Positions 1 to 63,505 of a stretch of 63,505 nucleotides of DNA are shown piece by piece. The stretch lies in the IMG/VR virus record IMGVR_UViG_3300025098_000035, positions 1 through 63,505 of that record; one strand, written 5' to 3'. The notes below the pieces were generated by a model that searched no databases, was not told where the DNA came from, and saw only the letters and a list, made by a program, of their open reading frames with translations. Origin of the DNA: a virus. How positions within the stretch are numbered: the stretch's first letter is position 1; each line of letters starts with the position of its first letter. Position numbers and translations under genes: made by a program.

Positions 1-36
1 TTGTCAAGGTTATCAAAACCAATATGAGGTGATATA

Positions 37-798
37 ATGTCAAATAAAATATTGGTAAAACAAAGCGGCCCAACTGTTTTTCAATCTGTTGGACCTACAG
101 GTACTCGCCCTTCTTTTATGGACATGGCTCGCACCACCTTTGCCCCTCGTGGACAAGTAGGTGTGGGTCAAAGACTTAGAGGGCTTGCTGGTATGGCGGG
201 TAAAGGTGCGGCGGCGGCGGTTACTGCTCAACAGACAGCAGAACGAATGCAAGCCGGTGATGCATCAGCCCCACTTCAAGCAGGTATAACATATCAAGGT
301 ATAGACCCCACTGGAACTATCAATCCAAATATCGGTGAACAAATGTACAAACCCGGTCAACCTCAAGTATTACCAACTCCGCCAAATCCCGCCGGTATGC
401 AACCTAATACTACAGGTCAAAGACCCGGCGCAGTAGGAGTAGCACCAACCAATAGTACTTTTACATCACCTATTGATATGTCACAATATCCATCAATTGC
501 TCATCAGTTTGACCCTAATCATTACATAAATCAAACTCTACAATTACATCAAGACGCAGTAACGCCGCAAGTACTCGCAGAACAACAACAAATGGGTGAT
601 GTTTTGGCGCAACAGGGTGGTAATCAGTCAGCATCACCCGGAGGAACAGGTAATATGGGTAGTGTTTTGGCGACACAACAGATTAGAAACGCATTCGTTG
701 GCACTCTATTCGATAAACTTGGACCGGACATGGTGTACAAAATGACTCCACATGAAATAGGTACTGTATCAGCACTAATGCACTTAAAATTGAGTTGA
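37..798 (+). CDS. Gly/Pro/Gln-rich protein just upstream of the large terminase
   Basis: I do not recognise this 253-residue protein. The N-terminal 70 residues are moderately basic, residues about 85-210 are rich in Gly, Pro, Gln and Asn and probably disordered, and the last 40 residues look helical and folded (FDKLGPDMVYKMTPHE). The start is fixed by a strong Shine-Dalgarno GAGGTG at 26-31, five bases before the ATG. It ends just before the terminase start, where tailed viruses often keep the small terminase subunit, but no helix-turn-helix or other small-terminase feature is visible, so that remains only a possibility. A virion or packaging accessory role is inferred from position. Confidence 0.75.
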   Translation: MSNKILVKQSGPTVFQSVGPTGTRPSFMDMARTTFAPRGQVGVGQRLRGLAGMAGKGAAAAVTAQQTAERMQAGDASAPLQAGITYQGIDPTGTINPNIGEQMYKPGQPQVLPTPPNPAGMQPNTTGQRPGAVGVAPTNSTFTSPIDMSQYPSIAHQFDPNHYINQTLQLHQDAVTPQVLAEQQQMGDVLAQQGGNQSASPGGTGNMGSVLATQQIRNAFVGTLFDKLGPDMVYKMTPHEIGTVSALMHLKLS

Positions 799-814
799 TA
801 GTATGGGAGATGAC

Positions 815-2293
815 ATGAATGCGTTTATCCAAGAAATGGATAGCAAAATGGCGGCAAAGTCATTCAAGTACTTCTTTACAGAAATACTGGGCTTTCATTA
901 CAGTCATCACCATGAATCATGGGAAACAGGACTAAACGAACACCGTTACTACTGTGTTAAAGCAAGTCGGGACCACGGTAAATCCACTTTGTTTATGGCC
1001 TATGCTCTTTGGATAGCCGCATTCAAACCGGGAACACACATCATGATTTTTTCTCACTCCCTTGAACAGACACTTGAACACATGCGATTTATCCGCAATA
1101 ACATTGAGAGTGCTGACATTTTGCGACACCTAAAGCCCGAAGGTGGGCGACCGTGGGCTAAGTCTTACTTTGAGTTCACCAACGGTAGCCGTCTAATGGC
1201 TAAGTCGGTTGGTGGTGCAACTCGTGGTTTCCACCCCGATGTGGTAGTATGCGACGATATTCTTTGGGGTACAACTGGTGGAGAACTACAGCGAGCCGCT
1301 GACTGGTTCTACGGTGTTTTACTCCCTGTTCTGCACCACTCATCTCGTTTGATGATGGTAGGTACACCGTTCAGTTACAACGATTTGTACGCCGAATTGG
1401 AAGAAAAAGAAACATTCCGTGTCGAGACATACCCTGCAATTGACGGTGAAGGTAACGCTCTTTGGCCGGAACGGTGGAATCTCGAAGCACTTGAACAACG
1501 GCGTATGTCAATGCCCGCTATCCAATTCAGCCGTGAATACCTGTGTGAACCTATTCACGATGTTGCGAGTATGTTCCCCGCTACTATTCTCAATGAGGCT
1601 CGTAACACAGATTTGGTATTACTCGATAGGGCTGATACCGAGTATGATGAAGAGGGTAATCCCGCTGGCGTATTCGGTCAACACTTTATCGGATGGGACA
1701 CAGCAATCGCTTCGGATAAGAACGCTGACTACACAGCCATGCTTGTTTTGCGTACACCGCCCGGTGAGAATGTAAAACAAATTGTTGGCATAGTTCACGA
1801 GAAGGGACTTGGTGGTTTGGCACAGAAAAAACACATTCTTACTCTCAACAGTCGTTTTCAGCCGGATTTAATTGAACTTGAAGGTAACAATTTTCAGCGA
1901 ATGTTTGCCGCTGAACTTCAAGACATGAGAGGGGATATTCCTATTCGCACCTTTATGACAACTCGCCAGCGCAAAGAAAGCATGTTCATGTCTTTGCTTA
2001 TGGCGTTTGAACAAGGACAAATCCAATTACCATATGGTGATGAGCGAAGTCGTACATTTACACATAAATTAGAAGAAGAACTCAACCGATTCGGTATGCA
2101 AAAAAATGGGCGACTTGAATCGGTGGGAACGCACGATGACTTGGCAATGGCACTTGCTTTAGCGAACTGGGGAACGAAAGAGTTCAAAGGTTCAGTACAA
2201 CTACTCGATGATATACTACCCGGATTGGATGAGTATATCGGCGGAAAAACACACAGAAACAAAGGAACTGGCGACGGATGGTTAATACCATGA
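815..2293 (+). CDS. terL: Terminase large subunit (DNA-packaging ATPase-nuclease)
   Basis: This is the packaging motor that pumps genome DNA into the prohead and cuts it. Counting from the ATG at 815, a Walker A-like motif ASRDHGKST lies at residues 50-58, a GATRG motif follows at 134-138, and Walker B VVVCDDI is at 143-149. The C-terminal RNase H-fold nuclease shows its acidic residues in FIGWDTA (Asp295), LIELEG (Glu354/Glu356) and HDDLAMA (Asp441, Asp442). At about 492 residues it has normal family length. An in-frame ATG at 803 adds four residues, but GGAG at 806-809 sits five bases before the ATG at 815, which I prefer. It heads the virion gene block. Confidence 0.96.
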   Translation: MNAFIQEMDSKMAAKSFKYFFTEILGFHYSHHHESWETGLNEHRYYCVKASRDHGKSTLFMAYALWIAAFKPGTHIMIFSHSLEQTLEHMRFIRNNIESADILRHLKPEGGRPWAKSYFEFTNGSRLMAKSVGGATRGFHPDVVVCDDILWGTTGGELQRAADWFYGVLLPVLHHSSRLMMVGTPFSYNDLYAELEEKETFRVETYPAIDGEGNALWPERWNLEALEQRRMSMPAIQFSREYLCEPIHDVASMFPATILNEARNTDLVLLDRADTEYDEEGNPAGVFGQHFIGWDTAIASDKNADYTAMLVLRTPPGENVKQIVGIVHEKGLGGLAQKKHILTLNSRFQPDLIELEGNNFQRMFAAELQDMRGDIPIRTFMTTRQRKESMFMSLLMAFEQGQIQLPYGDERSRTFTHKLEEELNRFGMQKNGRLESVGTHDDLAMALALANWGTKEFKGSVQLLDDILPGLDEYIGGKTHRNKGTGDGWLIP

Positions 2294-2323
2294 TTTATCC
2301 GTTTAATGAATGGGGATTTTAAA

Positions 2324-2647
2324 ATGAAAGAAGACGATAAAAAGAAAAAGAAAGGTATGGTTGTTGTAATTGCACTTGGTGGTAAGCCGCCTAAGTCACC
2401 GGAACACACCGCTGACCCCGATGAAAAGAAAAAAATGGATGATGCTTGGCGATTTTTGAAAGCATATTACACCGAAGAACAAGTGGCTGAAATGGAAAAT
2501 ATGTCACCCGAAGACGCATGGAATCGTAAAAATGAAATAACTATGGATAGGAACGATAAATGCATGGGTTGTAATAAAACACTTAATTTAGGCGACCTTG
2601 AATACGGTGCTTGTTTAGAATGTAAAACATCTACAAGCGGTAGGTGA
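2324..2647 (+). CDS. Small protein with Lys-rich N-terminus and C-terminal zinc knuckle
   Basis: Function not recognised. From the ATG at 2324 the protein has 107 residues: a Lys/Asp-rich first 12 residues, a hydrophobic strand (MVVVIALGG), a middle helical part, and near the C-terminus two CxxC pairs (CMGC and CLEC, 18 residues apart by their first Cys) that could bind zinc. An in-frame ATG at 2306 would add six residues but has no Shine-Dalgarno; GGGG lies eight bases before 2324. It sits between the terminase and a run of other tiny Cys-rich or basic genes. Confidence 0.75.
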   Translation: MKEDDKKKKKGMVVVIALGGKPPKSPEHTADPDEKKKMDDAWRFLKAYYTEEQVAEMENMSPEDAWNRKNEITMDRNDKCMGCNKTLNLGDLEYGACLECKTSTSGR

Positions 2648-2652
2648 ATGAT

Positions 2653-2847
2653 ATGAGTTGCGATTGCGGTCACTGTGTAGGCATGGATAGTGCCTTTGAT
2701 TTTTTAGAAAAGAAACTATGCCCTGCCGGTAAAGCGGCGGCTAAGAAAAAGTTCGATGTTTACCCATCAGCGTATGCTAATGGATGGGCTGTTCAATACT
2801 GCCGTGGTAAGTTTAAAGGAAAAAAGAAAGGGGGTAAGAAAAAATGA
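2653..2847 (+). CDS. Small basic protein with YPSAYANG motif (marine-virus type)
   Basis: A 64-residue protein with an N-terminal Cys cluster (MSCDCGHC) followed by CPAGKAAAKKKFDVYPSAYA and a Lys-rich tail. The KAAAKxKFxVYPSAYANG pattern recurs in small basic proteins of many marine phages; no biochemical role is known to me. Start chosen at 2653 because AGGTGA (2642-2647) lies five bases upstream; an ATG nine bases earlier would place that site inside the gene. It overlaps the next gene by ATGA at 2844-2847, suggesting coupled translation. Nucleic-acid binding is plausible from the charge but not shown. Confidence 0.8.
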   Translation: MSCDCGHCVGMDSAFDFLEKKLCPAGKAAAKKKFDVYPSAYANGWAVQYCRGKFKGKKKGGKKK

Positions 2848-3005
2848 AACTTAAGAAACCCTCTTGCTGTTGCGGTGGTACAAAGAAAACACCCTGCGTT
2901 TGCATGATAGAAGGAAACCAATGTTCCGCTTCTTCTCCGAAGTGTCCCTGTTACGCTCTTATTGACAAACAAAAAGACATTAAGAAAATGGTCGGTGTTC
3001 TTTGA
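2844..3005 (+). CDS. 53-residue Cys-rich protein
   Basis: A short gene, found by reading the frame that follows the ATGA overlap with the preceding gene. It has a good Shine-Dalgarno (GGGGGT at about 2830-2835) and ends in TGA right before the next ATG at 3006. The product has nine Cys in 53 residues, in clusters CCC, CVC, one Cys in NQC, and CPC, plus a Lys-rich C-terminus. The clusters suggest metal binding. I cannot assign a family; continuous packing with both neighbours supports it being real. Confidence 0.7.
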   Translation: MKLKKPSCCCGGTKKTPCVCMIEGNQCSASSPKCPCYALIDKQKDIKKMVGVL

Positions 3006-3326
3006 ATGACACGCTGTTCTTGCTGTCATGATGTTCTTATTGTAAAGAACTTGAATCGCTGGTTCAAAGAAAAGTGGGTAGATGTATCACGCAAGAACAA
3101 AGACGGTAAGCATCCACCATGCGGGCGTTCTAAAGCAAGTAAATCAAGCAAAGGCTATCCTAAGTGTAGGCCAAGTGTCAAAGTCAGTGGTAAAACGCCA
3201 AAGACCAGCGGCTCAATGTCCGAGGGTCAAAAGCGAGCCGCTACAAAACGCAAGCGAGCCAAAAAGCAAGGCGTAGGTGGTAAGCCTACAATAGTCAAGA
3301 GTGTTTTGGTGGTAAGGACTAAATGA
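3006..3326 (+). CDS. Small basic protein resembling DUF5872
   Basis: A 106-residue, strongly basic protein. Residues about 15-60 read NLNRWFKEKWVDVSRKN, then CGRSKASKSSKGYPKCRP, followed by a helical Lys/Arg-rich stretch EGQKRAATKRKRAKKQ. This order (W-F/L-KEKWVDIS, CGR, YPKC-x-P, basic helix) is typical of short proteins in marine phages and large viruses that I believe are annotated DUF5872. Function is unknown; a nucleic-acid or virion role is a guess. It starts directly after the previous stop codon, so it is probably translated by reinitiation. Confidence 0.82.
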   Translation: MTRCSCCHDVLIVKNLNRWFKEKWVDVSRKNKDGKHPPCGRSKASKSSKGYPKCRPSVKVSGKTPKTSGSMSEGQKRAATKRKRAKKQGVGGKPTIVKSVLVVRTK

Positions 3327-3347
3327 TAGGACAATGAGGTAGTCAAT

Positions 3348-4646
3348 ATGTGGGGTAGTGCAATCGTTGGGGATGTGTATGATGCACCTGCTATTGTTGG
3401 TGATGACTTCACTAAAAGTGTGTACAACACTCTCACTCAACATCCCGATTATGTGCATAAGTCTGTACCGGTCAAAAAAGAATCAAGTTTATTTTTTAAT
3501 GAAGAGATAAAATCATATAACTTTCCCAAAAATGGTGATGGTTGGCTTGAGTCAACATACGGTAAAAACGCAGATTCTATAATTCGTATGTGTCGTAAAA
3601 TGCGAAGAAACGACAAAAGTAATCGAGATATGATTGATGCTATTATTGATGATGTGAGAACCATAAAAGCAATGGAGGTTGAAGCAACAATTAACAATTT
3701 ATCATGGAGTGATGGACTACATGACACTATTCGCTACATGGGGTTAAACGACCGTTCATTAAAATCACTGCGAAAGTTTGGAGAGTCGAGAAGCACAGGA
3801 CTTCAACAGGCTTGTCAAATGTTCTTGAAAGCCACATCTGTTCTTTCTATGTTAAATGAAATGGATGATTGGGGTGTAGAAGAACAAGAAAATTGGGTTG
3901 ATGCTATGCAGATGCGTAAGGATGCTCAAAAAATGTGGCGTGGAACTTTACATCAAATTGATTCTATTTCAAAAGACGATAAAACAACATTAGAGTTTGT
4001 TTCAAAACAATTGGATGAAAACGGTGAATTGAATAGTCGTGAAATTGTTCGTCGAGGTGTAGGTGTTCTACACAAGTCCGTTACGCCCAGTAAAGTCGGT
4101 ATGTTGATAAAAATGTACGGTGAAGAATTAGACATATACCGAGGGCATAGTCGTGGCATGTTTGTAAAAATGGGTACAAACGGTTTGATTATCAAAGACA
4201 TTTGGGCTTATGCGGCAGGTTTTCTTGATGCTGATGGTAGTATATTTATCAGTGAAAGAGGTGAACCAAGAGCGACATTTGTAGCAACTGGTGATAGAGG
4301 TAAAGACCAATGCGAAAGTTTGCATAAAGCACTTGGATGTGGTCGTTTAGTCCTTAATCAAAAAATACATAAAAATAGTAACCGAAGTCTTCACCGTCTT
4401 GTTTTTCAATCAAAAGACGATTTACGCCAATTACTCAAAGGTATTCTACCACACTTACAAATGAAATCGCTACAGGCAAAGGCTGTTTTGACATTCATTG
4501 ATTCAAAAGACAAGTTGAGAAAAGACGAATTACATAAACTCGTAACCTTCAATAATTGGAAAGATGATAAAAAGAAGGCCGACAACCTCTTGTCTAAGTG
4601 GGGCTTGGATGCTGATACCATAGGTGGATTTGCGGAGGGATTGTAA
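3348..4646 (+). CDS. Head-module protein with C-terminal LAGLIDADG endonuclease-like domain
   Basis: A 432-residue protein. The first roughly 280 residues are mostly helical and not recognised. From about residue 284 a LAGLIDADG-type domain begins: AAGFLDADGS at 289-298 has the glycine and acidic residues of the motif, followed by the usual beta-strand pattern (SIFISERGE, RATFVATG), a helix with LHKALGCGRL and the QSKDDLRQLLKGI region. Only one clear motif copy is visible, so it would act as a homodimer or with a degenerate second repeat. In an ordinary virus this position, between terminase and portal, holds a head gene, so the domain may be a fused or domesticated homing endonuclease. Its stop overlaps the portal start (TAATG). 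Confidence 0.8.
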   Translation: MWGSAIVGDVYDAPAIVGDDFTKSVYNTLTQHPDYVHKSVPVKKESSLFFNEEIKSYNFPKNGDGWLESTYGKNADSIIRMCRKMRRNDKSNRDMIDAIIDDVRTIKAMEVEATINNLSWSDGLHDTIRYMGLNDRSLKSLRKFGESRSTGLQQACQMFLKATSVLSMLNEMDDWGVEEQENWVDAMQMRKDAQKMWRGTLHQIDSISKDDKTTLEFVSKQLDENGELNSREIVRRGVGVLHKSVTPSKVGMLIKMYGEELDIYRGHSRGMFVKMGTNGLIIKDIWAYAAGFLDADGSIFISERGEPRATFVATGDRGKDQCESLHKALGCGRLVLNQKIHKNSNRSLHRLVFQSKDDLRQLLKGILPHLQMKSLQAKAVLTFIDSKDKLRKDELHKLVTFNNWKDDKKKADNLLSKWGLDADTIGGFAEGL

Positions 4647-6421
4647 TGGCAGACGATGATAGTAGAATAAGTAGATTTTTAGGCGCACTTGGGAAACCAT
4701 TCAAGCGTAAGCAATCCCCAACTCCTACCATGCCACTTTGGACAAGTGGTATTCAAGAACCAGTTATGGCGCAAGGAATTACCATACCTGCTTTGTATGC
4801 TGTAAGCACAGAATGTTTGATTCTAAGAACTGTACTTTCAAAAATACGACAAGAGATGTTCCGAAGAGGACATTATTTTGAAAAGCGTTTTCATAAAAAA
4901 TGTAACGATTGCGGTGAAGAATACCAACATGATGTTGAGTCTTGTACTACATGTGGCGGGCAAGTGCGTGACCCCGACCATGATGAATTAACTTATGTGA
5001 AATGGTTACTCAATCAAGAAAACAGTATGGAACAAGCGTTTATTCATATTCTAAATGAAATTGAAAATGACCTTAATATTGTTGATGATGCGTTCTTAAT
5101 TTTAGTCAAAGAGTATTATATTGACCCCGAATCGAAAGAAGTAGCGTTTTTCCGTGTTAAAGAACTTATTCGTGGCGACCCTATTTTCATGCGTATTGTC
5201 GCTGACAAGCGTGGTGTTCGTGGTGGGCGATACAAAGTCTGTCGAATCCATAGGGACCAAGTTAAGACACATGCAGAAAGTGATACCTGTGAAGTATGCG
5301 GTAGCGATTTACATGATGTTCATTATGTCAATATGGCCGGTAGTGGTAAAACACAGTATTTCATTGAAGGTGAAGTGCTTCACTTGAGTAAATACAATCC
5401 GTCTAAACTCTATGGTCGTTCACCTGTCAATACAATGTGGCGACAAGCAATGACACTTACAGCAATGGACAACTACATGTACACTTCTTATCAAAAGCGA
5501 AGAATGCCAAAAGGTATTATTTCAGTTACGACTGATAACCTTGAGTCAATGAAATCGTTTTGGAAGTCTGTTGATGAAAAAATGGAGCGTGACCCGCATT
5601 ACATTCCAAAGGTTGGTATTGAAAGTCAAACAGGCCGTGGTGGTGTCAATTGGATTAAGTTTATGGACACCTTAGAAGAGATGCAATATATCGCTGTTCG
5701 TGATGAAATACGCAATCGCATCGCCGCTTACTTTGGTGTGTCAAGCGTCTTTATGGTTGACAGTGGTAAATCCGGTGGTTTGAGCAATGAAGGTATGCAA
5801 ATACTTGTTACAAATCGTGCTGTTGAGTTTGGACAAAAAACTTACACCGAAGTTTTGTTTCCTAAAATGCTGAAACAAATGGGTGTTCACGATTGGAAAC
5901 TCACACTTTATCCGAATGAAGAAGAAGACGAAATTACTCGACTACGCCGTGATGAACAAGAACTCAATGTTGCACAGCGTATGACACAACTTGGATTCAC
6001 TGCTGATTTAATTGATGGTGAATCAAGTAGCGATATTCGATTCGTCTATCGTAAACCTCCACCTCAACCAGCCGCACCTCCGGGCGGCGCACCACCTCCG
6101 GGCGGCGCACCACCTCCTATGATGCCACCGGGCGGCGGTATGCCACCGCCTATGATGGGTGGCGGTATGCCAATGGGTGGCGCACCCATGATGAGAGGTA
6201 TGCCTCCGGGTATGCCAATGGGTGGTATGCCAATGCCACCACCTCAACCGGGTGGACAGGGTATGGGACTTCGTAATAGAGGGCCAGCCGCACCTCAACG
6301 CCGTACATCGGCTGGTAGTGGCTCTCCTGTAACAAGTGTACAACAAAGAGGGCCACAGCCCTCAATAGGACAACAAAATAGTAACGCTCTCATGAATGCA
6401 AGAAACTTCAAGGGTGCATAA
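4646..6421 (+). CDS. Portal protein with two zinc-knuckle insertions and Pro/Gly/Met-rich tail
   Basis: The portal is the ring at the capsid vertex through which DNA enters and to which the tail attaches. Portal-like features are the region HLSKYNPSKLYGRSPV, the helical stem-like segment around residues 270-330 and the crown helices with FGVSSVFMVDSGKSGGLSNE. Position after terminase and before protease and capsid agrees. Unusual are Cys residues 86, 89, 100 and 103, and Cys199, His202, Cys215 and Cys218, which look like two zinc knuckles. Residues about 475-540 are a low-complexity run of PPGG, GGMP and PMM units. Length is 591 residues. Strong GGAGG precedes the ATG. Confidence 0.9.
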   Translation: MADDDSRISRFLGALGKPFKRKQSPTPTMPLWTSGIQEPVMAQGITIPALYAVSTECLILRTVLSKIRQEMFRRGHYFEKRFHKKCNDCGEEYQHDVESCTTCGGQVRDPDHDELTYVKWLLNQENSMEQAFIHILNEIENDLNIVDDAFLILVKEYYIDPESKEVAFFRVKELIRGDPIFMRIVADKRGVRGGRYKVCRIHRDQVKTHAESDTCEVCGSDLHDVHYVNMAGSGKTQYFIEGEVLHLSKYNPSKLYGRSPVNTMWRQAMTLTAMDNYMYTSYQKRRMPKGIISVTTDNLESMKSFWKSVDEKMERDPHYIPKVGIESQTGRGGVNWIKFMDTLEEMQYIAVRDEIRNRIAAYFGVSSVFMVDSGKSGGLSNEGMQILVTNRAVEFGQKTYTEVLFPKMLKQMGVHDWKLTLYPNEEEDEITRLRRDEQELNVAQRMTQLGFTADLIDGESSSDIRFVYRKPPPQPAAPPGGAPPPGGAPPPMMPPGGGMPPPMMGGGMPMGGAPMMRGMPPGMPMGGMPMPPPQPGGQGMGLRNRGPAAPQRRTSAGSGSPVTSVQQRGPQPSIGQQNSNALMNARNFKGA

Positions 6422-6464
6422 AGACTCTTAAAGAGCGACAACATGGGATAAGGCAGGGCTGAAT

Positions 6465-6821
6465 ATGGATTTAATCAAAATGGACCCAATGGCAAGAAAA
6501 ATGGAAGAACACCAAAAAGCGTTTATCACCGCACTGACAACCGGTGATGCTAATTTGGCAAAACAACATTTGAATGAAGTACGCAAAGTTGCAGACTACC
6601 TTTCCGAAGACTTGTCTGCCGCTATTGCTAAATCGGAAAGTGGACTTTCACAAGGTCCAAACGACATTTACGCAGGTGGCGCACCAGTTATGAAGTTCGA
6701 CAACCGACCTGCTTCGGCTCAATCTCTTCAAGGACAGCGACTACAAGGCTCAACTCGTACAGGTGTTAAACCTTCAAACTATACTCGTGTAACTGGTACT
6801 TTTGGCCGTTACCAACAATGA
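6465..6821 (+). CDS. Hypothetical small virion-module protein
   Basis: Not recognised. The 118-residue product begins with two predicted helices (KMEEHQKAFITAL and NLAKQHLNEVRKVADYL, residues about 12-50) and ends in a polar, Gly/Ser/Gln-rich tail that looks extended. Its stop codon forms part of the next gene's Shine-Dalgarno (TGAGGTG at 6819-6825), so the two are probably translated together. Position after the portal suggests a head-assembly or connector accessory role, which is inference. The upstream Shine-Dalgarno is weak (AGGG). Confidence 0.78.
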   Translation: MDLIKMDPMARKMEEHQKAFITALTTGDANLAKQHLNEVRKVADYLSEDLSAAIAKSESGLSQGPNDIYAGGAPVMKFDNRPASAQSLQGQRLQGSTRTGVKPSNYTRVTGTFGRYQQ

Positions 6822-6831
6822 GGTGTTTATT

Positions 6832-7167
6832 ATGACTGAACAATCGGATGCGGAACGATTGATGGGTGTCCTTATTACTAAAATGGAAAGCATGGATAAT
6901 GACCTTGATTCACTCAAGAGAGAAAACATGCGCCTTCAAAAAATGATTTCAAACCCAACTAAAATGCTTAAAAAAATGGGATTAGTCAAAGCAACTACCC
7001 CGCTTACAGAAAATGTCATGAACGATGCATTCCGAAATGACATGACTGATGATTCAATAATGAAAGGGGTAAACTCTTCTGTTCCCCAAACTAATGAAGA
7101 GTTCCATAACATGTCGTGGGAGGATATTCACGAAATGGCTCTATCAGCAAAAGAGAATGAGGTGTAA
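6832..7167 (+). CDS. Coiled-coil protein sharing a C-terminal motif with the scaffold
   Basis: From the ATG at 6832, chosen because TGAGGTG lies just upstream, the product is 111 residues. Residues about 8-45 form a likely coiled coil (LITKMESMDNDLDSLKREN). Near the C-terminus is NMSWEDIHEMALSA, which closely matches the end of the protease-scaffold protein encoded at 13723-15114 (NMSWDEVHNLAG). Two proteins of one head module ending in the same short motif suggests both bind the same partner, such as capsid or portal. No enzyme domain is visible. An in-frame start at 6802 lacks a ribosome site and would overlap the previous gene. Confidence 0.8.
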   Translation: MTEQSDAERLMGVLITKMESMDNDLDSLKRENMRLQKMISNPTKMLKKMGLVKATTPLTENVMNDAFRNDMTDDSIMKGVNSSVPQTNEEFHNMSWEDIHEMALSAKENEV

Positions 7168-7169
7168 AC

Positions 7170-7643
7170 ATGAAGCCACGATTTGAACCAATAAGTTACG
7201 AAGTTAAACAAATGCTTGAAAAAGCAGAACGACTAAACAATCGTATAGAATTACTTGAAAAAGCAAAGTGTGATTGTGGTAAAGAGCCATGTAAATGTAA
7301 AGACTGTCCTAAATGTGGTTCTAAAATGAACAAAATGGGTTGCATGAAAATGGGCTGTGGTGGTAAAATGGAAAAGGCTGACCCTTTGGCTGACCCAAAA
7401 CCACTTCCAAAAGAAAAAATCACTGATGTAAACCCACACATGGTTACTGAATCCGGTGGACAAACAAAAACTGCTTACTATACTACCAACGGTAACACCA
7501 TTGAATATGAGGATGGTAAACCAAAGCGAGATAAACATGACAAGAAAGTTGACTTAAGTAAACTCGGTGGCCGCATGAATCCTCATGCTGGTACTGGTGC
7601 TGAAAGAGAAGACACAGAAGGCGGAACTGAACGAAAGTATTGA
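7170..7643 (+). CDS. Cys-rich putative zinc-binding protein
   Basis: A 157-residue protein with an N-terminal helix (residues 8-32, likely coiled coil), then a dense Cys region at about 34-65: CDCGKEPCKCKDCPKCGSK followed by two further Cys in KMGC repeats, consistent with one or more zinc sites. The C-terminal half is polar and probably disordered, with Asp, Lys and Gly repeats. Family not recognised. The Shine-Dalgarno GAGGTG lies inside the end of the preceding gene, and this gene's own stop starts the TGAGGTG site of the next gene. Confidence 0.78.
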   Translation: MKPRFEPISYEVKQMLEKAERLNNRIELLEKAKCDCGKEPCKCKDCPKCGSKMNKMGCMKMGCGGKMEKADPLADPKPLPKEKITDVNPHMVTESGGQTKTAYYTTNGNTIEYEDGKPKRDKHDKKVDLSKLGGRMNPHAGTGAEREDTEGGTERKY

Positions 7644-7652
7644 GGTGGTTAC

Positions 7653-7823
7653 ATGACAAAGGTAGCCATTAAGAAAGCAAATCCAAGTTCCTCGATGCGT
7701 GAAGAGAGTGAAAGTGGCGCACCTATCGCTTGTCGCACATGTGGGGCTAATGCTCGTGAGGGTTGCAAATTGTATGACGGAATGGATATTTTTGCTTGTC
7801 CAAAGTTTCAACCGCTATCATAA
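7653..7823 (+). CDS. 56-residue zinc-finger-like protein
   Basis: A short gene lying exactly between two well-supported genes, with Shine-Dalgarno GAGGTG six bases upstream. The product carries CRTCGANAREGC at residues 27-38 and a further Cys in DIFACPKF (residue 49), a four-Cys pattern suitable for one zinc ion. Function unknown. Its stop codon TAA is followed within a few bases by GGCGGTGA, the ribosome site of the 1,948-residue protein. The good ribosome site and tight packing make it credible in spite of its size. Confidence 0.72.
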   Translation: MTKVAIKKANPSSSMREESESGAPIACRTCGANAREGCKLYDGMDIFACPKFQPLS

Positions 7824-7835
7824 GGCGGTGAAAAT

Positions 7836-10800
7836 ATGGTAGCAGAACAATTCAATATCGCTAAAGACGAATTACTCCTTTCATTAGCCGATGGTAATGA
7901 CTTAGCGTTTAGTGCCGCTGAATACATTATTGCTTGGGAATCTCTTAACAAAGCCCCTACAGACACACTTTCAAAGTCGTTAAAATATACGGCTGAACTA
8001 ATTCAAAAAGAAGAAGACAAAGCCGCAAAAGTAGAAAAAGTCAAGTCCTATAAAGAAGGTCCGGGTTTTCTTCTTGCACATCATCATACTCATGGTGAAC
8101 AGACAAACCATGTTTGGAAGGACAGTTTATCGGGTGCTGACAATGTGAGAGAATCTCACGCTGTATGGCCTCGGTATGTACCTACTTCATCTCATCCATA
8201 TCGAGAGCATAATTATCCTTTTCACCATACTAATCACCCTCTTTTGCGAATGGACTCAAGTAAAGGTAATGCTGGTTATGTTGAAGTTTTACGAAGTCAT
8301 ATTTTTGGCGGTCATTCTAAAGAAGAAGCGCAAATGGAAAAAGAGTTTCAAAAGTATTTAGAAACGAAGAAAAGTCCATTGGTACACGGATATAACGGTA
8401 AAAAAATCCTCGGCTCGTTGAGACATCATAAATCAAATTATAGCCATCAACATGACCTTTACGAGCGAGATTACCAACGCTGGAATAAACTTAACAGTGA
8501 TTTGAAAGACCAGTATCTCGCTGATGGTCGTTCAGCAGAAGAAACTGAAAATCGTTTACGAGTGGACCATTTTAATCAAAGAGCAAAGCAGTGGCAAAGC
8601 GGCGGGTATGTTGTAGATGAAAACGGTGATAATCATGCTGTTGGATTAGGACAAGAGGGGTATCACCTTGGTCTTGAATGGCTTAATCCCGAAGAACGCA
8701 CAGCCGTAATGCGTCATCTACATGAAAAAGGAGTTGACAATCATAATGAAATAAAGTTACCAAATGGTGAGTTTATCCCTACGGCTCGATTGACTTGGAA
8801 CAATTTAATGCGTCGTACACCGGAAAAGAACTGGGCGTTAAGAGCAAGCGGTCACTTTGGCCCAAACGGTCATTTACGACAAGAAACACTTGAGGGTGAC
8901 TTTAGACAAGGTGATAACCGTTTTTCACAAGGTGTAATCGGAGAGGCGGCTCATACTTATGAAATAGGAGGACAACCAATTTCACATTACATTGCAGAAG
9001 CGATACATAATCGCTTTGGGATAGAACTGCCCGATGGTGATAATGAAGGAGTCGGGAAACCATTTGACATTCTACCAAGACTCGGTTTACATTCAAAGCC
9101 GGTTCAAGACAGTTACTCGTTGAAAGACTTACGGGCTGGTACATTTAAACACTATAAAAAATCAAAAGGAATGGACCCGAAGCATACTCGTATGCCAATG
9201 GAGGATGTTCTATTCCTTGCAGGTTATGACCCTAAAACACGAAAGCCGCTTCTTAATCACCCTATATACGGAGAAATGGATGGTCCGATTATCCCGCTTC
9301 ATGACTTAGAACAGATGGAGTCGGAGGCTAAATCTCATGGCTCTTTGTCTTCATTGGCTAAAGAGATGAGAACTGACCTCGCTTATTTACAATCTCCGCA
9401 TGGTCCTCATCCCGATGAAGAAAAACCTAAGTTTTGGCGATTTGATAAGGGTGGTAATCATACTATAGGACCAGCAAAGTTTTGGAGTAAACCTTTCGCT
9501 CAAGTTGGTGGTGCTGATATGACTTTGGCTACTTACAATGAGAATGTACACAGTGTTGCTCATAATGAAGACGAATTAACAGAAGAAGAAAAAATCGAAC
9601 AGGCGTATGCAAACATAGCGAGTAATGAGCCTGTGGATATTACCGGTGGGGCGCAAAACGAAGACACTGCACACATCCCAACTCCGTTTCAACAAAAAAA
9701 GAAAGACATGTCATCCCCCTCTACTTCGGGGTTATTTGAAGTAAATGAGCAACATCACGGCCAACTACACCCCAATCCAATTAACATGGCTTTAGGGATG
9801 CACTTTGGGCCGGAGAAATCAAGAGAAATAGGACAAGTTGAAAAACAAAAAGGAGGTGCTACCAAGTTTGTAAGGTTTCAAGACGGTGATATTCTACAAA
9901 ATCTATTCTCACCTGCTAATGCCTTTACAAAAACCAGTAGCGGTGATAAGCATAATTGGACATTACATCAATCAACTTACAACCCTCAACTACTACATTC
10001 TCTCCGTACAATGAGTAATGATGAAAAAAAGAAACTTAAAGTTGATACTATTAAACAAACTTTACATTCACATAATCCATTAAAAACATCTCAACCCGAA
10101 AGCACCTATGGAGCGCATACATCGGATGCACCTATTGGTGAGAAAGCAAGAGCAAATCATTGGCGAAAAACAATGTTGGGGCAAACATTAGACCCCTACA
10201 AACCGCAGAAAAACTCGGTTCAACCATTGAAGGACTTAATGAGTGGAAACATTCCTGTAAGTTTTGGAGTGGACCATGAGGATTACATGGATTTTTTGGG
10301 GTGGGGTGTTAAACAACCCAATTTTAACAATGTAAAAAACTACATTACTTCGCCGGATAGCGCAAAAGCCTTGCGTATTTTGACAGCAATAGCAAAAGAA
10401 ACTGGGAGTAATTCTCCTAATCGTATTCTAAACAACATTAACGATTTGACAGAAGACAACCCAATGTATGCTGATATTAAACATCGTATGGAAAAAGAGG
10501 GTTCATACCTTAACGACGGGGATATAGACGAACTTAAAGGGTGGTTAAATAGTTTTGAAGTACAATTACGGCAGAAAAAGGGTAAAGAGGCGGAAGCGAA
10601 AAACCAACGCAGTAAAACCAGCATTCAAGCAACAGAAGACACAACATTTACTACAAGAACTATTGACTCCGCATTGAAGTTTGGTGGTATGCTTCCTGCA
10701 ATGCAAAAAGAAAAAGAATTGAGTGAGCGATTGAATGTTATTACTGAAATGATACAATACATGGATTCACCGGAACAGGTACAATCATTAAGACGGGAAT

Positions 10801-13682
10801 TAGATGAAGGGCAAGTAGAATTGAATAGGTTACAACGCCGTTCAAGTGAATCTGCTCTTGGTAAACAACCTACACGCTGGAAAACCGATGCTGGTTTTAT
10901 TGACAAAGTGGCTAAAAATAGTCGTAACGCTGTCCTTGAAGCCGCAAAAAAATTATTACCTATAGTTATGGAACATGACCCAAATCATTTTGACATTAAC
11001 GACCCGGAGAAGTTTATGGCGAATCATAACCGTTTAATGTATGACGCTGAACGGTGGCTTGCAAATGCAGACCATAGTGTACACGGTATCAAAGCACCTG
11101 TTTACAGAACATCGGATGAAAGTAAAACAGTTACTTCAAAGCAAAAAGGCTTTCATCGTGATGTAATGAGTCACATGCTCGACAACAGTTTTGAATTAAA
11201 CGGTAACATGACACCCGATGAAGTCTTAGAAGGTATGGGATTAGAAGGTAAGACAAGTCAACAAAAAGCACGATTAAGAGAACATGTACAAAAAATAATT
11301 GATGAGTCAAATGTAAGAGAAGTTCCGTTGCGTGTTGCGACTGTCGGACAGTTAATGACGAGTGGTAATTTTGATGACGAGTTTTCACTTCATCGTATTC
11401 ACGCTGATGAACAATTCGCTCAAGACTATCAAGACGGTGGAATACACACTGCTATTGATAACGCTCAATCGAGAACTAAAAACTGGAAAGCACATCCTAT
11501 TCATGGTATAGTAGGTACTGTCGGACAGCATAGATTTGACTCATCGCAATATGGTAGTAATATGTCAAACAACGGTTTATCCTACTATCCAGCCGGTGGT
11601 AAACTCGATGTGCATAACAGATTAGGTGCTGGTAAAGGTGGTAAAAAGCCTTACACGAGAAGAACAAAAAATTACCTTGATAGTATTGTAAGTTTAGATA
11701 TTGATGCTGTAAATGCTGATAATATGACACCTACGCAAGAAATTGTGAGAACGCTTGGTATTAACGGTGAACCAGTACCTATTGGTGGGGTTAATCCTTC
11801 TTCATTCGGAATTATGCCTACACACACTGGTGCTGATGTAGTCCACTCTTCTGCTGTCCCTCAACAGTCATCATTTGGTATCGAGTTTGATTCTCAAGGA
11901 CAACCATCGGTCGGTACTTACACTGAACCTCAATTATACCATCCTACTTGGCAAGGTGCATTAGAGGAACTCCACGGCACAGATATGACAAATCATTTGT
12001 TGGAAACATTACCACCACATCAAAATCCTACTCCACCTTTTATGGATTATGACAAAGAAACTTTTGATATATTCGGAGAAAACAACCCTACTGCTCTTAA
12101 CTTGAGTGAAATGAGTGAATATATTACTTCTCTTTTAAATCCCGATGTGCTTTTGACAAAAGCCGATGATGCTGAATGGTGTCCTCCGGTAAGACCGATG
12201 CACCGCATATTCGATTTAAGTGACCTTGAACACCTAAGAGGGTTTAGCGGTTCATGGGTAGTCAGTAAGTGGTACGATGGTAAGCGAGTTATTATCGTAC
12301 AAAACGATAATGAAATCACTACTTATGATGAAAATGGGCGCAAGGTTGGATTAAAGAAAGCATTCAAAGAAAGCCTCGCTGAATTAAACGACAATAACTT
12401 TGTCATTGATGGTATTGTAGGTGAAGAAGACTTGAACATTATTGATATTATCAACTATGATGATACCAATGTTGCTGAAATGTTAATGCATGAACGCATG
12501 AAAGTTCTAAGAGGGCAGTTCGATAGCCATGAAAATGTCATCATTCCCGGCCCGCATGATACAAAAATGACTGATGATGAGGGTCTTGAAGACGCTGTTA
12601 AAATCCTACAAGAAGACCACGGTATAGTTTTGTTACGAGATAATAAATCCACATACATGAAAGGAGAGCGTCGTCATCCTAAGTGGTTGTTATTGCGTGA
12701 AAGTCGTGATTTTAACTTTATCATTCTTGACCGTCGAGGTAAAGGACCATACACATATCAACTTGGTGCAGGGCCGATTCTTGACGGTGAAGCATTAGGT
12801 AATCGTGCCGTCACATACAAGAACAATTTCTACATGGATGTAGGTACAGCCCACAGACAACAAAGAACCTTCAAAGTTGGCGATATAGTAAGAGCAACTG
12901 TAACAGGAGTTACAAAAAAGCGTAGAAAAAATCGAGATGTGTTCAATGTACAAGTGCGTGAAATAGAAAGTGAAGGTGAAGGTGAAGGTGCGGCCAGTGC
13001 TGAATCATTAGACCTTATGACAAAATCGTTTGCACCTTTGCTTATACCCCATGATATAGAATACAATGATGGTGTATTACAAGTTATACTCAAAGGTGTA
13101 GATACAGTATCGTATCAAGTTACACATATGGATGACAACTGGTATCTACATGACCCTTCTTCGGCTTTAGGTGATTTGACTAAATCGAATTATTCTCTCA
13201 CTCTTGCTGAAAGCCTTCATCCGTTTTGGCATTCAGTAGCACCGTTGATGCTTGACGGTCATCTCGTAAAAACAGAAATGGATGAAAAGAAAGTGCCAAG
13301 TCGTAAAAGACAAGAAGAACAATCAGCCGGAGTTCTTGATGCTAAAGACGATAACCGCCTTCTTAAACCATCAACTAAGAAGGCTCTTGATGTAATTAGT
13401 CGTGCTTTAGACAGACTCGCTAAAGAAAAACTTACTTGGACAGGGCCGAAAGGTTTGGGTATTGACATGGCTACACCGGTAGAATCACCAAGTGGTCCTA
13501 CGAGATTAACAGAAGAAAGTAACTTACCCGACTATGATGGTAAAGTAAGACCGGATGAAAAGGATGGTGTTGATTCGGATGATAAAAAGAAAAAACCCAT
13601 TACGCATGTTGAAATGAAGACTGATGCAGACGAGTCTATCGTTTTAGATGATGAAGACGGTACTCCTACTCTTTCAGTGTGA
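7836..13682 (+). CDS. Giant head-module protein with degenerate ATP-dependent DNA ligase-like domain
   Basis: A 1,948-residue protein between portal and prohead protease. The N-terminal part is unusually His-rich (HHHTH near residue 82, FHHTNHP, LRHHKSNYSHQH). Residues about 1,460-1,720 match an ATP-dependent DNA ligase core: motif I KWYDGKR at 1478-1484 (nucleophile Lys1478), motif III-like FVIDGIVGE at 1522-1530, motif IV-like HGIVLL from 1595, motif V-like KWLLLR at 1616-1621, then an OB-fold-like segment (FKVGDIVRATVTGV). The Glu of motifs III and IV and the first Lys of motif V are replaced, so ligation activity is doubtful. The 1,450-residue region before it is unrecognised and looks structural. 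The C-terminus is acidic and Lys-rich. It may be a virion protein carrying a nucleotide-binding or ligase-derived domain. Confidence 0.85.
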   Translation: MVAEQFNIAKDELLLSLADGNDLAFSAAEYIIAWESLNKAPTDTLSKSLKYTAELIQKEEDKAAKVEKVKSYKEGPGFLLAHHHTHGEQTNHVWKDSLSGADNVRESHAVWPRYVPTSSHPYREHNYPFHHTNHPLLRMDSSKGNAGYVEVLRSHIFGGHSKEEAQMEKEFQKYLETKKSPLVHGYNGKKILGSLRHHKSNYSHQHDLYERDYQRWNKLNSDLKDQYLADGRSAEETENRLRVDHFNQRAKQWQSGGYVVDENGDNHAVGLGQEGYHLGLEWLNPEERTAVMRHLHEKGVDNHNEIKLPNGEFIPTARLTWNNLMRRTPEKNWALRASGHFGPNGHLRQETLEGDFRQGDNRFSQGVIGEAAHTYEIGGQPISHYIAEAIHNRFGIELPDGDNEGVGKPFDILPRLGLHSKPVQDSYSLKDLRAGTFKHYKKSKGMDPKHTRMPMEDVLFLAGYDPKTRKPLLNHPIYGEMDGPIIPLHDLEQMESEAKSHGSLSSLAKEMRTDLAYLQSPHGPHPDEEKPKFWRFDKGGNHTIGPAKFWSKPFAQVGGADMTLATYNENVHSVAHNEDELTEEEKIEQAYANIASNEPVDITGGAQNEDTAHIPTPFQQKKKDMSSPSTSGLFEVNEQHHGQLHPNPINMALGMHFGPEKSREIGQVEKQKGGATKFVRFQDGDILQNLFSPANAFTKTSSGDKHNWTLHQSTYNPQLLHSLRTMSNDEKKKLKVDTIKQTLHSHNPLKTSQPESTYGAHTSDAPIGEKARANHWRKTMLGQTLDPYKPQKNSVQPLKDLMSGNIPVSFGVDHEDYMDFLGWGVKQPNFNNVKNYITSPDSAKALRILTAIAKETGSNSPNRILNNINDLTEDNPMYADIKHRMEKEGSYLNDGDIDELKGWLNSFEVQLRQKKGKEAEAKNQRSKTSIQATEDTTFTTRTIDSALKFGGMLPAMQKEKELSERLNVITEMIQYMDSPEQVQSLRRELDEGQVELNRLQRRSSESALGKQPTRWKTDAGFIDKVAKNSRNAVLEAAKKLLPIVMEHDPNHFDINDPEKFMANHNRLMYDAERWLANADHSVHGIKAPVYRTSDESKTVTSKQKGFHRDVMSHMLDNSFELNGNMTPDEVLEGMGLEGKTSQQKARLREHVQKIIDESNVREVPLRVATVGQLMTSGNFDDEFSLHRIHADEQFAQDYQDGGIHTAIDNAQSRTKNWKAHPIHGIVGTVGQHRFDSSQYGSNMSNNGLSYYPAGGKLDVHNRLGAGKGGKKPYTRRTKNYLDSIVSLDIDAVNADNMTPTQEIVRTLGINGEPVPIGGVNPSSFGIMPTHTGADVVHSSAVPQQSSFGIEFDSQGQPSVGTYTEPQLYHPTWQGALEELHGTDMTNHLLETLPPHQNPTPPFMDYDKETFDIFGENNPTALNLSEMSEYITSLLNPDVLLTKADDAEWCPPVRPMHRIFDLSDLEHLRGFSGSWVVSKWYDGKRVIIVQNDNEITTYDENGRKVGLKKAFKESLAELNDNNFVIDGIVGEEDLNIIDIINYDDTNVAEMLMHERMKVLRGQFDSHENVIIPGPHDTKMTDDEGLEDAVKILQEDHGIVLLRDNKSTYMKGERRHPKWLLLRESRDFNFIILDRRGKGPYTYQLGAGPILDGEALGNRAVTYKNNFYMDVGTAHRQQRTFKVGDIVRATVTGVTKKRRKNRDVFNVQVREIESEGEGEGAASAESLDLMTKSFAPLLIPHDIEYNDGVLQVILKGVDTVSYQVTHMDDNWYLHDPSSALGDLTKSNYSLTLAESLHPFWHSVAPLMLDGHLVKTEMDEKKVPSRKRQEEQSAGVLDAKDDNRLLKPSTKKALDVISRALDRLAKEKLTWTGPKGLGIDMATPVESPSGPTRLTEESNLPDYDGKVRPDEKDGVDSDDKKKKPITHVEMKTDADESIVLDDEDGTPTLSV

Positions 13683-13722
13683 AAGAAACATTCTATATAC
13701 CATGACAATGAATCGGAGGGTA

Positions 13723-15114
13723 ATGTTGTCCTTAAAGCGACCCACCTCCGGCATTGCTCTCATTAAGGGCAGTTCCGATATGGTTATCGCTGGCTACGCA
13801 TCAGTTGAACTGGTGGACAAGCAAGGCGACCTTATTACTCGTTCAGCACTAAAGGATGCATTTGGCGGATTCATGAAGAGTGAGAAGTTCCGTAATGTTC
13901 AACTCGCTCACTCAAATATTCAAGTTGGAGAAGTTATTGACTCCTATGTAGATTCAAATGGTCGGATGTGGAAGTCCGAAGTTGATGATGCCGGTATGTT
14001 TGTCGTTGTTTCACTTCGCAACGATATTGAAAAGGCTCGTGAAGTGGCCGCAGAAATCCGTAAAGGTAATCTGCAAGGATTTTCCATCGGTGGACAAGCA
14101 TTCAAGAGAGTGCGAAAATCGGATGGGGAACATGGAGACTACCAAGAAATTAGTAAAATGGAACTGCACGAAATAACGATATGTGAAAAAGGGATTAACC
14201 CCGAAGCGCAGTTTCGTATTTTAAAGGAGGACACCCACATGACAACAGAAAATGATTTGAATAATGTAATGAGCAGACTTGAAGCACGACTTGACGCTAT
14301 GGAAAAAGGCGAAATGCCTCCCGGCCTTAAGGAACATATGAACGATAAAAAAGACGATTCCGACGATGAAAAGAAGGAAAACCCATTCGCCGCAAAAAAA
14401 GACGAAGAAAAGGATGACGAGGATATGAAAGACGACAAAATGTATGCAAAGAGCGAGTACAGTGATGTAATTACTGCTGAATACCTAAACTGGATGGAGG
14501 ACACTCTCAAATCCGCTGGTGTTGACACTATGCAAGCACGAACACACTTCGATAATTTGGAAAAGGCGCAACTTGGCGGCTTCGACAACCCCGATGCTGT
14601 TGATGGTGCTGACTACTTCGCCGGACAAGTCCGAGGTCGAGGTCAAGAAAACGGTTCACCTTCAACCGGTGCAATCTCCGCAATCTCTTCAACTGGTGGT
14701 AAAACACCATCCGGCGCACTTGGGCCTGTTTCAATGGCTAAGGGTTACATTAACCCAAGCAATGTTTCAGCATCCGATGTTGAAGCCGCTTACGAAGTTT
14801 ACAAAGCCGCCGCAATGGAACAAGGATTCCGTGGCGACCTTGAATCTCAATTCGCATCTCGCTTTGCAGAAGAACAAAAAATTGCAAAGCATGAAGCAGA
14901 AAAAGCCGAGTTCGACGCTCGTGCGCCTCTTAACGAAGTCATGAAGTCAATTAACGCACTAAGTGAGCGTATTGATAACATTGGTATTCAAGGAACATCA
15001 ATTCAAAAGTCGGCTTCTTCATCTAATGTTGAAGTCCCATCCACACAAGACTTGAGTAACATGTCTTGGGATGAAGTACACAATCTCGCCGGTTCGGTCA
15101 TTCGAGGGGCTTGA
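13723..15114 (+). CDS. HK97-type prohead protease fused to scaffold
   Basis: This 463-residue product matures the capsid. The N-terminal ~165 residues match the U35/S78 prohead protease fold: GYASVELVDKQGDLI at the start, catalytic His63 in VQLAHSN, catalytic Ser121 in GFSIGG, and the closing KMELHEITICEKGINPEAQF segment. The rest is a scaffold: a short coiled coil, an acidic Asp/Glu/Lys stretch (about 205-250), helical regions and the C-terminal motif NMSWDEVHNLAG. I chose ATG 13723, preceded by GGAGGG; an upstream in-frame ATG at 13648 overlaps the previous gene and has no ribosome site. An internal start at 14239 probably makes the scaffold alone. Confidence 0.92.
   Translation: MLSLKRPTSGIALIKGSSDMVIAGYASVELVDKQGDLITRSALKDAFGGFMKSEKFRNVQLAHSNIQVGEVIDSYVDSNGRMWKSEVDDAGMFVVVSLRNDIEKAREVAAEIRKGNLQGFSIGGQAFKRVRKSDGEHGDYQEISKMELHEITICEKGINPEAQFRILKEDTHMTTENDLNNVMSRLEARLDAMEKGEMPPGLKEHMNDKKDDSDDEKKENPFAAKKDEEKDDEDMKDDKMYAKSEYSDVITAEYLNWMEDTLKSAGVDTMQARTHFDNLEKAQLGGFDNPDAVDGADYFAGQVRGRGQENGSPSTGAISAISSTGGKTPSGALGPVSMAKGYINPSNVSASDVEAAYEVYKAAAMEQGFRGDLESQFASRFAEEQKIAKHEAEKAEFDARAPLNEVMKSINALSERIDNIGIQGTSIQKSASSSNVEVPSTQDLSNMSWDEVHNLAGSVIRGA
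14239..15114 (+). CDS. Probable nested scaffold protein from internal start
   Basis: Within the protease-scaffold gene, AAAGGAGG at 14224-14231 lies just before an in-frame ATG at 14239 (residue 173 of the full product), exactly at the protease-scaffold boundary. This would yield a 291-residue scaffold beginning MTTENDLNNVMSRLEARLDA, without the protease. Lambda makes its scaffold Nu3 in the same nested way from gene C. The ribosome site is one of the strongest in the window, which argues for real use. Expression of the shorter form is inference. Confidence 0.6.
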   Translation: MTTENDLNNVMSRLEARLDAMEKGEMPPGLKEHMNDKKDDSDDEKKENPFAAKKDEEKDDEDMKDDKMYAKSEYSDVITAEYLNWMEDTLKSAGVDTMQARTHFDNLEKAQLGGFDNPDAVDGADYFAGQVRGRGQENGSPSTGAISAISSTGGKTPSGALGPVSMAKGYINPSNVSASDVEAAYEVYKAAAMEQGFRGDLESQFASRFAEEQKIAKHEAEKAEFDARAPLNEVMKSINALSERIDNIGIQGTSIQKSASSSNVEVPSTQDLSNMSWDEVHNLAGSVIRGA

Positions 15115-15146
15115 AAATAAAAAAAAAATAATGGAGAGTGAAATAT
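15115..15146 (+). promoter_or_regulatory. A-rich leader and ribosome site of the capsid gene
   Basis: The short gap before the capsid gene is an uninterrupted A-rich stretch followed by TAATGGAGAGTGAAATAT and the ATG. The same arrangement, with nearly the same bases, precedes the next gene at 16284 and is seen nowhere else I noticed. It probably provides an unstructured, highly efficient translation start for the most abundant virion proteins; it could also be part of a promoter. Confidence 0.55.
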
Positions 15147-16247
15147 ATGGCACGAGACTACATACGAAGCGTAACTGACATGGAACGGTACTTTTACGGT
15201 GCTGGTAATGCAATGGGATATTCCTACAGCGGTAGCGAATTGCTCAAGGCTGACAGCCCAATGATGAGTACTACAGCAGGAACTTACCAAGCGATTTATG
15301 GTCGCAAGGTTTGGTCGCAATTGAACCAAGAGTTCAATGCATTCTCAATTCTACCAAAGCGACCTTGGGAACGCAGTGGATGGCGAGTCATCACTGAACG
15401 ACCTTCGTTCAGCGTTGGTGGCGGTGTTGCAGAAAACGCAACTCTACCGGACACTACCAAGCCTACCTTCCAACACATTGCCGCAAAGCCAAAGACGATT
15501 GTTCACACATTCGACATGAGCGAAACCGCAATGTTCCTTGCTGACAAGGATGACGGACTGGGTGACATTCGCTCAATCCTCAAAGAAGAAATGGGTAAGC
15601 ACCACGCCGAGCATATCAATAAAATGTTGCTCGTTGACAAGGCTACCGTTGCTGGAAACGATTTCGAGTCTCTTGACCGTATCGCTACTGGCCTCGTTGC
15701 TGGTTCAGCAGAAGACATCTACTCGATTGACCGAAGTGAAAACTCTTGGTCTGTTGCAGAAGAAGACTCCAACGGTGGTACTGACAGAACTCTTTCTCTC
15801 GACCACTTGGACAGTATTTTCCAAAAGTGTTGGACTCGTGGTGGTAATCCAAAGGTTATCCTCACTGGATATGACACTTTGATGCGCCTTCAACAACTTC
15901 TACAATCGCAACAGCGTTTCATGGAAGAAAAGCGTATCACCCCTACCTACAATGGTGTTAAGGGTGTACCGGGAATTGAAGCAGGATTTATCGTTGCTAC
16001 TTACAACGGTGTTCCTATCATCCCATCTAAGGATGTTCAAGCAGACACATTGAGCCGTATGTATTTCCTCGACACGGATTACCTCTACTTCTCTACTGCT
16101 ATCCCAACGCAATACTTTGAGTCCGGTATCGAAACCGGCGACCCATTCGCAATCAACCGTCTTGGACAAGAAGGAATGTATCGAACTATGGGAGAACTAT
16201 GGACTACTTTCTTCGGAGGACACGCTTCAATTCGTGACCTAAAGTGA
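15147..16247 (+). CDS. Major capsid protein, HK97 fold
   Basis: The 366-residue shell protein. It follows the protease-scaffold gene directly and has the size and pattern of HK97-fold capsid proteins: an N-terminal helical arm, a strand-rich E-loop-like segment (GWRVITERPSFSVGGGVAEN), a spine helix region (DIRSILKEEMGKHHAEHINK), a P-domain with PKVILTGYDTLMRLQQLL and a closing EGMYRTMGELWTTFFGGHASI region. The start at 15147 is preceded by GGAGAGTGA; a GTG nine bases earlier is less likely. The shared A-rich leader suggests very high expression. Confidence 0.92.
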   Translation: MARDYIRSVTDMERYFYGAGNAMGYSYSGSELLKADSPMMSTTAGTYQAIYGRKVWSQLNQEFNAFSILPKRPWERSGWRVITERPSFSVGGGVAENATLPDTTKPTFQHIAAKPKTIVHTFDMSETAMFLADKDDGLGDIRSILKEEMGKHHAEHINKMLLVDKATVAGNDFESLDRIATGLVAGSAEDIYSIDRSENSWSVAEEDSNGGTDRTLSLDHLDSIFQKCWTRGGNPKVILTGYDTLMRLQQLLQSQQRFMEEKRITPTYNGVKGVPGIEAGFIVATYNGVPIIPSKDVQADTLSRMYFLDTDYLYFSTAIPTQYFESGIETGDPFAINRLGQEGMYRTMGELWTTFFGGHASIRDLK

Positions 16248-16252
16248 TGGTG

Positions 16253-16283
16253 ATTGAGAAAAAAATAATGGAGATGAAATATT
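16253..16283 (+). promoter_or_regulatory. Second copy of the A-rich capsid-type leader
   Basis: The bases before the ATG at 16284 run A-rich, then TAATGGAGATGAAATATT, matching the leader of the capsid gene except for one missing base in the Shine-Dalgarno region and one extra T before the start. The repetition of a non-coding element before two adjacent genes suggests selection for matched high expression. Confidence 0.5.
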
Positions 16284-16748
16284 ATGGCAACACAAACAGA
16301 AGTACACAAAGGCATGACAATCAGTTACGAAACTGGTGACTTTACTGACGGCACAGTTGATGTCCTCTTGGACCTTGACTTGCGAACAGGAACACCAAAT
16401 AGTGAAACAGGTTGGTTGGATGGTAACTCCGGTGGTTCTTACCCCGGTAATCTTACAGGTTTCAAAGCAAGTAACGCTGACGGCAATGCCGCTGGTAGTA
16501 TGCGCTTGATTACTGTTGCATTCACACTCGCTGATGCGGCTGAACAAACAATGGTTTTCACCGCTGGTGTTTCAAAAATTATTGGAATCCTCGGAACTAC
16601 TTGTGCAGTAGCAGATAAGACACTATCCGCTACCTTTACCAATGTAGGTACTGCGGCTTTTGCTAAGACTGGTGGCGCACTTCCGGGCCTCACTCTTCAC
16701 GGTGAAGCGGCTGGCGCAGGAACAGTTACAGCAATTGTACTCAATTGA
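16284..16748 (+). CDS. Probable capsid decoration or head-fibre protein
   Basis: A 154-residue protein immediately after the capsid gene and sharing its special leader. It is rich in Gly, Thr, Ala and Val with alternating hydrophobic residues, typical of beta-sandwich virion proteins (MRLITVAFTLADAAEQTMVF, and the end GAGTVTAIVLN). Capsid decoration proteins commonly sit here and are made in amounts similar to the capsid, which fits. No sequence signature of a known decoration family is visible, so the role is inference from position, leader and composition. Confidence 0.72.
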   Translation: MATQTEVHKGMTISYETGDFTDGTVDVLLDLDLRTGTPNSETGWLDGNSGGSYPGNLTGFKASNADGNAAGSMRLITVAFTLADAAEQTMVFTAGVSKIIGILGTTCAVADKTLSATFTNVGTAAFAKTGGALPGLTLHGEAAGAGTVTAIVLN

Positions 16749-16758
16749 GGTGGGCTAA

Positions 16759-17139
16759 ATGCCTACTGTTACCTTTTTAGGTCCGTTCTTTGAGCGACCG
16801 ATGCGACATACAATGGGTATGTGGACTCGTGGTGAAATAGTCGAAGTAAGTCAACAATGGCTTGACGAATGGCGACATACACTGCCTACTTCACTCTTTT
16901 TGATTGAAGGTGAAGAAGAAAATACCACAGACGCAGGTAATGACGGTTTACCCGACACAGGGTGGAGTCGTAAAGACATTATCACATGGTTAAGGAATAA
17001 AAATATCTCGACAGGAAGCGGTTATCTCACGAAGACAGCCGGACTTAAACTTGTAGAAGAATATTTGAATCCCGCACCCGTTGAGGAAACTTTAAGTCAA
17101 GTCGAAGACACCACAGAAACAACAGGAGATGAAGAATAA
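16759..17139 (+). CDS. Small head-module protein with HeH/LEM-like helical region
   Basis: A 126-residue protein. Residues about 1-50 look like a small beta domain (VTFLGPFFERPM), residues about 68-105 read as a helix-extended loop-helix (WSRKDIITWLRNKN, then TAGLKLVEEYL) that resembles HeH/SAP-type DNA-binding folds, and the tail is acidic. The TGAGGTG site formed by the previous stop codon sets the start. Its stop TAA overlaps the next ATG. Possible head-tail connector; not firmly recognised. Confidence 0.75.
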   Translation: MPTVTFLGPFFERPMRHTMGMWTRGEIVEVSQQWLDEWRHTLPTSLFLIEGEEENTTDAGNDGLPDTGWSRKDIITWLRNKNISTGSGYLTKTAGLKLVEEYLNPAPVEETLSQVEDTTETTGDEE

Positions 17140-17465
17140 TGGCCGCAAGCACAGCAACAATTGACCCCCGACCAAGCGTATTTGGAGATAGAATGATTAT
17201 AACCGGTAGTTTTACTGCTGGTGACACAGGAGTTCTCGCAATTGATTTAAGTTCCCACTTTTCAAGCATTGATATGGCACATGCTAATTTTGCAGGTGAC
17301 ATCGCCCCAATGACAATCAATGATACAGGTGGTGCTGGCGACCAACAGGATGTCTTTATCAACCCACTTTGTAACATTGATGGAACAAATGTACGCATCG
17401 CATCCGGTTTAGTCGGACACCCTCTAATCGCCGGAACTTTCATGGCAATCGGTCGTCGCTCTTGA
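17139..17465 (+). CDS. Small structural protein, unrecognised
   Basis: A 108-residue protein with many short beta-like stretches (MIITGSFTAGDTGVLAIDL), no charged clusters and no Cys motif. Composition is that of a virion beta-sandwich or decoration-type protein. The start overlaps the preceding stop by one base (TAATG), and its own stop begins the TGAGGTG ribosome site of the next gene, so it belongs to the same tightly coupled group. No family assigned. Confidence 0.75.
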   Translation: MAASTATIDPRPSVFGDRMIITGSFTAGDTGVLAIDLSSHFSSIDMAHANFAGDIAPMTINDTGGAGDQQDVFINPLCNIDGTNVRIASGLVGHPLIAGTFMAIGRRS

Positions 17466-17476
17466 GGTGATGACAA

Positions 17477-17680
17477 ATGGCTTCACTGACTAAAGTAGGC
17501 GTAAAGTGCTTTGGCCCTTTTTCACCTAAAGAAGTAAGCGCACCTGCTACATGGGCGGCGACGGTTGAAGACCTTATCCAAGCGGTTGCTGATTCAAGCA
17601 GTACGAGTTCTGTAATTGATACCGAAGTGTTTCCTGTGTTGGGTAACATTTTTGTTATGGTGACATACCAACTCGCTTGA
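17477..17680 (+). CDS. 67-residue virion-module protein, unrecognised
   Basis: A short protein with a Gly/Pro-containing N-terminus (VKCFGPFSPKEVSAPATW), a helix (VEDLIQAVADSS) and a hydrophobic C-terminal strand (GNIFVMVTYQLA). Supported by the TGAGGTG ribosome site at 17463-17469 and by tight packing on both sides. No known family recognised; presumably a minor structural or connector component. Confidence 0.7.
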   Translation: MASLTKVGVKCFGPFSPKEVSAPATWAATVEDLIQAVADSSSTSSVIDTEVFPVLGNIFVMVTYQLA

Positions 17681-17691
17681 GGTGAGTAGGT

Positions 17692-17991
17692 ATGGGATTC
17701 GATGTTCGTTCTCTTGACCTTAGTGACATGGTTCGCTCGAAGAAGCAAGGCGTTAAAGTTGATACTGACTACGGTTCTTCGGCTGTAACGAATGAACAAA
17801 ACCCACTTAAGGGTATTACATCTCAACAGCGTAACCGCAACCGTAATATCGGTGATGTGATGAACATAGGTGCGGGAACACGCTGTAAGCACTGCGGCTT
17901 TCTTCATTTTCTATGGAGAGCCACATGTGGTAGTTGCGATAAACCAATGGAATATAACTTAGAAAATCGTGACGAAAAGAACAGGTTGTGA
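17692..17991 (+). CDS. Zinc-ribbon protein in the connector region
   Basis: A 99-residue protein. The first 60 residues are polar and Asn/Arg-rich; residues about 65-83 carry CKHCGFLHFLWRATCGSCDK, a standard CxxC...CxxC zinc ribbon. Start set by TGAGGTG at 17678-17684. It is one of several small zinc-binding proteins in this block. Role unknown. Confidence 0.78.
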   Translation: MGFDVRSLDLSDMVRSKKQGVKVDTDYGSSAVTNEQNPLKGITSQQRNRNRNIGDVMNIGAGTRCKHCGFLHFLWRATCGSCDKPMEYNLENRDEKNRL

Positions 17992-17995
17992 AAGG

Positions 17996-18679
17996 ATGAA
18001 AGTACTAATTAAAGCCGTAATGCCCCACCGACAAAAAGTTCTTACTCAAGACGGCCAAGAAATGCGCCTTCAACAATGGGCGAATAAGCAAGCCGCTTCT
18101 GCTCTCCGTGATGCTGGCGACAAGCCTCAAGGTGAACAATTCACACAGTCTCGTGATATGCTCATGAGAGATGCTGTAGAGAACCCGGAGAAGCATGGAC
18201 TAAAGTTTATGGGCGAGAGGCTACCCTTTGAGGGGCAAAACCTCCAAGAATCGCTTAGTGAACCTACTTTTGACAACGAGGCTGATAAAGAAATAGCGGA
18301 TTTTCACCATGAAGAAGAATTACGCACTCATGGTAAGGATGAAAGCGAAATAGAAAGGGATGCTCGTTATCCGGGTGGTGTTAAATTACCCGGAGAAGAA
18401 TTGCCTAATTTGTTTGACAGTGAAGGTAAACTCCGTGATGGTATGCCGCCCGAAGAAGAAGAGTTCGACCCCGATGCCGAGGCTGAACACATGCGTCGTA
18501 TCATGAACTCTCGTGATGTTCCTATGCGTGATGCTTGGAGTATATTGAAAAATGACGAGAAATGCCCGATTCATGGTGATAAATTAGAAATGACAGGCGA
18601 CCATGCTCTTGATAATGAGACAGGACCATCGTTCTGTCCTACTTGTGCTAACATGACAGATAAAGAACGGCGAATGTGA
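17996..18679 (+). CDS. Acidic protein with C-terminal zinc site
   Basis: From the ATG at 17996 (Shine-Dalgarno GAAAGG just before it) the product has 227 residues. The N-terminus is basic (MKVLIKAVMPHRQKVL), the middle is strongly acidic (PPEEEEFDPDAEAEH), and the C-terminus has CPIHGD and CPTC, a possible C-H-C-C zinc site. An earlier in-frame ATG at 17969 would overlap the previous gene. No family recognised. It immediately precedes the head-tail adaptor candidate. Confidence 0.75.
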   Translation: MKVLIKAVMPHRQKVLTQDGQEMRLQQWANKQAASALRDAGDKPQGEQFTQSRDMLMRDAVENPEKHGLKFMGERLPFEGQNLQESLSEPTFDNEADKEIADFHHEEELRTHGKDESEIERDARYPGGVKLPGEELPNLFDSEGKLRDGMPPEEEEFDPDAEAEHMRRIMNSRDVPMRDAWSILKNDEKCPIHGDKLEMTGDHALDNETGPSFCPTCANMTDKERRM

Positions 18680-18693
18680 GGGGGGGGTAATGT

Positions 18694-20268
18694 ATGCCAA
18701 TAGTATTCAGTCCCGGTGAGCCGGAAACTCGGCCTCTCTACCCCTCCGAGACTGTGTACACTACCGCCCAAAAAGTCGCTGACCTACTCGACATTGGCCC
18801 AAGTGAGGCTGTTCTTGTCAGTTCCGACAGTGCTACTGATGGTGTGTTTGTCACTGGCGGCGACTATCGAAGTATAGGATTCAGTGTAGGTGATACCATA
18901 CTGATATACTCCGATGCTGACCCTATGGGTTTTGAAAAAGTTATTACTGCTATTACCAGTTCAGCCAGCGGTGTAAAACTGGCTTTCAGTGGTAGTATTA
19001 CGGCGGCTGACTACCAAGCGGCTGACAATACATATGTGCAAAATCAAGCATCGTTTACTGATGGGCGCACTCGTGGAATGACGAAAACCAAAGTGGACCA
19101 TGTTATTCTCAAAATGCAAGACCGCATAGACAATCTTACTCGCAACGCTTGGCGACCTTATTTGGTTTCAGCCGAGTACATCAACTTCGATACCTACAAG
19201 CCATACCGACGACGATACTATACTGATTATGTCGGCACTGCACCCCTGCTTTTTAGGAATATTCAGCAAATCCTTCGCCTTGAACTATGGCAAGGTGCTG
19301 ATTATCGTGAAATTGGTGCGGCAGAAGCCCGTATCAAGTTCAATGATGTTTCCGCCCTTGCTTCGGCGGCTGTTTACATGTCACCCGGTAATGGTAAAGT
19401 AGCCACTCTCGCTCAAGGAACGGGTACAGGACAGTGGCGTGATGACTTTGATGCCGCTACCGTTGCTCAAAACTTTGCTGATTTAATCAATAAAGAAGAC
19501 CGTGTAAGTAAAGCGGCTGTTGACTTCTTAACAACGGGTGGTACAGGTTATACTTTAGAAGGCTCAACATCTAATGTTGCTGTTCATAACGAGTTCTATG
19601 CTACTGCAAATGCTGACTATGGTACTGGTGTAGTCAAAGTTACAAGTATGCGGGGTGTAAAAAGCGGTGAAGTATGCAGTATGGTTACTACATCCTCGGA
19701 CATCGAGATAGACCAAACGCAGACAAACAGCACTACTTTTTCAAGTCTTGATTCTACTACAGTCAATGTAGCATCTACCACAGGTTTCGTAGATGCTGGC
19801 GTGGCTATAGATGCAAGCGGTGATGTGTTCCAATATACAGGTAAGACCGCTACATCATTTACAGGATGCGTAGCGGTCACAGGTACTTTAGGTGCTATAA
19901 CAGGGACTATCACTCAACAATCACTCTTGGTTGACCTACAGGGTGGTAGTGGTAGCGGTGACAGCGCACGACTCCGTGATTGGTGGCTCGACCATGAAAT
20001 GGGTATTATTTACTTCAACAACTCTTATCCTTTCTTTGAATGGAATGCTATTAAAACAAGTTACATTTACGGTGAAAGGTATTTAGAAAAGGCCATTGAA
20101 GACATCTGTACAAAAATGGTAGCAATTGAATTACTCATGTCCGATGACCGTTCAGTGCTTATTCCCGAAGGAACTCAAAACATTGACCTTGCCAGCAAGG
20201 TGCAACTCTACCAAGCCGAGATTGACCGAACCCTACCAAAGTATGTTGAAATGGTGGTCTTTGAATGA
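18694..20268 (+). CDS. Probable head-tail connector / adaptor with inserted beta domain
   Basis: A 524-residue protein. Residues about 120-200 (KVDHVILKMQDRIDNLTRNAW) and the end (YLEKAIEDICTKMVAIELLM, then a long C-terminal helix) form a split helical core like head-completion adaptors. Between them lie beta-rich insertions, including a module STTVNVASTTGFVDAG followed by QYTGKTATSFTGCV, a pattern seen in many phage structural proteins and again in the giant tail protein of this virus. The ribosome site sits in a run of eight G. Neighbours (connector genes before the tail tube) agree with the assignment, which is otherwise based on general pattern. Confidence 0.7.
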   Translation: MPIVFSPGEPETRPLYPSETVYTTAQKVADLLDIGPSEAVLVSSDSATDGVFVTGGDYRSIGFSVGDTILIYSDADPMGFEKVITAITSSASGVKLAFSGSITAADYQAADNTYVQNQASFTDGRTRGMTKTKVDHVILKMQDRIDNLTRNAWRPYLVSAEYINFDTYKPYRRRYYTDYVGTAPLLFRNIQQILRLELWQGADYREIGAAEARIKFNDVSALASAAVYMSPGNGKVATLAQGTGTGQWRDDFDAATVAQNFADLINKEDRVSKAAVDFLTTGGTGYTLEGSTSNVAVHNEFYATANADYGTGVVKVTSMRGVKSGEVCSMVTTSSDIEIDQTQTNSTTFSSLDSTTVNVASTTGFVDAGVAIDASGDVFQYTGKTATSFTGCVAVTGTLGAITGTITQQSLLVDLQGGSGSGDSARLRDWWLDHEMGIIYFNNSYPFFEWNAIKTSYIYGERYLEKAIEDICTKMVAIELLMSDDRSVLIPEGTQNIDLASKVQLYQAEIDRTLPKYVEMVVFE

Positions 20269-20636
20269 GCGTGAGAGAGTTCACCAAAGCCGGAGACAAC
20301 TTTCACACTCAACTTACTCAAATGTATGTTAAAGACAAGCAGTTGCAACAGCAAATGCGAGATGAGTTTACTCAAGAACCCGAAGACTTTCGGAAAAGAA
20401 TGATGGACATAGAGGCTACTGCTCAAGGATTACAGAAAACTGATAGTGGTTACTTTAACACTTCAAGTAGAAAACAAGCCACTGACAAAGAAATGGAAAA
20501 GTTACTGAAAGCCACCGATGATGCCATGCTACGGCAAAATCCAAAAATGGCGGAAAATAACCTTCAATTTAAGGATGGTTTTATTATTCCTTTACACTTC
20601 AAAGAACTTAGCGACAAAATAGAAGGTGGTATCTAA
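20265..20636 (+). CDS. Small helical protein between adaptor and tail genes
   Basis: A 123-residue protein of mainly charged, helix-forming residues (QMYVKDKQLQQQMRDEF, KEMEKLLKATDDAML). It overlaps the adaptor gene by ATGA and the following gene by TAATG, so all three are probably translated in series. In siphoviruses this slot holds a head-closure or neck component; no signature confirms it. Confidence 0.72.
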   Translation: MSVREFTKAGDNFHTQLTQMYVKDKQLQQQMRDEFTQEPEDFRKRMMDIEATAQGLQKTDSGYFNTSSRKQATDKEMEKLLKATDDAMLRQNPKMAENNLQFKDGFIIPLHFKELSDKIEGGI

Positions 20637-21085
20637 TGGTAGCGACATGGACTGAATCACTCGATGTTGTCATAGGTTTATTTCAAACTGAATGGAATAG
20701 GGCGAACACCAGTAATGTACGCCCCGTAGTGCTTGATATTGCAGACACTTCGCCGGAAAGAGGAAAGCGGCTTGACCTTCAACGGCATGATTATGTCCTG
20801 TGCTACGAGACAGCGCATAACGAAGAAGCACCCGAATTATTCTACGATTTTGTCACTTCTCGTATCAATATCACCGTTGACATGCGAACAATTAAGGGTA
20901 GGAAGCATCTGCAAGCACTTGAGAACGAAGTGCGTAGGGTAGTTCATAGTAAGCGAAAGGGGGATGGAGTAAGTTTTGACCGTTTAGTTTTCAAGACCCG
21001 CACCGACCTTTCCGACCGTAGCAAGCAATTATTCCGCATGACATTCCAAATAGAAGTAGTAATTCTCGCAGAAGCAATACCATGA
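20636..21085 (+). CDS. Probable tail-completion / neck protein
   Basis: A 149-residue protein with alternating strands and helices ending in FRMTFQIEVVILAEAIP. Tail-terminator proteins of siphoviruses have this size and a similar alpha-beta layout and stand directly before the tail tube gene, as here. The sequence pattern (SRINITVDMRTIKGRKHLQA then a helix and beta strands) agrees in general, but no diagnostic motif is present. Overlaps the previous gene by one base. Confidence 0.65.
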   Translation: MVATWTESLDVVIGLFQTEWNRANTSNVRPVVLDIADTSPERGKRLDLQRHDYVLCYETAHNEEAPELFYDFVTSRINITVDMRTIKGRKHLQALENEVRRVVHSKRKGDGVSFDRLVFKTRTDLSDRSKQLFRMTFQIEVVILAEAIP

Positions 21086-21095
21086 GTTGATTAAC

Positions 21096-22988
21096 ATGCC
21101 AAGCACAGTGTATAAGGGAGATTTAGCAGAAGTATCATTTGCACCGGAAACGGGTATGGTAATTCGTGATAACACTGATGCGTCAATCGCTGTTCAAAAC
21201 ATCGGAAACAACATTACTAAAATTACCTTTTCAAATCAAAATAATTCTGCTCTTTTTGACAGTAGTGCTAAGTTGAGATACCCGAAAAATATGCTTGTAG
21301 GTTCGCAATTGATATTTGAAGCGGCAGGTAGTAGTGCTATAAATGTAGGAGATTTACCCGATACTGGTAACGGTGGTCGTGTTTTTACTATTGTAGAAAA
21401 CGATGGTGTTACTATGAAAATTACACCCGCTATGATTACCAGTATTGGAGGGAGTGTTAATTTTAGTAATAACGATACAATCCATATTTTACCCTACAAA
21501 ACTCCACCAATGAATGTAGATATGACACACACGACAGCAGGTGAATCAGTCAAAACAGACCAGTTCTTGGGTATTGCTACGGCTCTTACTCTACCGGAAA
21601 CTAAAGTGGACTTGAAGCGATTTCATGTTGTAGGGCTTGGCCGAGATGTAAGTGTACAAGTTCCCGGCAAACTTACCAATGAAGGTGGCTCATTTGAAGT
21701 CGCTATGCATTCTGCTCGATGGTTGAAATACTGTCTTGGACATGAATTGATTTCATCACCCGATAGTGGCAGTGTAGCAACTACTCTTTCTGCGGAGTCT
21801 TTTGCTGGACAATCACATATCGTTGTAACGAATAAAACGGGCATTGCGGTGAATGATTATATTGAAATCCGTGATGAAGCACCTCTCGTACCTATTGTAA
21901 GCGACCATGAACCCGATGCAGACTCATCATCAGCATGGGCAGGGAATATGACTGATTTTTTGTTTGACAACGCTAAACCGCATGAAGTACGAAGAGTCAT
22001 TGGTATTTCATCAGTTGACAACAGACTATACTTGGATGAACCGTTGCTTTACCCTCATGCAAACAGTACTGATATAGAAGTTCGTGACCCCGATACTACG
22101 GGTTCTTTACCTGTTATAGTAACATCAGCAGGTGTCATTACTAATCCAGTTAAAAAATTACTTTTCTCACGCACTACTCAACCTTCGTTTGCTCTTGAAG
22201 TATCTCAACGCCGAAGAGACATGGACTCCGATGAATCAACTACAGATGGTGGAGTTGGAGATACAAAAGAATTGACTCGTGTTTTCCGTGGTTGTAAGGT
22301 TACAGACTTTACCATGACAACCGACAACGATGCGGCACTGCGCCTTGCCGTTAATTTTAATGCGGCTCTTTGCTACACCGATACTGGTCGTTTAGAGGCA
22401 ACACCAATTACTCGCTACGCTTCTCACCGTATGTTTGACGATACCGCTAATACAGCGCAAGGTCGTATTAACTCCGGCATTGCATTGGGAACACAGAAAC
22501 CGTTTATGTTTTACAACGGTAGCATTACATTGGCCGGACAACAAGTTGCTCAAGTCATGAACTTTTCATTAACAGGACAAACAGGTATGCAAGCGTTCCA
22601 TACCATTAACGGTCACTATCAAGCAAGTTCGGCTTCTACCGACCAAGTGCCATTTGCTGGTGCAAGGAACGCAAACCTCATGGTTGAAGGTCAAACATCG
22701 TATGAAATGACTATGGAGATTGCAGTTGATGACCCACTTTTCTATCATAAAATGCGTACAGGAACCGAGTTTAGTGTTAATGGTGAAGGTGATTCAACAA
22801 CCAATCAAATCCGTATTATATTTGAAAAGAACCTTACTGGTGAAAAAATGGTGTTATTGATTGATGATTACTACATTATCGAAGCACCGTTACAAATCCC
22901 CGAAGACAAAGGTGTAGTAAAATCAACACTCAAGATTATGCCAAAATCAATCAAGGTTTTAGCAAGTGACGCAGTACCAAAGTATTGA
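21096..22988 (+). CDS. Major tail tube protein
   Basis: A 630-residue protein placed just before the tail-assembly and tape-measure genes, as tail tube proteins are. The region KVDLKRFHVVGLGRDVSVQV and the C-terminal half (FYNGSITLAGQQVAQVMNFS, then SYEMTMEIAVDDPLFY and KMVLLIDDYYI) show the long beta strands and loops of tail tube folds; extra residues (about 70-160 and 240-320) look like inserted surface domains. Start at ATG 21096; a TTG nine bases earlier is possible. The Shine-Dalgarno is weak. Confidence 0.8.
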   Translation: MPSTVYKGDLAEVSFAPETGMVIRDNTDASIAVQNIGNNITKITFSNQNNSALFDSSAKLRYPKNMLVGSQLIFEAAGSSAINVGDLPDTGNGGRVFTIVENDGVTMKITPAMITSIGGSVNFSNNDTIHILPYKTPPMNVDMTHTTAGESVKTDQFLGIATALTLPETKVDLKRFHVVGLGRDVSVQVPGKLTNEGGSFEVAMHSARWLKYCLGHELISSPDSGSVATTLSAESFAGQSHIVVTNKTGIAVNDYIEIRDEAPLVPIVSDHEPDADSSSAWAGNMTDFLFDNAKPHEVRRVIGISSVDNRLYLDEPLLYPHANSTDIEVRDPDTTGSLPVIVTSAGVITNPVKKLLFSRTTQPSFALEVSQRRRDMDSDESTTDGGVGDTKELTRVFRGCKVTDFTMTTDNDAALRLAVNFNAALCYTDTGRLEATPITRYASHRMFDDTANTAQGRINSGIALGTQKPFMFYNGSITLAGQQVAQVMNFSLTGQTGMQAFHTINGHYQASSASTDQVPFAGARNANLMVEGQTSYEMTMEIAVDDPLFYHKMRTGTEFSVNGEGDSTTNQIRIIFEKNLTGEKMVLLIDDYYIIEAPLQIPEDKGVVKSTLKIMPKSIKVLASDAVPKY

Positions 22989-22997
22989 GGTGAAAAT

Positions 22998-23483
22998 ATG
23001 AAGCAATCACTACAGAAATACCGCCGCCTCGGACCAGTTGGATATGCTAAGTGGATGATTAAGGCAAACGGTCTTGACTTAGTGGAGGCTGACATTGACT
23101 GTGCTTCAAATCACACCATTCACGCCGCTATTGCTGACATCCTCAACAACCCCGTTGAAGTGATTGAAGAAGAAATTAACCCACTGGTGCAAGAAGAAAC
23201 ACCATCCCCCTTCGTCGTTGACGAAGTACAATACGATTCCCTTACTGTCGCTGAATTGCGAAAACTATGTAAAGAACGAGGCTTGCCTGTTTATGGCACT
23301 AAAGCCGAGATAGTTTTGCGACTCAACCAAGACGACGAGGGTGTGACTGACGGCCCTACCGAAGAGGTAGCCCCCGAAGAAACGCCGGATGCCCCCACCG
23401 AAGAGGTGGCCGCACCCAATGGAAGTGAAATAGATGAGCAAGAAACAAGTAGTGATGAACAAGAGCCTATTATTGAAGAATGA
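22998..23483 (+). CDS. SAP-domain protein with acidic repeat tail
   Basis: A 161-residue protein. Residues about 78-108 (YDSLTVAELRKLCKERGL then GTKAEIVLRL) form a SAP motif, a small helical DNA-binding element. Before it is a helical N-terminal region, after it an acidic tail with repeated APTEEV-type units. Such SAP proteins occur in tail modules of several phages; the role is unknown. Start follows the TGAGGTG site at 22986-22992. Its 3' end overlaps the next gene by 50 bases. Confidence 0.8.
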   Translation: MKQSLQKYRRLGPVGYAKWMIKANGLDLVEADIDCASNHTIHAAIADILNNPVEVIEEEINPLVQEETPSPFVVDEVQYDSLTVAELRKLCKERGLPVYGTKAEIVLRLNQDDEGVTDGPTEEVAPEETPDAPTEEVAAPNGSEIDEQETSSDEQEPIIEE

Positions 23484-23808
23484 CGATGTTACCAAGCACA
23501 CGATTCGGGTTGACCCCGATGACGAAAGTGCCGTAATTGAAGTATGGGTTCGTGAAATATCATTCCTTGACATCCAAGCCGCCGCACAAGAAATGTTCCT
23601 TGTATCAAACGGCGATGTAGCATTGAACTTGAAAGGCTACTGGCAATTCGCATTCACCCATTGGGTTACTAAAACTAATCCATCCTTGACTACAGAAGAA
23701 ATGCTGTCTCTCAAGGGTTATGTCGGTGAGCAACTCTCCAAAGTGCTACCGCAACCTAATGAGATGGCGGAGGCTTTGCAAGGGGGGTTTACGAAGCCGA
23801 CCGAGTGA
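23434..23808 (+). CDS. Tail assembly chaperone-like protein, upstream frame
   Basis: A 124-residue protein between tail tube and tape measure, the position of the lambda G-type tail chaperone. A beta-like N-terminus (KHTIRVDPDDESAVIEVWV) is followed by helices (FLDIQAAAQEMFLV; TEEMLSLKGYVGEQLSKVL). The GGAAGTGA ribosome site lies inside the end of the SAP gene. Near its end is a run of six G (23782-23787), and the next gene lies in the -1 frame, so a G-GT type fusion could be made. Chaperone identity rests on synteny. Confidence 0.72.
   Translation: MSKKQVVMNKSLLLKNDDVTKHTIRVDPDDESAVIEVWVREISFLDIQAAAQEMFLVSNGDVALNLKGYWQFAFTHWVTKTNPSLTTEEMLSLKGYVGEQLSKVLPQPNEMAEALQGGFTKPTE
23781..23793 (+). 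other. Candidate -1 ribosomal frameshift site
   Basis: The end of the chaperone-like gene reads CAA GGG GGG TTT ACG in its own frame. The following gene is open in the -1 frame from this point through its GTG start at 23805. A Gly tRNA on GGG could slip back one base within the run of six G and re-pair. Tail-chaperone genes of many siphoviruses use such slippage. No downstream structure was checked. Confidence 0.45.
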
Positions 23809-24089
23809 GGGTCGAGAAGTTTCTTCGTAAGGATAAAATTGACAGTGAAAGTGATTTAACAACTCAAGTAGAACTTTGGGCCTATACAATCGCTAAACAT
23901 TATTCAATATCCTTGCTTGAAGTTTACTCAATGCCCCCTCGGTTATTCAAGCAATCACTCGTTTGGGCGATGGTTGCAACCGAAGAAGAGAAAAAGAAAA
24001 CCGAACATAGCAAACAACAGGCGAAGGCAGGTGACAGGGAGATGGTAAGTTTGGATTACTCGTTTTTGGATTGGGAGGGTACTGAATGA
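23805..24089 (+). CDS. Tail assembly chaperone-like protein, downstream (-1) frame
   Basis: A 94-residue reading frame whose GTG start overlaps the preceding stop (GTGA at 23805-23808) and has no nearby ribosome site. It is helical (DLTTQVELWAYTIAKHYSIS, then LEVYSMPPRLFKQSLVWAM) and ends in a charged region, like lambda T-type extensions. It overlaps the tape measure start by ATGA. Either reinitiation or a -1 frameshift from the upstream gene could express it; in the latter case it is the C-terminal half of a fusion protein. Confidence 0.7.
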   Translation: MRVEKFLRKDKIDSESDLTTQVELWAYTIAKHYSISLLEVYSMPPRLFKQSLVWAMVATEEEKKKTEHSKQQAKAGDREMVSLDYSFLDWEGTE

Positions 24090-25123
24090 CACTCTTAGCC
24101 ACCCTCGCCTCCATGTCAACGATGGTAAACAGCATCGGACCAGCGTTCAAAGGTATAGGCCAAATTGCAAAGAAAATGTTCAGCGACCTCAAAACATTCG
24201 TTAATGATAAGTTCATCAAGCCACTCAAAGAGCAACTCGACGGCATCAAAGAATGGTGGGGTGGATTCAAGGAGACTGTCATTGAAAAGTGGCAGGGTAT
24301 CAAGGATTTTATTAGCGACAATGTAGTTGCACCCATACAAGAAAAATGGCAGGGTATCAAGGACTTCATTAGTGATAATGTAGTTGACCCTGTACAAGAA
24401 AAATGGAATGGGTTGAAGGAATGGTTTGGTGGACTTAAGGATTCAGTTGTTGAAAAGTTTACTACGATTAGAAACTTCATTATGGACAAAGTAGTTGGCC
24501 CTGTTATGGCAAAATGGGAAGCACTTACAGGTAGAATTACAGGTCTTAAGTCGAGTGCAATCGCTACATTTGGTAGCATTAGAGATACTATAACAGGCGT
24601 TTTAAGTAATTTATGGGATGCAATACCCACCATACCGGATTTTTTAACTCTCGATTATTGGAAAGGGCTTGCTAAAGACATCGGTGCTTCGTTAAGCGGT
24701 ATCGGTGATTCAATTATTAGTGGTATCAAAACGGGTATCAACGCTCTCATTGGTTTGTTTAACGACCTATTGGCGGGTATCAACTTCAATAAAACTGTAA
24801 CCAATCCCTTTACCGGTACAGAATATTCATTTGGAGTTGATTTGTCCGACTGGCAAATACCTCAATTAGCCAAGGGTGGTATCGTCAACAAGCCTACACT
24901 CGCTATGATTGGTGAGGATGGGCCGGAAGCGGTCGTACCTCTAAGCCAACGCAACAACCCCGGTGGGGCTGGTATGGGCGGTGGTACATACAACATCACC
25001 GTCAACGCCGGAGGTATTACAGACCGCACAGACAAGAGAGCATTAGCGAGAGAGATTGGTAACATGATTCAACAAGAACTCGCTCGCAGTATTGGCGGCT
25101 CAACCATGAGAGGGCGATACTGA
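24086..25123 (+). CDS. Short tail tape measure protein
   Basis: The tape measure sets tail length and is packed inside the tube. The product has 345 residues, short for the family. Residues about 20-150 are amphipathic helices with two identical-length 19-residue repeats starting EKWQGIKDFISDNVV; two hydrophobic stretches lie at about 195-235; the C-terminal part has LAKGGIVNKPTLAMIGEDG followed by PEAVVPL, the signature seen at the end of many tape measures, and a Gly-rich linker. At about 1.5 angstrom per residue the tail would be near 50 nm. It overlaps both neighbours (ATGA, TGATG). Confidence 0.88.
   Translation: MTLLATLASMSTMVNSIGPAFKGIGQIAKKMFSDLKTFVNDKFIKPLKEQLDGIKEWWGGFKETVIEKWQGIKDFISDNVVAPIQEKWQGIKDFISDNVVDPVQEKWNGLKEWFGGLKDSVVEKFTTIRNFIMDKVVGPVMAKWEALTGRITGLKSSAIATFGSIRDTITGVLSNLWDAIPTIPDFLTLDYWKGLAKDIGASLSGIGDSIISGIKTGINALIGLFNDLLAGINFNKTVTNPFTGTEYSFGVDLSDWQIPQLAKGGIVNKPTLAMIGEDGPEAVVPLSQRNNPGGAGMGGGTYNITVNAGGITDRTDKRALAREIGNMIQQELARSIGGSTMRGRY
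24284..24397 (+). repeat. Two tandem 57-base repeats in the tape measure gene
   Basis: Units at 24284-24340 and 24341-24397 encode the 19-residue block EKWQGIKDFISDNVV plus four residues (APIQ, then DPVQ); a third, diverged unit begins at 24398 (EKWNGLKEWFGG). The repeats are in frame and keep the helical pattern, so gain or loss of units would change tail length in steps of 19 residues. Confidence 0.85.
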
Positions 25124-26331
25124 TGCCGACAAATATTCCTGTTCGATTGGTGCGTAAAGACGGTGGATTGATACCGCTGAATGTTACCACCCTTACACTG
25201 GATGTTGACCGTAGTATCAACCCGCATACCATACCCTTTGCTGGTGGTGAGCGTTTTGCTTTTGATTTGAACATGGCTAAAGCGGTTATTCTTTTAGAAG
25301 GTGTCATTACTGATGATGATTTAGTAAGTGTGGAACTTGGTAGAAGTGCAAAAGCGAGTATTGATTTTTCCACCACTGGTACAGAAGGAGTGAGAAGTGC
25401 TGTATCGGGTAGAATAAACCAAATCCATCAACCGTTTGTTGGTAGTACATTAACAGCATTGGTGGCAGGATTAACTGCTGATGATTTTGCAGATACAGGA
25501 ATACCTCAACTTACTATACAAGCAAAAGACGGAACTTCTTACATAATTTTCTTTATCAAATCCAATACAACATACGGGTATGATTTAGGTAGTAGTGGTA
25601 AATATCATGTTTCGATAGGACAGGCTGATGGCACTATGCGTACAGCCGTTGAAATTGCTGGATATTTAAGAGATTTAATCAACAGTAGTGCAAATAGTAA
25701 TGCTCTTAGTAGTAGATTTACGGCTACAAGAGTTGACTCTACCAATACAGACGAAGCAGACACCACCGTAGTTATTACCCTTGATACAGCGGGTAGAGTA
25801 AACGGTAATAACACACCTACTTGGGAGGCTAAAAACCGCCGACCACCACTTTCGGAGTTTTTTACAGGAGGTGTTGATACTGCTTCGGAGTTTACAAGTA
25901 TGAGTGCGGGTGACAAAGTAATGTCGCTTTACGCTACACTTAACAATTCCAATGACGGTGGTTCTATTGTACCTTTAGTAGCAGGGGCGCAATATGCACA
26001 ACAAGTGTTTACAGGTGGTAGTAAATTAAACAAAAAATACGGTGATTACATAAAAGGTATTCAAATACCGTTTAATTCAACCGTTAATAATACAACAGGT
26101 GACAAATATGTGGCGAAAAACTTCTTTATGCCTACTGGTCCATTTCACGACATAGATTCAAAACATCCAAATAAAGCCAAGGATGCTTCTTCAAGAGTAG
26201 TAAATCCAAACGCTACTGGTGATAAAGCGTTCATTAAAGGTACGGTAACTAAAGCCACTTTTGTACAATTGGGTGGCGAGCCTATCTATCAATTTAACAT
26301 TCAATTTGTTCCTGTAGAGCATATCATATGA
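25123..26331 (+). CDS. Probable distal tail / baseplate protein
   Basis: A 402-residue protein directly after the tape measure, the usual position of the distal tail protein. The N-terminal half (NIPVRLVRKDGGLIPLNVTT) and the end (PIYQFNIQFVPVEHII) look like strands of a tail-tube-like beta fold; residues about 125-250 look like an inserted domain. No catalytic motif. It overlaps the tape measure stop by one base, and its own stop starts the TGAGGTG site of the giant tail gene. Confidence 0.68.
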   Translation: MPTNIPVRLVRKDGGLIPLNVTTLTLDVDRSINPHTIPFAGGERFAFDLNMAKAVILLEGVITDDDLVSVELGRSAKASIDFSTTGTEGVRSAVSGRINQIHQPFVGSTLTALVAGLTADDFADTGIPQLTIQAKDGTSYIIFFIKSNTTYGYDLGSSGKYHVSIGQADGTMRTAVEIAGYLRDLINSSANSNALSSRFTATRVDSTNTDEADTTVVITLDTAGRVNGNNTPTWEAKNRRPPLSEFFTGGVDTASEFTSMSAGDKVMSLYATLNNSNDGGSIVPLVAGAQYAQQVFTGGSKLNKKYGDYIKGIQIPFNSTVNNTTGDKYVAKNFFMPTGPFHDIDSKHPNKAKDASSRVVNPNATGDKAFIKGTVTKATFVQLGGEPIYQFNIQFVPVEHII

Positions 26332-26340
26332 GGTGTAATT

Positions 26341-29300
26341 ATGGTAGGGATAGGTAGAACAAGCAACGCTTTCTTTTTTGATGGCGTTACTGATTCAATA
26401 CTTATCCCTCAAGGTAACTTTACCAGCGTAGGACCAGCACGAGATATACTTGGGAAAACAAGTAGAGGCGGTGACGAGTTTACACATATCAACTCTATCA
26501 TGGATGATAGTTTTGTTATCGAAGCGTGGGTAGTACCGGACTGTGGTGGTATAGTCGCACACCGTGATGAACAATTTACTCTTGAGTTTGGTACAGTAGA
26601 TACACCCGGCCCTGCTAAGTTTACTGTACAATTAAAAACACAAAGTGGTATGCATCCTGTTTCCTTAAGCACAGCCAAGGCTACATCAACACGATGGGAT
26701 GGAGTGGTTTACCCGCCGCAAGAAGTAGGTGGAATACATGATACCTACAATAGATACTTGAAAGACAATACCGCTTACAACGATGCTACAAACCTCAATT
26801 TCAAACACCGTGGATTGTATCATGTAGTAGCAGGAGTTACAGCGGGTTCTGTTTTTTTGTATGTCAACGGACATGTTGTAGCAACGCAAGAAATTGACAT
26901 TGAAAGTAGAATAGCAGACTCAACAGCACATGTGTACATCGGCGGTAAAGGTGGAGAGTTTAGAGGGGCTATCGAGGCTATTCACTTTAATAGTGAGTTC
27001 GATTCGCAAATGGCTGTAAGTACTGTACCCGTCAACAGTGATACAACAAAAGGTATGTATCGCTTTGAAGAACCACTGGATATTGTAGAAGAATCCTATG
27101 ACTTTAACGCCTTTACTGTAGCCGCTGATGGTACGACAACTACCATTACCGTAGCCGCTACTGACGCTCAAGCCCTCATTGCTCGCTTGACCGGTAAACC
27201 GTATGACAGCACCAGTGCTACAACTACATTCACAGCCACTCCTTACAGTATGGGTAACTACAAAGTTACCGATTTTGCCACCACACCCGGCACAGAAGCG
27301 ACACTTGCTATACCTCATACCCCATACAACATTCTCATCAATCCGGGTTCTATTAACCGGAATACGGAAAAACCAAACGCTTCTCCGCCGGAAAGAGCAA
27401 GAATAGAGTCAATTAACGGTTCTACTGGGGTAATCACAGTAAGTAGTATTCACATTGATTTTAACATTAGTGGGGGTAAGCGGGGGCTATTACATTCCCG
27501 TACTGCTGATATTGACAACTACTTTGTCGTTGTAAATGCTGATTTGTTGATTGATAATGGAACAGGTAAGCCGTATCAACCTCCACACTACGGTAGTCAA
27601 ATATTTGATAAAACGGGTCAAATGGTGATTGACGAGAGTAACTTTTCACAACACGCATTAGTGTACTCTACTCAAATGGCTACTACTGATAATTCACCAA
27701 GCAACCCGTTTGCTGTTTCTTGGCCTTCTACATTGGATGTTTTGTATCAAGTAGGACACAGTGGGCGACATAGATATTCTCATATCACAGGTCATGAGTA
27801 TATGCGCCGCTATCCTCAACCCGCATACCTCTCAATAGACCAAATCATGGGTGGAACGGCAGATGTTGTTGAAATGGGATATGACAGTAATACAAAGGGT
27901 ATTGCTGATTTGTTTGCAATGAACGCTCTATCCGACTTCTATGAAGAAAGTACACAGGTGACAGTGGCTAATTTTATCAATTCGACACCTGCAACTTTTG
28001 TAGTGTCAAATGGTTTAGCAAAAAGTAAAGAGCAAGCCATTGCTATTGGTGGTACAAACTTTGATTACCGCCCATTTATGCTAAAAGGTCCAGTACCGGA
28101 GTTTGAAGGTGACATCAATGATGATACACGGTTGTATCATTTGCGACCGGAAAGTGTGAGCCGTATTGCTTTACTCAAAGTTCCTACTCTTCAAACCACA
28201 CATAGCCTTGCACCGTATGTTGAGATACACTACAATGCGGTTGACTTGACTGGTGCGAGTATGGGTAAAACAACACCTTGTTTGATGATAGAAAAGACTG
28301 TACCGAGTGGTAATTATGTTCTTACCGGCTCTACTACAGTGCTTGATGTCATTGAGGCAGACTTAGCCGATGCTACAAAAGACACCACATTGTTTGCACC
28401 CGGTGGCCTCATTATGACAGGTAACAGTCAAACGACCACTACACATCATTTAGAGACAGAACATTCGTTAATCGGTGATAATACCGGAGGGTATGAACTT
28501 GACAGTGAAGTAGATTTTAGTCGTTGTCCTGTCAATTATACGCCACCCGGTAACGCAACAACAGATGGTAATACAACACCTCAACACCTTACAGCGTCAC
28601 ATAATAACGGCGTACACGATTCAGCATATCATAAATTATGTATAGAACCAAATGCTGATAATTCTGTTAAAAATATGACTGAAATAGGTTTACAGTCTAT
28701 TAAACCGGCGGCTGTAATCAATACTGGTACAGGAGTATTCGATGAAGGTTCAACTACTGATGCGAGTAATAACTTTGAAATGTTTGACATTATAGATAAT
28801 GTCGTCTATAATACACACGAGTATTCCGGTATTATATTTGTTCAGCCATCCGACAGAACCCGAACAAATCAGTTATCGAAAATGCGTACAAATCAAACAG
28901 AAGGTAACTCACCAAGTATCGCATCGTTACTGTACCTCATGAGCCGCACTCGTATTCGCTCAATAAAAGAAGACGAAGACCCCGGTACAAATGAAAAAAC
29001 CGTCACTGTATTGGCGACGGGTATCGCAGAAGGACTCGCTAATCAAAATGTCAACATCACCGGTAGCGGCTCACCGGATTCACACATCGTCAAAGAGATT
29101 GAGCCAAACGCCCCTGTAGTTACTGTAACACTTGGCGGGCCGGGGCAGGGTGCGATTAACACCAAACCTACCTATGACCCAAGCCCGCTAATGCGATTAC
29201 CCGGCTCAACCCGCCGTAGTTGCGCTGTACAGGCTGTGAGTGTCAATACTGATACCGATAGGATATACATGTCAGTTCAACCCCTCAATAACCTGTCAAC

Positions 29301-32300
29301 AGATATGGCATCGTGGGGAACATATTGTTTTCCAAAAGTAGGTCGTGTTTACCTTGAAGACGGGGCAAGTGCCGCCTATAGCGAAAAAACTGGTAGTGGG
29401 TTTGTGTTTACTGTTGATACAAGCGGTGGGGCAAGTATAGAAGAACTAAGGTCGTTTTTAGATGCAAACGGTACAGCCTACACATCATTTCATGAATGGT
29501 TAAACGGTGTTGGTATTATTACAAATGCCACAGAAGATGAATATGAAATAAGTGTAAAACTATTCAACGACCCTCACTTTGGTGATGACAACCTTTGCGA
29601 AGACGGTAGTACAGTAAACGATAGAATGTTCCAAAGTATGGACACTGTTAATCATGATTATCAATTGGGTACGCAATATGCCAGTACTCGTGCAATGGTT
29701 GAAGTTCCTCTTTTCCCTAAGCAGTTTTTCGACCACGCACCTACTGGTATTTTCCCCGGACCGGACAACAGTATGAAAATACACCTTGATGCTACCTATA
29801 CCGCACACTCATGGAATCCAACTCCTGTCGGTCGTCGGGCAGACGACATCGCTGTAAGCGACCGTAATGCTCATTCAGCATACGGGTTTAACGCAAATAG
29901 TAACGAGCATGTATCATCAACCACTATTACTCAAATCGTAGTAAGTACTAATCACACTGACATATATGTTTCACACCCAAAGTTATTCCCAAGTGCTGAA
30001 TCAGCGGAGAATCAGCATAGAAACATGAAGGATGTAATACGCTATCGTCGTGTTTTCCTGTCAAACAACCAATGGGGTATATACCAAAACGACCCTGCTA
30101 CTGATGGCTATATTCGCATCCCGACCAATGTATCGGGTGGTTTTACTGGTGGCTTTTCGGAGGACTTCTTCGCAGATGCTATTGTAGGTGCTTTACTGTA
30201 TGTAGCGGGTGGTTATCGAAACGAAACGCTTATTCCAATTGCATCGGATGAAAGTACACCGTCATCCGACTTAGAAAATCGCTCACCTTACTATTACGAC
30301 CCCGCCAACATGCAAACTCAAGGCGGCAACCTCGATTACGGATTGCGTCAATATGTAAGCGCAGTGGAGTTCAAAGAAGGACCGCTTACCAATCCCCACG
30401 CCCCTCGCATACAATCAAAGAACGCTTCATCAACTATTTTAGAAGTAAACAAAGTATCTGCGGGTTTAGACAATAATCAGTCACTATATTATTTTACTGT
30501 TGATGATGCATCTACATTCCCCGAAGTGCCGTTTAGTAAAATAGGTGGTTATGAGACTGATTCCAATAATCCTACATTCGGGAATGGTGATATGATATTT
30601 GTTGCCGAAGTTCTCACTGACACGCCTATCGAAATGATTTTTCTCGGAAACATTGCAAGTGTGAGTGAAACGGCAAATCAATTTGTCTGCGCCGCACCTT
30701 CAAGTTTTTCTACAACTAATTTTAAAGGTAAAACAATACGATTGAAAAAAGCCTGTCGTGCTTTGTATTCACTTACTGACCCTGCTAATGCTTACATCAA
30801 TGAGTTTAGTGCGACAACTTTCAAACCATCGGTAGGTGGTGAGCAATGGACATTTACAGCGGCGGGTGCGGTAGGTGCAACTACTCTTTCGATAGCACCT
30901 GCAACTGCTACTCTTATGCCACAGGCCAATACTGTAGGTATCAACCTTCGACCGGGTGATGAACTCTTTATAGAGGATGTGAGTGACGCTAATCACATCA
31001 AATATGTAGGAAAGGTTGCATTTATTGAATCACCGTATGCTGGTAGTGGACACGCTACAAACACAGTAATTACACTTGATGGTACTAATGCAACTACTAT
31101 TGCATCCGGCGACCCGTTGCGAGTAAGTTTTGGAACTGTTACTGAAAACGACCCCGATGCTATCCTCAACCGTACATGGTTATACCCTTATGCTCAAGGC
31201 GGGCTACGAAACGGTGATACCATATGGATGAACATGACAATGAATAACCCTCATGCTGTTGAAGGGTTGTTTGCTAAATCTCGTGGTGTGTTAAGCGAAG
31301 GTCAAGTTTGGACAGGTTTTAATGGCGGAAAGGGTGCTTTAGCGACTCGACCTCGTGATTCTATACCACTTGAAAACTTTTTAATTGGAGATTCATGTCT
31401 TGAAACCGCCAACAACTTTGTTCAACATGTAAACAAAACCATTGAATTAAATTACGAATCAATGGGACTATCATCATCTCAAGCACCGACTGTTGCTTAT
31501 CTCGACCCTTATCTCGCTACCAAAGGCCACGCACGAGTTTTGATGTTTGATGTAGCACACGACCGTGAGTTCATTGCTTTCCATGATTTACATATGCAGG
31601 TTCAATCGAGTGCCGCTACACCGCACATCGGTTTCGGTCGGCACATTGTTACTGCTGATGGTATTGTAGATATTGACCGATACTTGGTGCAACAGAATGG
31701 TGGCGCACCGCATTACTTTACTACTCAAATAGATGTAGCAAATGGTTTCCCAAGTGAAAATCCATACATGCGTAGAACACAGCAATCAAAGTTTATTGAA
31801 AGTGCATATGTGCATAACATAGCAGGTAACACATCCGAAGATGTAATGGGAACGAATGCTGGTGGTGAAAACCCAATTAGTAATTTCTTGAATCATGACT
31901 CTTATGCTATACCCGGTCAAGGGAAAACAAAATTAGCACTAATAGGAAACTCGTTTACCGAAGCATGTGATACCGACCATGCCGCTACGGGAACTGATAC
32001 TCATGTATTTGGTGGTAATGTAAGAATTATACGATTGAATGGTACTATTGGTATAAGATTGAGTAAGTTTTCAGTGGGTATGACTGTAAGCGGAACGGGT
32101 ATAGCAAGTGGTTCTAAAATTATTGAAATAGATATCAATGCAGGTTTGTTGTATCTTGATAAGGACACTACGGCAACCAATTCAAATCAAACATTAACAT
32201 TCACTACGACAAATAATTCGTACTTTATGGGTAAGGGTCACGGTCATTATGTTCATACTGGTTTTATGAATGAAGGAACAAGTAGTTCTTTCACTGTTGC

Positions 32301-35300
32301 AGACAGTACATTACCTCGTGTTCAGCCAGCCGTAGCCTCACCCTACTGGGCTGACCGATTACACGCTTTATCAAGAAAATCACTTGGTGCTACACAAACA
32401 CTCGCTGGTGCTTTGAAAAAGTCTCGTCTTGCAAACAATCCCGATACATTTACTCTTCGTGATGCCAGTACTATGATGGACACACCGGATGGCACACGAG
32501 CCATTTCAGCATTCCTTTGCTTAAAGGGTATTCGCTCTCAAAGTCTATTACTTTCTAACCATGAAGAAAGTCGTTTGCAACACCTCGACCATTGGAGTAA
32601 AATGGATTTCGTGCGTCGTCTTACTATTGACTTTGGTGAAGTAGGTATCAAAGAAGGTGTTACAGATATTGAAGCCGCCGCACGAGAGATTGTTCGTTTA
32701 ATCAATCAAGGTGGTGCAAAGAACGCTCTTACTACCGGTGCTATGAACGCTGATACTGGTTCTATACACGACCCTGCACCTTGGTGGTTTGCTGACGAAG
32801 CATTTGATACTCAAGACCGTGGTAGCCATATGGGTTATTTACGAGCGCATTTGGGTCGAGTTGTAGAAGACCTTGACGGTAACACAGGTCATTCTATCGT
32901 TATACATTCTACCATACCGGGTGCAAGTGGTCGTAACTTCTGTACATGGTTGGACAACAGTAAGGGTCAATCTCAATACAAACCCCAATTCCTTATCGGT
33001 CACGGTGGGCGTTTCCGAAACTTTTGGTGTCAACCCGACGAAACCAGTGGTGAGAATATGCACCCTGCACCTATGCCTATTAACAAGCATGGCAGACCAT
33101 TTGCACCGATTACTACACTCCGAGAGTATGTTACGCAAGAAGAAACAGATGATAATTTTGTAAGTAATGGTGACTTTGATGTAAGGCAAAATGATTTGTC
33201 CAGTACCATACAAGGAAGAAATACAAAAAGAAGTATTTCAGCGTTTAATGGTAGTGGAATGAATGCCAATACAATCAATGATGAGTCTTTTGAATCGCAA
33301 AGCCCGTCAAAGACCCTTGTTGAAGGATTACGAACTGGTACACAGGCCGTAGGTAGAATCAACTTTGGTGGTATGGTAGCCGCTGGTATTCCGGGTTTCG
33401 CCCCCGATGCAGGTGTATGGGGTCTTGGTGAGCGAGGTAATACAGACTTTGATACTCGCTACTCTAATGCTATTTCTACAGGTAATACAGCACCTACATC
33501 AATAGCAGACTATTCGGACCATGTGACAGATTCTCAAGTTGAAAATGTAGGTGATGGACAACTATATGGATTCCAATTTGAAGACCACCGTGGTAATAAT
33601 TACGGTGTACGCTACATTTATCGAGATATGGGAACTAATTTTAGTAATGATAATACTATATTACCGCCTACTCTTGACAATGAAATATGTGTATATTTTG
33701 ATGACCGAGATGTAGGGCAAGGAGGATTTACCATTGGTAATCACATGCTCGGTTTTGGTGATGTTACTGGTCGCATTGATACAACAGGCGACCTTACAGA
33801 AGCGTCATACCGTGGTAATCGCTGGAATGGTGTACCCGCACCTTCTGTTGGTATTGATGCAAGTGTTACTTGGTCGGGAACAGAATTAACAGTTGTACTA
33901 CAAGCACCGTTTGATACTGGTGGAGTTGGCGACGGGGTAATGGGTAATCACCCCGATGTTCTCGGTTATCTCGGATTCCCGAAAACAAACGGCCTTCTCC
34001 AAATCAATGATACCTTTACCGGCACTACAGGATATACTGACGCTGATGGTAATGCCGGAATAAAAGGTATTGTCGGGCATACCGTTTCTTACACACACCG
34101 TACACAAAACGATAACAACGGAACACATATTTTCTACGGAGTGGTTGGAGATACATTCACTTCTTCTCACTTTGTAAACAGCGGAACAGTAGACGATACT
34201 ACCAAAGTAAATCCAACCGACAATGTGCAACTGCGTGTATTACTTTCACCTCGAATTAACTGGACAACGCTTGTTACTGATGAATTGATGGCGGCTGTTA
34301 CTGCGGCGGCAATTAACCATGAAGACCCAAACCGTTTACTCAACTTTGATTGCCGAGAGATGTATGCCGCAGATGGGCGTACATTTGGGCAATGGGGTGT
34401 AGCCCCCGATGCTATCAAAATACGAGCGCATACTCCATCAAGAAACACATTACCGCTTTCTCAAATGTTTGAGGCTACATTGCATAAAGACTGGGGTATT
34501 CAAGCCGCCCACCTTGAATATGGTGAATATACAACTTTACATGAAACAACAGTAGGTTGGACTCTTGTTGCTACTGACCCTATTAACAAACCGTATAGCG
34601 ATGCTGAACTTGATTCACACCGTCGAATGGATGTAGGATATTTACCATACACTGTACTTCAATTACGAAGTAAGGGTCGAGGGTTTAATGCAAACACAGC
34701 CACTCCTGTACTGGTAGATTCATCTAATACTCCTTTATCGGTTACTTCTTGGCGAAGAAATCTCAAAGGTGAAAATTACACATCTATTACTGGCGACCAT
34801 ATTCTACCTTGCTTAAACAATCCGATTTTACTGTTTAATAATTATGACTCAACAGGCGGCAACATAGAAAATGAGTTTGTTTCAAAAACCAATAAAATAG
34901 CACACGCTATAATTCCAGCCGGACAAGAAGCGGATTCAATTGATAGTCTTGCTAAAGAAGGTTCATTCGGAGAAGAGTTGGTATTTTCATATGCTACCGC
35001 TGATGGTATAGCGAGAGGTGCAGTTAAATCAATTAAAAGCACTGTATCGCACACCTCTTTGACATATACCGATGGACACGGTAATGGATTATGGCGAACA
35101 GCGTTTAACGGTGATGTAAATGATGACTTTGTTCTTACTCGCTTTGCTGAACCAAACCAACCCGGAATTGAGCGTGAAGCAATATGCGGTTATCGTTCAT
35201 ATGGTAGCGTTGACAGTGAACCTATCATTTTCTTCCGTGGTGCAAGAGACAGTATAGACCACAGTGTACCGCTTTACTTTGGTGGTGGGTTCACTGGTGT

Positions 35301-38300
35301 TACACTCGACATTAACGACGGGACACAGAACGACTACTCGCCGTTCTACACTCACCCGTATTCCGGTGGGCCAACAGGAACAGCGGGTATTCAAAACGCC
35401 AATGAAATTAGCGGGTCATTCGCTATGGTGGATTGTAATGCACTGCTCGCTTTCTTCCCCGGCACAGCCCTTCTCAATCAGCACCGAGGGTCAATCAACA
35501 GCCCAGTGTCGAACAAAGACAGCATCCTATCACCCGACCTACGAGGTGGCAATTTGGATGCCGACTTCGCTTTATTGAATGCGGCGGCGGCAGGTGATGT
35601 ACGAGCAAGATACGCCGCAGGTATTGTTCGCCAACAGCCTGTACCGTTGGTGCTTCGCTTCGCTCATCCTACCGCCCGCTATCACGACAGTCAGCCTATC
35701 GTTGACGCTACCTGTGACATTAACAGTAACACTACCGTCAACATGGATTCAACAGCCCAACTTGTTGTTGGTATGACAGTGACAGGTGCAGGTATTCCCG
35801 ATGGGGCTACAGTAGCATCCATCACCGACGCTACTACATTTGTATTGAGTGCCGCCGCCACTGCAAGCACAGACCCGGTTACTTTAACATTTAATTATAT
35901 TGAAAACAAAACCACTTACCTTGTCTATGGGCCGGGTCAAGCATTCCCATTCACCGAAGACGACAACTCAAATGCGGCTGTCGAACCACACCCCGGATAT
36001 GTTGTTACTACTGGCAACACTTGGAGTAAAGTACCTCATAGTAAGTTCTTACCAAATGAAATTACCAACAGTGACAATTTGTATGGCCCGCCCGATTCAA
36101 CATATCAAACCGCAAGACAGCGTTACCATTGGCGTACTACGCTAAACTGGTCGCCACCGCAAGGAATACCAAATGTAGGTTATTTACAACAGCGACCGGA
36201 ACACGGTTCTCATTATGGTGAAGTATTTACAAACCCAACCGCTGGTAAATTAACAAGTGATAACGCCGCTGATTATTACAAAGCCCATCCTTACAAACAT
36301 AGTGCTGTCGCATACTACGGTATCGCTATGAGTGCAGACATGACATTTCATATGGATGGTGGGTATCATCCGGGTGGTTCATGGCTTGATAATCAAATGT
36401 CTTTCAACGCACCAAACCCCAACAGTAACTATCGTTACGCTTTGGAATCATGGAATCAAGTTAATGCCACAGCATTCCGTGTTTCGGGTGTTATGGCTAA
36501 AACTATTCTTGAAGGTGCGAACAGCGAAACAGCACTTAACTTTGACAGTGATTACATCGTTGTAGATGGCACACGATGTCAAAACGGTGAGGAACTGGCG
36601 ACTATCATCGGCCAAGCCATCAATGAAAACCCCGGTAAAGGTGCGCTTAAAGCAATGGGTGGAACATTCCTACCGTCTATGGGTAACGCAATGCGTCAAG
36701 ACCGATACGGTTGGATTGAAACCAACTTTGTTTCATATAATAATCTCGCTGATGATTTACTCGGTAAGGTATTCAGTGGTGAAGCATTCGATGATACAAC
36801 CGGAGATGTTGATAATTCCGAAGTTCATATTGTAGCAACTATTACAGGTGCTACGCAAGCAGAATTAGAACAAATACCAGCGTGTGGTTGGATAAGAACC
36901 GATACAGGTGGAAGAGATTATACCGAAACAGATGTTGCAGAAGCAGATAGATACATAAAATCCTCTTTTGGGTGTTATCACAGCCGAGAAATATGGAATG
37001 ATAGCGGTACATACAAAATCAAGTTTTACCTCGCACCGAATAGAATAAGCGGATTACCTCTTTTAGAAGACATAACCACTTGGCATAACAAATGTCAAAG
37101 TGCAACTATGACTTTCCCGACACCGGGATATGACCCCGGCGGTGGTGGCTTAGTTCACCCTTCTCCAAGTAATATCTATGTATGGTCGAAAGCGGGCGTA
37201 CACCGTTTCAACAACGAAAATGAATCATCTCGTAACCACATGACTCAAGTTCACTTTGGTGGTTTAGTAGATGCTATTGACCGTACACGCCCTGTAGGGG
37301 CTGTAGGATGGGCGGGAGAGCGTTATTCTTACCTCAACTCCCTCAAGGTAGGTACAGAAGGATATGGTGCTGGAAAAGGTGCTTGGCATCCTAAAATGGG
37401 TTTTACCCCGTATGGCTCATCAGCCTCGTGTATGAGTGTATTGGGTCATCTACCAAGTTCGTACCCAATGTATAACAGCCCCGAAGCAAGTCCAAGAGTC
37501 AACGGACAAGAAGCATCTAATGTATCATATGATGTTGCGCTTACCACACCGTACACTTGGAATATCGGTTTAGTCGGTGGTGACACTTGGTACGATAATT
37601 ACGATTTCACTGATGTTGAAAGTACAAAGGACATAATGAGTGCTAAACCACCTCACATATTAGAAGCAACAGATTCCAATACATCGTATATTCTTGATAA
37701 GAAACTCCACCATCAACAGGGTGTATTCAGTCGAGCAATGCTTGTTATCAGTAATGAAAGTGAGTTGGCACTTGTAGCCAAGACCGACCGTGACGGTATA
37801 ACAGCAACCGGTGATTGGCTTTCCGTAGTATCAAAAACTCGTGCCGGTGTAGCCGCCGCTACTGCTATCACTTTTGCTGGTACAACACGGTGGGATGAAC
37901 GATTCCATAATGCTGAACGATACATAGCCCCCGCCAACGCTGGTCCTAATGTAGAAGCCTTGATTGCTACAGGAACAGCAACACCTACTGCTGATGTACC
38001 AAACGCCGCCTATGTTTTACACACTGCATTAACTGGCGACCAAGACGCAAATCTCTACAACGCAGAACCTTGTTTTGCTGTCACAGGTGATTTATTCTTT
38101 GACACTGATATTAGCCCCGGTACAATGCTACTTGAGGATGTCACCAATGTGACTCGTAATATTACAAAAGAACTTGAGTTATCAAGCACTGATGCTGAAA
38201 TTGATAATTACGATTACACTAATGATGATTACTGGCTTGGTGATACCAACGGTTACAAGTTATCACAGCGTACACCTGCTCAAAACTTTAGTATCGAACA

Positions 38301-41300
38301 TGTAGTTTGGAAGCGAATGGATGGTGGCAACCTTAGCCTTCCTGCACCAAACGCACGAGGGTTGGGTGCTGTACCGTTTGTTACTCGTGTAGCAGGTGGT
38401 AACGCTTACACCACTGGTGAAAAACTGTACGGTAATAACCGCTTTACCTTTGAATCTACCAACAGTGCTATGTTCCCTATCATCCAAGCCCAAGAATTAT
38501 CACACCCACAGATGGCATCTCGTCACCCCGATTTGTTGCGTAACATTCTTGAAATACCAAATGAAGAGATTCAGTTTGAAAGTATTACAGTAGTAGATGA
38601 TACAGGGCAAGAACATACAGTAGAGGGTGGCTCACCGTTTGGGACAATCATACGAGCGTTTACTCAACTATCCAACCGTTCAGCGCAAGGATTAGCCCCT
38701 GCAATCTCCGGTAGCGGTGTTGAACCGAACATGAAAATACGCTTACCCGACCCCGATTCTATACCGGGTAACTTGATTGTTCGCTCCGGCTTTGATAGAC
38801 TCCAAGCCTATCAAACTGAAACAATGGGTACAGGTGGTATGATGACTAAATCCACTGTAGAACATATGTTCGATAACAGTTTGGTGAGTCCAAACCTCGG
38901 CCCTACTTACAGCGACCATAATTGGGAACACCTCAAACAAGGCAGTGATAACCCCGAAAGCACGATGTCGGGCTGGCAAAGTTCCACTGGAAACGCACCC
39001 CTTGAAACAGCATACGAATTACACGACCGTACCTTGTTTTTCCATGTAACAAAAATGGGTAATACCAACACTCACAAGCATCCAGTCATCTATTCTCATG
39101 CAGATGGTGTTGTTAATCACGAACTTACAGGCGTGTCTTTTAGTGGCACTACTTTAACAGTGAATACAAGTGTAAACTCCGCTGTTTATGATTCTACATT
39201 CGGTAACAAAGAGCGAGTCGGAGAGCGCAGATTCCTTCGCTTGTATAACCCTACCACCGATGAAGGTGGCGTAGCATCCTTTACTGGTATCAGCGGTTCT
39301 ACATTTACAGGTTGCGTAGGCGATGAAGCGTTCAACAAACTTGTTCTTAGTAGTATTACTACACTGAAAGTAGTTCCTTCGTATTACATTCCTGCCGGTA
39401 GCACCCGATTCTATGGTTCACGCCGTATTCGGGACCATGCCGAAGTAAGCGGTAACAGCCCCGACATGGCACATACTCATTATGTCAATTACTCGGTAAC
39501 AGCCGAAGAAGCCATGACTGGTTATTCAATATACAAAAAGCCGCAATTGACACCTGCACCTATCCCCCGTATGGGTCATCACTTTGTCAACGCAACAATG
39601 GCTATGCTACCCGGACATTGGGCGCATCCTGCCTACCAAGGATTATACGACAAACACCGAGCCTGTCGTGCGGCTACTTTACAATCGGATGAGTTTACTA
39701 TTCTTGATGAGCGTTTTGATATGGATGATTTAGTTACATTAGGAAGTGCTTCTGTTCATCGTTTCCCTACCTATGACCCGTTGTTGGTCTTTGGTTCATT
39801 AACCGCTACACCAAGCGGCCCAAGTGACATACACGGTGGTGGATTCTCACTGATGTTTGAAACTAAGTTGCGTAACGACGGTTACGGTGTTCTTGCATCC
39901 GAGGGTGATGCGGGTGTTACAAACTCAAAGGGTGGACACACTGTTGTTCTTGAAGCCGCAGGTAATTACACACTGAAAGAACATTTCCCCGACCCTGCCG
40001 AGGTTGGTGCGTATCAAATCATTATACAACCAAATATGCATAGTTCGCAATTTATCGGTTATCATGCAAATGGCCCTGCTAATGATGTTCCTAATGGTAG
40101 TGTAAGTGAATTAACAAGCCAACAAGTCGCACTGGTTGTAGGTATTCGTGAACCCGATAGCAGGTATGGTGCTTATGCGCTTGTACTGGCTAATGCTACT
40201 ATGGCTGATGTAAGAGGCTGTGAAATATTTGTCAATGAATTGATGATAGACCATGACCCCGACCACGGTAGCCATTTCACTAATATACCACCGTTGATGT
40301 TATACAACCCACTTGGTGTACAAGCCACGGAGTCACCAGCCTTTGTCCGTCGCTCTCTACCGTATTACCCCAGTATGTTCGTAGATGCTACGCCCGGTTT
40401 CACAACCAACATACCGTGGTGGTCTATTGTTCACAAGGTTGGCCCGGATAACGCTGATGCTGACCGCTTCAACCATTTGTCTTGGCATCGTCTTGACAAC
40501 TACTATGAGTTCTTGAGAGCAAGTAGCGGCTCGATTGCTTCTCAAATTACGCTTGCTGGCTACCCAAGTTTCTATCCCGACTTATATTCCGAGATACTTG
40601 AGAATATCAGTCTCACACCTGTATGTTCTGTAGTGAGTGTAGCATCTACAATCATCACAGTAGATGATGCACGAGGATTCCCTAAGCAACCTTACTACGG
40701 TATGGTGCTTGAATACACCGATGCTACAGGTACACGAAGAACACACACTTACACTGAACGCAGTGGTTATGATTCATCATTGATGAATAAGCCTAAACAA
40801 TTTACTATAGTAGCCAACTCTACTTTTACAAATAATTTAACAGTAGGAACAAAATTACGCTTATCTCGTGCGTATGATTTCCGACCAGCGAATACAATTT
40901 TAAGTGACAGTAAAACAAGTATTATCAATCAAACCTTATCTCAAACTTTAGCAGGTAGTCGTGATACCAACAGCCTACACATGGCTGATGCTTTCCTTTG
41001 TCTGTGGCATCCAAACCTTGGTCGCCCACATACTTTCTACAGTGATGCAAGTCGAACATGGTTGAACCCACTGACTGACCGAGCCATCAACCAAAAACCA
41101 CTCAACAGTATGCCGGAACATTTTGAAACGGTTCATTACCATGACGCTACTTACTATGCCAGTATAGGGCCGTTTGCTTTGCGAATGAAAACAGCCATGC
41201 CACCTACCGAAGCACAATCAACATACTACACTGCTACATCTGCGAGTGTGAGTGGTACAACTGTAACTGCTACAGGTGCTATCATGGCCGGATGGCCTAC

Positions 41301-44300
41301 AAGTGGTACAAACACAGTGTATGTCAATAGTGGTAGTGAGGAAGAAATATTCACTTATACCGGTGGTGGTGCTGGCGGTACAACATTAACAGGGTGTGTC
41401 AATGTTAAGGGTACACCATTGACAACTATGGCGAGTGGTAATCATTCACTGCGCTATTACAAGACCGCTGACCTTGCCGCTGATGGTTCACACACTCGTC
41501 AAGTTGTATCACACACTGGTAATACAATCACAACAAACGGTGGAGAGGTTATTGCAGATGAGGCTTACATATTTGTTGATGGTCGTATGTATCAAGTAAA
41601 CGGTACTGTTGCAGAAGGAGGTACAAGTGTTGTAGTCTTTGATACACTACCACCTCAAATCGCTGTAGGTTCTATCATATACACTGATGCTGATGGAACA
41701 CCTCAAACTGCTCAAACAATTGATACTACTATCGGAACAGGACTTATGCAAGGTGGACAGTCGGACAGCACCGATACAGCCACCAAGAGTATGCTCAATC
41801 ACTTTTGGCCGAGTGGTAGCCGTGGTGGACCGTTGGTAAGCCGCCTCGATGGTTACGCTTATGTCTCATCTACATGGGACTATCCACGAGATTACGGCTT
41901 CGATGGGCCTATTTGGTCCGATGCTGATGATGATGGTTCGTATGCTGTAAGTAGCGGTATCAGTAAATCATCGTATGATGGCATCAGCAACCCAACACGC
42001 CCACGCCCATTCGGTTATCGCTTTGGCCTACGCCAACCATACAACAAGCCGCAGTGGTCTATGTATGGATTGCGAGCATTGCGAGAGACAGCAGTGACCG
42101 CCACCAACGCCAGTGTAGGTTACACTCACGGCCCATTAGTGCAAACAGAAACTCAAACTTCGACATACGCTGGTGGTGACGGTAGTTCAACCTCCACTTT
42201 CCCGAACACCTACACTGGTATTATGGAACGCCAAACCAACTTCTCCGGTATGCTTGGTGTTGACAAACCGGAGTGGCAGGTTCGATACAGTGACGGTGTT
42301 CGCTTTACCCGCCCATTCGGTTGCCCTATTCGCACCCTACGCAACAGTGCTACTGTACTGCGTGACTGGTGGGGTGACGGTAACGGTAAAGGTTTAGATT
42401 CGATAGAGGATGCCGCTAAGTATTACATTGTTGATTGGTGGGGTAATACTCGTGGTGAGGATGTTCGCCGCTTCCCTGTCCGTTCATTTGGTATTCGCCC
42501 ATCATGGGATGCGGGTGACGCATACGAATACGACCGGCGAAACAACCGCACACCGTATCAACGAATACACAACAACGGCAACCACCTTGTCAATTTGAAG
42601 GGGCTTACTAATGCGGCTGATACAGCATTGAGTGTATCGGCAACACTACCAAGATTCGGTGGTCGTTTAAACAACACTAATAATAACGATACAAACACTT
42701 TGGTTGATGTATTCATGCCATCAAACGCACAGCGTGTAGGTGACATGGGTAACGGTCGGGGTATTCGATACCCAACACAGTTCAACGAGGATATACTCAC
42801 CGCATTGAGTGAACCTATTCATACAACAGGACTTGTTCTCTCTCATCACACCGCCGAGCCTATACTCAACGATGGCTTCATTCGTGCAAGAAACGATGTA
42901 CTGCAAAACACAGAAGTACCTCGTGGTATCAGTTCACGCTTGGAGATTGCAGAAGACGGACTACTCAAGCCCGAAGCAGTAGTAAGCGACCGTATAGAGA
43001 ACATTGTCGGTGACTCACCGCATAAGGATGCAGTAAGCCGCAGTAGTCCTCGTATCGGTCTTGACACCGAAAACCTACAAGGTGTTGACACCAATCAAAT
43101 CATCATCAACACCGAAGCGCACAGCCTACACACTGACCGCAATGTAGGACAGCGTGTTGTATTACAAGGTGGTATGCAAACAGGCTCTCAAACAATAGGT
43201 AACTACGACCTTACCGCACTTGACTTTGGAGGACAACCTCAAGGTGGTGCGGTGCGTATGAGTCATACATCAAACTTCAACCCGCTTGGTGGTACTTACC
43301 TTGCTGAAACTCGCAACTTCCTTTCACCTGTTGATGATACTGATTGGGGTGGTATTCCTACATCGGGCATGGTACTATGGCTCAAAGCCGATAGTCTTGA
43401 TTTGGCTGATGGGGCGGCTGTATCATCATGGAAAGATAGTGGGCCGTATGGCTTTGAGTTCACACAATCCACTGCATCCAACCAACCATCCTATATTGCC
43501 TCATCATCCAATGTAAACAACATGCCCGTTGTAGATTGTGACGGCGATGATAAATTGGAAACATCATTTGACGCTCGTTTAAACACTGCTGAAATGACAG
43601 TGTTTGTTGTCGCTTGGGCAGACAGCGATGATGGTGGCATTCATGGAATCATTGAGTCAAGAGCAGGTAGTCCAGCCACTCGTAGTGGATTTAATCTGTA
43701 CATCCGAATGGATTCAAACAACAGGTGGCAGTGGTGGGGAGGTGCTGACACTGGGTGGGCTACGGTGAGTTCAGCAACAAACAGCGCAGTGGGTGGACAG
43801 GCCGAATTAGTCACTGCCTCTATTACTGGTGGCGATGGTAATGGAAGTACCGCTACCCTCAAAATGAACTTACAAGGCGCAGGAAATTACACTACGACAA
43901 GTGCTTTTTGGAAAGCAGACACAGGAGGCTACATTGTTGGTAATGTACCCTCGTCGTTTTACTTAAATGGAAAAATTGCAGAAGTAATACAGTACAATCG
44001 CTCAATGACTACTGAAGAAGAAAGACAAGTAGAAGGCTACCTCGCTGAAAAGTATGGATTTTCAAGTAATCCGAGTCAATGGAAGTCCAGCAATCCATAC
44101 CATACAGACACTAACGGACATGTGCGTACAAATGTGACTGATAAGAAGGTCACATACATGATGCGCCCAGTGCGTATGATGGACAAGCAACACATTGAGA
44201 TGTTCCGTTCTAATCTCAACTTGCACTCATCAAGCCCACAAGTAGGTAGCAACTACTTCGGTGCTACTGCTGGTGGTAAGTATGGACTGTATGTGTATGA

Positions 44301-44688
44301 TGTGGATAACGGTAAGGCATCAGTTGGGTCATACATTCGTGCCACCAACCCCGACACTAATCCACCTTACACACCTGCGTATTACATGGACATTAGTGCA
44401 AGTGACACTGTGCCTATGAGTAAAGGCCCAAAAATCATCGGAACGGCTGACAGCGGCTTTGATAGTAGTAAAATTGACAATGAAGTTACTCGTGTAATTA
44501 TCAGTGAGAATACTTTAGAACATTACCGTTCCGATGCATCACGCCGCCGTACATCTGTAGAAAACGATGAGACTATTGTTCGTAAGGACTACAGTGTACA
44601 ACCACGGTTCAGTCAAGCCTTACATCCAAAAGGACATAAAGGAGATGTCTCCTACAACTCAACAGACCACAGTGGTGATGGCGCATGA
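26341..44688 (+). CDS. 6,115-residue giant tail fibre / adhesin
   Basis: One uninterrupted 18.3-kb gene, 29 percent of the window. Residues about 1-225 form a LamG/concanavalin-like domain (SFVIEAWVVPDCGGIVAHRD, later GLYHVVAGVTAGSVFLYVNG). A domain with GMTVSGTGIASGSKI (about 1893-1958) recurs as GMTVTGAGIPDGATV (about 3122-3187), a fold common in phage fibres. Later there are FTGCV and YTGG-type modules (about 4320 and 4960-5020) and a second LamG-like domain starting GMVLWLKADS near residue 5676. Much of the rest is beta-rich and unrecognised. Such architecture suggests glycan binding on the host surface. Start set by TGAGGTG; the stop overlaps the next gene by ATGA. Confidence 0.88.
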   Translation: MVGIGRTSNAFFFDGVTDSILIPQGNFTSVGPARDILGKTSRGGDEFTHINSIMDDSFVIEAWVVPDCGGIVAHRDEQFTLEFGTVDTPGPAKFTVQLKTQSGMHPVSLSTAKATSTRWDGVVYPPQEVGGIHDTYNRYLKDNTAYNDATNLNFKHRGLYHVVAGVTAGSVFLYVNGHVVATQEIDIESRIADSTAHVYIGGKGGEFRGAIEAIHFNSEFDSQMAVSTVPVNSDTTKGMYRFEEPLDIVEESYDFNAFTVAADGTTTTITVAATDAQALIARLTGKPYDSTSATTTFTATPYSMGNYKVTDFATTPGTEATLAIPHTPYNILINPGSINRNTEKPNASPPERARIESINGSTGVITVSSIHIDFNISGGKRGLLHSRTADIDNYFVVVNADLLIDNGTGKPYQPPHYGSQIFDKTGQMVIDESNFSQHALVYSTQMATTDNSPSNPFAVSWPSTLDVLYQVGHSGRHRYSHITGHEYMRRYPQPAYLSIDQIMGGTADVVEMGYDSNTKGIADLFAMNALSDFYEESTQVTVANFINSTPATFVVSNGLAKSKEQAIAIGGTNFDYRPFMLKGPVPEFEGDINDDTRLYHLRPESVSRIALLKVPTLQTTHSLAPYVEIHYNAVDLTGASMGKTTPCLMIEKTVPSGNYVLTGSTTVLDVIEADLADATKDTTLFAPGGLIMTGNSQTTTTHHLETEHSLIGDNTGGYELDSEVDFSRCPVNYTPPGNATTDGNTTPQHLTASHNNGVHDSAYHKLCIEPNADNSVKNMTEIGLQSIKPAAVINTGTGVFDEGSTTDASNNFEMFDIIDNVVYNTHEYSGIIFVQPSDRTRTNQLSKMRTNQTEGNSPSIASLLYLMSRTRIRSIKEDEDPGTNEKTVTVLATGIAEGLANQNVNITGSGSPDSHIVKEIEPNAPVVTVTLGGPGQGAINTKPTYDPSPLMRLPGSTRRSCAVQAVSVNTDTDRIYMSVQPLNNLSTDMASWGTYCFPKVGRVYLEDGASAAYSEKTGSGFVFTVDTSGGASIEELRSFLDANGTAYTSFHEWLNGVGIITNATEDEYEISVKLFNDPHFGDDNLCEDGSTVNDRMFQSMDTVNHDYQLGTQYASTRAMVEVPLFPKQFFDHAPTGIFPGPDNSMKIHLDATYTAHSWNPTPVGRRADDIAVSDRNAHSAYGFNANSNEHVSSTTITQIVVSTNHTDIYVSHPKLFPSAESAENQHRNMKDVIRYRRVFLSNNQWGIYQNDPATDGYIRIPTNVSGGFTGGFSEDFFADAIVGALLYVAGGYRNETLIPIASDESTPSSDLENRSPYYYDPANMQTQGGNLDYGLRQYVSAVEFKEGPLTNPHAPRIQSKNASSTILEVNKVSAGLDNNQSLYYFTVDDASTFPEVPFSKIGGYETDSNNPTFGNGDMIFVAEVLTDTPIEMIFLGNIASVSETANQFVCAAPSSFSTTNFKGKTIRLKKACRALYSLTDPANAYINEFSATTFKPSVGGEQWTFTAAGAVGATTLSIAPATATLMPQANTVGINLRPGDELFIEDVSDANHIKYVGKVAFIESPYAGSGHATNTVITLDGTNATTIASGDPLRVSFGTVTENDPDAILNRTWLYPYAQGGLRNGDTIWMNMTMNNPHAVEGLFAKSRGVLSEGQVWTGFNGGKGALATRPRDSIPLENFLIGDSCLETANNFVQHVNKTIELNYESMGLSSSQAPTVAYLDPYLATKGHARVLMFDVAHDREFIAFHDLHMQVQSSAATPHIGFGRHIVTADGIVDIDRYLVQQNGGAPHYFTTQIDVANGFPSENPYMRRTQQSKFIESAYVHNIAGNTSEDVMGTNAGGENPISNFLNHDSYAIPGQGKTKLALIGNSFTEACDTDHAATGTDTHVFGGNVRIIRLNGTIGIRLSKFSVGMTVSGTGIASGSKIIEIDINAGLLYLDKDTTATNSNQTLTFTTTNNSYFMGKGHGHYVHTGFMNEGTSSSFTVADSTLPRVQPAVASPYWADRLHALSRKSLGATQTLAGALKKSRLANNPDTFTLRDASTMMDTPDGTRAISAFLCLKGIRSQSLLLSNHEESRLQHLDHWSKMDFVRRLTIDFGEVGIKEGVTDIEAAAREIVRLINQGGAKNALTTGAMNADTGSIHDPAPWWFADEAFDTQDRGSHMGYLRAHLGRVVEDLDGNTGHSIVIHSTIPGASGRNFCTWLDNSKGQSQYKPQFLIGHGGRFRNFWCQPDETSGENMHPAPMPINKHGRPFAPITTLREYVTQEETDDNFVSNGDFDVRQNDLSSTIQGRNTKRSISAFNGSGMNANTINDESFESQSPSKTLVEGLRTGTQAVGRINFGGMVAAGIPGFAPDAGVWGLGERGNTDFDTRYSNAISTGNTAPTSIADYSDHVTDSQVENVGDGQLYGFQFEDHRGNNYGVRYIYRDMGTNFSNDNTILPPTLDNEICVYFDDRDVGQGGFTIGNHMLGFGDVTGRIDTTGDLTEASYRGNRWNGVPAPSVGIDASVTWSGTELTVVLQAPFDTGGVGDGVMGNHPDVLGYLGFPKTNGLLQINDTFTGTTGYTDADGNAGIKGIVGHTVSYTHRTQNDNNGTHIFYGVVGDTFTSSHFVNSGTVDDTTKVNPTDNVQLRVLLSPRINWTTLVTDELMAAVTAAAINHEDPNRLLNFDCREMYAADGRTFGQWGVAPDAIKIRAHTPSRNTLPLSQMFEATLHKDWGIQAAHLEYGEYTTLHETTVGWTLVATDPINKPYSDAELDSHRRMDVGYLPYTVLQLRSKGRGFNANTATPVLVDSSNTPLSVTSWRRNLKGENYTSITGDHILPCLNNPILLFNNYDSTGGNIENEFVSKTNKIAHAIIPAGQEADSIDSLAKEGSFGEELVFSYATADGIARGAVKSIKSTVSHTSLTYTDGHGNGLWRTAFNGDVNDDFVLTRFAEPNQPGIEREAICGYRSYGSVDSEPIIFFRGARDSIDHSVPLYFGGGFTGVTLDINDGTQNDYSPFYTHPYSGGPTGTAGIQNANEISGSFAMVDCNALLAFFPGTALLNQHRGSINSPVSNKDSILSPDLRGGNLDADFALLNAAAAGDVRARYAAGIVRQQPVPLVLRFAHPTARYHDSQPIVDATCDINSNTTVNMDSTAQLVVGMTVTGAGIPDGATVASITDATTFVLSAAATASTDPVTLTFNYIENKTTYLVYGPGQAFPFTEDDNSNAAVEPHPGYVVTTGNTWSKVPHSKFLPNEITNSDNLYGPPDSTYQTARQRYHWRTTLNWSPPQGIPNVGYLQQRPEHGSHYGEVFTNPTAGKLTSDNAADYYKAHPYKHSAVAYYGIAMSADMTFHMDGGYHPGGSWLDNQMSFNAPNPNSNYRYALESWNQVNATAFRVSGVMAKTILEGANSETALNFDSDYIVVDGTRCQNGEELATIIGQAINENPGKGALKAMGGTFLPSMGNAMRQDRYGWIETNFVSYNNLADDLLGKVFSGEAFDDTTGDVDNSEVHIVATITGATQAELEQIPACGWIRTDTGGRDYTETDVAEADRYIKSSFGCYHSREIWNDSGTYKIKFYLAPNRISGLPLLEDITTWHNKCQSATMTFPTPGYDPGGGGLVHPSPSNIYVWSKAGVHRFNNENESSRNHMTQVHFGGLVDAIDRTRPVGAVGWAGERYSYLNSLKVGTEGYGAGKGAWHPKMGFTPYGSSASCMSVLGHLPSSYPMYNSPEASPRVNGQEASNVSYDVALTTPYTWNIGLVGGDTWYDNYDFTDVESTKDIMSAKPPHILEATDSNTSYILDKKLHHQQGVFSRAMLVISNESELALVAKTDRDGITATGDWLSVVSKTRAGVAAATAITFAGTTRWDERFHNAERYIAPANAGPNVEALIATGTATPTADVPNAAYVLHTALTGDQDANLYNAEPCFAVTGDLFFDTDISPGTMLLEDVTNVTRNITKELELSSTDAEIDNYDYTNDDYWLGDTNGYKLSQRTPAQNFSIEHVVWKRMDGGNLSLPAPNARGLGAVPFVTRVAGGNAYTTGEKLYGNNRFTFESTNSAMFPIIQAQELSHPQMASRHPDLLRNILEIPNEEIQFESITVVDDTGQEHTVEGGSPFGTIIRAFTQLSNRSAQGLAPAISGSGVEPNMKIRLPDPDSIPGNLIVRSGFDRLQAYQTETMGTGGMMTKSTVEHMFDNSLVSPNLGPTYSDHNWEHLKQGSDNPESTMSGWQSSTGNAPLETAYELHDRTLFFHVTKMGNTNTHKHPVIYSHADGVVNHELTGVSFSGTTLTVNTSVNSAVYDSTFGNKERVGERRFLRLYNPTTDEGGVASFTGISGSTFTGCVGDEAFNKLVLSSITTLKVVPSYYIPAGSTRFYGSRRIRDHAEVSGNSPDMAHTHYVNYSVTAEEAMTGYSIYKKPQLTPAPIPRMGHHFVNATMAMLPGHWAHPAYQGLYDKHRACRAATLQSDEFTILDERFDMDDLVTLGSASVHRFPTYDPLLVFGSLTATPSGPSDIHGGGFSLMFETKLRNDGYGVLASEGDAGVTNSKGGHTVVLEAAGNYTLKEHFPDPAEVGAYQIIIQPNMHSSQFIGYHANGPANDVPNGSVSELTSQQVALVVGIREPDSRYGAYALVLANATMADVRGCEIFVNELMIDHDPDHGSHFTNIPPLMLYNPLGVQATESPAFVRRSLPYYPSMFVDATPGFTTNIPWWSIVHKVGPDNADADRFNHLSWHRLDNYYEFLRASSGSIASQITLAGYPSFYPDLYSEILENISLTPVCSVVSVASTIITVDDARGFPKQPYYGMVLEYTDATGTRRTHTYTERSGYDSSLMNKPKQFTIVANSTFTNNLTVGTKLRLSRAYDFRPANTILSDSKTSIINQTLSQTLAGSRDTNSLHMADAFLCLWHPNLGRPHTFYSDASRTWLNPLTDRAINQKPLNSMPEHFETVHYHDATYYASIGPFALRMKTAMPPTEAQSTYYTATSASVSGTTVTATGAIMAGWPTSGTNTVYVNSGSEEEIFTYTGGGAGGTTLTGCVNVKGTPLTTMASGNHSLRYYKTADLAADGSHTRQVVSHTGNTITTNGGEVIADEAYIFVDGRMYQVNGTVAEGGTSVVVFDTLPPQIAVGSIIYTDADGTPQTAQTIDTTIGTGLMQGGQSDSTDTATKSMLNHFWPSGSRGGPLVSRLDGYAYVSSTWDYPRDYGFDGPIWSDADDDGSYAVSSGISKSSYDGISNPTRPRPFGYRFGLRQPYNKPQWSMYGLRALRETAVTATNASVGYTHGPLVQTETQTSTYAGGDGSSTSTFPNTYTGIMERQTNFSGMLGVDKPEWQVRYSDGVRFTRPFGCPIRTLRNSATVLRDWWGDGNGKGLDSIEDAAKYYIVDWWGNTRGEDVRRFPVRSFGIRPSWDAGDAYEYDRRNNRTPYQRIHNNGNHLVNLKGLTNAADTALSVSATLPRFGGRLNNTNNNDTNTLVDVFMPSNAQRVGDMGNGRGIRYPTQFNEDILTALSEPIHTTGLVLSHHTAEPILNDGFIRARNDVLQNTEVPRGISSRLEIAEDGLLKPEAVVSDRIENIVGDSPHKDAVSRSSPRIGLDTENLQGVDTNQIIINTEAHSLHTDRNVGQRVVLQGGMQTGSQTIGNYDLTALDFGGQPQGGAVRMSHTSNFNPLGGTYLAETRNFLSPVDDTDWGGIPTSGMVLWLKADSLDLADGAAVSSWKDSGPYGFEFTQSTASNQPSYIASSSNVNNMPVVDCDGDDKLETSFDARLNTAEMTVFVVAWADSDDGGIHGIIESRAGSPATRSGFNLYIRMDSNNRWQWWGGADTGWATVSSATNSAVGGQAELVTASITGGDGNGSTATLKMNLQGAGNYTTTSAFWKADTGGYIVGNVPSSFYLNGKIAEVIQYNRSMTTEEERQVEGYLAEKYGFSSNPSQWKSSNPYHTDTNGHVRTNVTDKKVTYMMRPVRMMDKQHIEMFRSNLNLHSSSPQVGSNYFGATAGGKYGLYVYDVDNGKASVGSYIRATNPDTNPPYTPAYYMDISASDTVPMSKGPKIIGTADSGFDSSKIDNEVTRVIISENTLEHYRSDASRRRTSVENDETIVRKDYSVQPRFSQALHPKGHKGDVSYNSTDHSGDGA

Positions 44689-45023
44689 TTGAATACGACT
44701 TTTGTAATTGTTGTACACCAATGGAAAATGCGTTTGCTTTGATGAAGGCAAAGAAAAAAAGTAAACCATTTCACGGTTATAACCCAAACAAGCACAGTCC
44801 AAAGGGTGGACTGAACGCTAAGGGTCGTGCCGCCGCCAAGCGCAAGAGTGGCGCAAATCTCAAACCCCCTGTGACAACTAAGCCAAGTAAACTCAAGCCC
44901 GGCTCAAAGAAGGCCAAGCGTCGTAAATCATTCTGCGCTCGTATGAGTGGCATGAAAGGCGCAACGAGTAAGAAAGGTAAATTAACACCGAAAGGGGCTT
45001 CTCTTAAACGGTGGAACTGCTGA
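44685..45023 (+). CDS. Small basic Cys-containing protein resembling DUF6321
   Basis: A 112-residue basic protein. After an N-terminal YDFCNCCTPM it reads GGLNAKGRAAAKRKSGANLK, TTKPSKLKPGSKKAKRRKSF, CARMSGMKG and ends LKRWNC. This series (GGLNxKG, GSNLK, KRRKSFCARMSGM, final WNC) is shared with many short marine phage proteins that I believe are annotated DUF6321. No function is established to my knowledge. It overlaps the giant gene by ATGA and the next gene by TGATG. Confidence 0.85.
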   Translation: MIEYDFCNCCTPMENAFALMKAKKKSKPFHGYNPNKHSPKGGLNAKGRAAAKRKSGANLKPPVTTKPSKLKPGSKKAKRRKSFCARMSGMKGATSKKGKLTPKGASLKRWNC

Positions 45024-45538
45024 TGACTCCAATAGATAAAGCATGGGTTTTCCTCAAGGCATCACGCCAAATGAAGTTGTACAACTACATAGAAGATTAC
45101 CCCGGTAAAGAGCCTGTAACTGCTTACCGTGGAGTACCGTTCTTAACTACACAACCTATGGATGCTACACAATGGCATCAAAAAAATACCCCAATTGACC
45201 TTGACAGGAAAGGAACATGGTGGGCTGAAGGTGGGGCAGAACCACACGCTACTGCTTCGTTTTTTTCTCGAATGCATCCGAATGGTTTTACGCGGGAGGA
45301 TGATAAGCGAGGCATTATATTAGGACACAGGGGTAGATTGGAAAATATTGGGGATGTTCAGCGACGACAAAATGAGTGGAATCCTACTAACGATGCTAAA
45401 ATGGATGAAGCGTTTGTTTCTCATGACCGACCTTTTGATTGGGAAAACATTGTATTTTCACAACCTTCTTACAGTGTTACAGATTCTATGAATGAAAATG
45501 AACATGATGAATGGTTAATGAACATGATGAATGGTTAA
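45023..45538 (+). CDS. 171-residue protein with faint ADP-ribosyltransferase-like pattern
   Basis: Start at 45023 overlaps the previous stop (TGATG); a GTG at 45011 is also in frame. The N-terminal 35 residues are helical. Residues about 35-85 read AYRGVPFL, then GTWWAEGGAEPHATASFFS, which resembles the YRG and W/F-T-x-x-P-x-x-A pattern of small ADP-ribosyltransferase-fold proteins, followed by acidic segments (MDEAFVSHDRPFDWENI). The match is weak and I do not assign activity. The gene's end carries a 20-base tandem duplication. Confidence 0.7.
   Translation: MTPIDKAWVFLKASRQMKLYNYIEDYPGKEPVTAYRGVPFLTTQPMDATQWHQKNTPIDLDRKGTWWAEGGAEPHATASFFSRMHPNGFTREDDKRGIILGHRGRLENIGDVQRRQNEWNPTNDAKMDEAFVSHDRPFDWENIVFSQPSYSVTDSMNENEHDEWLMNMMNG
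45497..45536 (+). repeat. 20-base tandem duplication at a gene boundary
   Basis: AATGAACATGATGAATGGTT occurs twice in direct succession (45497-45516, 45517-45536), covering the last codons of one gene and lying just before the Shine-Dalgarno of the next. Because 20 is not a multiple of three, the two copies are read in different frames (EHDEWL, then MNMMNG), so the duplication changed and extended the C-terminus. Confidence 0.9.
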
Positions 45539-45551
45539 GGAGGAATCAATC

Positions 45552-46970
45552 ATGGTAGTTATCAAAAATACAGTCGTCGGTCGGTTTAGTACTGACATGC
45601 CCGCAGTAATGGACCATGTGCGTAAGCCGGTGTTCGTTGACAACGCCGTTCATCATGCAAAGGTGGACACGAGTACAGGTGTACAAGCAAAAGTTACCAT
45701 TGAAAATAGTAACGCATCTACTTTTCAAGTCATGCCCGAAACCCGCTATCAAATTGTTGAGGGTGAGTCGTCAATTCAAATCACACATAAAGAAACACCG
45801 GGGCATAGTAGCACCGCAGTACCTTTTTTGGGTGACAATGTATTGAGTTCAACCAACAAACCCATGCTTGTTTACAATGCCGACAACCCCGCCCAACGGC
45901 TATCTATCTCCACGCTTGAATCCAGCACTGTCGGTATTCTTATGAATCTACAAAACATGAAAGGTAAAACACTTAACGACCTTGGTTTCCTTGAGCGTGA
46001 AGTTAAGTTGGGTCAGCCGATTGATGTTGGTTTGCGAACAACAGACATGGCTATCCGTTTAGGTCAGCAAGCAACTACCAGTATGAATAGTTTCAACATT
46101 GGTCGTAGTATGAGTTCCGCAAACAACAACAACGGTCGAAGACTCCACTCTACTCGCTTCCTCGGTCAAGACTTTACAAATGTCAACTTGATGACCGCAC
46201 TACGGTTTATCGGTCGGCATGACAGCCGCATGATACTCATAGACAGATTCGGTAATATGTTGTATGTTCCTATCACATTCAGCGAAGCCACTCGTAGTGT
46301 AAACGCCAACATCCGTTTTGGTTCTAAGCGAACTGACCCTGTGGATAATACACCAAACCGTGTCACTGTACAAGGTCAACCGATGGCATTGAATGACTTG
46401 GTTATCGTTACTGTTGATGACACTGAAAGACAAAGCGGTAACAACGGTGAGATACGAGAAGAACCAGCACCAGTCGTAGATATGACGGTACGCTCAACCA
46501 ACGGGGCAAGAAGAGTCGCTCGTCAAATCCTACGAGGTCATACACTTACAGCGGGTGCAATCAGCAGTAGCGGTCATCCCGGCATCACTGACATGCGACC
46601 GGGTATGACGATTGAGTATGACGGTCGAACTCGTGTCATCACAGAAGCAAGACATATGCCGATAGTAGGTATTACCGACCTTACTATGCTTAACATCGAG
46701 TCGGGTATAGAAGGTGTACTGCAAGGCATTAGTGAAGGGGCAACCGCTGTTTCCAGTGGAGAAGCACCTCTTACTTATGTTCAAATTGTCGAAGAAAACT
46801 TATCCATGTTCGGTAAAATTGAATTGCGTATCACTTCTCAAGTAACCGAGCGAGGTGTTCATACCTCCGCCTTCTTAATCGGAGGGGTTAAAGGCACGAA
46901 GACAAGAGGCAAAATTGGTGGCGAAGGGTTGCCGATAGGTGCGAATAAGACCGAGATTAGGAGATATTGA
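45552..46970 (+). CDS. Probable tail hub / baseplate protein
   Basis: A 472-residue protein. Its length, position near the distal tail genes and mixed beta pattern (RFIGRHDSRMILIDRFGNML, then TVRSTNGARRVARQILRG and MRPGMTIEYDGRTRVITEAR) resemble tail hub proteins of the gpD/gp44 type, where such repeats of an OB-like and alpha-beta domain form the tip ring. Start at ATG 45552 with GGAGGAATC just upstream; an ATG at 45531 lacks a site and lies in the duplicated region. Confidence 0.72.
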   Translation: MVVIKNTVVGRFSTDMPAVMDHVRKPVFVDNAVHHAKVDTSTGVQAKVTIENSNASTFQVMPETRYQIVEGESSIQITHKETPGHSSTAVPFLGDNVLSSTNKPMLVYNADNPAQRLSISTLESSTVGILMNLQNMKGKTLNDLGFLEREVKLGQPIDVGLRTTDMAIRLGQQATTSMNSFNIGRSMSSANNNNGRRLHSTRFLGQDFTNVNLMTALRFIGRHDSRMILIDRFGNMLYVPITFSEATRSVNANIRFGSKRTDPVDNTPNRVTVQGQPMALNDLVIVTVDDTERQSGNNGEIREEPAPVVDMTVRSTNGARRVARQILRGHTLTAGAISSSGHPGITDMRPGMTIEYDGRTRVITEARHMPIVGITDLTMLNIESGIEGVLQGISEGATAVSSGEAPLTYVQIVEENLSMFGKIELRITSQVTERGVHTSAFLIGGVKGTKTRGKIGGEGLPIGANKTEIRRY

Positions 46971-46971
46971 C

Positions 46972-47316
46972 ATGCCTGTATCGAATCACATGCGCCGTTT
47001 GCTCTTACAGACTATCGCTGATACTATCAACGAAGTAGTGGTAGGTTTCGACGGAACACCGGCTACTGCGGAGGATGGTGCGGCGGGTCGCCCTGCTATC
47101 GTTCTCACACCGACAGTGACGATTATTGATGACACTGCTCTACTTATCGAAGCATCAATGAGTATTGATGACACATTCACTGATAGCATCCGTGAGGTGT
47201 ACATACAAAATCGTACCACCTCCGACTTCACACCTGTCGCTCGTTATACAACAAAACCGATTATCAAGACATCGGCAAACGAAATTAACATTGAAATACT
47301 CATAGAGGTGGCATAG
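46972..47316 (+). CDS. Small tail protein, unrecognised
   Basis: A 114-residue protein, start at 46972 with GGAGATATT seven bases before. It has an N-terminal helix (NHMRRLLLQTIADTIN) and then beta strands (SIREVYIQNRTTS, NEINIEILIEVA), a compact alpha-beta protein like the small adaptor proteins between baseplate and fibre. An ATG at 46939 inside the hub gene is less likely. Exact role unknown. Confidence 0.75.
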   Translation: MPVSNHMRRLLLQTIADTINEVVVGFDGTPATAEDGAAGRPAIVLTPTVTIIDDTALLIEASMSIDDTFTDSIREVYIQNRTTSDFTPVARYTTKPIIKTSANEINIEILIEVA

Positions 47317-47317
47317 A

Positions 47318-48865
47318 ATGGGAAACGGTAATCCAGTATCGGGGCATACGAATCATAACTTGACAGTAGCGACAGCAACGAATGTTGACGGCTTAGGTGA
47401 CGGCGACCATATCCTGTCACCCACACTCACCAACATGGTAGAGGGTATTCACGGTAATGGTGTTATCATGTATGATGATACATCGGGTGGAGAAGGTGAT
47501 AGAAACATTCCCGCAAATATACCCGGTGCTGTCAATTACGCAAGTGGAACTACTTTTACTGTTAAAGGGGGCTATGCTGTACTTGATGGTATCATGTATC
47601 AATTCGCAGGTGGTGTAGGTGCAACAACAACATACACCCTCAACACGAGTAGTGCAAGTGCGACTGGCTCGCCTACTGCTCTTACCAGTGGTAAAGAAGC
47701 ATTAGTTGTAGTGTATGTTTCCGCTGATAATACTTCTACTGTTAAAAATATTTATTGGGAATTAGGAACTGCTATTACTGCCGGTACAAACAGTTACCCT
47801 GCTACTCCCACAGGATTCCTTAACACACCTACCGCAACAGGTAGTAGTGCATTAGCAAACACTCAAACAGTTGTTCTCGCTGTATTGCGTGTAGTGTATG
47901 ATGCAGGAGGTGATGACCTCAAATTATCAATCACAGAAGTAAATGATAAGCGGGTATTTGTTCGACCATCACCTATGTACTTCTCACCTGTTACCAGTGG
48001 AGATGTAGCATCAACCGATGAACTGCTTGACCTTGACGCTTTTCACAGTGGGATAGGTAATGGTGCTTTAGGTGCATCACGCTTTGGTGCAATGTGGCAA
48101 TCATTCGGTGCGGCTGTGACAGGTGCTACTGTACCCGATGATAACAAAGACACATTATACTACAGCGGCACACACGCCGCACGATACACCCGTTCAGTTT
48201 TCAACCGTGTATTGACAAGTACAGCAACAAGTATCACACTTAAATCAACTGATGCGAATATCCTACTCTTGACCCCCAGTGGTAATGCTACTGTAACTAC
48301 AAGTGGTTCATTCCCTGCTGGTTACATCATAGAAGTAAGAAACCTTCACGCAACCCGCACTGTTACTTTTGTTCGTAGCAGTAGTTACACTGTAAACGGT
48401 GGCACTCTTACGAGATTTATTTGCACTACGAGTCATGCTTCTACACCTGTATTTAGTGTACTATCCGATGATTCGGGCGGTGGTGGCACTGCCCCGGCTA
48501 TTGAAGACAACAGTGGAACGCCTGTGTTTGCTTCGGGGATAACCAAAGCAGAAGTGCTGACACTACTCAATGTTGAAGACGGTGCGGATGTGACTGATGC
48601 AACAAATGTCACTGCGGCGGGTGCGCTCATGGATAGTGAAGTTACCAACCTCGCCCAAGTCAAAGCATTCAACTCCGCCGACTACGCTACTGCGGCTCAA
48701 GGTGTTTTAGCCGCCGCCGCTTTGCCAGCCGGACAAGGTGGTGCTGAACCATACAACCCCGGCGCAGGTGCAGGTAATTGGGCGGGCGGCCCTCCCCCCG
48801 ATTTAGAGACAGCAATACAACGATTAGCGGCGCAACTCTTCACATTAGGAGGGCCGATACCATGA
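47318..48865 (+). CDS. Tail fibre protein
   Basis: A 515-residue protein rich in Thr, Ser, Gly and Ala. The C-terminal part has LLNVEDGADVTDATNV followed by AAGALMDSEV, a pattern very common in tail fibres and collar proteins of tailed phages, and ends in a Gly/Pro-rich stretch and a final helix. The N-terminal 120 residues look like a particle-binding domain. As the last large gene of the virion block it probably forms an accessory fibre together with the giant adhesin. Confidence 0.82.
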   Translation: MGNGNPVSGHTNHNLTVATATNVDGLGDGDHILSPTLTNMVEGIHGNGVIMYDDTSGGEGDRNIPANIPGAVNYASGTTFTVKGGYAVLDGIMYQFAGGVGATTTYTLNTSSASATGSPTALTSGKEALVVVYVSADNTSTVKNIYWELGTAITAGTNSYPATPTGFLNTPTATGSSALANTQTVVLAVLRVVYDAGGDDLKLSITEVNDKRVFVRPSPMYFSPVTSGDVASTDELLDLDAFHSGIGNGALGASRFGAMWQSFGAAVTGATVPDDNKDTLYYSGTHAARYTRSVFNRVLTSTATSITLKSTDANILLLTPSGNATVTTSGSFPAGYIIEVRNLHATRTVTFVRSSSYTVNGGTLTRFICTTSHASTPVFSVLSDDSGGGGTAPAIEDNSGTPVFASGITKAEVLTLLNVEDGADVTDATNVTAAGALMDSEVTNLAQVKAFNSADYATAAQGVLAAAALPAGQGGAEPYNPGAGAGNWAGGPPPDLETAIQRLAAQLFTLGGPIP

Positions 48866-49002
48866 TGAGATGGACTAAGAAAGGGGATATGATATATGGG
48901 CGATTCAAAATAGAAGAAAGAAAATTATTTTCATTTACTTTCACTGTTATTTTTCTTAATTGCTGTGTCTTGCCAATAATGACCGCATCGCCTACATTGT
49001 AG
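48862..49002 (+). CDS. Possible 46-residue membrane peptide
   Basis: An ATGA overlap with the fibre gene stop and GGAGGG upstream offer a good start at 48862. The product has a charged N-terminus (MMRWTKKGDMIYGRFKIEER) and one hydrophobic helix (FSFTFTVIFLNCCVLPIM), like a small membrane or holin-type protein. Against it: it overlaps the 3' end of the leftward zinc-ribbon gene by 72 bases and crosses the likely termination zone. Weak call. Confidence 0.35.
   Translation: MMRWTKKGDMIYGRFKIEERKLFSFTFTVIFLNCCVLPIMTASPTL
48905..48960. terminator. T-rich tracts between converging gene blocks
   Basis: The junction of the rightward and leftward blocks is rich in T on both strands: GTTATTTTTCTT around 48946-48957 on the top strand and TTTTCTTTCTTCTATTTT (48908-48925) on the other. 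Archaeal RNA polymerase stops at such tracts without a hairpin, so both transcripts may end here. No stem-loop was seen. Confidence 0.35.
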
Positions 49003-49116
49003 TAACAGGAAACGCTCACGCTCATCATCAAGGAATCGAGCCGATATGCGTCGGGCTATGTGCCAATGAGCGCAAGCCCTACACTTTACTTTTAACTTCT
49101 CTATTAGCCGCCCCAT
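48931..49116 (-). CDS. TFS-like zinc ribbon (transcript cleavage factor type)
   Basis: A 61-residue protein made of one zinc ribbon: CRAC, 25 residues, CRRCGHYW. Between them is LDDERER, whose Asp-Glu pair lies 16-17 residues after the second Cys, the place of the catalytic DE pair in the C-terminal domain of archaeal TFS and eukaryotic TFIIS; the aromatic residue after CGH also fits. That domain enters the RNA polymerase channel and triggers transcript cleavage. The usual N-terminal zinc domain is absent. Start at 49116 avoids a long overlap with the 38-residue gene; ATGs at 49143 and 49167 are in frame. A viral modifier of host RNA polymerase is a reasonable inference. Confidence 0.68.
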   Translation of the reverse strand: MGRLIEKLKVKCRACAHWHIARRISARFLDDERERFLLLQCRRCGHYWQDTAIKKNNSESK

Positions 49117-49195
49117 CGTAACAAGCCTCGCAAAAATCTCCATCAACAAGAACCTTACAAGGCTCATCGCAGAATACGCATATGTAAGTCGTCAT
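49079..49195 (-). CDS. 38-residue zinc-ribbon micro-protein
   Basis: Its ATG overlaps the thermosome stop codon (ATGA, 49192-49195). The product is [20 protein letters not shown] followed by FCEACYDG and a short basic tail, with CVFC and CEAC pairs for one zinc ion. The frame ends at TAG inside the start region of the TFS-like gene. Similar tiny zinc ribbons follow many viral operon genes; role unknown. The overlap geometry and complete ribbon support it. Confidence 0.62.
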   Translation of the reverse strand: MTTYICVFCDEPCKVLVDGDFCEACYDGAANREVKSKV

Positions 49196-50703
49196 TGAGG
49201 TGGCCTTCGTGCTATTATATCGTCAATACGGAGTATTGAATTAGTGACTTCACTGGCACTTAGTACTGCTTGACGAACCAGTTCTGTAGGCTCATAAACA
49301 CCAAGTTCCATCATATTACATACACCGCCGTTGTGTACATCCGGCCCGATTTCACGGTTGCCCTGTAGGATTTCGTGGCGAATAGCAAGTACGGTGTCGA
49401 GTGGGTCATGCCCCGCATTTTCGGCAATAGTGGCAGGAATGCACTCTAATGCGTCTGCAAAGGCTTCTATTGCCATCTGCGCTCTACCACCTATCTGTGC
49501 CGCATGTTGGCGTAGGTGAGCCGACATACGAGCGTATGCGTTTCCACCACCAACAACAAAGTTGCCGTTCTTTAACACTAAAGAAACTACACCGAGTGCA
49601 TCATCAAATCCACGCTCAACTTCTTCAAGCGTGTGAGATGTTGCACCCCTTAGCACGAGTGTTGCCTCATCGCTCTTGACATCACCTTGAACGAAGAGAT
49701 ACCAAACATCGTTATGCTTCTGTCGCTCTACGATACATTCTGTGTGTCCTTCTACCTCTTCGGGTGTTTGATAGATAGTAGCACCTGTAACTCTACTCAA
49801 TGAGCGAAGTGTTGATTCGGGTACTCTACGAGCAACCATAATGTTATGCTTCTTGAGGTGAGCGCATACATGGTCGTTGACGGCATCACGGACAAAAACA
49901 ACACCACCTTTCGGTAATACTTTCACAAGTAATTTAGCCGTTGAGATGAGGTTTGCTTTACCCGACGATTTGTATGATTGGAATGATTGAGCATCAAGTT
50001 GTACCTGTACATTGTCTTCACTCTTTTCATTCTCAAGCCCAGTATTCAACAACACTACATTCGAGTAAGCATCCTCGCCTTCAAGCACATAATCCTTGTT
50101 TACAATCGAACCTTCGTAAAGGTAGGAGTCATCAAGTGAACCGCCGGGGAATGAAACAACCTTGACGCTTTCAGCATCACCGGCTTTTTCGACAGCGGCT
50201 ACGCAAAGTTCAGCAACAGCATTAAGTGAGTTCTCAAGTGCTTTACCAGTGATAGCAGTTTTAGCCACCGATACCAGTACATCACGCTTATCACTTGTCA
50301 GTGATATATTAGTGCGAAGGTATTCAATAGCCATTTGAGATGCCTCGTGATAACCACGACAAATTACATTAGGGTGCAATCCCTTCTCAAACAGCGTTTC
50401 ACTGTTACCAAGTAGTTGACCTGCAAGAATGACAGTACTCGTTGTACCGTCATAGCACAGGTTTTCTTGAGTCTTCGCTACTTCAACAATCATTTTACCA
50501 CCGGGGTGTGATACATCAAGTTCACGCAGGATAGTAGCACCATCGTTTGTAACGATAACACCGCCTCCACCATCAACCATCAGTTTATCCATTCCCATAG
50601 GGCCAAGCGTTGATTTGACGGTATCTGCTACCGTCTTTGCCGCCCGTATGTTGTGTATCTGTGCTTTACTTTTCGTACTTTCAATCTCCGTCATATCTAC
50701 CAT
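49192..50703 (-). CDS. Thermosome subunit (group II chaperonin)
   Basis: A 503-residue chaperonin that would form a double-ring, lidded folding chamber using ATP. Clear motifs: [11 protein letters not shown] from residue 34, NDGATIL at 53-59, YDGTTS at 84-89 (usual GDGTTS; the key Asp85 is kept, Gly is Tyr), GGGNAYARM near 385, and [11 protein letters not shown] further on. It is somewhat shorter than the ~545-residue cellular proteins and lacks the Gly-Met-rich C-terminus. The sequence is divergent, as expected for a viral gene. It may form its own ring, possibly dedicated to virion proteins such as the 6,115-residue adhesin, or join host rings. Start overlaps the exonuclease stop. Confidence 0.95.
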
Positions 50704-51302
50704 TCCACTTCTATTTTTACTATTTCGCCTGTATCTAATTGTCTTGATTTGATATAGCCTTCACTCTTTCCAAATTGATACAAGTCGAATGTTAATTGAG
50801 CATCGCTAAGGCAGTATTTGGCTACCTCATCGAACTTACCTGCTCTCCATGCTAAGGGGGCATCCTCACTGTTCATAAGTTTATTGTCCTCTAAAGTGGT
50901 CTTTGTCAGCATTCCCAGTGTTGTTGATACCTTACCAACGGCAGTTGCCGCCTTCTGTACCAAGTGCTTCGTGTCAATGACAGCATCGGCTTTACCGAGT
51001 ATATCACCGGCTGTCCAACAGTCAAGTGCATCACGCAGTACAGGTAAATCGAATCCTTTGATGTTATGACCGATGACAACGCCACCGCCAGCAACATGCT
51101 TTGCTAAGTCCTCGCCCAGTGTACGAGGGTGAAGTTCTTTCACTGTGGCATCAATGTCGAGTGACTTGTTACAATATACCGTTCCATCGTTGCCGTTCCA
51201 TGTAGCGACCACTGTAGGCTCAAAGGAGGCGGTCTTATCCCATCCTCCAATCTCCCACGAGTAATTACCTGTTTCAATATCTAATGCCATTATGTTACTC
51301 AT
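50697..51302 (-). CDS. DEDDy-type 3'-5' exonuclease
   Basis: A 201-residue RNase H-fold exonuclease. Motif I ALDIETG supplies Asp8 and Glu10, motif [14 protein letters not shown] supplies Asp85, and motif [11 protein letters not shown] supplies Tyr163 and Asp167, the DEDDy arrangement of DnaQ-like and PolB-type proofreading nucleases. Likely role is removal of 3' ends during viral replication or recombination, or host DNA breakdown. It stands alone although the viral PolB has its own exonuclease domain. Its start overlaps the AAA+ ATPase stop by ATGA. Confidence 0.9.
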
Positions 51303-52708
51303 TTCTTAGCCACCTTATGTCTGTAGTAAACCCGCTTACCTTGTTTACGGTTTACAAATACCTTACTACTATAGTCTTTAAAGTGTCTTTGGGCTGTGCT
51401 TTTACTTACACCTGTATCAGCCATGTATGTATTCCATACGGCTGACTGTCTGCACCAACCATCGCCGTGACCTTCAAGTTCGTAACCTGCACATTGCTCG
51501 TATGCTTTCTGCATGTCACCAAGGATTTTACCTTCTTTGGCTTTGTTACCACCAATTTCAACTGAATCCTCAAGCCAAGAGATGAGGTTTTGAAACAAGT
51601 CAATCAGTATCTCGTGAGCCATATCTACATGCTCATCATTAATCTCCCATGACTCATCAAGTAGTGCCATGTGAAGTGAGATGATGCCAAGGTAGTTCTC
51701 AATACCGGGCGTGAATGATGCTACAATCTCCGACATAGATGGGTTCATGTCCATCAGTAAACCGTAGATGTCTTCGGATGCTTGATACAATGCGGTGGTA
51801 TAATTCAAACTTGGTTTGAACATATCCCACATATGACGCTGTACAATTTCTTCTCGCTCATCATCAGTCATTTCACCCCACTGTGTGAATGTTACTTCAC
51901 TCATGTTGAGTAAGCGGTCACGAATACGCTTTTCTGTATTCTTGAAGTAATCGCAAATGTCATCCTTAGACAAATCGTTCTCTTCGGGCTTCTGCCAAAA
52001 AGTTCCAAGACGGGTAGTACTCACTTCTTGTCGCATACCCATGTCCCAGTGCGCCCAGTAAAGCAGGACACGCTGAAAAATACCCTTTGTTAATACATAA
52101 TCCTTGACACCCTTCGGTGGATAAGTAGTAATCCAAAGAGACACTAAAGAATCACACTCAATTTTATTCCCCTTCATGTGCTTTACCAGTACATTGCTGT
52201 TGCTACCCACTGCGTTACACGCTGTCTGTAGATACAATACTGTTTCTTGGCTGTGTTTATTGGGGGTGAGAAGGATTGAACCTTCATCGAAATTGATAGC
52301 CTTGCGACCTGCGAGTAAACCCGGAACGGTTTCAAACTCACCCGTAGGTTTCATGTTTTCATCAAGCACTGCATTGGTAGAACCAATCAAACCTGCATCT
52401 GTACCCGAAGCAAACGAATCATAAGGTACTTCGATTTGTTCCATGATGTCACTAATGAAGTTCCATGCTATGGACTTACCAGTACGAGAAGGTTGAATCC
52501 AAAATACATGCACACGAGGGTCAAGGTGAGAATCACCAGTAGGAATGCGAATGTAAGGTAGAGCCACTTGCCCTTGAATGAAAAAGAAAGACAGTAAGCC
52601 CGGAATCTCATTCATCATCGAAGTTCGTGAAAAGTGGTGTAAATACCCTTCAAGAACAGGAAACTTTTGTACGGCCTTGTAATTTGATAATTGTGTCATG
52701 GTTTTCAT
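51299..52708 (-). CDS. AAA+ ATPase with winged-helix C-terminus, probable replicative helicase
   Basis: A 469-residue ATPase. Walker A PSRTGKS is at 73-79 (Lys78), Walker B INFDEG at 138-143, a sensor-like SLWITTYPP follows at 190-198, and an arginine-finger candidate is Arg213 in GIFQRVLL. The last 60 residues (DTGVSKSTAQRHFKDY then KQGKRVYYRH) form a winged helix. This layout recalls MCM-like and DUF3987-type helicases of archaeal viruses and plasmids; with polymerase, primase and clamp nearby, the replicative helicase is the natural inference. The gene is preceded by a TATA-like box only about 20 bases upstream, so its transcript may be nearly leaderless. Confidence 0.8.
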   Translation of the reverse strand: MKTMTQLSNYKAVQKFPVLEGYLHHFSRTSMMNEIPGLLSFFFIQGQVALPYIRIPTGDSHLDPRVHVFWIQPSRTGKSIAWNFISDIMEQIEVPYDSFASGTDAGLIGSTNAVLDENMKPTGEFETVPGLLAGRKAINFDEGSILLTPNKHSQETVLYLQTACNAVGSNSNVLVKHMKGNKIECDSLVSLWITTYPPKGVKDYVLTKGIFQRVLLYWAHWDMGMRQEVSTTRLGTFWQKPEENDLSKDDICDYFKNTEKRIRDRLLNMSEVTFTQWGEMTDDEREEIVQRHMWDMFKPSLNYTTALYQASEDIYGLLMDMNPSMSEIVASFTPGIENYLGIISLHMALLDESWEINDEHVDMAHEILIDLFQNLISWLEDSVEIGGNKAKEGKILGDMQKAYEQCAGYELEGHGDGWCRQSAVWNTYMADTGVSKSTAQRHFKDYSSKVFVNRKQGKRVYYRHKVAKK

Positions 52709-52724
52709 CTCTCATTTCTTTTAG

Positions 52725-52737
52725 TATTTATATATGA
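52725..52737 (-). promoter_or_regulatory. TATA-like promoter element before the AAA+ ATPase gene
   Basis: On the leftward strand the sequence TCATATATAAATA lies in the 31-base gap between the XPF-like gene and the AAA+ ATPase gene, centred about 23 bases before the ATG. This matches the archaeal TATA box and its normal distance to the start of transcription, giving a nearly leaderless mRNA. It suggests that the ATPase-exonuclease-thermosome group has its own promoter. Confidence 0.55.
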
Positions 52738-52739
52738 TT

Positions 52740-53435
52740 TTACCGTTTGACCTTTCTTTCTTGCTTTACAGGGTCTTCACTTGTAAGTATTTTAATAAGT
52801 AATTTTCTTCTTACCTCGCCTAAGCCTTTGATTTGCTTAAGTGATTCGGGAAAGCACATTTCTTCTATGTTACCGCATGATTCTAAGAGGCGTTCCGCTA
52901 CTTCACGCCCTACACCCGGAACAGTCATTATCATGTCCAAGCGTAGGTCGTTACTCGCTACCCTACGGATTGATTGCGCCCCATGCTTACTCGCTGGCTT
53001 GTGTAACTTGTCATGTAATTTTACTACGAAAAGAGCCGCACTACTTACATCGGGTGTGAAGAAAACTTGGCATTCAAAATCACTCATTATCCGAGCGATA
53101 GTACCAGTCAGTTCACTTTGCACCTTGGAGTAACTTACCTTCTTACCGTTGCGTTTAGCCATAGTAACATACTTTTCAATTGAGCCGTGAATGACAAGAA
53201 AGAACCGTTCAAAGTTTGCATCCATGTTGTCAAGTTGTCTCCACAGGTGGCCGGAGTGTGACGACTGAAACAGGTCGGGAATACTTTTAGCCTCAACTAA
53301 AGCACCGCCTAATTGATAATCGCCTACCACCAATGTTTGTCTTACGACAGTAAGACCGGCCTTCTTCGCTTTACGCTCAATAGATTCACACAGTGAACCT
53401 CTTTCGTTGCTATCAATTATCAAGTCCGGCTTCAT
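52740..53435 (-). CDS. XPF/ERCC4-type structure-specific nuclease with HhH domain
   Basis: A 231-residue nuclease that would cut branched DNA such as forks and flaps. From the ATG at 53435, residues about 5-54 carry LIIDSNERG, VGDY (Asp39) and VEAKSIPD (Glu48, Lys50, Asp54), the ERCC4 pattern GDx(n)ERKxxxD with Ala in place of Arg. The C-terminal part has a helix-hairpin-helix pair (MTVPGVGREVAERLL, QIKGLGEVRRKLLI). No helicase domain is present, so it is the short archaeal/viral form, and family members usually dimerise and bind PCNA. Start preceded by GGGGGT; overlaps the previous gene by 23 bases. Confidence 0.9.
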   Translation of the reverse strand: MKPDLIIDSNERGSLCESIERKAKKAGLTVVRQTLVVGDYQLGGALVEAKSIPDLFQSSHSGHLWRQLDNMDANFERFFLVIHGSIEKYVTMAKRNGKKVSYSKVQSELTGTIARIMSDFECQVFFTPDVSSAALFVVKLHDKLHKPASKHGAQSIRRVASNDLRLDMIMTVPGVGREVAERLLESCGNIEEMCFPESLKQIKGLGEVRRKLLIKILTSEDPVKQERKVKR

Positions 53436-53715
53436 TTGCCAACCCCCATACCATGATGTCATAATGACCCGATACACCACTTGATACCTTTTCACTACCT
53501 ATTTTTACGAACTCTTTGTTACGACTTAGAATGTTACCTAAACGAGTCATACCCGGACACCACCGAGGCCATGTTCGATGTAATGCTTGATGAATCTCAA
53601 TAGTGTTCATTTCACATTCGTCTTGAAGTAATTTAACAACTCTTTTAATTGTGTTAATGTTGCGTCTTTTTTTAGGCTTAATTTTATCGTCATGTGCGTC
53701 GAATATGTTACTCAT
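53413..53715 (-). CDS. Winged-helix DNA-binding protein
   Basis: A 100-residue protein, start at 53715 preceded by GGAGTGATATT. Residues about 18-95 read as a winged helix: NTIKRVVKLLQDE, MNTIEIHQALHRTW, PGMTRLGNILSRNKEF, then a wing VKIGSEKVSSG and GHYDIMVWGL. The pattern resembles small archaeal transcription regulators or replication accessory factors. It is placed between primase and XPF nuclease. The longer in-frame start at 53802 overlaps the primase gene and has no ribosome site. Confidence 0.78.
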   Translation of the reverse strand: MSNIFDAHDDKIKPKKRRNINTIKRVVKLLQDECEMNTIEIHQALHRTWPRWCPGMTRLGNILSRNKEFVKIGSEKVSSGVSGHYDIMVWGLANEAGLDN

Positions 53716-53719
53716 AATA

Positions 53720-54811
53720 TCACTCCATATCGCCGGTTTCATCGTAGTATTTACACTTACCCACACAGAAACCCTCTTGGTAAAGTGTAGCACAGGTAGC
53801 ATGTGGATAACCAGCCATCACTATACTGCGTACTTGTTCTTCTGTCTTCTCTTGTCGGTAGTCAACCCATCCTTGACCGGATATAATTTTTGAAATCATA
53901 CCTACATGCTTCTCTTTTTCTTCATTGGCTATGCGCCAAGCGGGAAAGAACATGCGAAGCCGGTCGGCTAAGTAAGAGGCAAGGTGAAACCTCGCCCTGT
54001 GAGTAGGATTACCGCCACCCATAGCCGCTTGAGATAGGCAGGGTAGCATGTGTAAGTCATCAAGTGATACAGTCGGTATATCCACCGTCTTGATATGCCC
54101 CATTGTCATAATTTTACTTTGTATAACTTTTAATTTAACAGGTATATTACCTAAAGTAATGTAACCGTAATGCGGTTCTTGTCCTTTATTCATTAAATCA
54201 TCATACGATAGATTGAGAAGGTCTTCACTGTTCAAAGGGAACGACCAAACTTCTCGCTTGGCGTTATACGAATTAGGTATGCGTATCATACCACTTGTAT
54301 CGAAGGCAACAGCGGGGTCGTTACACCTTAACCCTCCCAGTTTACTTTCCCATTCATTGATGAGTAGTTTACCGGAGTGCTTTATGCGTGAAAGTTCTGC
54401 ACCATTTTTTGGCTCTATTGTTTCATCAAGCGGAATCCAAACATGAAAACCACCACCGCTGAACCAAACATAGTGTAGTATGTCTTTGTCCATCAACAAG
54501 CGATGTAGTTTTTTTACCTCACTATGTGGTATTTCAAACGGTAAGTCTCTACCTTTGTCCTTGAAATCCTTACAGTCAAAGTCCAGTACGAAGTGGTGTA
54601 TTTTGGGTGTGTTGTAATCTACCCTGTGGTGCTTGGGTGCTTGGGTTTCATTGTAACCATAAGCGGTAAAGTAAACATTACCACTCCCGTTCTTACCCGA
54701 CCAGTAGCGTTCTAATTCGGAGGCATTTTTGACGAGTCTTCGCCAGCCACGCTCACCGCTACTCGGTAATTCAAGGACTTCACGAGGGAAGTCTATGGGT
54801 AAGAAAGCCAC
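53720..54811 (-). CDS. Single-chain archaeo-eukaryotic primase (PriS-like with PriL-like Fe-S domain)
   Basis: A 363-residue primase making RNA or DNA primers. The catalytic AEP half shows VLDFDCKD (Asp77, Asp79), WFSGGGFHVWIPLDE (His123) and AVAFDTSGMIRIPN (Asp171). The C-terminal ~110 residues resemble the iron-sulphur domain of the large subunit PriL: Cys258 in LPCLSQ, THRARFHLASYLADRL, WVDYRQEKTEEQV, and Cys340, Cys349, Cys353 in ATCATLYQEGFCVGKC. Both functions are thus fused in one short chain. The start is GTG at 54811, preceded by GGTGA that overlaps the stop of the upstream gene. Confidence 0.9.
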   Translation of the reverse strand: MAFLPIDFPREVLELPSSGERGWRRLVKNASELERYWSGKNGSGNVYFTAYGYNETQAPKHHRVDYNTPKIHHFVLDFDCKDFKDKGRDLPFEIPHSEVKKLHRLLMDKDILHYVWFSGGGFHVWIPLDETIEPKNGAELSRIKHSGKLLINEWESKLGGLRCNDPAVAFDTSGMIRIPNSYNAKREVWSFPLNSEDLLNLSYDDLMNKGQEPHYGYITLGNIPVKLKVIQSKIMTMGHIKTVDIPTVSLDDLHMLPCLSQAAMGGGNPTHRARFHLASYLADRLRMFFPAWRIANEEKEKHVGMISKIISGQGWVDYRQEKTEEQVRSIVMAGYPHATCATLYQEGFCVGKCKYYDETGDME

Positions 54812-54815
54812 TGTA

Positions 54816-55124
54816 TCACCGATGCTCGTGTAGATAAATGTCGAGGTCTTTCATCAAATCGTCTATCAAGTCGTTGAGATTATCGGCTCGCATGTGTGAT
54901 GGGTGTACAGTATAAGTAATCGTCTTAGGGTGTCTGTATTGAGCCTCACCGTCTATATCAGCGAACTCATCAAGAGTTGTCTGCCGTACAACATTACGCA
55001 AATACTTCTTACGACCTGCACCAGTTGACTTTTGTACTTTCACCACATAGTTGAAATTACCTACTTTTTCATTCATCATTCTTTCTATTAACATTATTAT
55101 TTCAATCATTCTTTTCATCCTCAT
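54816..55124 (-). CDS. Small protein with PCNA-interacting-peptide-like motif
   Basis: A 102-residue protein, start overlapping the Cas4-like gene stop by ATGA. It has a Met-rich helix (1-20), a basic strand region and at residues 48-54 QTTLDEF, matching the core of the PCNA-binding box (Q-x-x-L-x-x-F). The C-terminal part is acidic (NDLIDDLMKDLDIYL). Family unknown. Since this virus has its own PCNA-like clamp, a clamp-binding accessory role is plausible; the motif is short and could be chance. Confidence 0.72.
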   Translation of the reverse strand: MRMKRMIEIIMLIERMMNEKVGNFNYVVKVQKSTGAGRKKYLRNVVRQTTLDEFADIDGEAQYRHPKTITYTVHPSHMRADNLNDLIDDLMKDLDIYLHEHR

Positions 55125-56143
55125 TTATTTTTTTCTTCATTTGTATTATCCAAATATGTGTCCATATCCCAAAACTCGCAATGGGCTTTGTAACTACACC
55201 AGTTGCATTTCAGTTTTTGTTCCTCTAAAGGTAAACCTTCTACCAGCCTACCCAAATACGGTGTGGGTGGAAACTCCATGTTTATGTGTGCTTCAAGTAG
55301 ACGCACCAATCCTTTCTCTATACTCTTAGATGAGTACTTACCACCTTTCTTGGTGTCTTCATAGAATACTGTAGGGCCATCACCGCCGTTAATACCACCG
55401 CCGGGGAACTCCCAGCCCCAATGGGTGATAGGGAGGAACTCGTGATGGGGGCTGTGTTCAAGCATCATTTTGTAAAACTGCATTTCTTTACGCATAGAGC
55501 CGGGTTTGCTCTTGTTATACTTACCAGTCTTCAACTCCATGAGAGCGAAGCCATCATCATCAGCGAACAGTCCATCTATGAAACCGTTCATGTGAATAGG
55601 AATGTGTACACCATCTACTTCAACGAAGCGTGTGGCCTGTATGTTTGCTTCAATAGCGACAGGTCGCCACTGATTACCGTTGGTGATAACCAAGCGGTTG
55701 AATTGCCATTTCACCCACTGTGCTATTTGTTCATCCTCACCGAACTCATACGGTTCGGGAGGGGATGGTATAGCACTGTTGAACAACTTTTCAGCCTCAA
55801 GTAAATCACCTTCATCAATTAACTTTAACACTGATTTTTCTTGTTCGTCGGTGAAGTTACCCCAAAACCACTCCATCATGTCGTGAACATTTAGCCCTCG
55901 TATATGGTGGTCCACTGTCTCTCCACGCAAACCCTTGAACTTCTCAAGGTAGTATTGCTGTGGACACCAGCCGAATGTGCCATAACTTGACTTGGTAACT
56001 CTTAGGATTTTACTTTCATCCTCATTCGGATTCCAAGCGTAGGTGCTACTCTTGTATGAGTCAGCCTCCAATTGGTTGCCGGTAGCCTCAAGGTAATCGT
56101 CTATGCGTGGGCGACTATCATCACCAGTAGGATTCCATCTCAT
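55121..56143 (-). CDS. Cas4/RecB-like PD-(D/E)XK nuclease with Fe-S cluster
   Basis: A 340-residue nuclease. Motifs: Cys60 in YGTFGWCPQQYYLEK, His87 in the helix after it, Asp190 in GFIDGLF, Glu203 and Lys205 in ALMELKTGKYNK, and Cys313, Cys316 and Cys322 in KCNWCSYKAHCEFW. One N-terminal and three C-terminal Cys around a RecB nuclease core is the iron-sulphur arrangement of Cas4 and AddB. In viruses such enzymes process ends in replication and recombination. No CRISPR array or other cas gene is nearby, so it is a replication gene. Overlaps its neighbours by ATGA. Confidence 0.9.
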   Translation of the reverse strand: MRWNPTGDDSRPRIDDYLEATGNQLEADSYKSSTYAWNPNEDESKILRVTKSSYGTFGWCPQQYYLEKFKGLRGETVDHHIRGLNVHDMMEWFWGNFTDEQEKSVLKLIDEGDLLEAEKLFNSAIPSPPEPYEFGEDEQIAQWVKWQFNRLVITNGNQWRPVAIEANIQATRFVEVDGVHIPIHMNGFIDGLFADDDGFALMELKTGKYNKSKPGSMRKEMQFYKMMLEHSPHHEFLPITHWGWEFPGGGINGGDGPTVFYEDTKKGGKYSSKSIEKGLVRLLEAHINMEFPPTPYLGRLVEGLPLEEQKLKCNWCSYKAHCEFWDMDTYLDNTNEEKNK

Positions 56144-56328
56144 TCTTTCATCTCCATTTCAATCAATTTCTGCAAGTACACGGCCAAGTCCATCGCTTCT
56201 TCTTGAGCATGGATGAGCCATTGAAGACGAGAGAGTGGTGCGGTTTCCATAGTGACCCCGTACTTCGCTTTGCCTACTTCTGCTCGCTGTGCAATTTTCT
56301 TGCATACTTCGTCTTCTATTCTGCTCAT
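56140..56328 (-). CDS. Short MazG-like NTP pyrophosphohydrolase-like protein
   Basis: A 62-residue helical protein, RAEVGKAKYGVTMETAPL, then RLQWLIHAQEEAMDLAVYLQ. The W-L-x-HAQEEAMDLAVYL segment matches the helix with the metal-binding acidic residues (EExxD) in small phage MazG-like proteins, which remove nucleotides from dNTP pools or alarmones. It is shorter than typical (about 95-110 residues), so it may be a minimal form. The PolB stop TGA is part of its ribosome site GGTGATAAA. It overlaps the Cas4-like gene by ATGA. Confidence 0.75.
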   Translation of the reverse strand: MSRIEDEVCKKIAQRAEVGKAKYGVTMETAPLSRLQWLIHAQEEAMDLAVYLQKLIEMEMKE

Positions 56329-56332
56329 TTTA

Positions 56333-58726
56333 TCACCAGTATTGTTTTAAGACCCGCTTCGCAGTGAGTCGTTCTAAATCCCAGTCGAGTGTTTCATACA
56401 CGACCTTGAGTTTCTTTGCTATCCATTTGTCAACGCATGTAGTCCAATCAATATCATACTCATCCAGTTCACTTACTTCATCGTATGCTATCACATTGGT
56501 TTGAGGTTGACCCTCCGGTACACCGTTTATGAATACCCACTTAACGCTATCACCTTTATTAAAATCAGTGTTATTGTATTTGTTTGAGTATTGCGCCGCC
56601 TTCGCTGTGTTCGGTGTGTGTGATGGGTTGTAGTCATCTAAGTGCTTTTGAATGCGCCCGTATGCTGATACATCATCCAGTGCGCCACCACCATAGACAG
56701 CCTTCACCATTGGTCGGATGTTATCAAACAAATCACCTTCATCAGCCCCATTGCATATGAGCGTGAAAGCCTCACGCTGTACACGCTTACTCAATGGTGG
56801 TGCATTAGCCGCTTTCATAGCAAAGCCTGTCACCTTCATCTCACCCTTGTCTTCGGGAGGGTATGACTTGATACCGAAGTTTCGATTCTTGATACCGGCA
56901 GTGAACCAGTAAGGGAAAAAGGCTTCAAGTTCTACATCGAGATACTTCAAATCCATTTCTTCTTGAGCGATGCGAGTCAACTCACCTGCAACTTCTTCGG
57001 CTTCATCGAAGGGAACTTGAATGTAACATGAATCGGTGTGTCCTGCAAGCCCTCGGTAGCCCATCTCTTCACTCTTCTTAACAAGCATACTGATAGACTC
57101 TCTACCGAGATAAGTGATACACTGTGCAATTGGGTAACTACTCCATTGTCCACCAATTTTCTTAGTACCAGTCATACCGTATATGGCATTGACAGCAACC
57201 TTGACCGCCATCTGTAACATGTTGTAACCAAGGCGTATGTCAGCGTCATCAGCCTCACGCATGAGGCGTTTGTACTCCTTACGGAGAGCGAGCATTTGTT
57301 TGACGACAGAAGGTAGTATGCCTTCTTTGTCTTGATGCCAGTGGAATGTACCACCTGTAAGGGGTATCATGTTACCTTTGTCATCATACTTAGGAGGAAC
57401 TTTCAGTGTGAGAATATTCTCCCCCGGCCCGTCTGCAATCGTAGTCCAACATAGGTTGGCGGAGAGTATGATGTTTGGATAGAGTGATGCGAAGTCAACC
57501 AGTGCCACATTTTCATGTCGCCCTGCTACCGGAGGCATAACCCACGCCGCCTGTAGTTCGGGGCGTTCTTGAATGTAAGAAGAGGGTGCTTTGAGGTCAG
57601 TACGACGACCAATCAACCCTCGGAAGTATCGAGTGACCTTGTGGGTGCTACCGAATGAGACACCCGCCAATTGTTGCATGGCTATGTGATAGGATATACA
57701 ATTCAATTTCTCATCACAGTCACGCAGTAATGTAGTGTCAACTAAACAATAGTCAACGAAATCGTCATAGTATTCCCTCCATCCATTGAAGACGGTCATA
57801 CCTTCAATGTCGTTTGTTAATTTACCACTGAAACCAAGTTCAGTAGCGAACCAATCCAACTTGCGAGACTGTGCTTGACCCTTACCGGACTTCTGCCATA
57901 TACCCTCAAAGCCACTACCGTCAGTCCACTGCGCCGCAGTATCGAATATCAGTCGCCCCTTGATAGGTTGAGCAGTGGTGCGGTATGCGCCCGTCTTCTT
58001 GTTCGGTGCTACTACTCTACGCACAGGAGATAGACGCTCACGCTCTACACCCAGTTGTTGGTACAAGTGAGGTAAATCAGCCCAAGCAATAGCATGAGCC
58101 ACCAGCATGTCGGGGTTGCACTCTTCAAGGTAAGACAAGAAGCCATCGTGCATCTCATGTTCATTAGGATAGGTGCGTAGTTCATACCCTTCGTAACGGT
58201 CTATCCATTCAGTCTTAGTAATAGTATCACGAATAGATTCTTCACTCCAAGCGAACACTACAGGGTGGTCGCTGAATGTATCGGACACAGCCATTACCGT
58301 TGTCGTTTGGTCTTCGGTGTCCCACTCAAGGTCAAAGTACCATATCCGAGGTTTGAACTCCGGCAACTTATCGGGATAGTTGGTGAGTAGTATTTGGTCG
58401 AGGTAATTGAGGTCAGCCTCATATGTCCATACCCCACACTTCTCTTTCAATTCCCATAGAGTATTGGGGTGCTGTACAGTTACTTTCAGTATTGTTTTAC
58501 CGTCGAGTCCGGTCGCCTTGATGTTCGGATGAATAGTTCCCCTGTGTCCTCTAATGCGATTCATTACATATTGAGGTGCTTCTTCGGCTACCCAAAAGAA
58601 AGGCTCAACATAATCATCGTCGCCCTTCATGATGTATCGCTCGTGTAGCACCCCATCAGCCCCACGAGTACGCTCGTAGATGGTAGGTGGGTCATACGGG
58701 TCATCAGTGAACCAATCAATAATCAT
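56333..58726 (-). CDS. polB: Family B DNA polymerase
   Basis: The replicative polymerase, 797 residues from the ATG at 58726 (GGAGGTGG before it). Exonuclease motifs: YFDLEWDTE (I), AHAIAWADLPHL (II), and YCLVDTTLL (III). Polymerase motif A DFASLYPNII begins at Asp411; motif B-like KVAVNAIYGMTG follows; motif C reads AGHTDS, with His563 in place of the first Asp of the usual YGDTDS while Asp565 is kept. In RB69 polymerase the second Asp is the main metal ligand, so activity may remain. It overlaps the methyltransferase gene by 11 bases. Together with clamp, loader and primase it makes an almost complete archaeal-type replisome. Confidence 0.95.
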   Translation of the reverse strand: MIIDWFTDDPYDPPTIYERTRGADGVLHERYIMKGDDDYVEPFFWVAEEAPQYVMNRIRGHRGTIHPNIKATGLDGKTILKVTVQHPNTLWELKEKCGVWTYEADLNYLDQILLTNYPDKLPEFKPRIWYFDLEWDTEDQTTTVMAVSDTFSDHPVVFAWSEESIRDTITKTEWIDRYEGYELRTYPNEHEMHDGFLSYLEECNPDMLVAHAIAWADLPHLYQQLGVERERLSPVRRVVAPNKKTGAYRTTAQPIKGRLIFDTAAQWTDGSGFEGIWQKSGKGQAQSRKLDWFATELGFSGKLTNDIEGMTVFNGWREYYDDFVDYCLVDTTLLRDCDEKLNCISYHIAMQQLAGVSFGSTHKVTRYFRGLIGRRTDLKAPSSYIQERPELQAAWVMPPVAGRHENVALVDFASLYPNIILSANLCWTTIADGPGENILTLKVPPKYDDKGNMIPLTGGTFHWHQDKEGILPSVVKQMLALRKEYKRLMREADDADIRLGYNMLQMAVKVAVNAIYGMTGTKKIGGQWSSYPIAQCITYLGRESISMLVKKSEEMGYRGLAGHTDSCYIQVPFDEAEEVAGELTRIAQEEMDLKYLDVELEAFFPYWFTAGIKNRNFGIKSYPPEDKGEMKVTGFAMKAANAPPLSKRVQREAFTLICNGADEGDLFDNIRPMVKAVYGGGALDDVSAYGRIQKHLDDYNPSHTPNTAKAAQYSNKYNNTDFNKGDSVKWVFINGVPEGQPQTNVIAYDEVSELDEYDIDWTTCVDKWIAKKLKVVYETLDWDLERLTAKRVLKQYW

Positions 58727-59432
58727 CAATCCACCTCCTTGCATATTCTACATGGGCTTTATTTATTTCAAAGCCAACATATTCTAAGCCCATTATTTTA
58801 GACGCTATGCCAGTAGTGCCGCTACCATTGAAAGGGTCCACTACTAAACCTTCTACAGCCGCCAAGCGTAAGCACCAAAGAGGTAATTCCACAGGGAATC
58901 TATCGTTGTGCCTCTTTTGTTCTTTGGATTGGACAGTCTTATACTTTAAGGGCCATACATTACCTCGGCACTTTAGGTCTTGGTCTGCAAATCTACCGAT
59001 GTTTGACTTGTCGGCATACTCTACACCAATAGATAATCTATCAAGAACGGGTTTACCCTTAGTCAGTATGAAAATGAACTCGGTGAGGTTATTCACTCGC
59101 TTGTTACCCTGTATAGGGCGGTAGTGATTCTTCACCCATGTAATTGTATCGTTCCATGCGAAGCCCGCTTCTTCGGCCATCATAGCAACACGGAAAGCCC
59201 TTGACTTGAAACCTGCTAAGTGTCCAAAGTTCATGAATAAAACGGTATTGTTTTTTAGAATACGGTGGGCTTGTTTAAGCCAAGCAGTCATCAGTTCGTC
59301 AGTATATCCATCCTCGTCTTTGTAAGGGGGTGATGTAATGATACAATCAACGCTACTGTTTAACATTTCACTCATACCTGTTATACAGTCTTGCTCAACA
59401 ATCATACACTCGTTTAATGTAGGTTTATTCAT
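58716..59432 (-). CDS. DNA N6-adenine or N4-cytosine methyltransferase
   Basis: A 238-residue methyltransferase. Motif IV TSPPYKDEDGY comes first (from about residue 34) and the SAM-binding motif I DPFNGSGTTGIASK comes near the end, followed by GLEYVGFEIN, the beta-class order. SPPY marks methylation of an exocyclic amino group. No restriction endonuclease is beside it, so it is an orphan enzyme, likely protecting viral DNA from host restriction or marking it. Start overlaps the PCNA stop (TGATG). Confidence 0.93.
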   Translation of the reverse strand: MNKPTLNECMIVEQDCITGMSEMLNSSVDCIITSPPYKDEDGYTDELMTAWLKQAHRILKNNTVLFMNFGHLAGFKSRAFRVAMMAEEAGFAWNDTITWVKNHYRPIQGNKRVNNLTEFIFILTKGKPVLDRLSIGVEYADKSNIGRFADQDLKCRGNVWPLKYKTVQSKEQKRHNDRFPVELPLWCLRLAAVEGLVVDPFNGSGTTGIASKIMGLEYVGFEINKAHVEYARRWIDDY

Positions 59433-60184
59433 CAGTCATCACCTACATCTACGACCATGAGAAGCGTGGTTACTTGTTCAAAAATTACTATCGTTCCTCT
59501 ACCCATGTGCATACGAGCCTCACCATCATCGAGATAGTTGAGGCAGGTAGGCAGGGCATCGGTGAACATCGAGTCAACAGTAGTAGCAGGGCCATCAGTG
59601 TCCCATACAGGGAGTGTGGTAAACAAACGACCACTTGCCGCCTTACCTGCTACAATACCTACCTCTTCTTCACCACAGTGAATACGCAACTTGAAGTCCG
59701 TGTCCTTCGCCAGTATGCCACGCATGTTGGCAAATGAAATCAAATCCTTTGTCATCAGTGATGAGTGGGTGGACAAGTTGGATTTACCAAACTTAGCCCA
59801 CCCACCTTCTTGACACTTCTTTAACAGTGAACGAATTACAACGGCCTTGATTGCTGACTCAATATCATTCGTACTCGGTAGTTGCAACTTGTTACCACCT
59901 GCTTCGATGTGTAACGGTTTGTGTGTGTCAACTTGCCGCAGTGTTACATTTTCCTCCTTTGTCGCTTTCATGAACTTGAGTGCTTTCTCAAGGTCAGCGA
60001 TGTGGATAGCCCCTTCTTCTATCACCTGTACGGAGAGGAAATACTTTCGCAAGTAAAACGATGCGTAAGCAACCTCAACCGTTACACGAGAACCGGCGCA
60101 ATCCAACCGTAGGTCGGGTACACCTTTCGTGAAGACAGAAAGGAACGAGAGGAACTCGCTTTTATTCACTGTAATTTTAGTCAT
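59432..60184 (-). CDS. PCNA-like sliding clamp
   Basis: A 250-residue clamp of correct length for PCNA. The pattern of two beta-alpha repeats is visible: N-terminal NKSEFLSFLSVFTKGVPDLR, then VEVAYASFYLRKYF, AIHIADLEKALKFMK, the second half starting near residue 140 (STHSSLMTKDLISFANMRGI) and the end GRGTIVIFEQVTTLLMVVDV. Sequence is diverged and the usual acidic C-terminal segment is short. It would hold PolB and the nucleases on DNA, loaded by the RFC subunit. The start has TGAGGTG six bases upstream. Confidence 0.85.
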   Translation of the reverse strand: MTKITVNKSEFLSFLSVFTKGVPDLRLDCAGSRVTVEVAYASFYLRKYFLSVQVIEEGAIHIADLEKALKFMKATKEENVTLRQVDTHKPLHIEAGGNKLQLPSTNDIESAIKAVVIRSLLKKCQEGGWAKFGKSNLSTHSSLMTKDLISFANMRGILAKDTDFKLRIHCGEEEVGIVAGKAASGRLFTTLPVWDTDGPATTVDSMFTDALPTCLNYLDDGEARMHMGRGTIVIFEQVTTLLMVVDVGDD

Positions 60185-60317
60185 AATATCACCTCATAGT
60201 GTAAGTAGGAAAGGAGAAGGGGCAACAAAACCAACCCCCTATCAGTGGCAACCGAAGCCCATTCGATTGTGAAAACCTTACTCCTTATTACTTGACAAAC
60301 CTACCTCACTTGGAGTC
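60185..60317 (-). other. 133-base intergenic region upstream of PCNA
   Basis: The longest gap in the window. It contains the TGAGGTG ribosome site of PCNA (top-strand complement at 60190-60196). On the top strand GGGGCAACAAAACCAACCCC could form a weak four-pair stem. I found no convincing TATA box, but a promoter or attenuator for the clamp-methyltransferase-PolB group is possible here. Confidence 0.4.
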
Positions 60318-61274
60318 TCATAGTGTACCGTCATACAAGTCCGGTAGTCCATTCCATGTGTAATCGCCATCGGGTCGTGTCACGAAGACCGACCGAGATT
60401 GATTCACGAGGTTTGGATTGGTCTTACACTTAGTGTACGACGCTGTAAAGACTGTCTTTTCTAATTCACCTTCATCGTTGTGTTCCTGTGTCTCTTGCAT
60501 GTGGATAATGGTTGGCAAGTAGCCGTTCATTTTCTTTTCCCACGCAGGTTTCCACTCATCAACCGGCCCACTCTTGTAAGAGAAGTTGGCGATAGTCATG
60601 TGTGTTTCCCAAAAGACACGCACACCGAGTCGAACAAGGTCACGGCTCAATCGAGTAAGTTGGTGAAAGCGAGCGTTACGCATACCCCACGCTGTCTGCG
60701 ACTTGATTTTCTCCATACCACCACCGCTGTAATCCGCTGATTGGATAGCGTCTTTCGCCATACCCAAGTCAACGATACGCATGTTATGGTTGCATATCTC
60801 AAGCCATGAATCAATACCACTCAACAGTACGCCCCACACCGGCTTACCGGCTTCGGCTTCATTGATGAGGTATCGCATGATTTTCATGATACGGTCGTGT
60901 GTAGCAGGGTAATCGTGTGCTGTGCGGTCATGCCCCATCTGCCACGGATTCCATGAGCGAATGTTTTCATTCTTGTAGATAGATGAGTTAAGCATACCAC
61001 CACCACCGTCAAAGTCAATCACTTGAAGTGTTGAGTCTTCGGGTTTAGATTCATCCTTCTCAAAGGCATCAAGAACGATAGCCGACTTACATGTGCCGTC
61101 ATGCCCCATGATACCAATGAACTGATGTGTCTTTAGCATGAAAGTACGAGCGTTGTCTTCGGCTCGCATTTCAGCGAAGGGGTCGCCGGAAAGAGGCTTC
61201 TTAACCTCTACCGGCTCGCTTACTTCAGCCTTAATTTTCTTCTGTGCTTCTGCTGTCTGTCCAAATCCTGCCAT
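60318..61274 (-). CDS. RecA/RadA-fold ATPase, Sak4-like
   Basis: A 318-residue ATPase. Walker A GHDGTCKS is at residues 57-64, with Cys where Gly is usual; Walker B-like strands are VIDFDGG and GVLLSGIDSW; later VFWETHMT and TASYTKCKTNP resemble the RecA core. Size and Walker pattern match Sak4 single-strand annealing/recombinase proteins of phages and RadB-like archaeal proteins. It lies directly after the probable ssDNA-binding protein, a natural partner in recombination. Start at 61274, with the TGAGGTG site formed by the previous stop at 61282-61288. Confidence 0.82.
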   Translation of the reverse strand: MAGFGQTAEAQKKIKAEVSEPVEVKKPLSGDPFAEMRAEDNARTFMLKTHQFIGIMGHDGTCKSAIVLDAFEKDESKPEDSTLQVIDFDGGGGMLNSSIYKNENIRSWNPWQMGHDRTAHDYPATHDRIMKIMRYLINEAEAGKPVWGVLLSGIDSWLEICNHNMRIVDLGMAKDAIQSADYSGGGMEKIKSQTAWGMRNARFHQLTRLSRDLVRLGVRVFWETHMTIANFSYKSGPVDEWKPAWEKKMNGYLPTIIHMQETQEHNDEGELEKTVFTASYTKCKTNPNLVNQSRSVFVTRPDGDYTWNGLPDLYDGTL

Positions 61275-61285
61275 ACACAATCACC

Positions 61286-62575
61286 TCATTCAAATTGATT
61301 TACTCCTGTATTACCACCAGTCGCTCGCTTTCGGCAACGGCGTGGGTCGCCATAGATACCCATGACGCTAATTTTAGGAGAGATGAGTCCATCACGGTCT
61401 TTCATACCGACACGGCCAAAGACGAAGACAGTGGACTTTTCAGCGTAGTCAAAGGCTTCTTCACCCCAACCACTCGTGAACGGGTCACACATCACGCCGA
61501 CAGCACCAGCAATCCAACAGTCAATATCACCTGCAATGGTGCTTGAAAGTGTCATGTTGTAGTTGAATCCTTCGGGGTCATACTCGCTGTCACGAGGTTC
61601 AGTATTCATGCTGTTGATTGTACCCTTCGTGATGATGAGTGGGCCGTATGTAACTTGTCGGCCACCAATTTCGGTGCGTTCTTTTCTTGATTCAAACGCT
61701 TCTTCTAATTGGTCTATGTGTACGAACATGTCATGGTCTTCGCTTACCCAGTAGTTCTTCGGTTGAAGAAGTGAACGCATACCTTCGGGTACGAACTCGT
61801 CAGTGTAATTAGGAGTGAAGTCATCGTAAGTACCGAGTACTGTCTTGAAGTATTCATTCGCTGTGTCACGAGGTGGTACGACCGAGATTTTACATGGTCG
61901 GCCAATGTCGAGATTCATGTCAGCATTGTCGTTTGTCAAGTCCACTTTCCATAGACCGATGTTGGCGTTGTTAAGGAAATCACCTTCTTCACCACCGAGG
62001 AAATATGCGTAGCGACCCATGCGAACAGGGGATGATGGTAGCCCCTTGCGAGTAAGGAGACATACCCAATCATCACCTGTCTTGATACCGAATGGTGGGT
62101 CTTCGCTTGAACTGTTGGTGAGTGGAGTAAGCCCATCCTTGTTGCGGATGGCCCACACATCACCGTCTTTCTCAAAGACACCAACACGACCCAAACCAAT
62201 TGCTTCGGCAGGGTCTTTGTTGAAGAGTGCAACATTCGACTTAACGATGTTCTGCAACCTGTCTTTCTTTCTGTCTGCAACGCCAAGGAAACAGCCGACC
62301 CATGTGTTTGTATTACTACCGCCACCAGTCTTCTTGCGAGTCTGTACGAAGGCTTGTTCAGCCCAGTCTATCAACAGGTCATCGTCTTCTTCGGCAGGGT
62401 TGTCACAACCCCACTCTTCTTTGATGTAGTTGAGATAGTCTTGCTTGACCTCATCAGCCTTCTTGTTCGTTCTTTCTGCGTAAGCAACGATACGCTGTGC
62501 CACCCCTTGAGGTAATGCAAGTGTAGCAGGTGCTTCGCTTGTTTCTGTATATTCGTCTTGTTCTGTCCAACTCAT
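61286..62575 (-). CDS. Probable single-stranded DNA-binding protein (RPA-like)
   Basis: A 429-residue protein. The N-terminal part is acidic and helical (EEDDDLLIDWAEQAFVQ); residues about 80-300 show OB-like beta segments (NTWVGCFLGVADRKK, GRVGVFEKDGDVWAIRNK, GRYAYFLGG) and the C-terminal third (GPLIITKGTINSM, VFVFGRVGMKDRDG, KISVMGIYG) another possible OB unit. In archaeal viruses the gene between RFC and RadA/Sak4 is often RPA/SSB, and a replisome of this completeness would need one. No diagnostic motif is seen, so the call rests on fold pattern and context. It overlaps the RFC stop by ATGA. Confidence 0.62.
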   Translation of the reverse strand: MSWTEQDEYTETSEAPATLALPQGVAQRIVAYAERTNKKADEVKQDYLNYIKEEWGCDNPAEEDDDLLIDWAEQAFVQTRKKTGGGSNTNTWVGCFLGVADRKKDRLQNIVKSNVALFNKDPAEAIGLGRVGVFEKDGDVWAIRNKDGLTPLTNSSSEDPPFGIKTGDDWVCLLTRKGLPSSPVRMGRYAYFLGGEEGDFLNNANIGLWKVDLTNDNADMNLDIGRPCKISVVPPRDTANEYFKTVLGTYDDFTPNYTDEFVPEGMRSLLQPKNYWVSEDHDMFVHIDQLEEAFESRKERTEIGGRQVTYGPLIITKGTINSMNTEPRDSEYDPEGFNYNMTLSSTIAGDIDCWIAGAVGVMCDPFTSGWGEEAFDYAEKSTVFVFGRVGMKDRDGLISPKISVMGIYGDPRRCRKRATGGNTGVNQFE

Positions 62576-63505
62576 TCTATCAACTCATTTTGTTTTTTTA
62601 ATCTCGCCACCAGCACATCAACATAGGTGTTGTCGTTTCCGGGCCACTCGTTTACCTTCTCCATCATGTCTCCCCATACATAGAGTATGGCAAAGACCGT
62701 ATCGGGCTTGGTATCGAAGTGTCCTTTGACAGTCCGGTGGAATTGATTCATCATGGCAAATCTACTGCCAAGTGTATTTAAGGAATCTAAAAGTTTCTCT
62801 CGTAGTACGAGCCAATCATTAGCGATGAAGTCATTCATCCAATCATCGTCATCATCTACTGCATCGAGGTGGGCGAGCGCATCCGGTGTTTTGGGTAGGC
62901 TCTCTAAGTAGTTCACTGCTGAACGAAGGTCGCCGTTCTTTACTTCGACAACTCGCTCATAGTATTCACTCCATTCGGAGGGTGCGCCACATGACTCAAG
63001 GCGAGCGAGGTGCTTCGCACCCTGCTTAGGAGTCACCGGCTTGAAGGCATACATTTGACAACGGCTCTTAATAGCCGGTCTAATTTTGTCGGGATAATTA
63101 GCGGTGAGAACGAACAGTACTCGGTCAGCGTACTTCTCCATGATACCCCGTAGAGCATCCTGTGAAGCAGGGGTCAGCCCGCAAGCCTCATCGCAAACAA
63201 CGACCTTTCTTTGCACTCCTACACCGCTAAGGCGAGCGAAGTGCTTAATCTCATTGCGGATGAAGTCAATGCCTCTATCGTCACTTGCATTCATCCACAG
63301 AACATTCATGTCGTTGTTCCACTGACCGAGCATGGTATGTGTAATCGCATTAGCCGCACTTGTTTTACCAGTTCCCGATGGGCCGACCAGTAGGAGTGCT
63401 GACGGGTATGAGTCCGTTTCAGCCCAAGCCTTGAAATCTGTAACAAACTCTACATTACCGGCAATCTCTTGCCATGATGTAGGGCGGATTTGCTCATTCC
63501 AATTT
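62572..63505 (-). CDS. Replication factor C small subunit-like clamp loader, 5' end outside window
   Basis: An AAA+ clamp loader that opens PCNA and places it on primed DNA. The frame stays open to the window edge, so the first residues are missing; 310 residues are visible. The visible start reads NWNEQIRPTSWQEIAGN, like the RFC-box region. Walker A GPSGTGKT, Walker B VVVCDEA and sensor/arginine-finger SRCQ follow. The C-terminal collar domain is helical. An internal ATG at 63333 is not the start since it would remove Walker A. The large RFC subunit, if any, lies outside the window. Confidence 0.92.
   Translation of the reverse strand, partial: NWNEQIRPTSWQEIAGNVEFVTDFKAWAETDSYPSALLLVGPSGTGKTSAANAITHTMLGQWNNDMNVLWMNASDDRGIDFIRNEIKHFARLSGVGVQRKVVVCDEACGLTPASQDALRGIMEKYADRVLFVLTANYPDKIRPAIKSRCQMYAFKPVTPKQGAKHLARLESCGAPSEWSEYYERVVEVKNGDLRSAVNYLESLPKTPDALAHLDAVDDDDDWMNDFIANDWLVLREKLLDSLNTLGSRFAMMNQFHRTVKGHFDTKPDTVFAILYVWGDMMEKVNEWPGNDNTYVDVLVARLKKQNELIE

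Follow-up and report, generated by a model that had tools for sequence, protein, structure and literature searches.

Why does a tailed virus encode a DNA-ligase-like domain inside a large protein of its head module, and could that domain still act as a ligase? The question was raised by a 63,505-base viral record (IMGVR_UViG_3300025098_000035, positions 1 to 63,505), the whole of which is referred to here as the window. The plus strand of this record encodes TerL, a portal protein (PF04860), an S78 prohead protease and the major capsid protein, and the minus strand encodes a TCP-1-type chaperonin, a family B DNA polymerase, a clamp-loader-like ATPase and a DNA methylase; sequence reading alone additionally pointed to PCNA-like and ERCC4-like proteins. 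The nearest capsid protein from isolated viruses belongs to the haloarchaeal Druskaviridae (e.g. HVTV-1). This gene set fits a magrovirus (i.e. a tailed virus of marine Group II archaea), with the Group II archaeal host being assigned via gene content and the literature. The features of the window that bear on the question are as follows.

4646..6421, plus strand: portal protein, PF04860 (Pfam)
7836..13682, plus strand: 1,948-aa head-module protein with the ligase-like domain (open reading frame)
7836..11135, plus strand: N-terminal ~1,100 residues, mostly alpha-helical (AF2 mean pLDDT 79)
12171..12740, plus strand: NTase (adenylation-like) domain, residues 1446-1635, predicted to be catalytically dead
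12267..12287, plus strand: motif I remnant KWYDGKR, residues 1478-1484, with W1479 at the nucleophile position
12402..12419, plus strand: motif III remnant VIDGIV, residues 1523-1528, with I1527 in place of Glu
12621..12698, plus strand: motif IV-V block GIVLLRDNKSTYMKGERRHPKWLLLR, residues 1596-1621, with the Glu/Lys of motifs IV/V lost
12741..12971, plus strand: OB-fold-like domain, residues 1636-1712 (AF2/Foldseek)
12972..13679, plus strand: C-terminal tail with a conserved GPKGLGIDxxTPxESPxGPT motif, partly disordered
13648..15114, plus strand: prohead serine protease, PF04586, S78 (Pfam)
15138..16247, plus strand: HK97-type major capsid protein, homologue of HVTV-1 gp120

The open reading frame at 7836-13682 was found to be real, on the plus strand and 1,948 aa long, and its homologues comprise 192 distinct proteins with lengths of 1,613-2,147 aa. 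Its predicted location between portal and prohead protease was borne out by Pfam (PF04860, PF04586), and three small proteins are encoded ahead of it at 6465-7643. Amongst records in which the neighbours were visible, a portal gene lay upstream on the same strand in 267/267 distinct cases, at a gap of 1.0-2.1 kb, and a prohead protease gene lay directly downstream on the same strand in all 200 distinct cases, at a median gap of 17 nt. The gene is co-oriented with both and occupies the portal-protease interval of a tailed-virus head module. Searches of isolated phages by tblastn, from which records very near the window were possibly left out, detected no homologue of the domain (E<=1) or of the whole protein (E<=10), and none of nine pattern matches in cellular genomes (i.e. 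proviruses) was confirmed. In one relative (L414:1037-6543) the big protein is spread over two overlapping frames of 1,007 and 838 aa, an arrangement that could stem from a frameshift or from the gene being truly split; among BFVD structures the top match, A0A516LT18, has 827 aa, which can be compared with the 838-aa frame.

The presence of a ligase-like domain on the C-terminal side of this protein was upheld and the domain was placed at residues ~1446-1712. A C-terminal piece of the window protein matched PF01068 with E=2.8e-4, which is under the curated cut-off, and the same family was matched in all 42 relatives of the family alignment (best E 1.9e-7). Comparison of the family profile with the PDB identified the archaeal ligase 4eq5 (E=1.8e-5). 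Structure prediction, which had been proposed as a check, produced an AF2 model that keeps the nucleotidyltransferase fold, with a pLDDT of ~85-93 across most of the NTase region, and whose top Foldseek matches were archaeal ATP-dependent DNA ligases (E=8.7e-13, probability 1.00) over an alignment of ~360 columns, enough to cover the NTase plus the OB domain. Because of these Pfam, profile, AF2 and Foldseek matches, the ligase fold is taken to be real and far beyond chance, and residues ~1446-1712 are predicted to adopt an ATP-dependent DNA-ligase fold, NTase then OB, in ligase topology. The same order and fold occur in the archaeal ligases of Thermococcus sibiricus (4eq5) and Pyrococcus furiosus (2cfm; Foldseek E~1e-12), which align with the domain at the motif IIIa region (IIDIINYD / LFDILYVD) and the ER-K segment. 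In contrast to these ligases, the domain lacks the nucleophile Lys, the motif III Glu and the motif V Lys, forms part of a ~1,950-aa head protein, and is linked to no identifiable N-terminal DNA-binding domain.

Catalytic motifs were compared across 181 unique homologous NTase domains and 192 distinct full-length proteins. Ligase motif I reads K-x-D-G-x-R, and the K, DGE, EG and KxK residues were invariant in five motif-complete viral ligases that served as a positive control. In the window motif (K1478-W-Y-D-G-K-R) the Lys lies three, not two, residues ahead of the D in DG, and it is W1479 that falls on the nucleophile, both in PDB ligase (4eq5) alignments and in a profile-profile alignment with the five viral ligases. 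The original prediction had reported that the nucleophile Lys was kept whilst the Glu residues of motifs III and IV were replaced, as was a motif V Lys; the replacements were confirmed, and the retained nucleophile proved to be an error of register. The nucleophile column contains W, M, Y, F, H, L or Q and K in 0/181 domains, so that the lysine of the supposed KxDGxR match is not conserved, and the K1478 column contains K in 72/181, the rest having V, A, H, I, T, D, L or S. KxDGxR itself does not occur in the 1,948-aa protein of the window or in the ligase region of any of the 192 full-length homologues, whose complete sequences yield a single match, in one protein and outside the ligase domain (residue 186). 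The motif III Glu column has I, V, T, F, M, L or A in 181/181 domains (E in 0/181), and the first motif V Lys column is hydrophobic in all 179 domains with a residue there (K in 0/179), with K being present at the second motif V position in 26 homologues. The motif IV Glu column is variable (E in 38/181) and the motif IV Lys is replaced by Arg in 179/181 (R1601 in the window protein). No intermediate with intact ligase motifs was found among the 192 full-length homologues, and the window protein lacks the catalytic residues of an ATP-dependent DNA ligase enzyme (i.e. motif I Lys, motif III Glu and those of motifs IV/V). As all homologues have lost the nucleophile, the motif III Glu and the first Lys of motif V, a ligase reading is unsupported and, judging from sequence, the domain would be unable to be adenylated or to seal nicks.

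Constraint on this pseudo-ligase domain was examined through pairwise dN/dS, which was 0.014-0.08 for the NTase as compared to 0.02-0.32 elsewhere in the protein, the NTase being the lowest part in most pairs and several saturated comparisons being left undefined. Residues G1482, R1484, D1602, S1605 and Y1607 are present in 181/181 domains, and M1608, G1610, E1611, P1615, K1616 and W1617 in all or nearly all domains having a residue there. There is a near-invariant block in the motif IV-V region (RDxxSxYMxGExxHPKW), and an ER-K--R segment (R1554, K1556, R1559) is nearly invariant. Such values point to strong purifying selection, and the domain appears to be no decaying relic. The OB domain is missing from 36 sequences, which retain the NTase with its RDxxSxYMxGExxHPKW signature and are monophyletic on the NTase tree (support 0.999). 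The net charge of the NTase is negative (26 K+R versus 36 D+E) and the OB domain is basic (14 K+R versus 7 D+E). For the N-terminal part, Pfam, PHROGs, PDB sequence and Foldseek searches gave nothing convincing, with the best Foldseek match of the first ~1,100 residues against the PDB being no better than E~1. PF01068 is the only Pfam family matched in the 1,948-aa protein; the Mu gpF domain (PF04233) is absent from it and is not among the weak Pfam matches of N-terminal members.

The best explanation, to which a probability of roughly 0.64 is assigned, is that a catalytically dead ligase fold has been reused as a docking or structural module of the head protein. An archaeal/viral-type ATP-dependent DNA ligase (NTase plus OB) would have been captured into a very large magrovirus head-module protein, would have lost adenylation and nick sealing, and would now persist as a binding module devoid of catalysis within a protein that is produced alongside the head and probably built into it. 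The remodelled surface near the old motif IV-V loop (RDxxSxYMxGExxHPKW) would most likely dock on a conserved partner, which may be placed in the procapsid or portal region, and the helical N-terminal part would make up most of a head protein that is structural or internal. Of the earlier proposal that a dead ligase fold has been redeployed in the virion, the dead fold and the head-module gene agree with the synteny and purifying selection described above, and we infer that the protein is present in the procapsid or virion of these uncultured magroviruses. The preserved surface would be a site for docking on protein rather than DNA, a preference that is weak and stems from the negative net charge of the NTase and from the OB-less clade. 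With R1484 and R1601 (replacing the motif IV Lys) retained, some capacity to bind nucleotide or DNA may persist, and the basic OB domain, where present, is compatible with DNA contact. T4 RNA ligase 1 (gp63, Rnl1), an active ligase that also attaches tail fibres, had been offered as a precedent. The likeness, that a ligase protein of nucleotidyltransferase fold takes part in virion assembly, is a loose one, since Rnl1 is a small, active RNA ligase acting at the tail fibres whereas the present domain is DNA-ligase-like, predicted to be inactive and encoded in the head module.

A packaged enzyme that seals nicks or adenylates through K1478 or another Lys, which was the other possibility originally raised, is very improbable. 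The weak Pfam match, the published annotation of a magrovirus ATP-dependent DNA ligase and the conserved lysines elsewhere (K1556, K1616) would be in keeping with such an enzyme, but these two lysines align to ligase positions outside the catalytic motif lysines, K1478 is poorly conserved, the catalytic residues detailed above are missing in every homologue and the OB domain is absent from a whole clade. Ligases bind DNA via their NTase and OB domains, and the protein might accordingly be a non-catalytic clamp that grips duplex DNA at a nick, an end or a portal-held terminus, perhaps by residing inside the head as a protein that keeps hold of the genome end and may accompany the genome into the cell. 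The basic OB domain, the motif I Arg, the nearly invariant ER-K--R segment and the proximity of the gene to that of the portal would all suit a clamp; this reading is nevertheless considered unlikely, as the 36-sequence clade keeps the NTase signature without an OB domain, the NTase is net negative and no linked DNA-binding domain was recognised in the protein.

Other tailed viruses carry variable enzyme domains in the portal-protease region, and a packaged cargo or effector in this MuF position, delivered into the host with its ligase fold adapted either to a new activity or to the binding of a host factor, was also considered. A parallel is HVTV-1 gp115 (Druskaviridae), a large 1,313-aa protein whose gene lies a short way upstream of that of the prohead protease and which likewise bears enzyme-like domains, although these are zeta-toxin and ADP-ribosyltransferase domains instead of a ligase fold. 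An effector is quite unlikely for the magrovirus protein, in which the pseudo-ligase domain is the most constrained part, unlike diversifying effector ends, and the N-terminal part has no detectable homology to HVTV-1 gp115 or gp113. Within the HVTV-1 region itself (L285; KC117377, 64229-72563) an HExxH segment was noted by eye in gp113 beside the zeta-toxin and ADP-ribosyltransferase domains of gp115, so enzyme-like domains may be common in this slot in archaeal tailed viruses.

Reuse of a dead ligase fold in the head protein also bears on published annotation. A DNA ligase is described as being encoded by almost all magroviruses (PMC10160649), and the ICTV profiles of Apasviridae and Aoguangviridae count an ATP-dependent DNA ligase among the genes that imply replicative independence (PMC12999244, PMC10768690). 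This published ligase is very probably the same gene as the head pseudo-ligase, because one 678-bp read with a match to a group A magrovirus spans part of an 'ATP-dependent DNA ligase' gene and part of a 'prohead protease' gene (PMC7318539), placing the two side by side. The published gene is treated as a replication or repair enzyme, whereas the head-module gene studied here lacks the catalytic residues. Among 48 magrovirus records of up to 115 kb, PF01068 matched the head gene only in 47, and standalone ligases were therefore rejected as the source of these matches; as the completeness of the records is uncertified, the case against a second ligase is strong, though short of absolute. The exception (record G026) encodes the head pseudo-ligase plus a separate ligase with intact KFDGVR, DGELY, EG and KVK motifs, possibly a secondary gain:

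L367:1222-2361 (record G026): standalone 379-aa ATP-dependent ligase, with a PF01068 match at bases 12920-13522

Neither NAD-dependent ligase (PF01653) nor RNA ligase (PF09414) was detected in 14 records. By its residues, the magrovirus 'ATP-dependent DNA ligase' appears to be a reused fold and not a working ligase in nearly all records checked. Since the only ATP-ligase match is predicted to be dead in 47/48 records, nick sealing is probably performed by the host or, in one record, by the separate ligase. This would correct an annotation used to argue for the replicative autonomy of magroviruses, an abundant group in the ocean, as ICTV profiles and magrovirus surveys count the ligase as a sign of little or no need for host replication factors. 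A narrow literature search matched no papers on catalytically dead DNA ligases. The locus would clearly exemplify the recruitment of an enzyme fold to a head-module protein that is under strong selection, and it offers a conserved surface that is precise and testable. We lean slightly towards a broader proposal in which these proteins form a family of virion pseudo-ligases, common in viruses of marine Group II archaea and annotated as replication ligases; a repair-enzyme fold would have been frozen after loss of catalysis, would now serve in capsid or portal docking or in holding the genome end, and would later have dropped its OB domain in one lineage.

Further observations were made on other proteins of the window. 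The tail module contains a 6,115-aa open reading frame (26341-44688), two pieces of which were searched and matched no Pfam family at E<=0.001. The protein encoded between terminase and portal (3348-4646) had no Pfam match at E<=0.01 and has a LAGLIDADG-like C-terminal segment, AYAAGFLDADGSIFI. A similar C-terminal motif occurs in a small protein encoded ahead of the 1,948-aa protein (6802-7167) and in the prohead protease (13648-15114), reading HNMSWEDIHEMA and SNMSWDEVHNLA, respectively, and can be compared with NMSPEDAW in the product of 2306-2647. The motif common to the small protein and the protease is possibly a head-binding tag or a scaffold segment.
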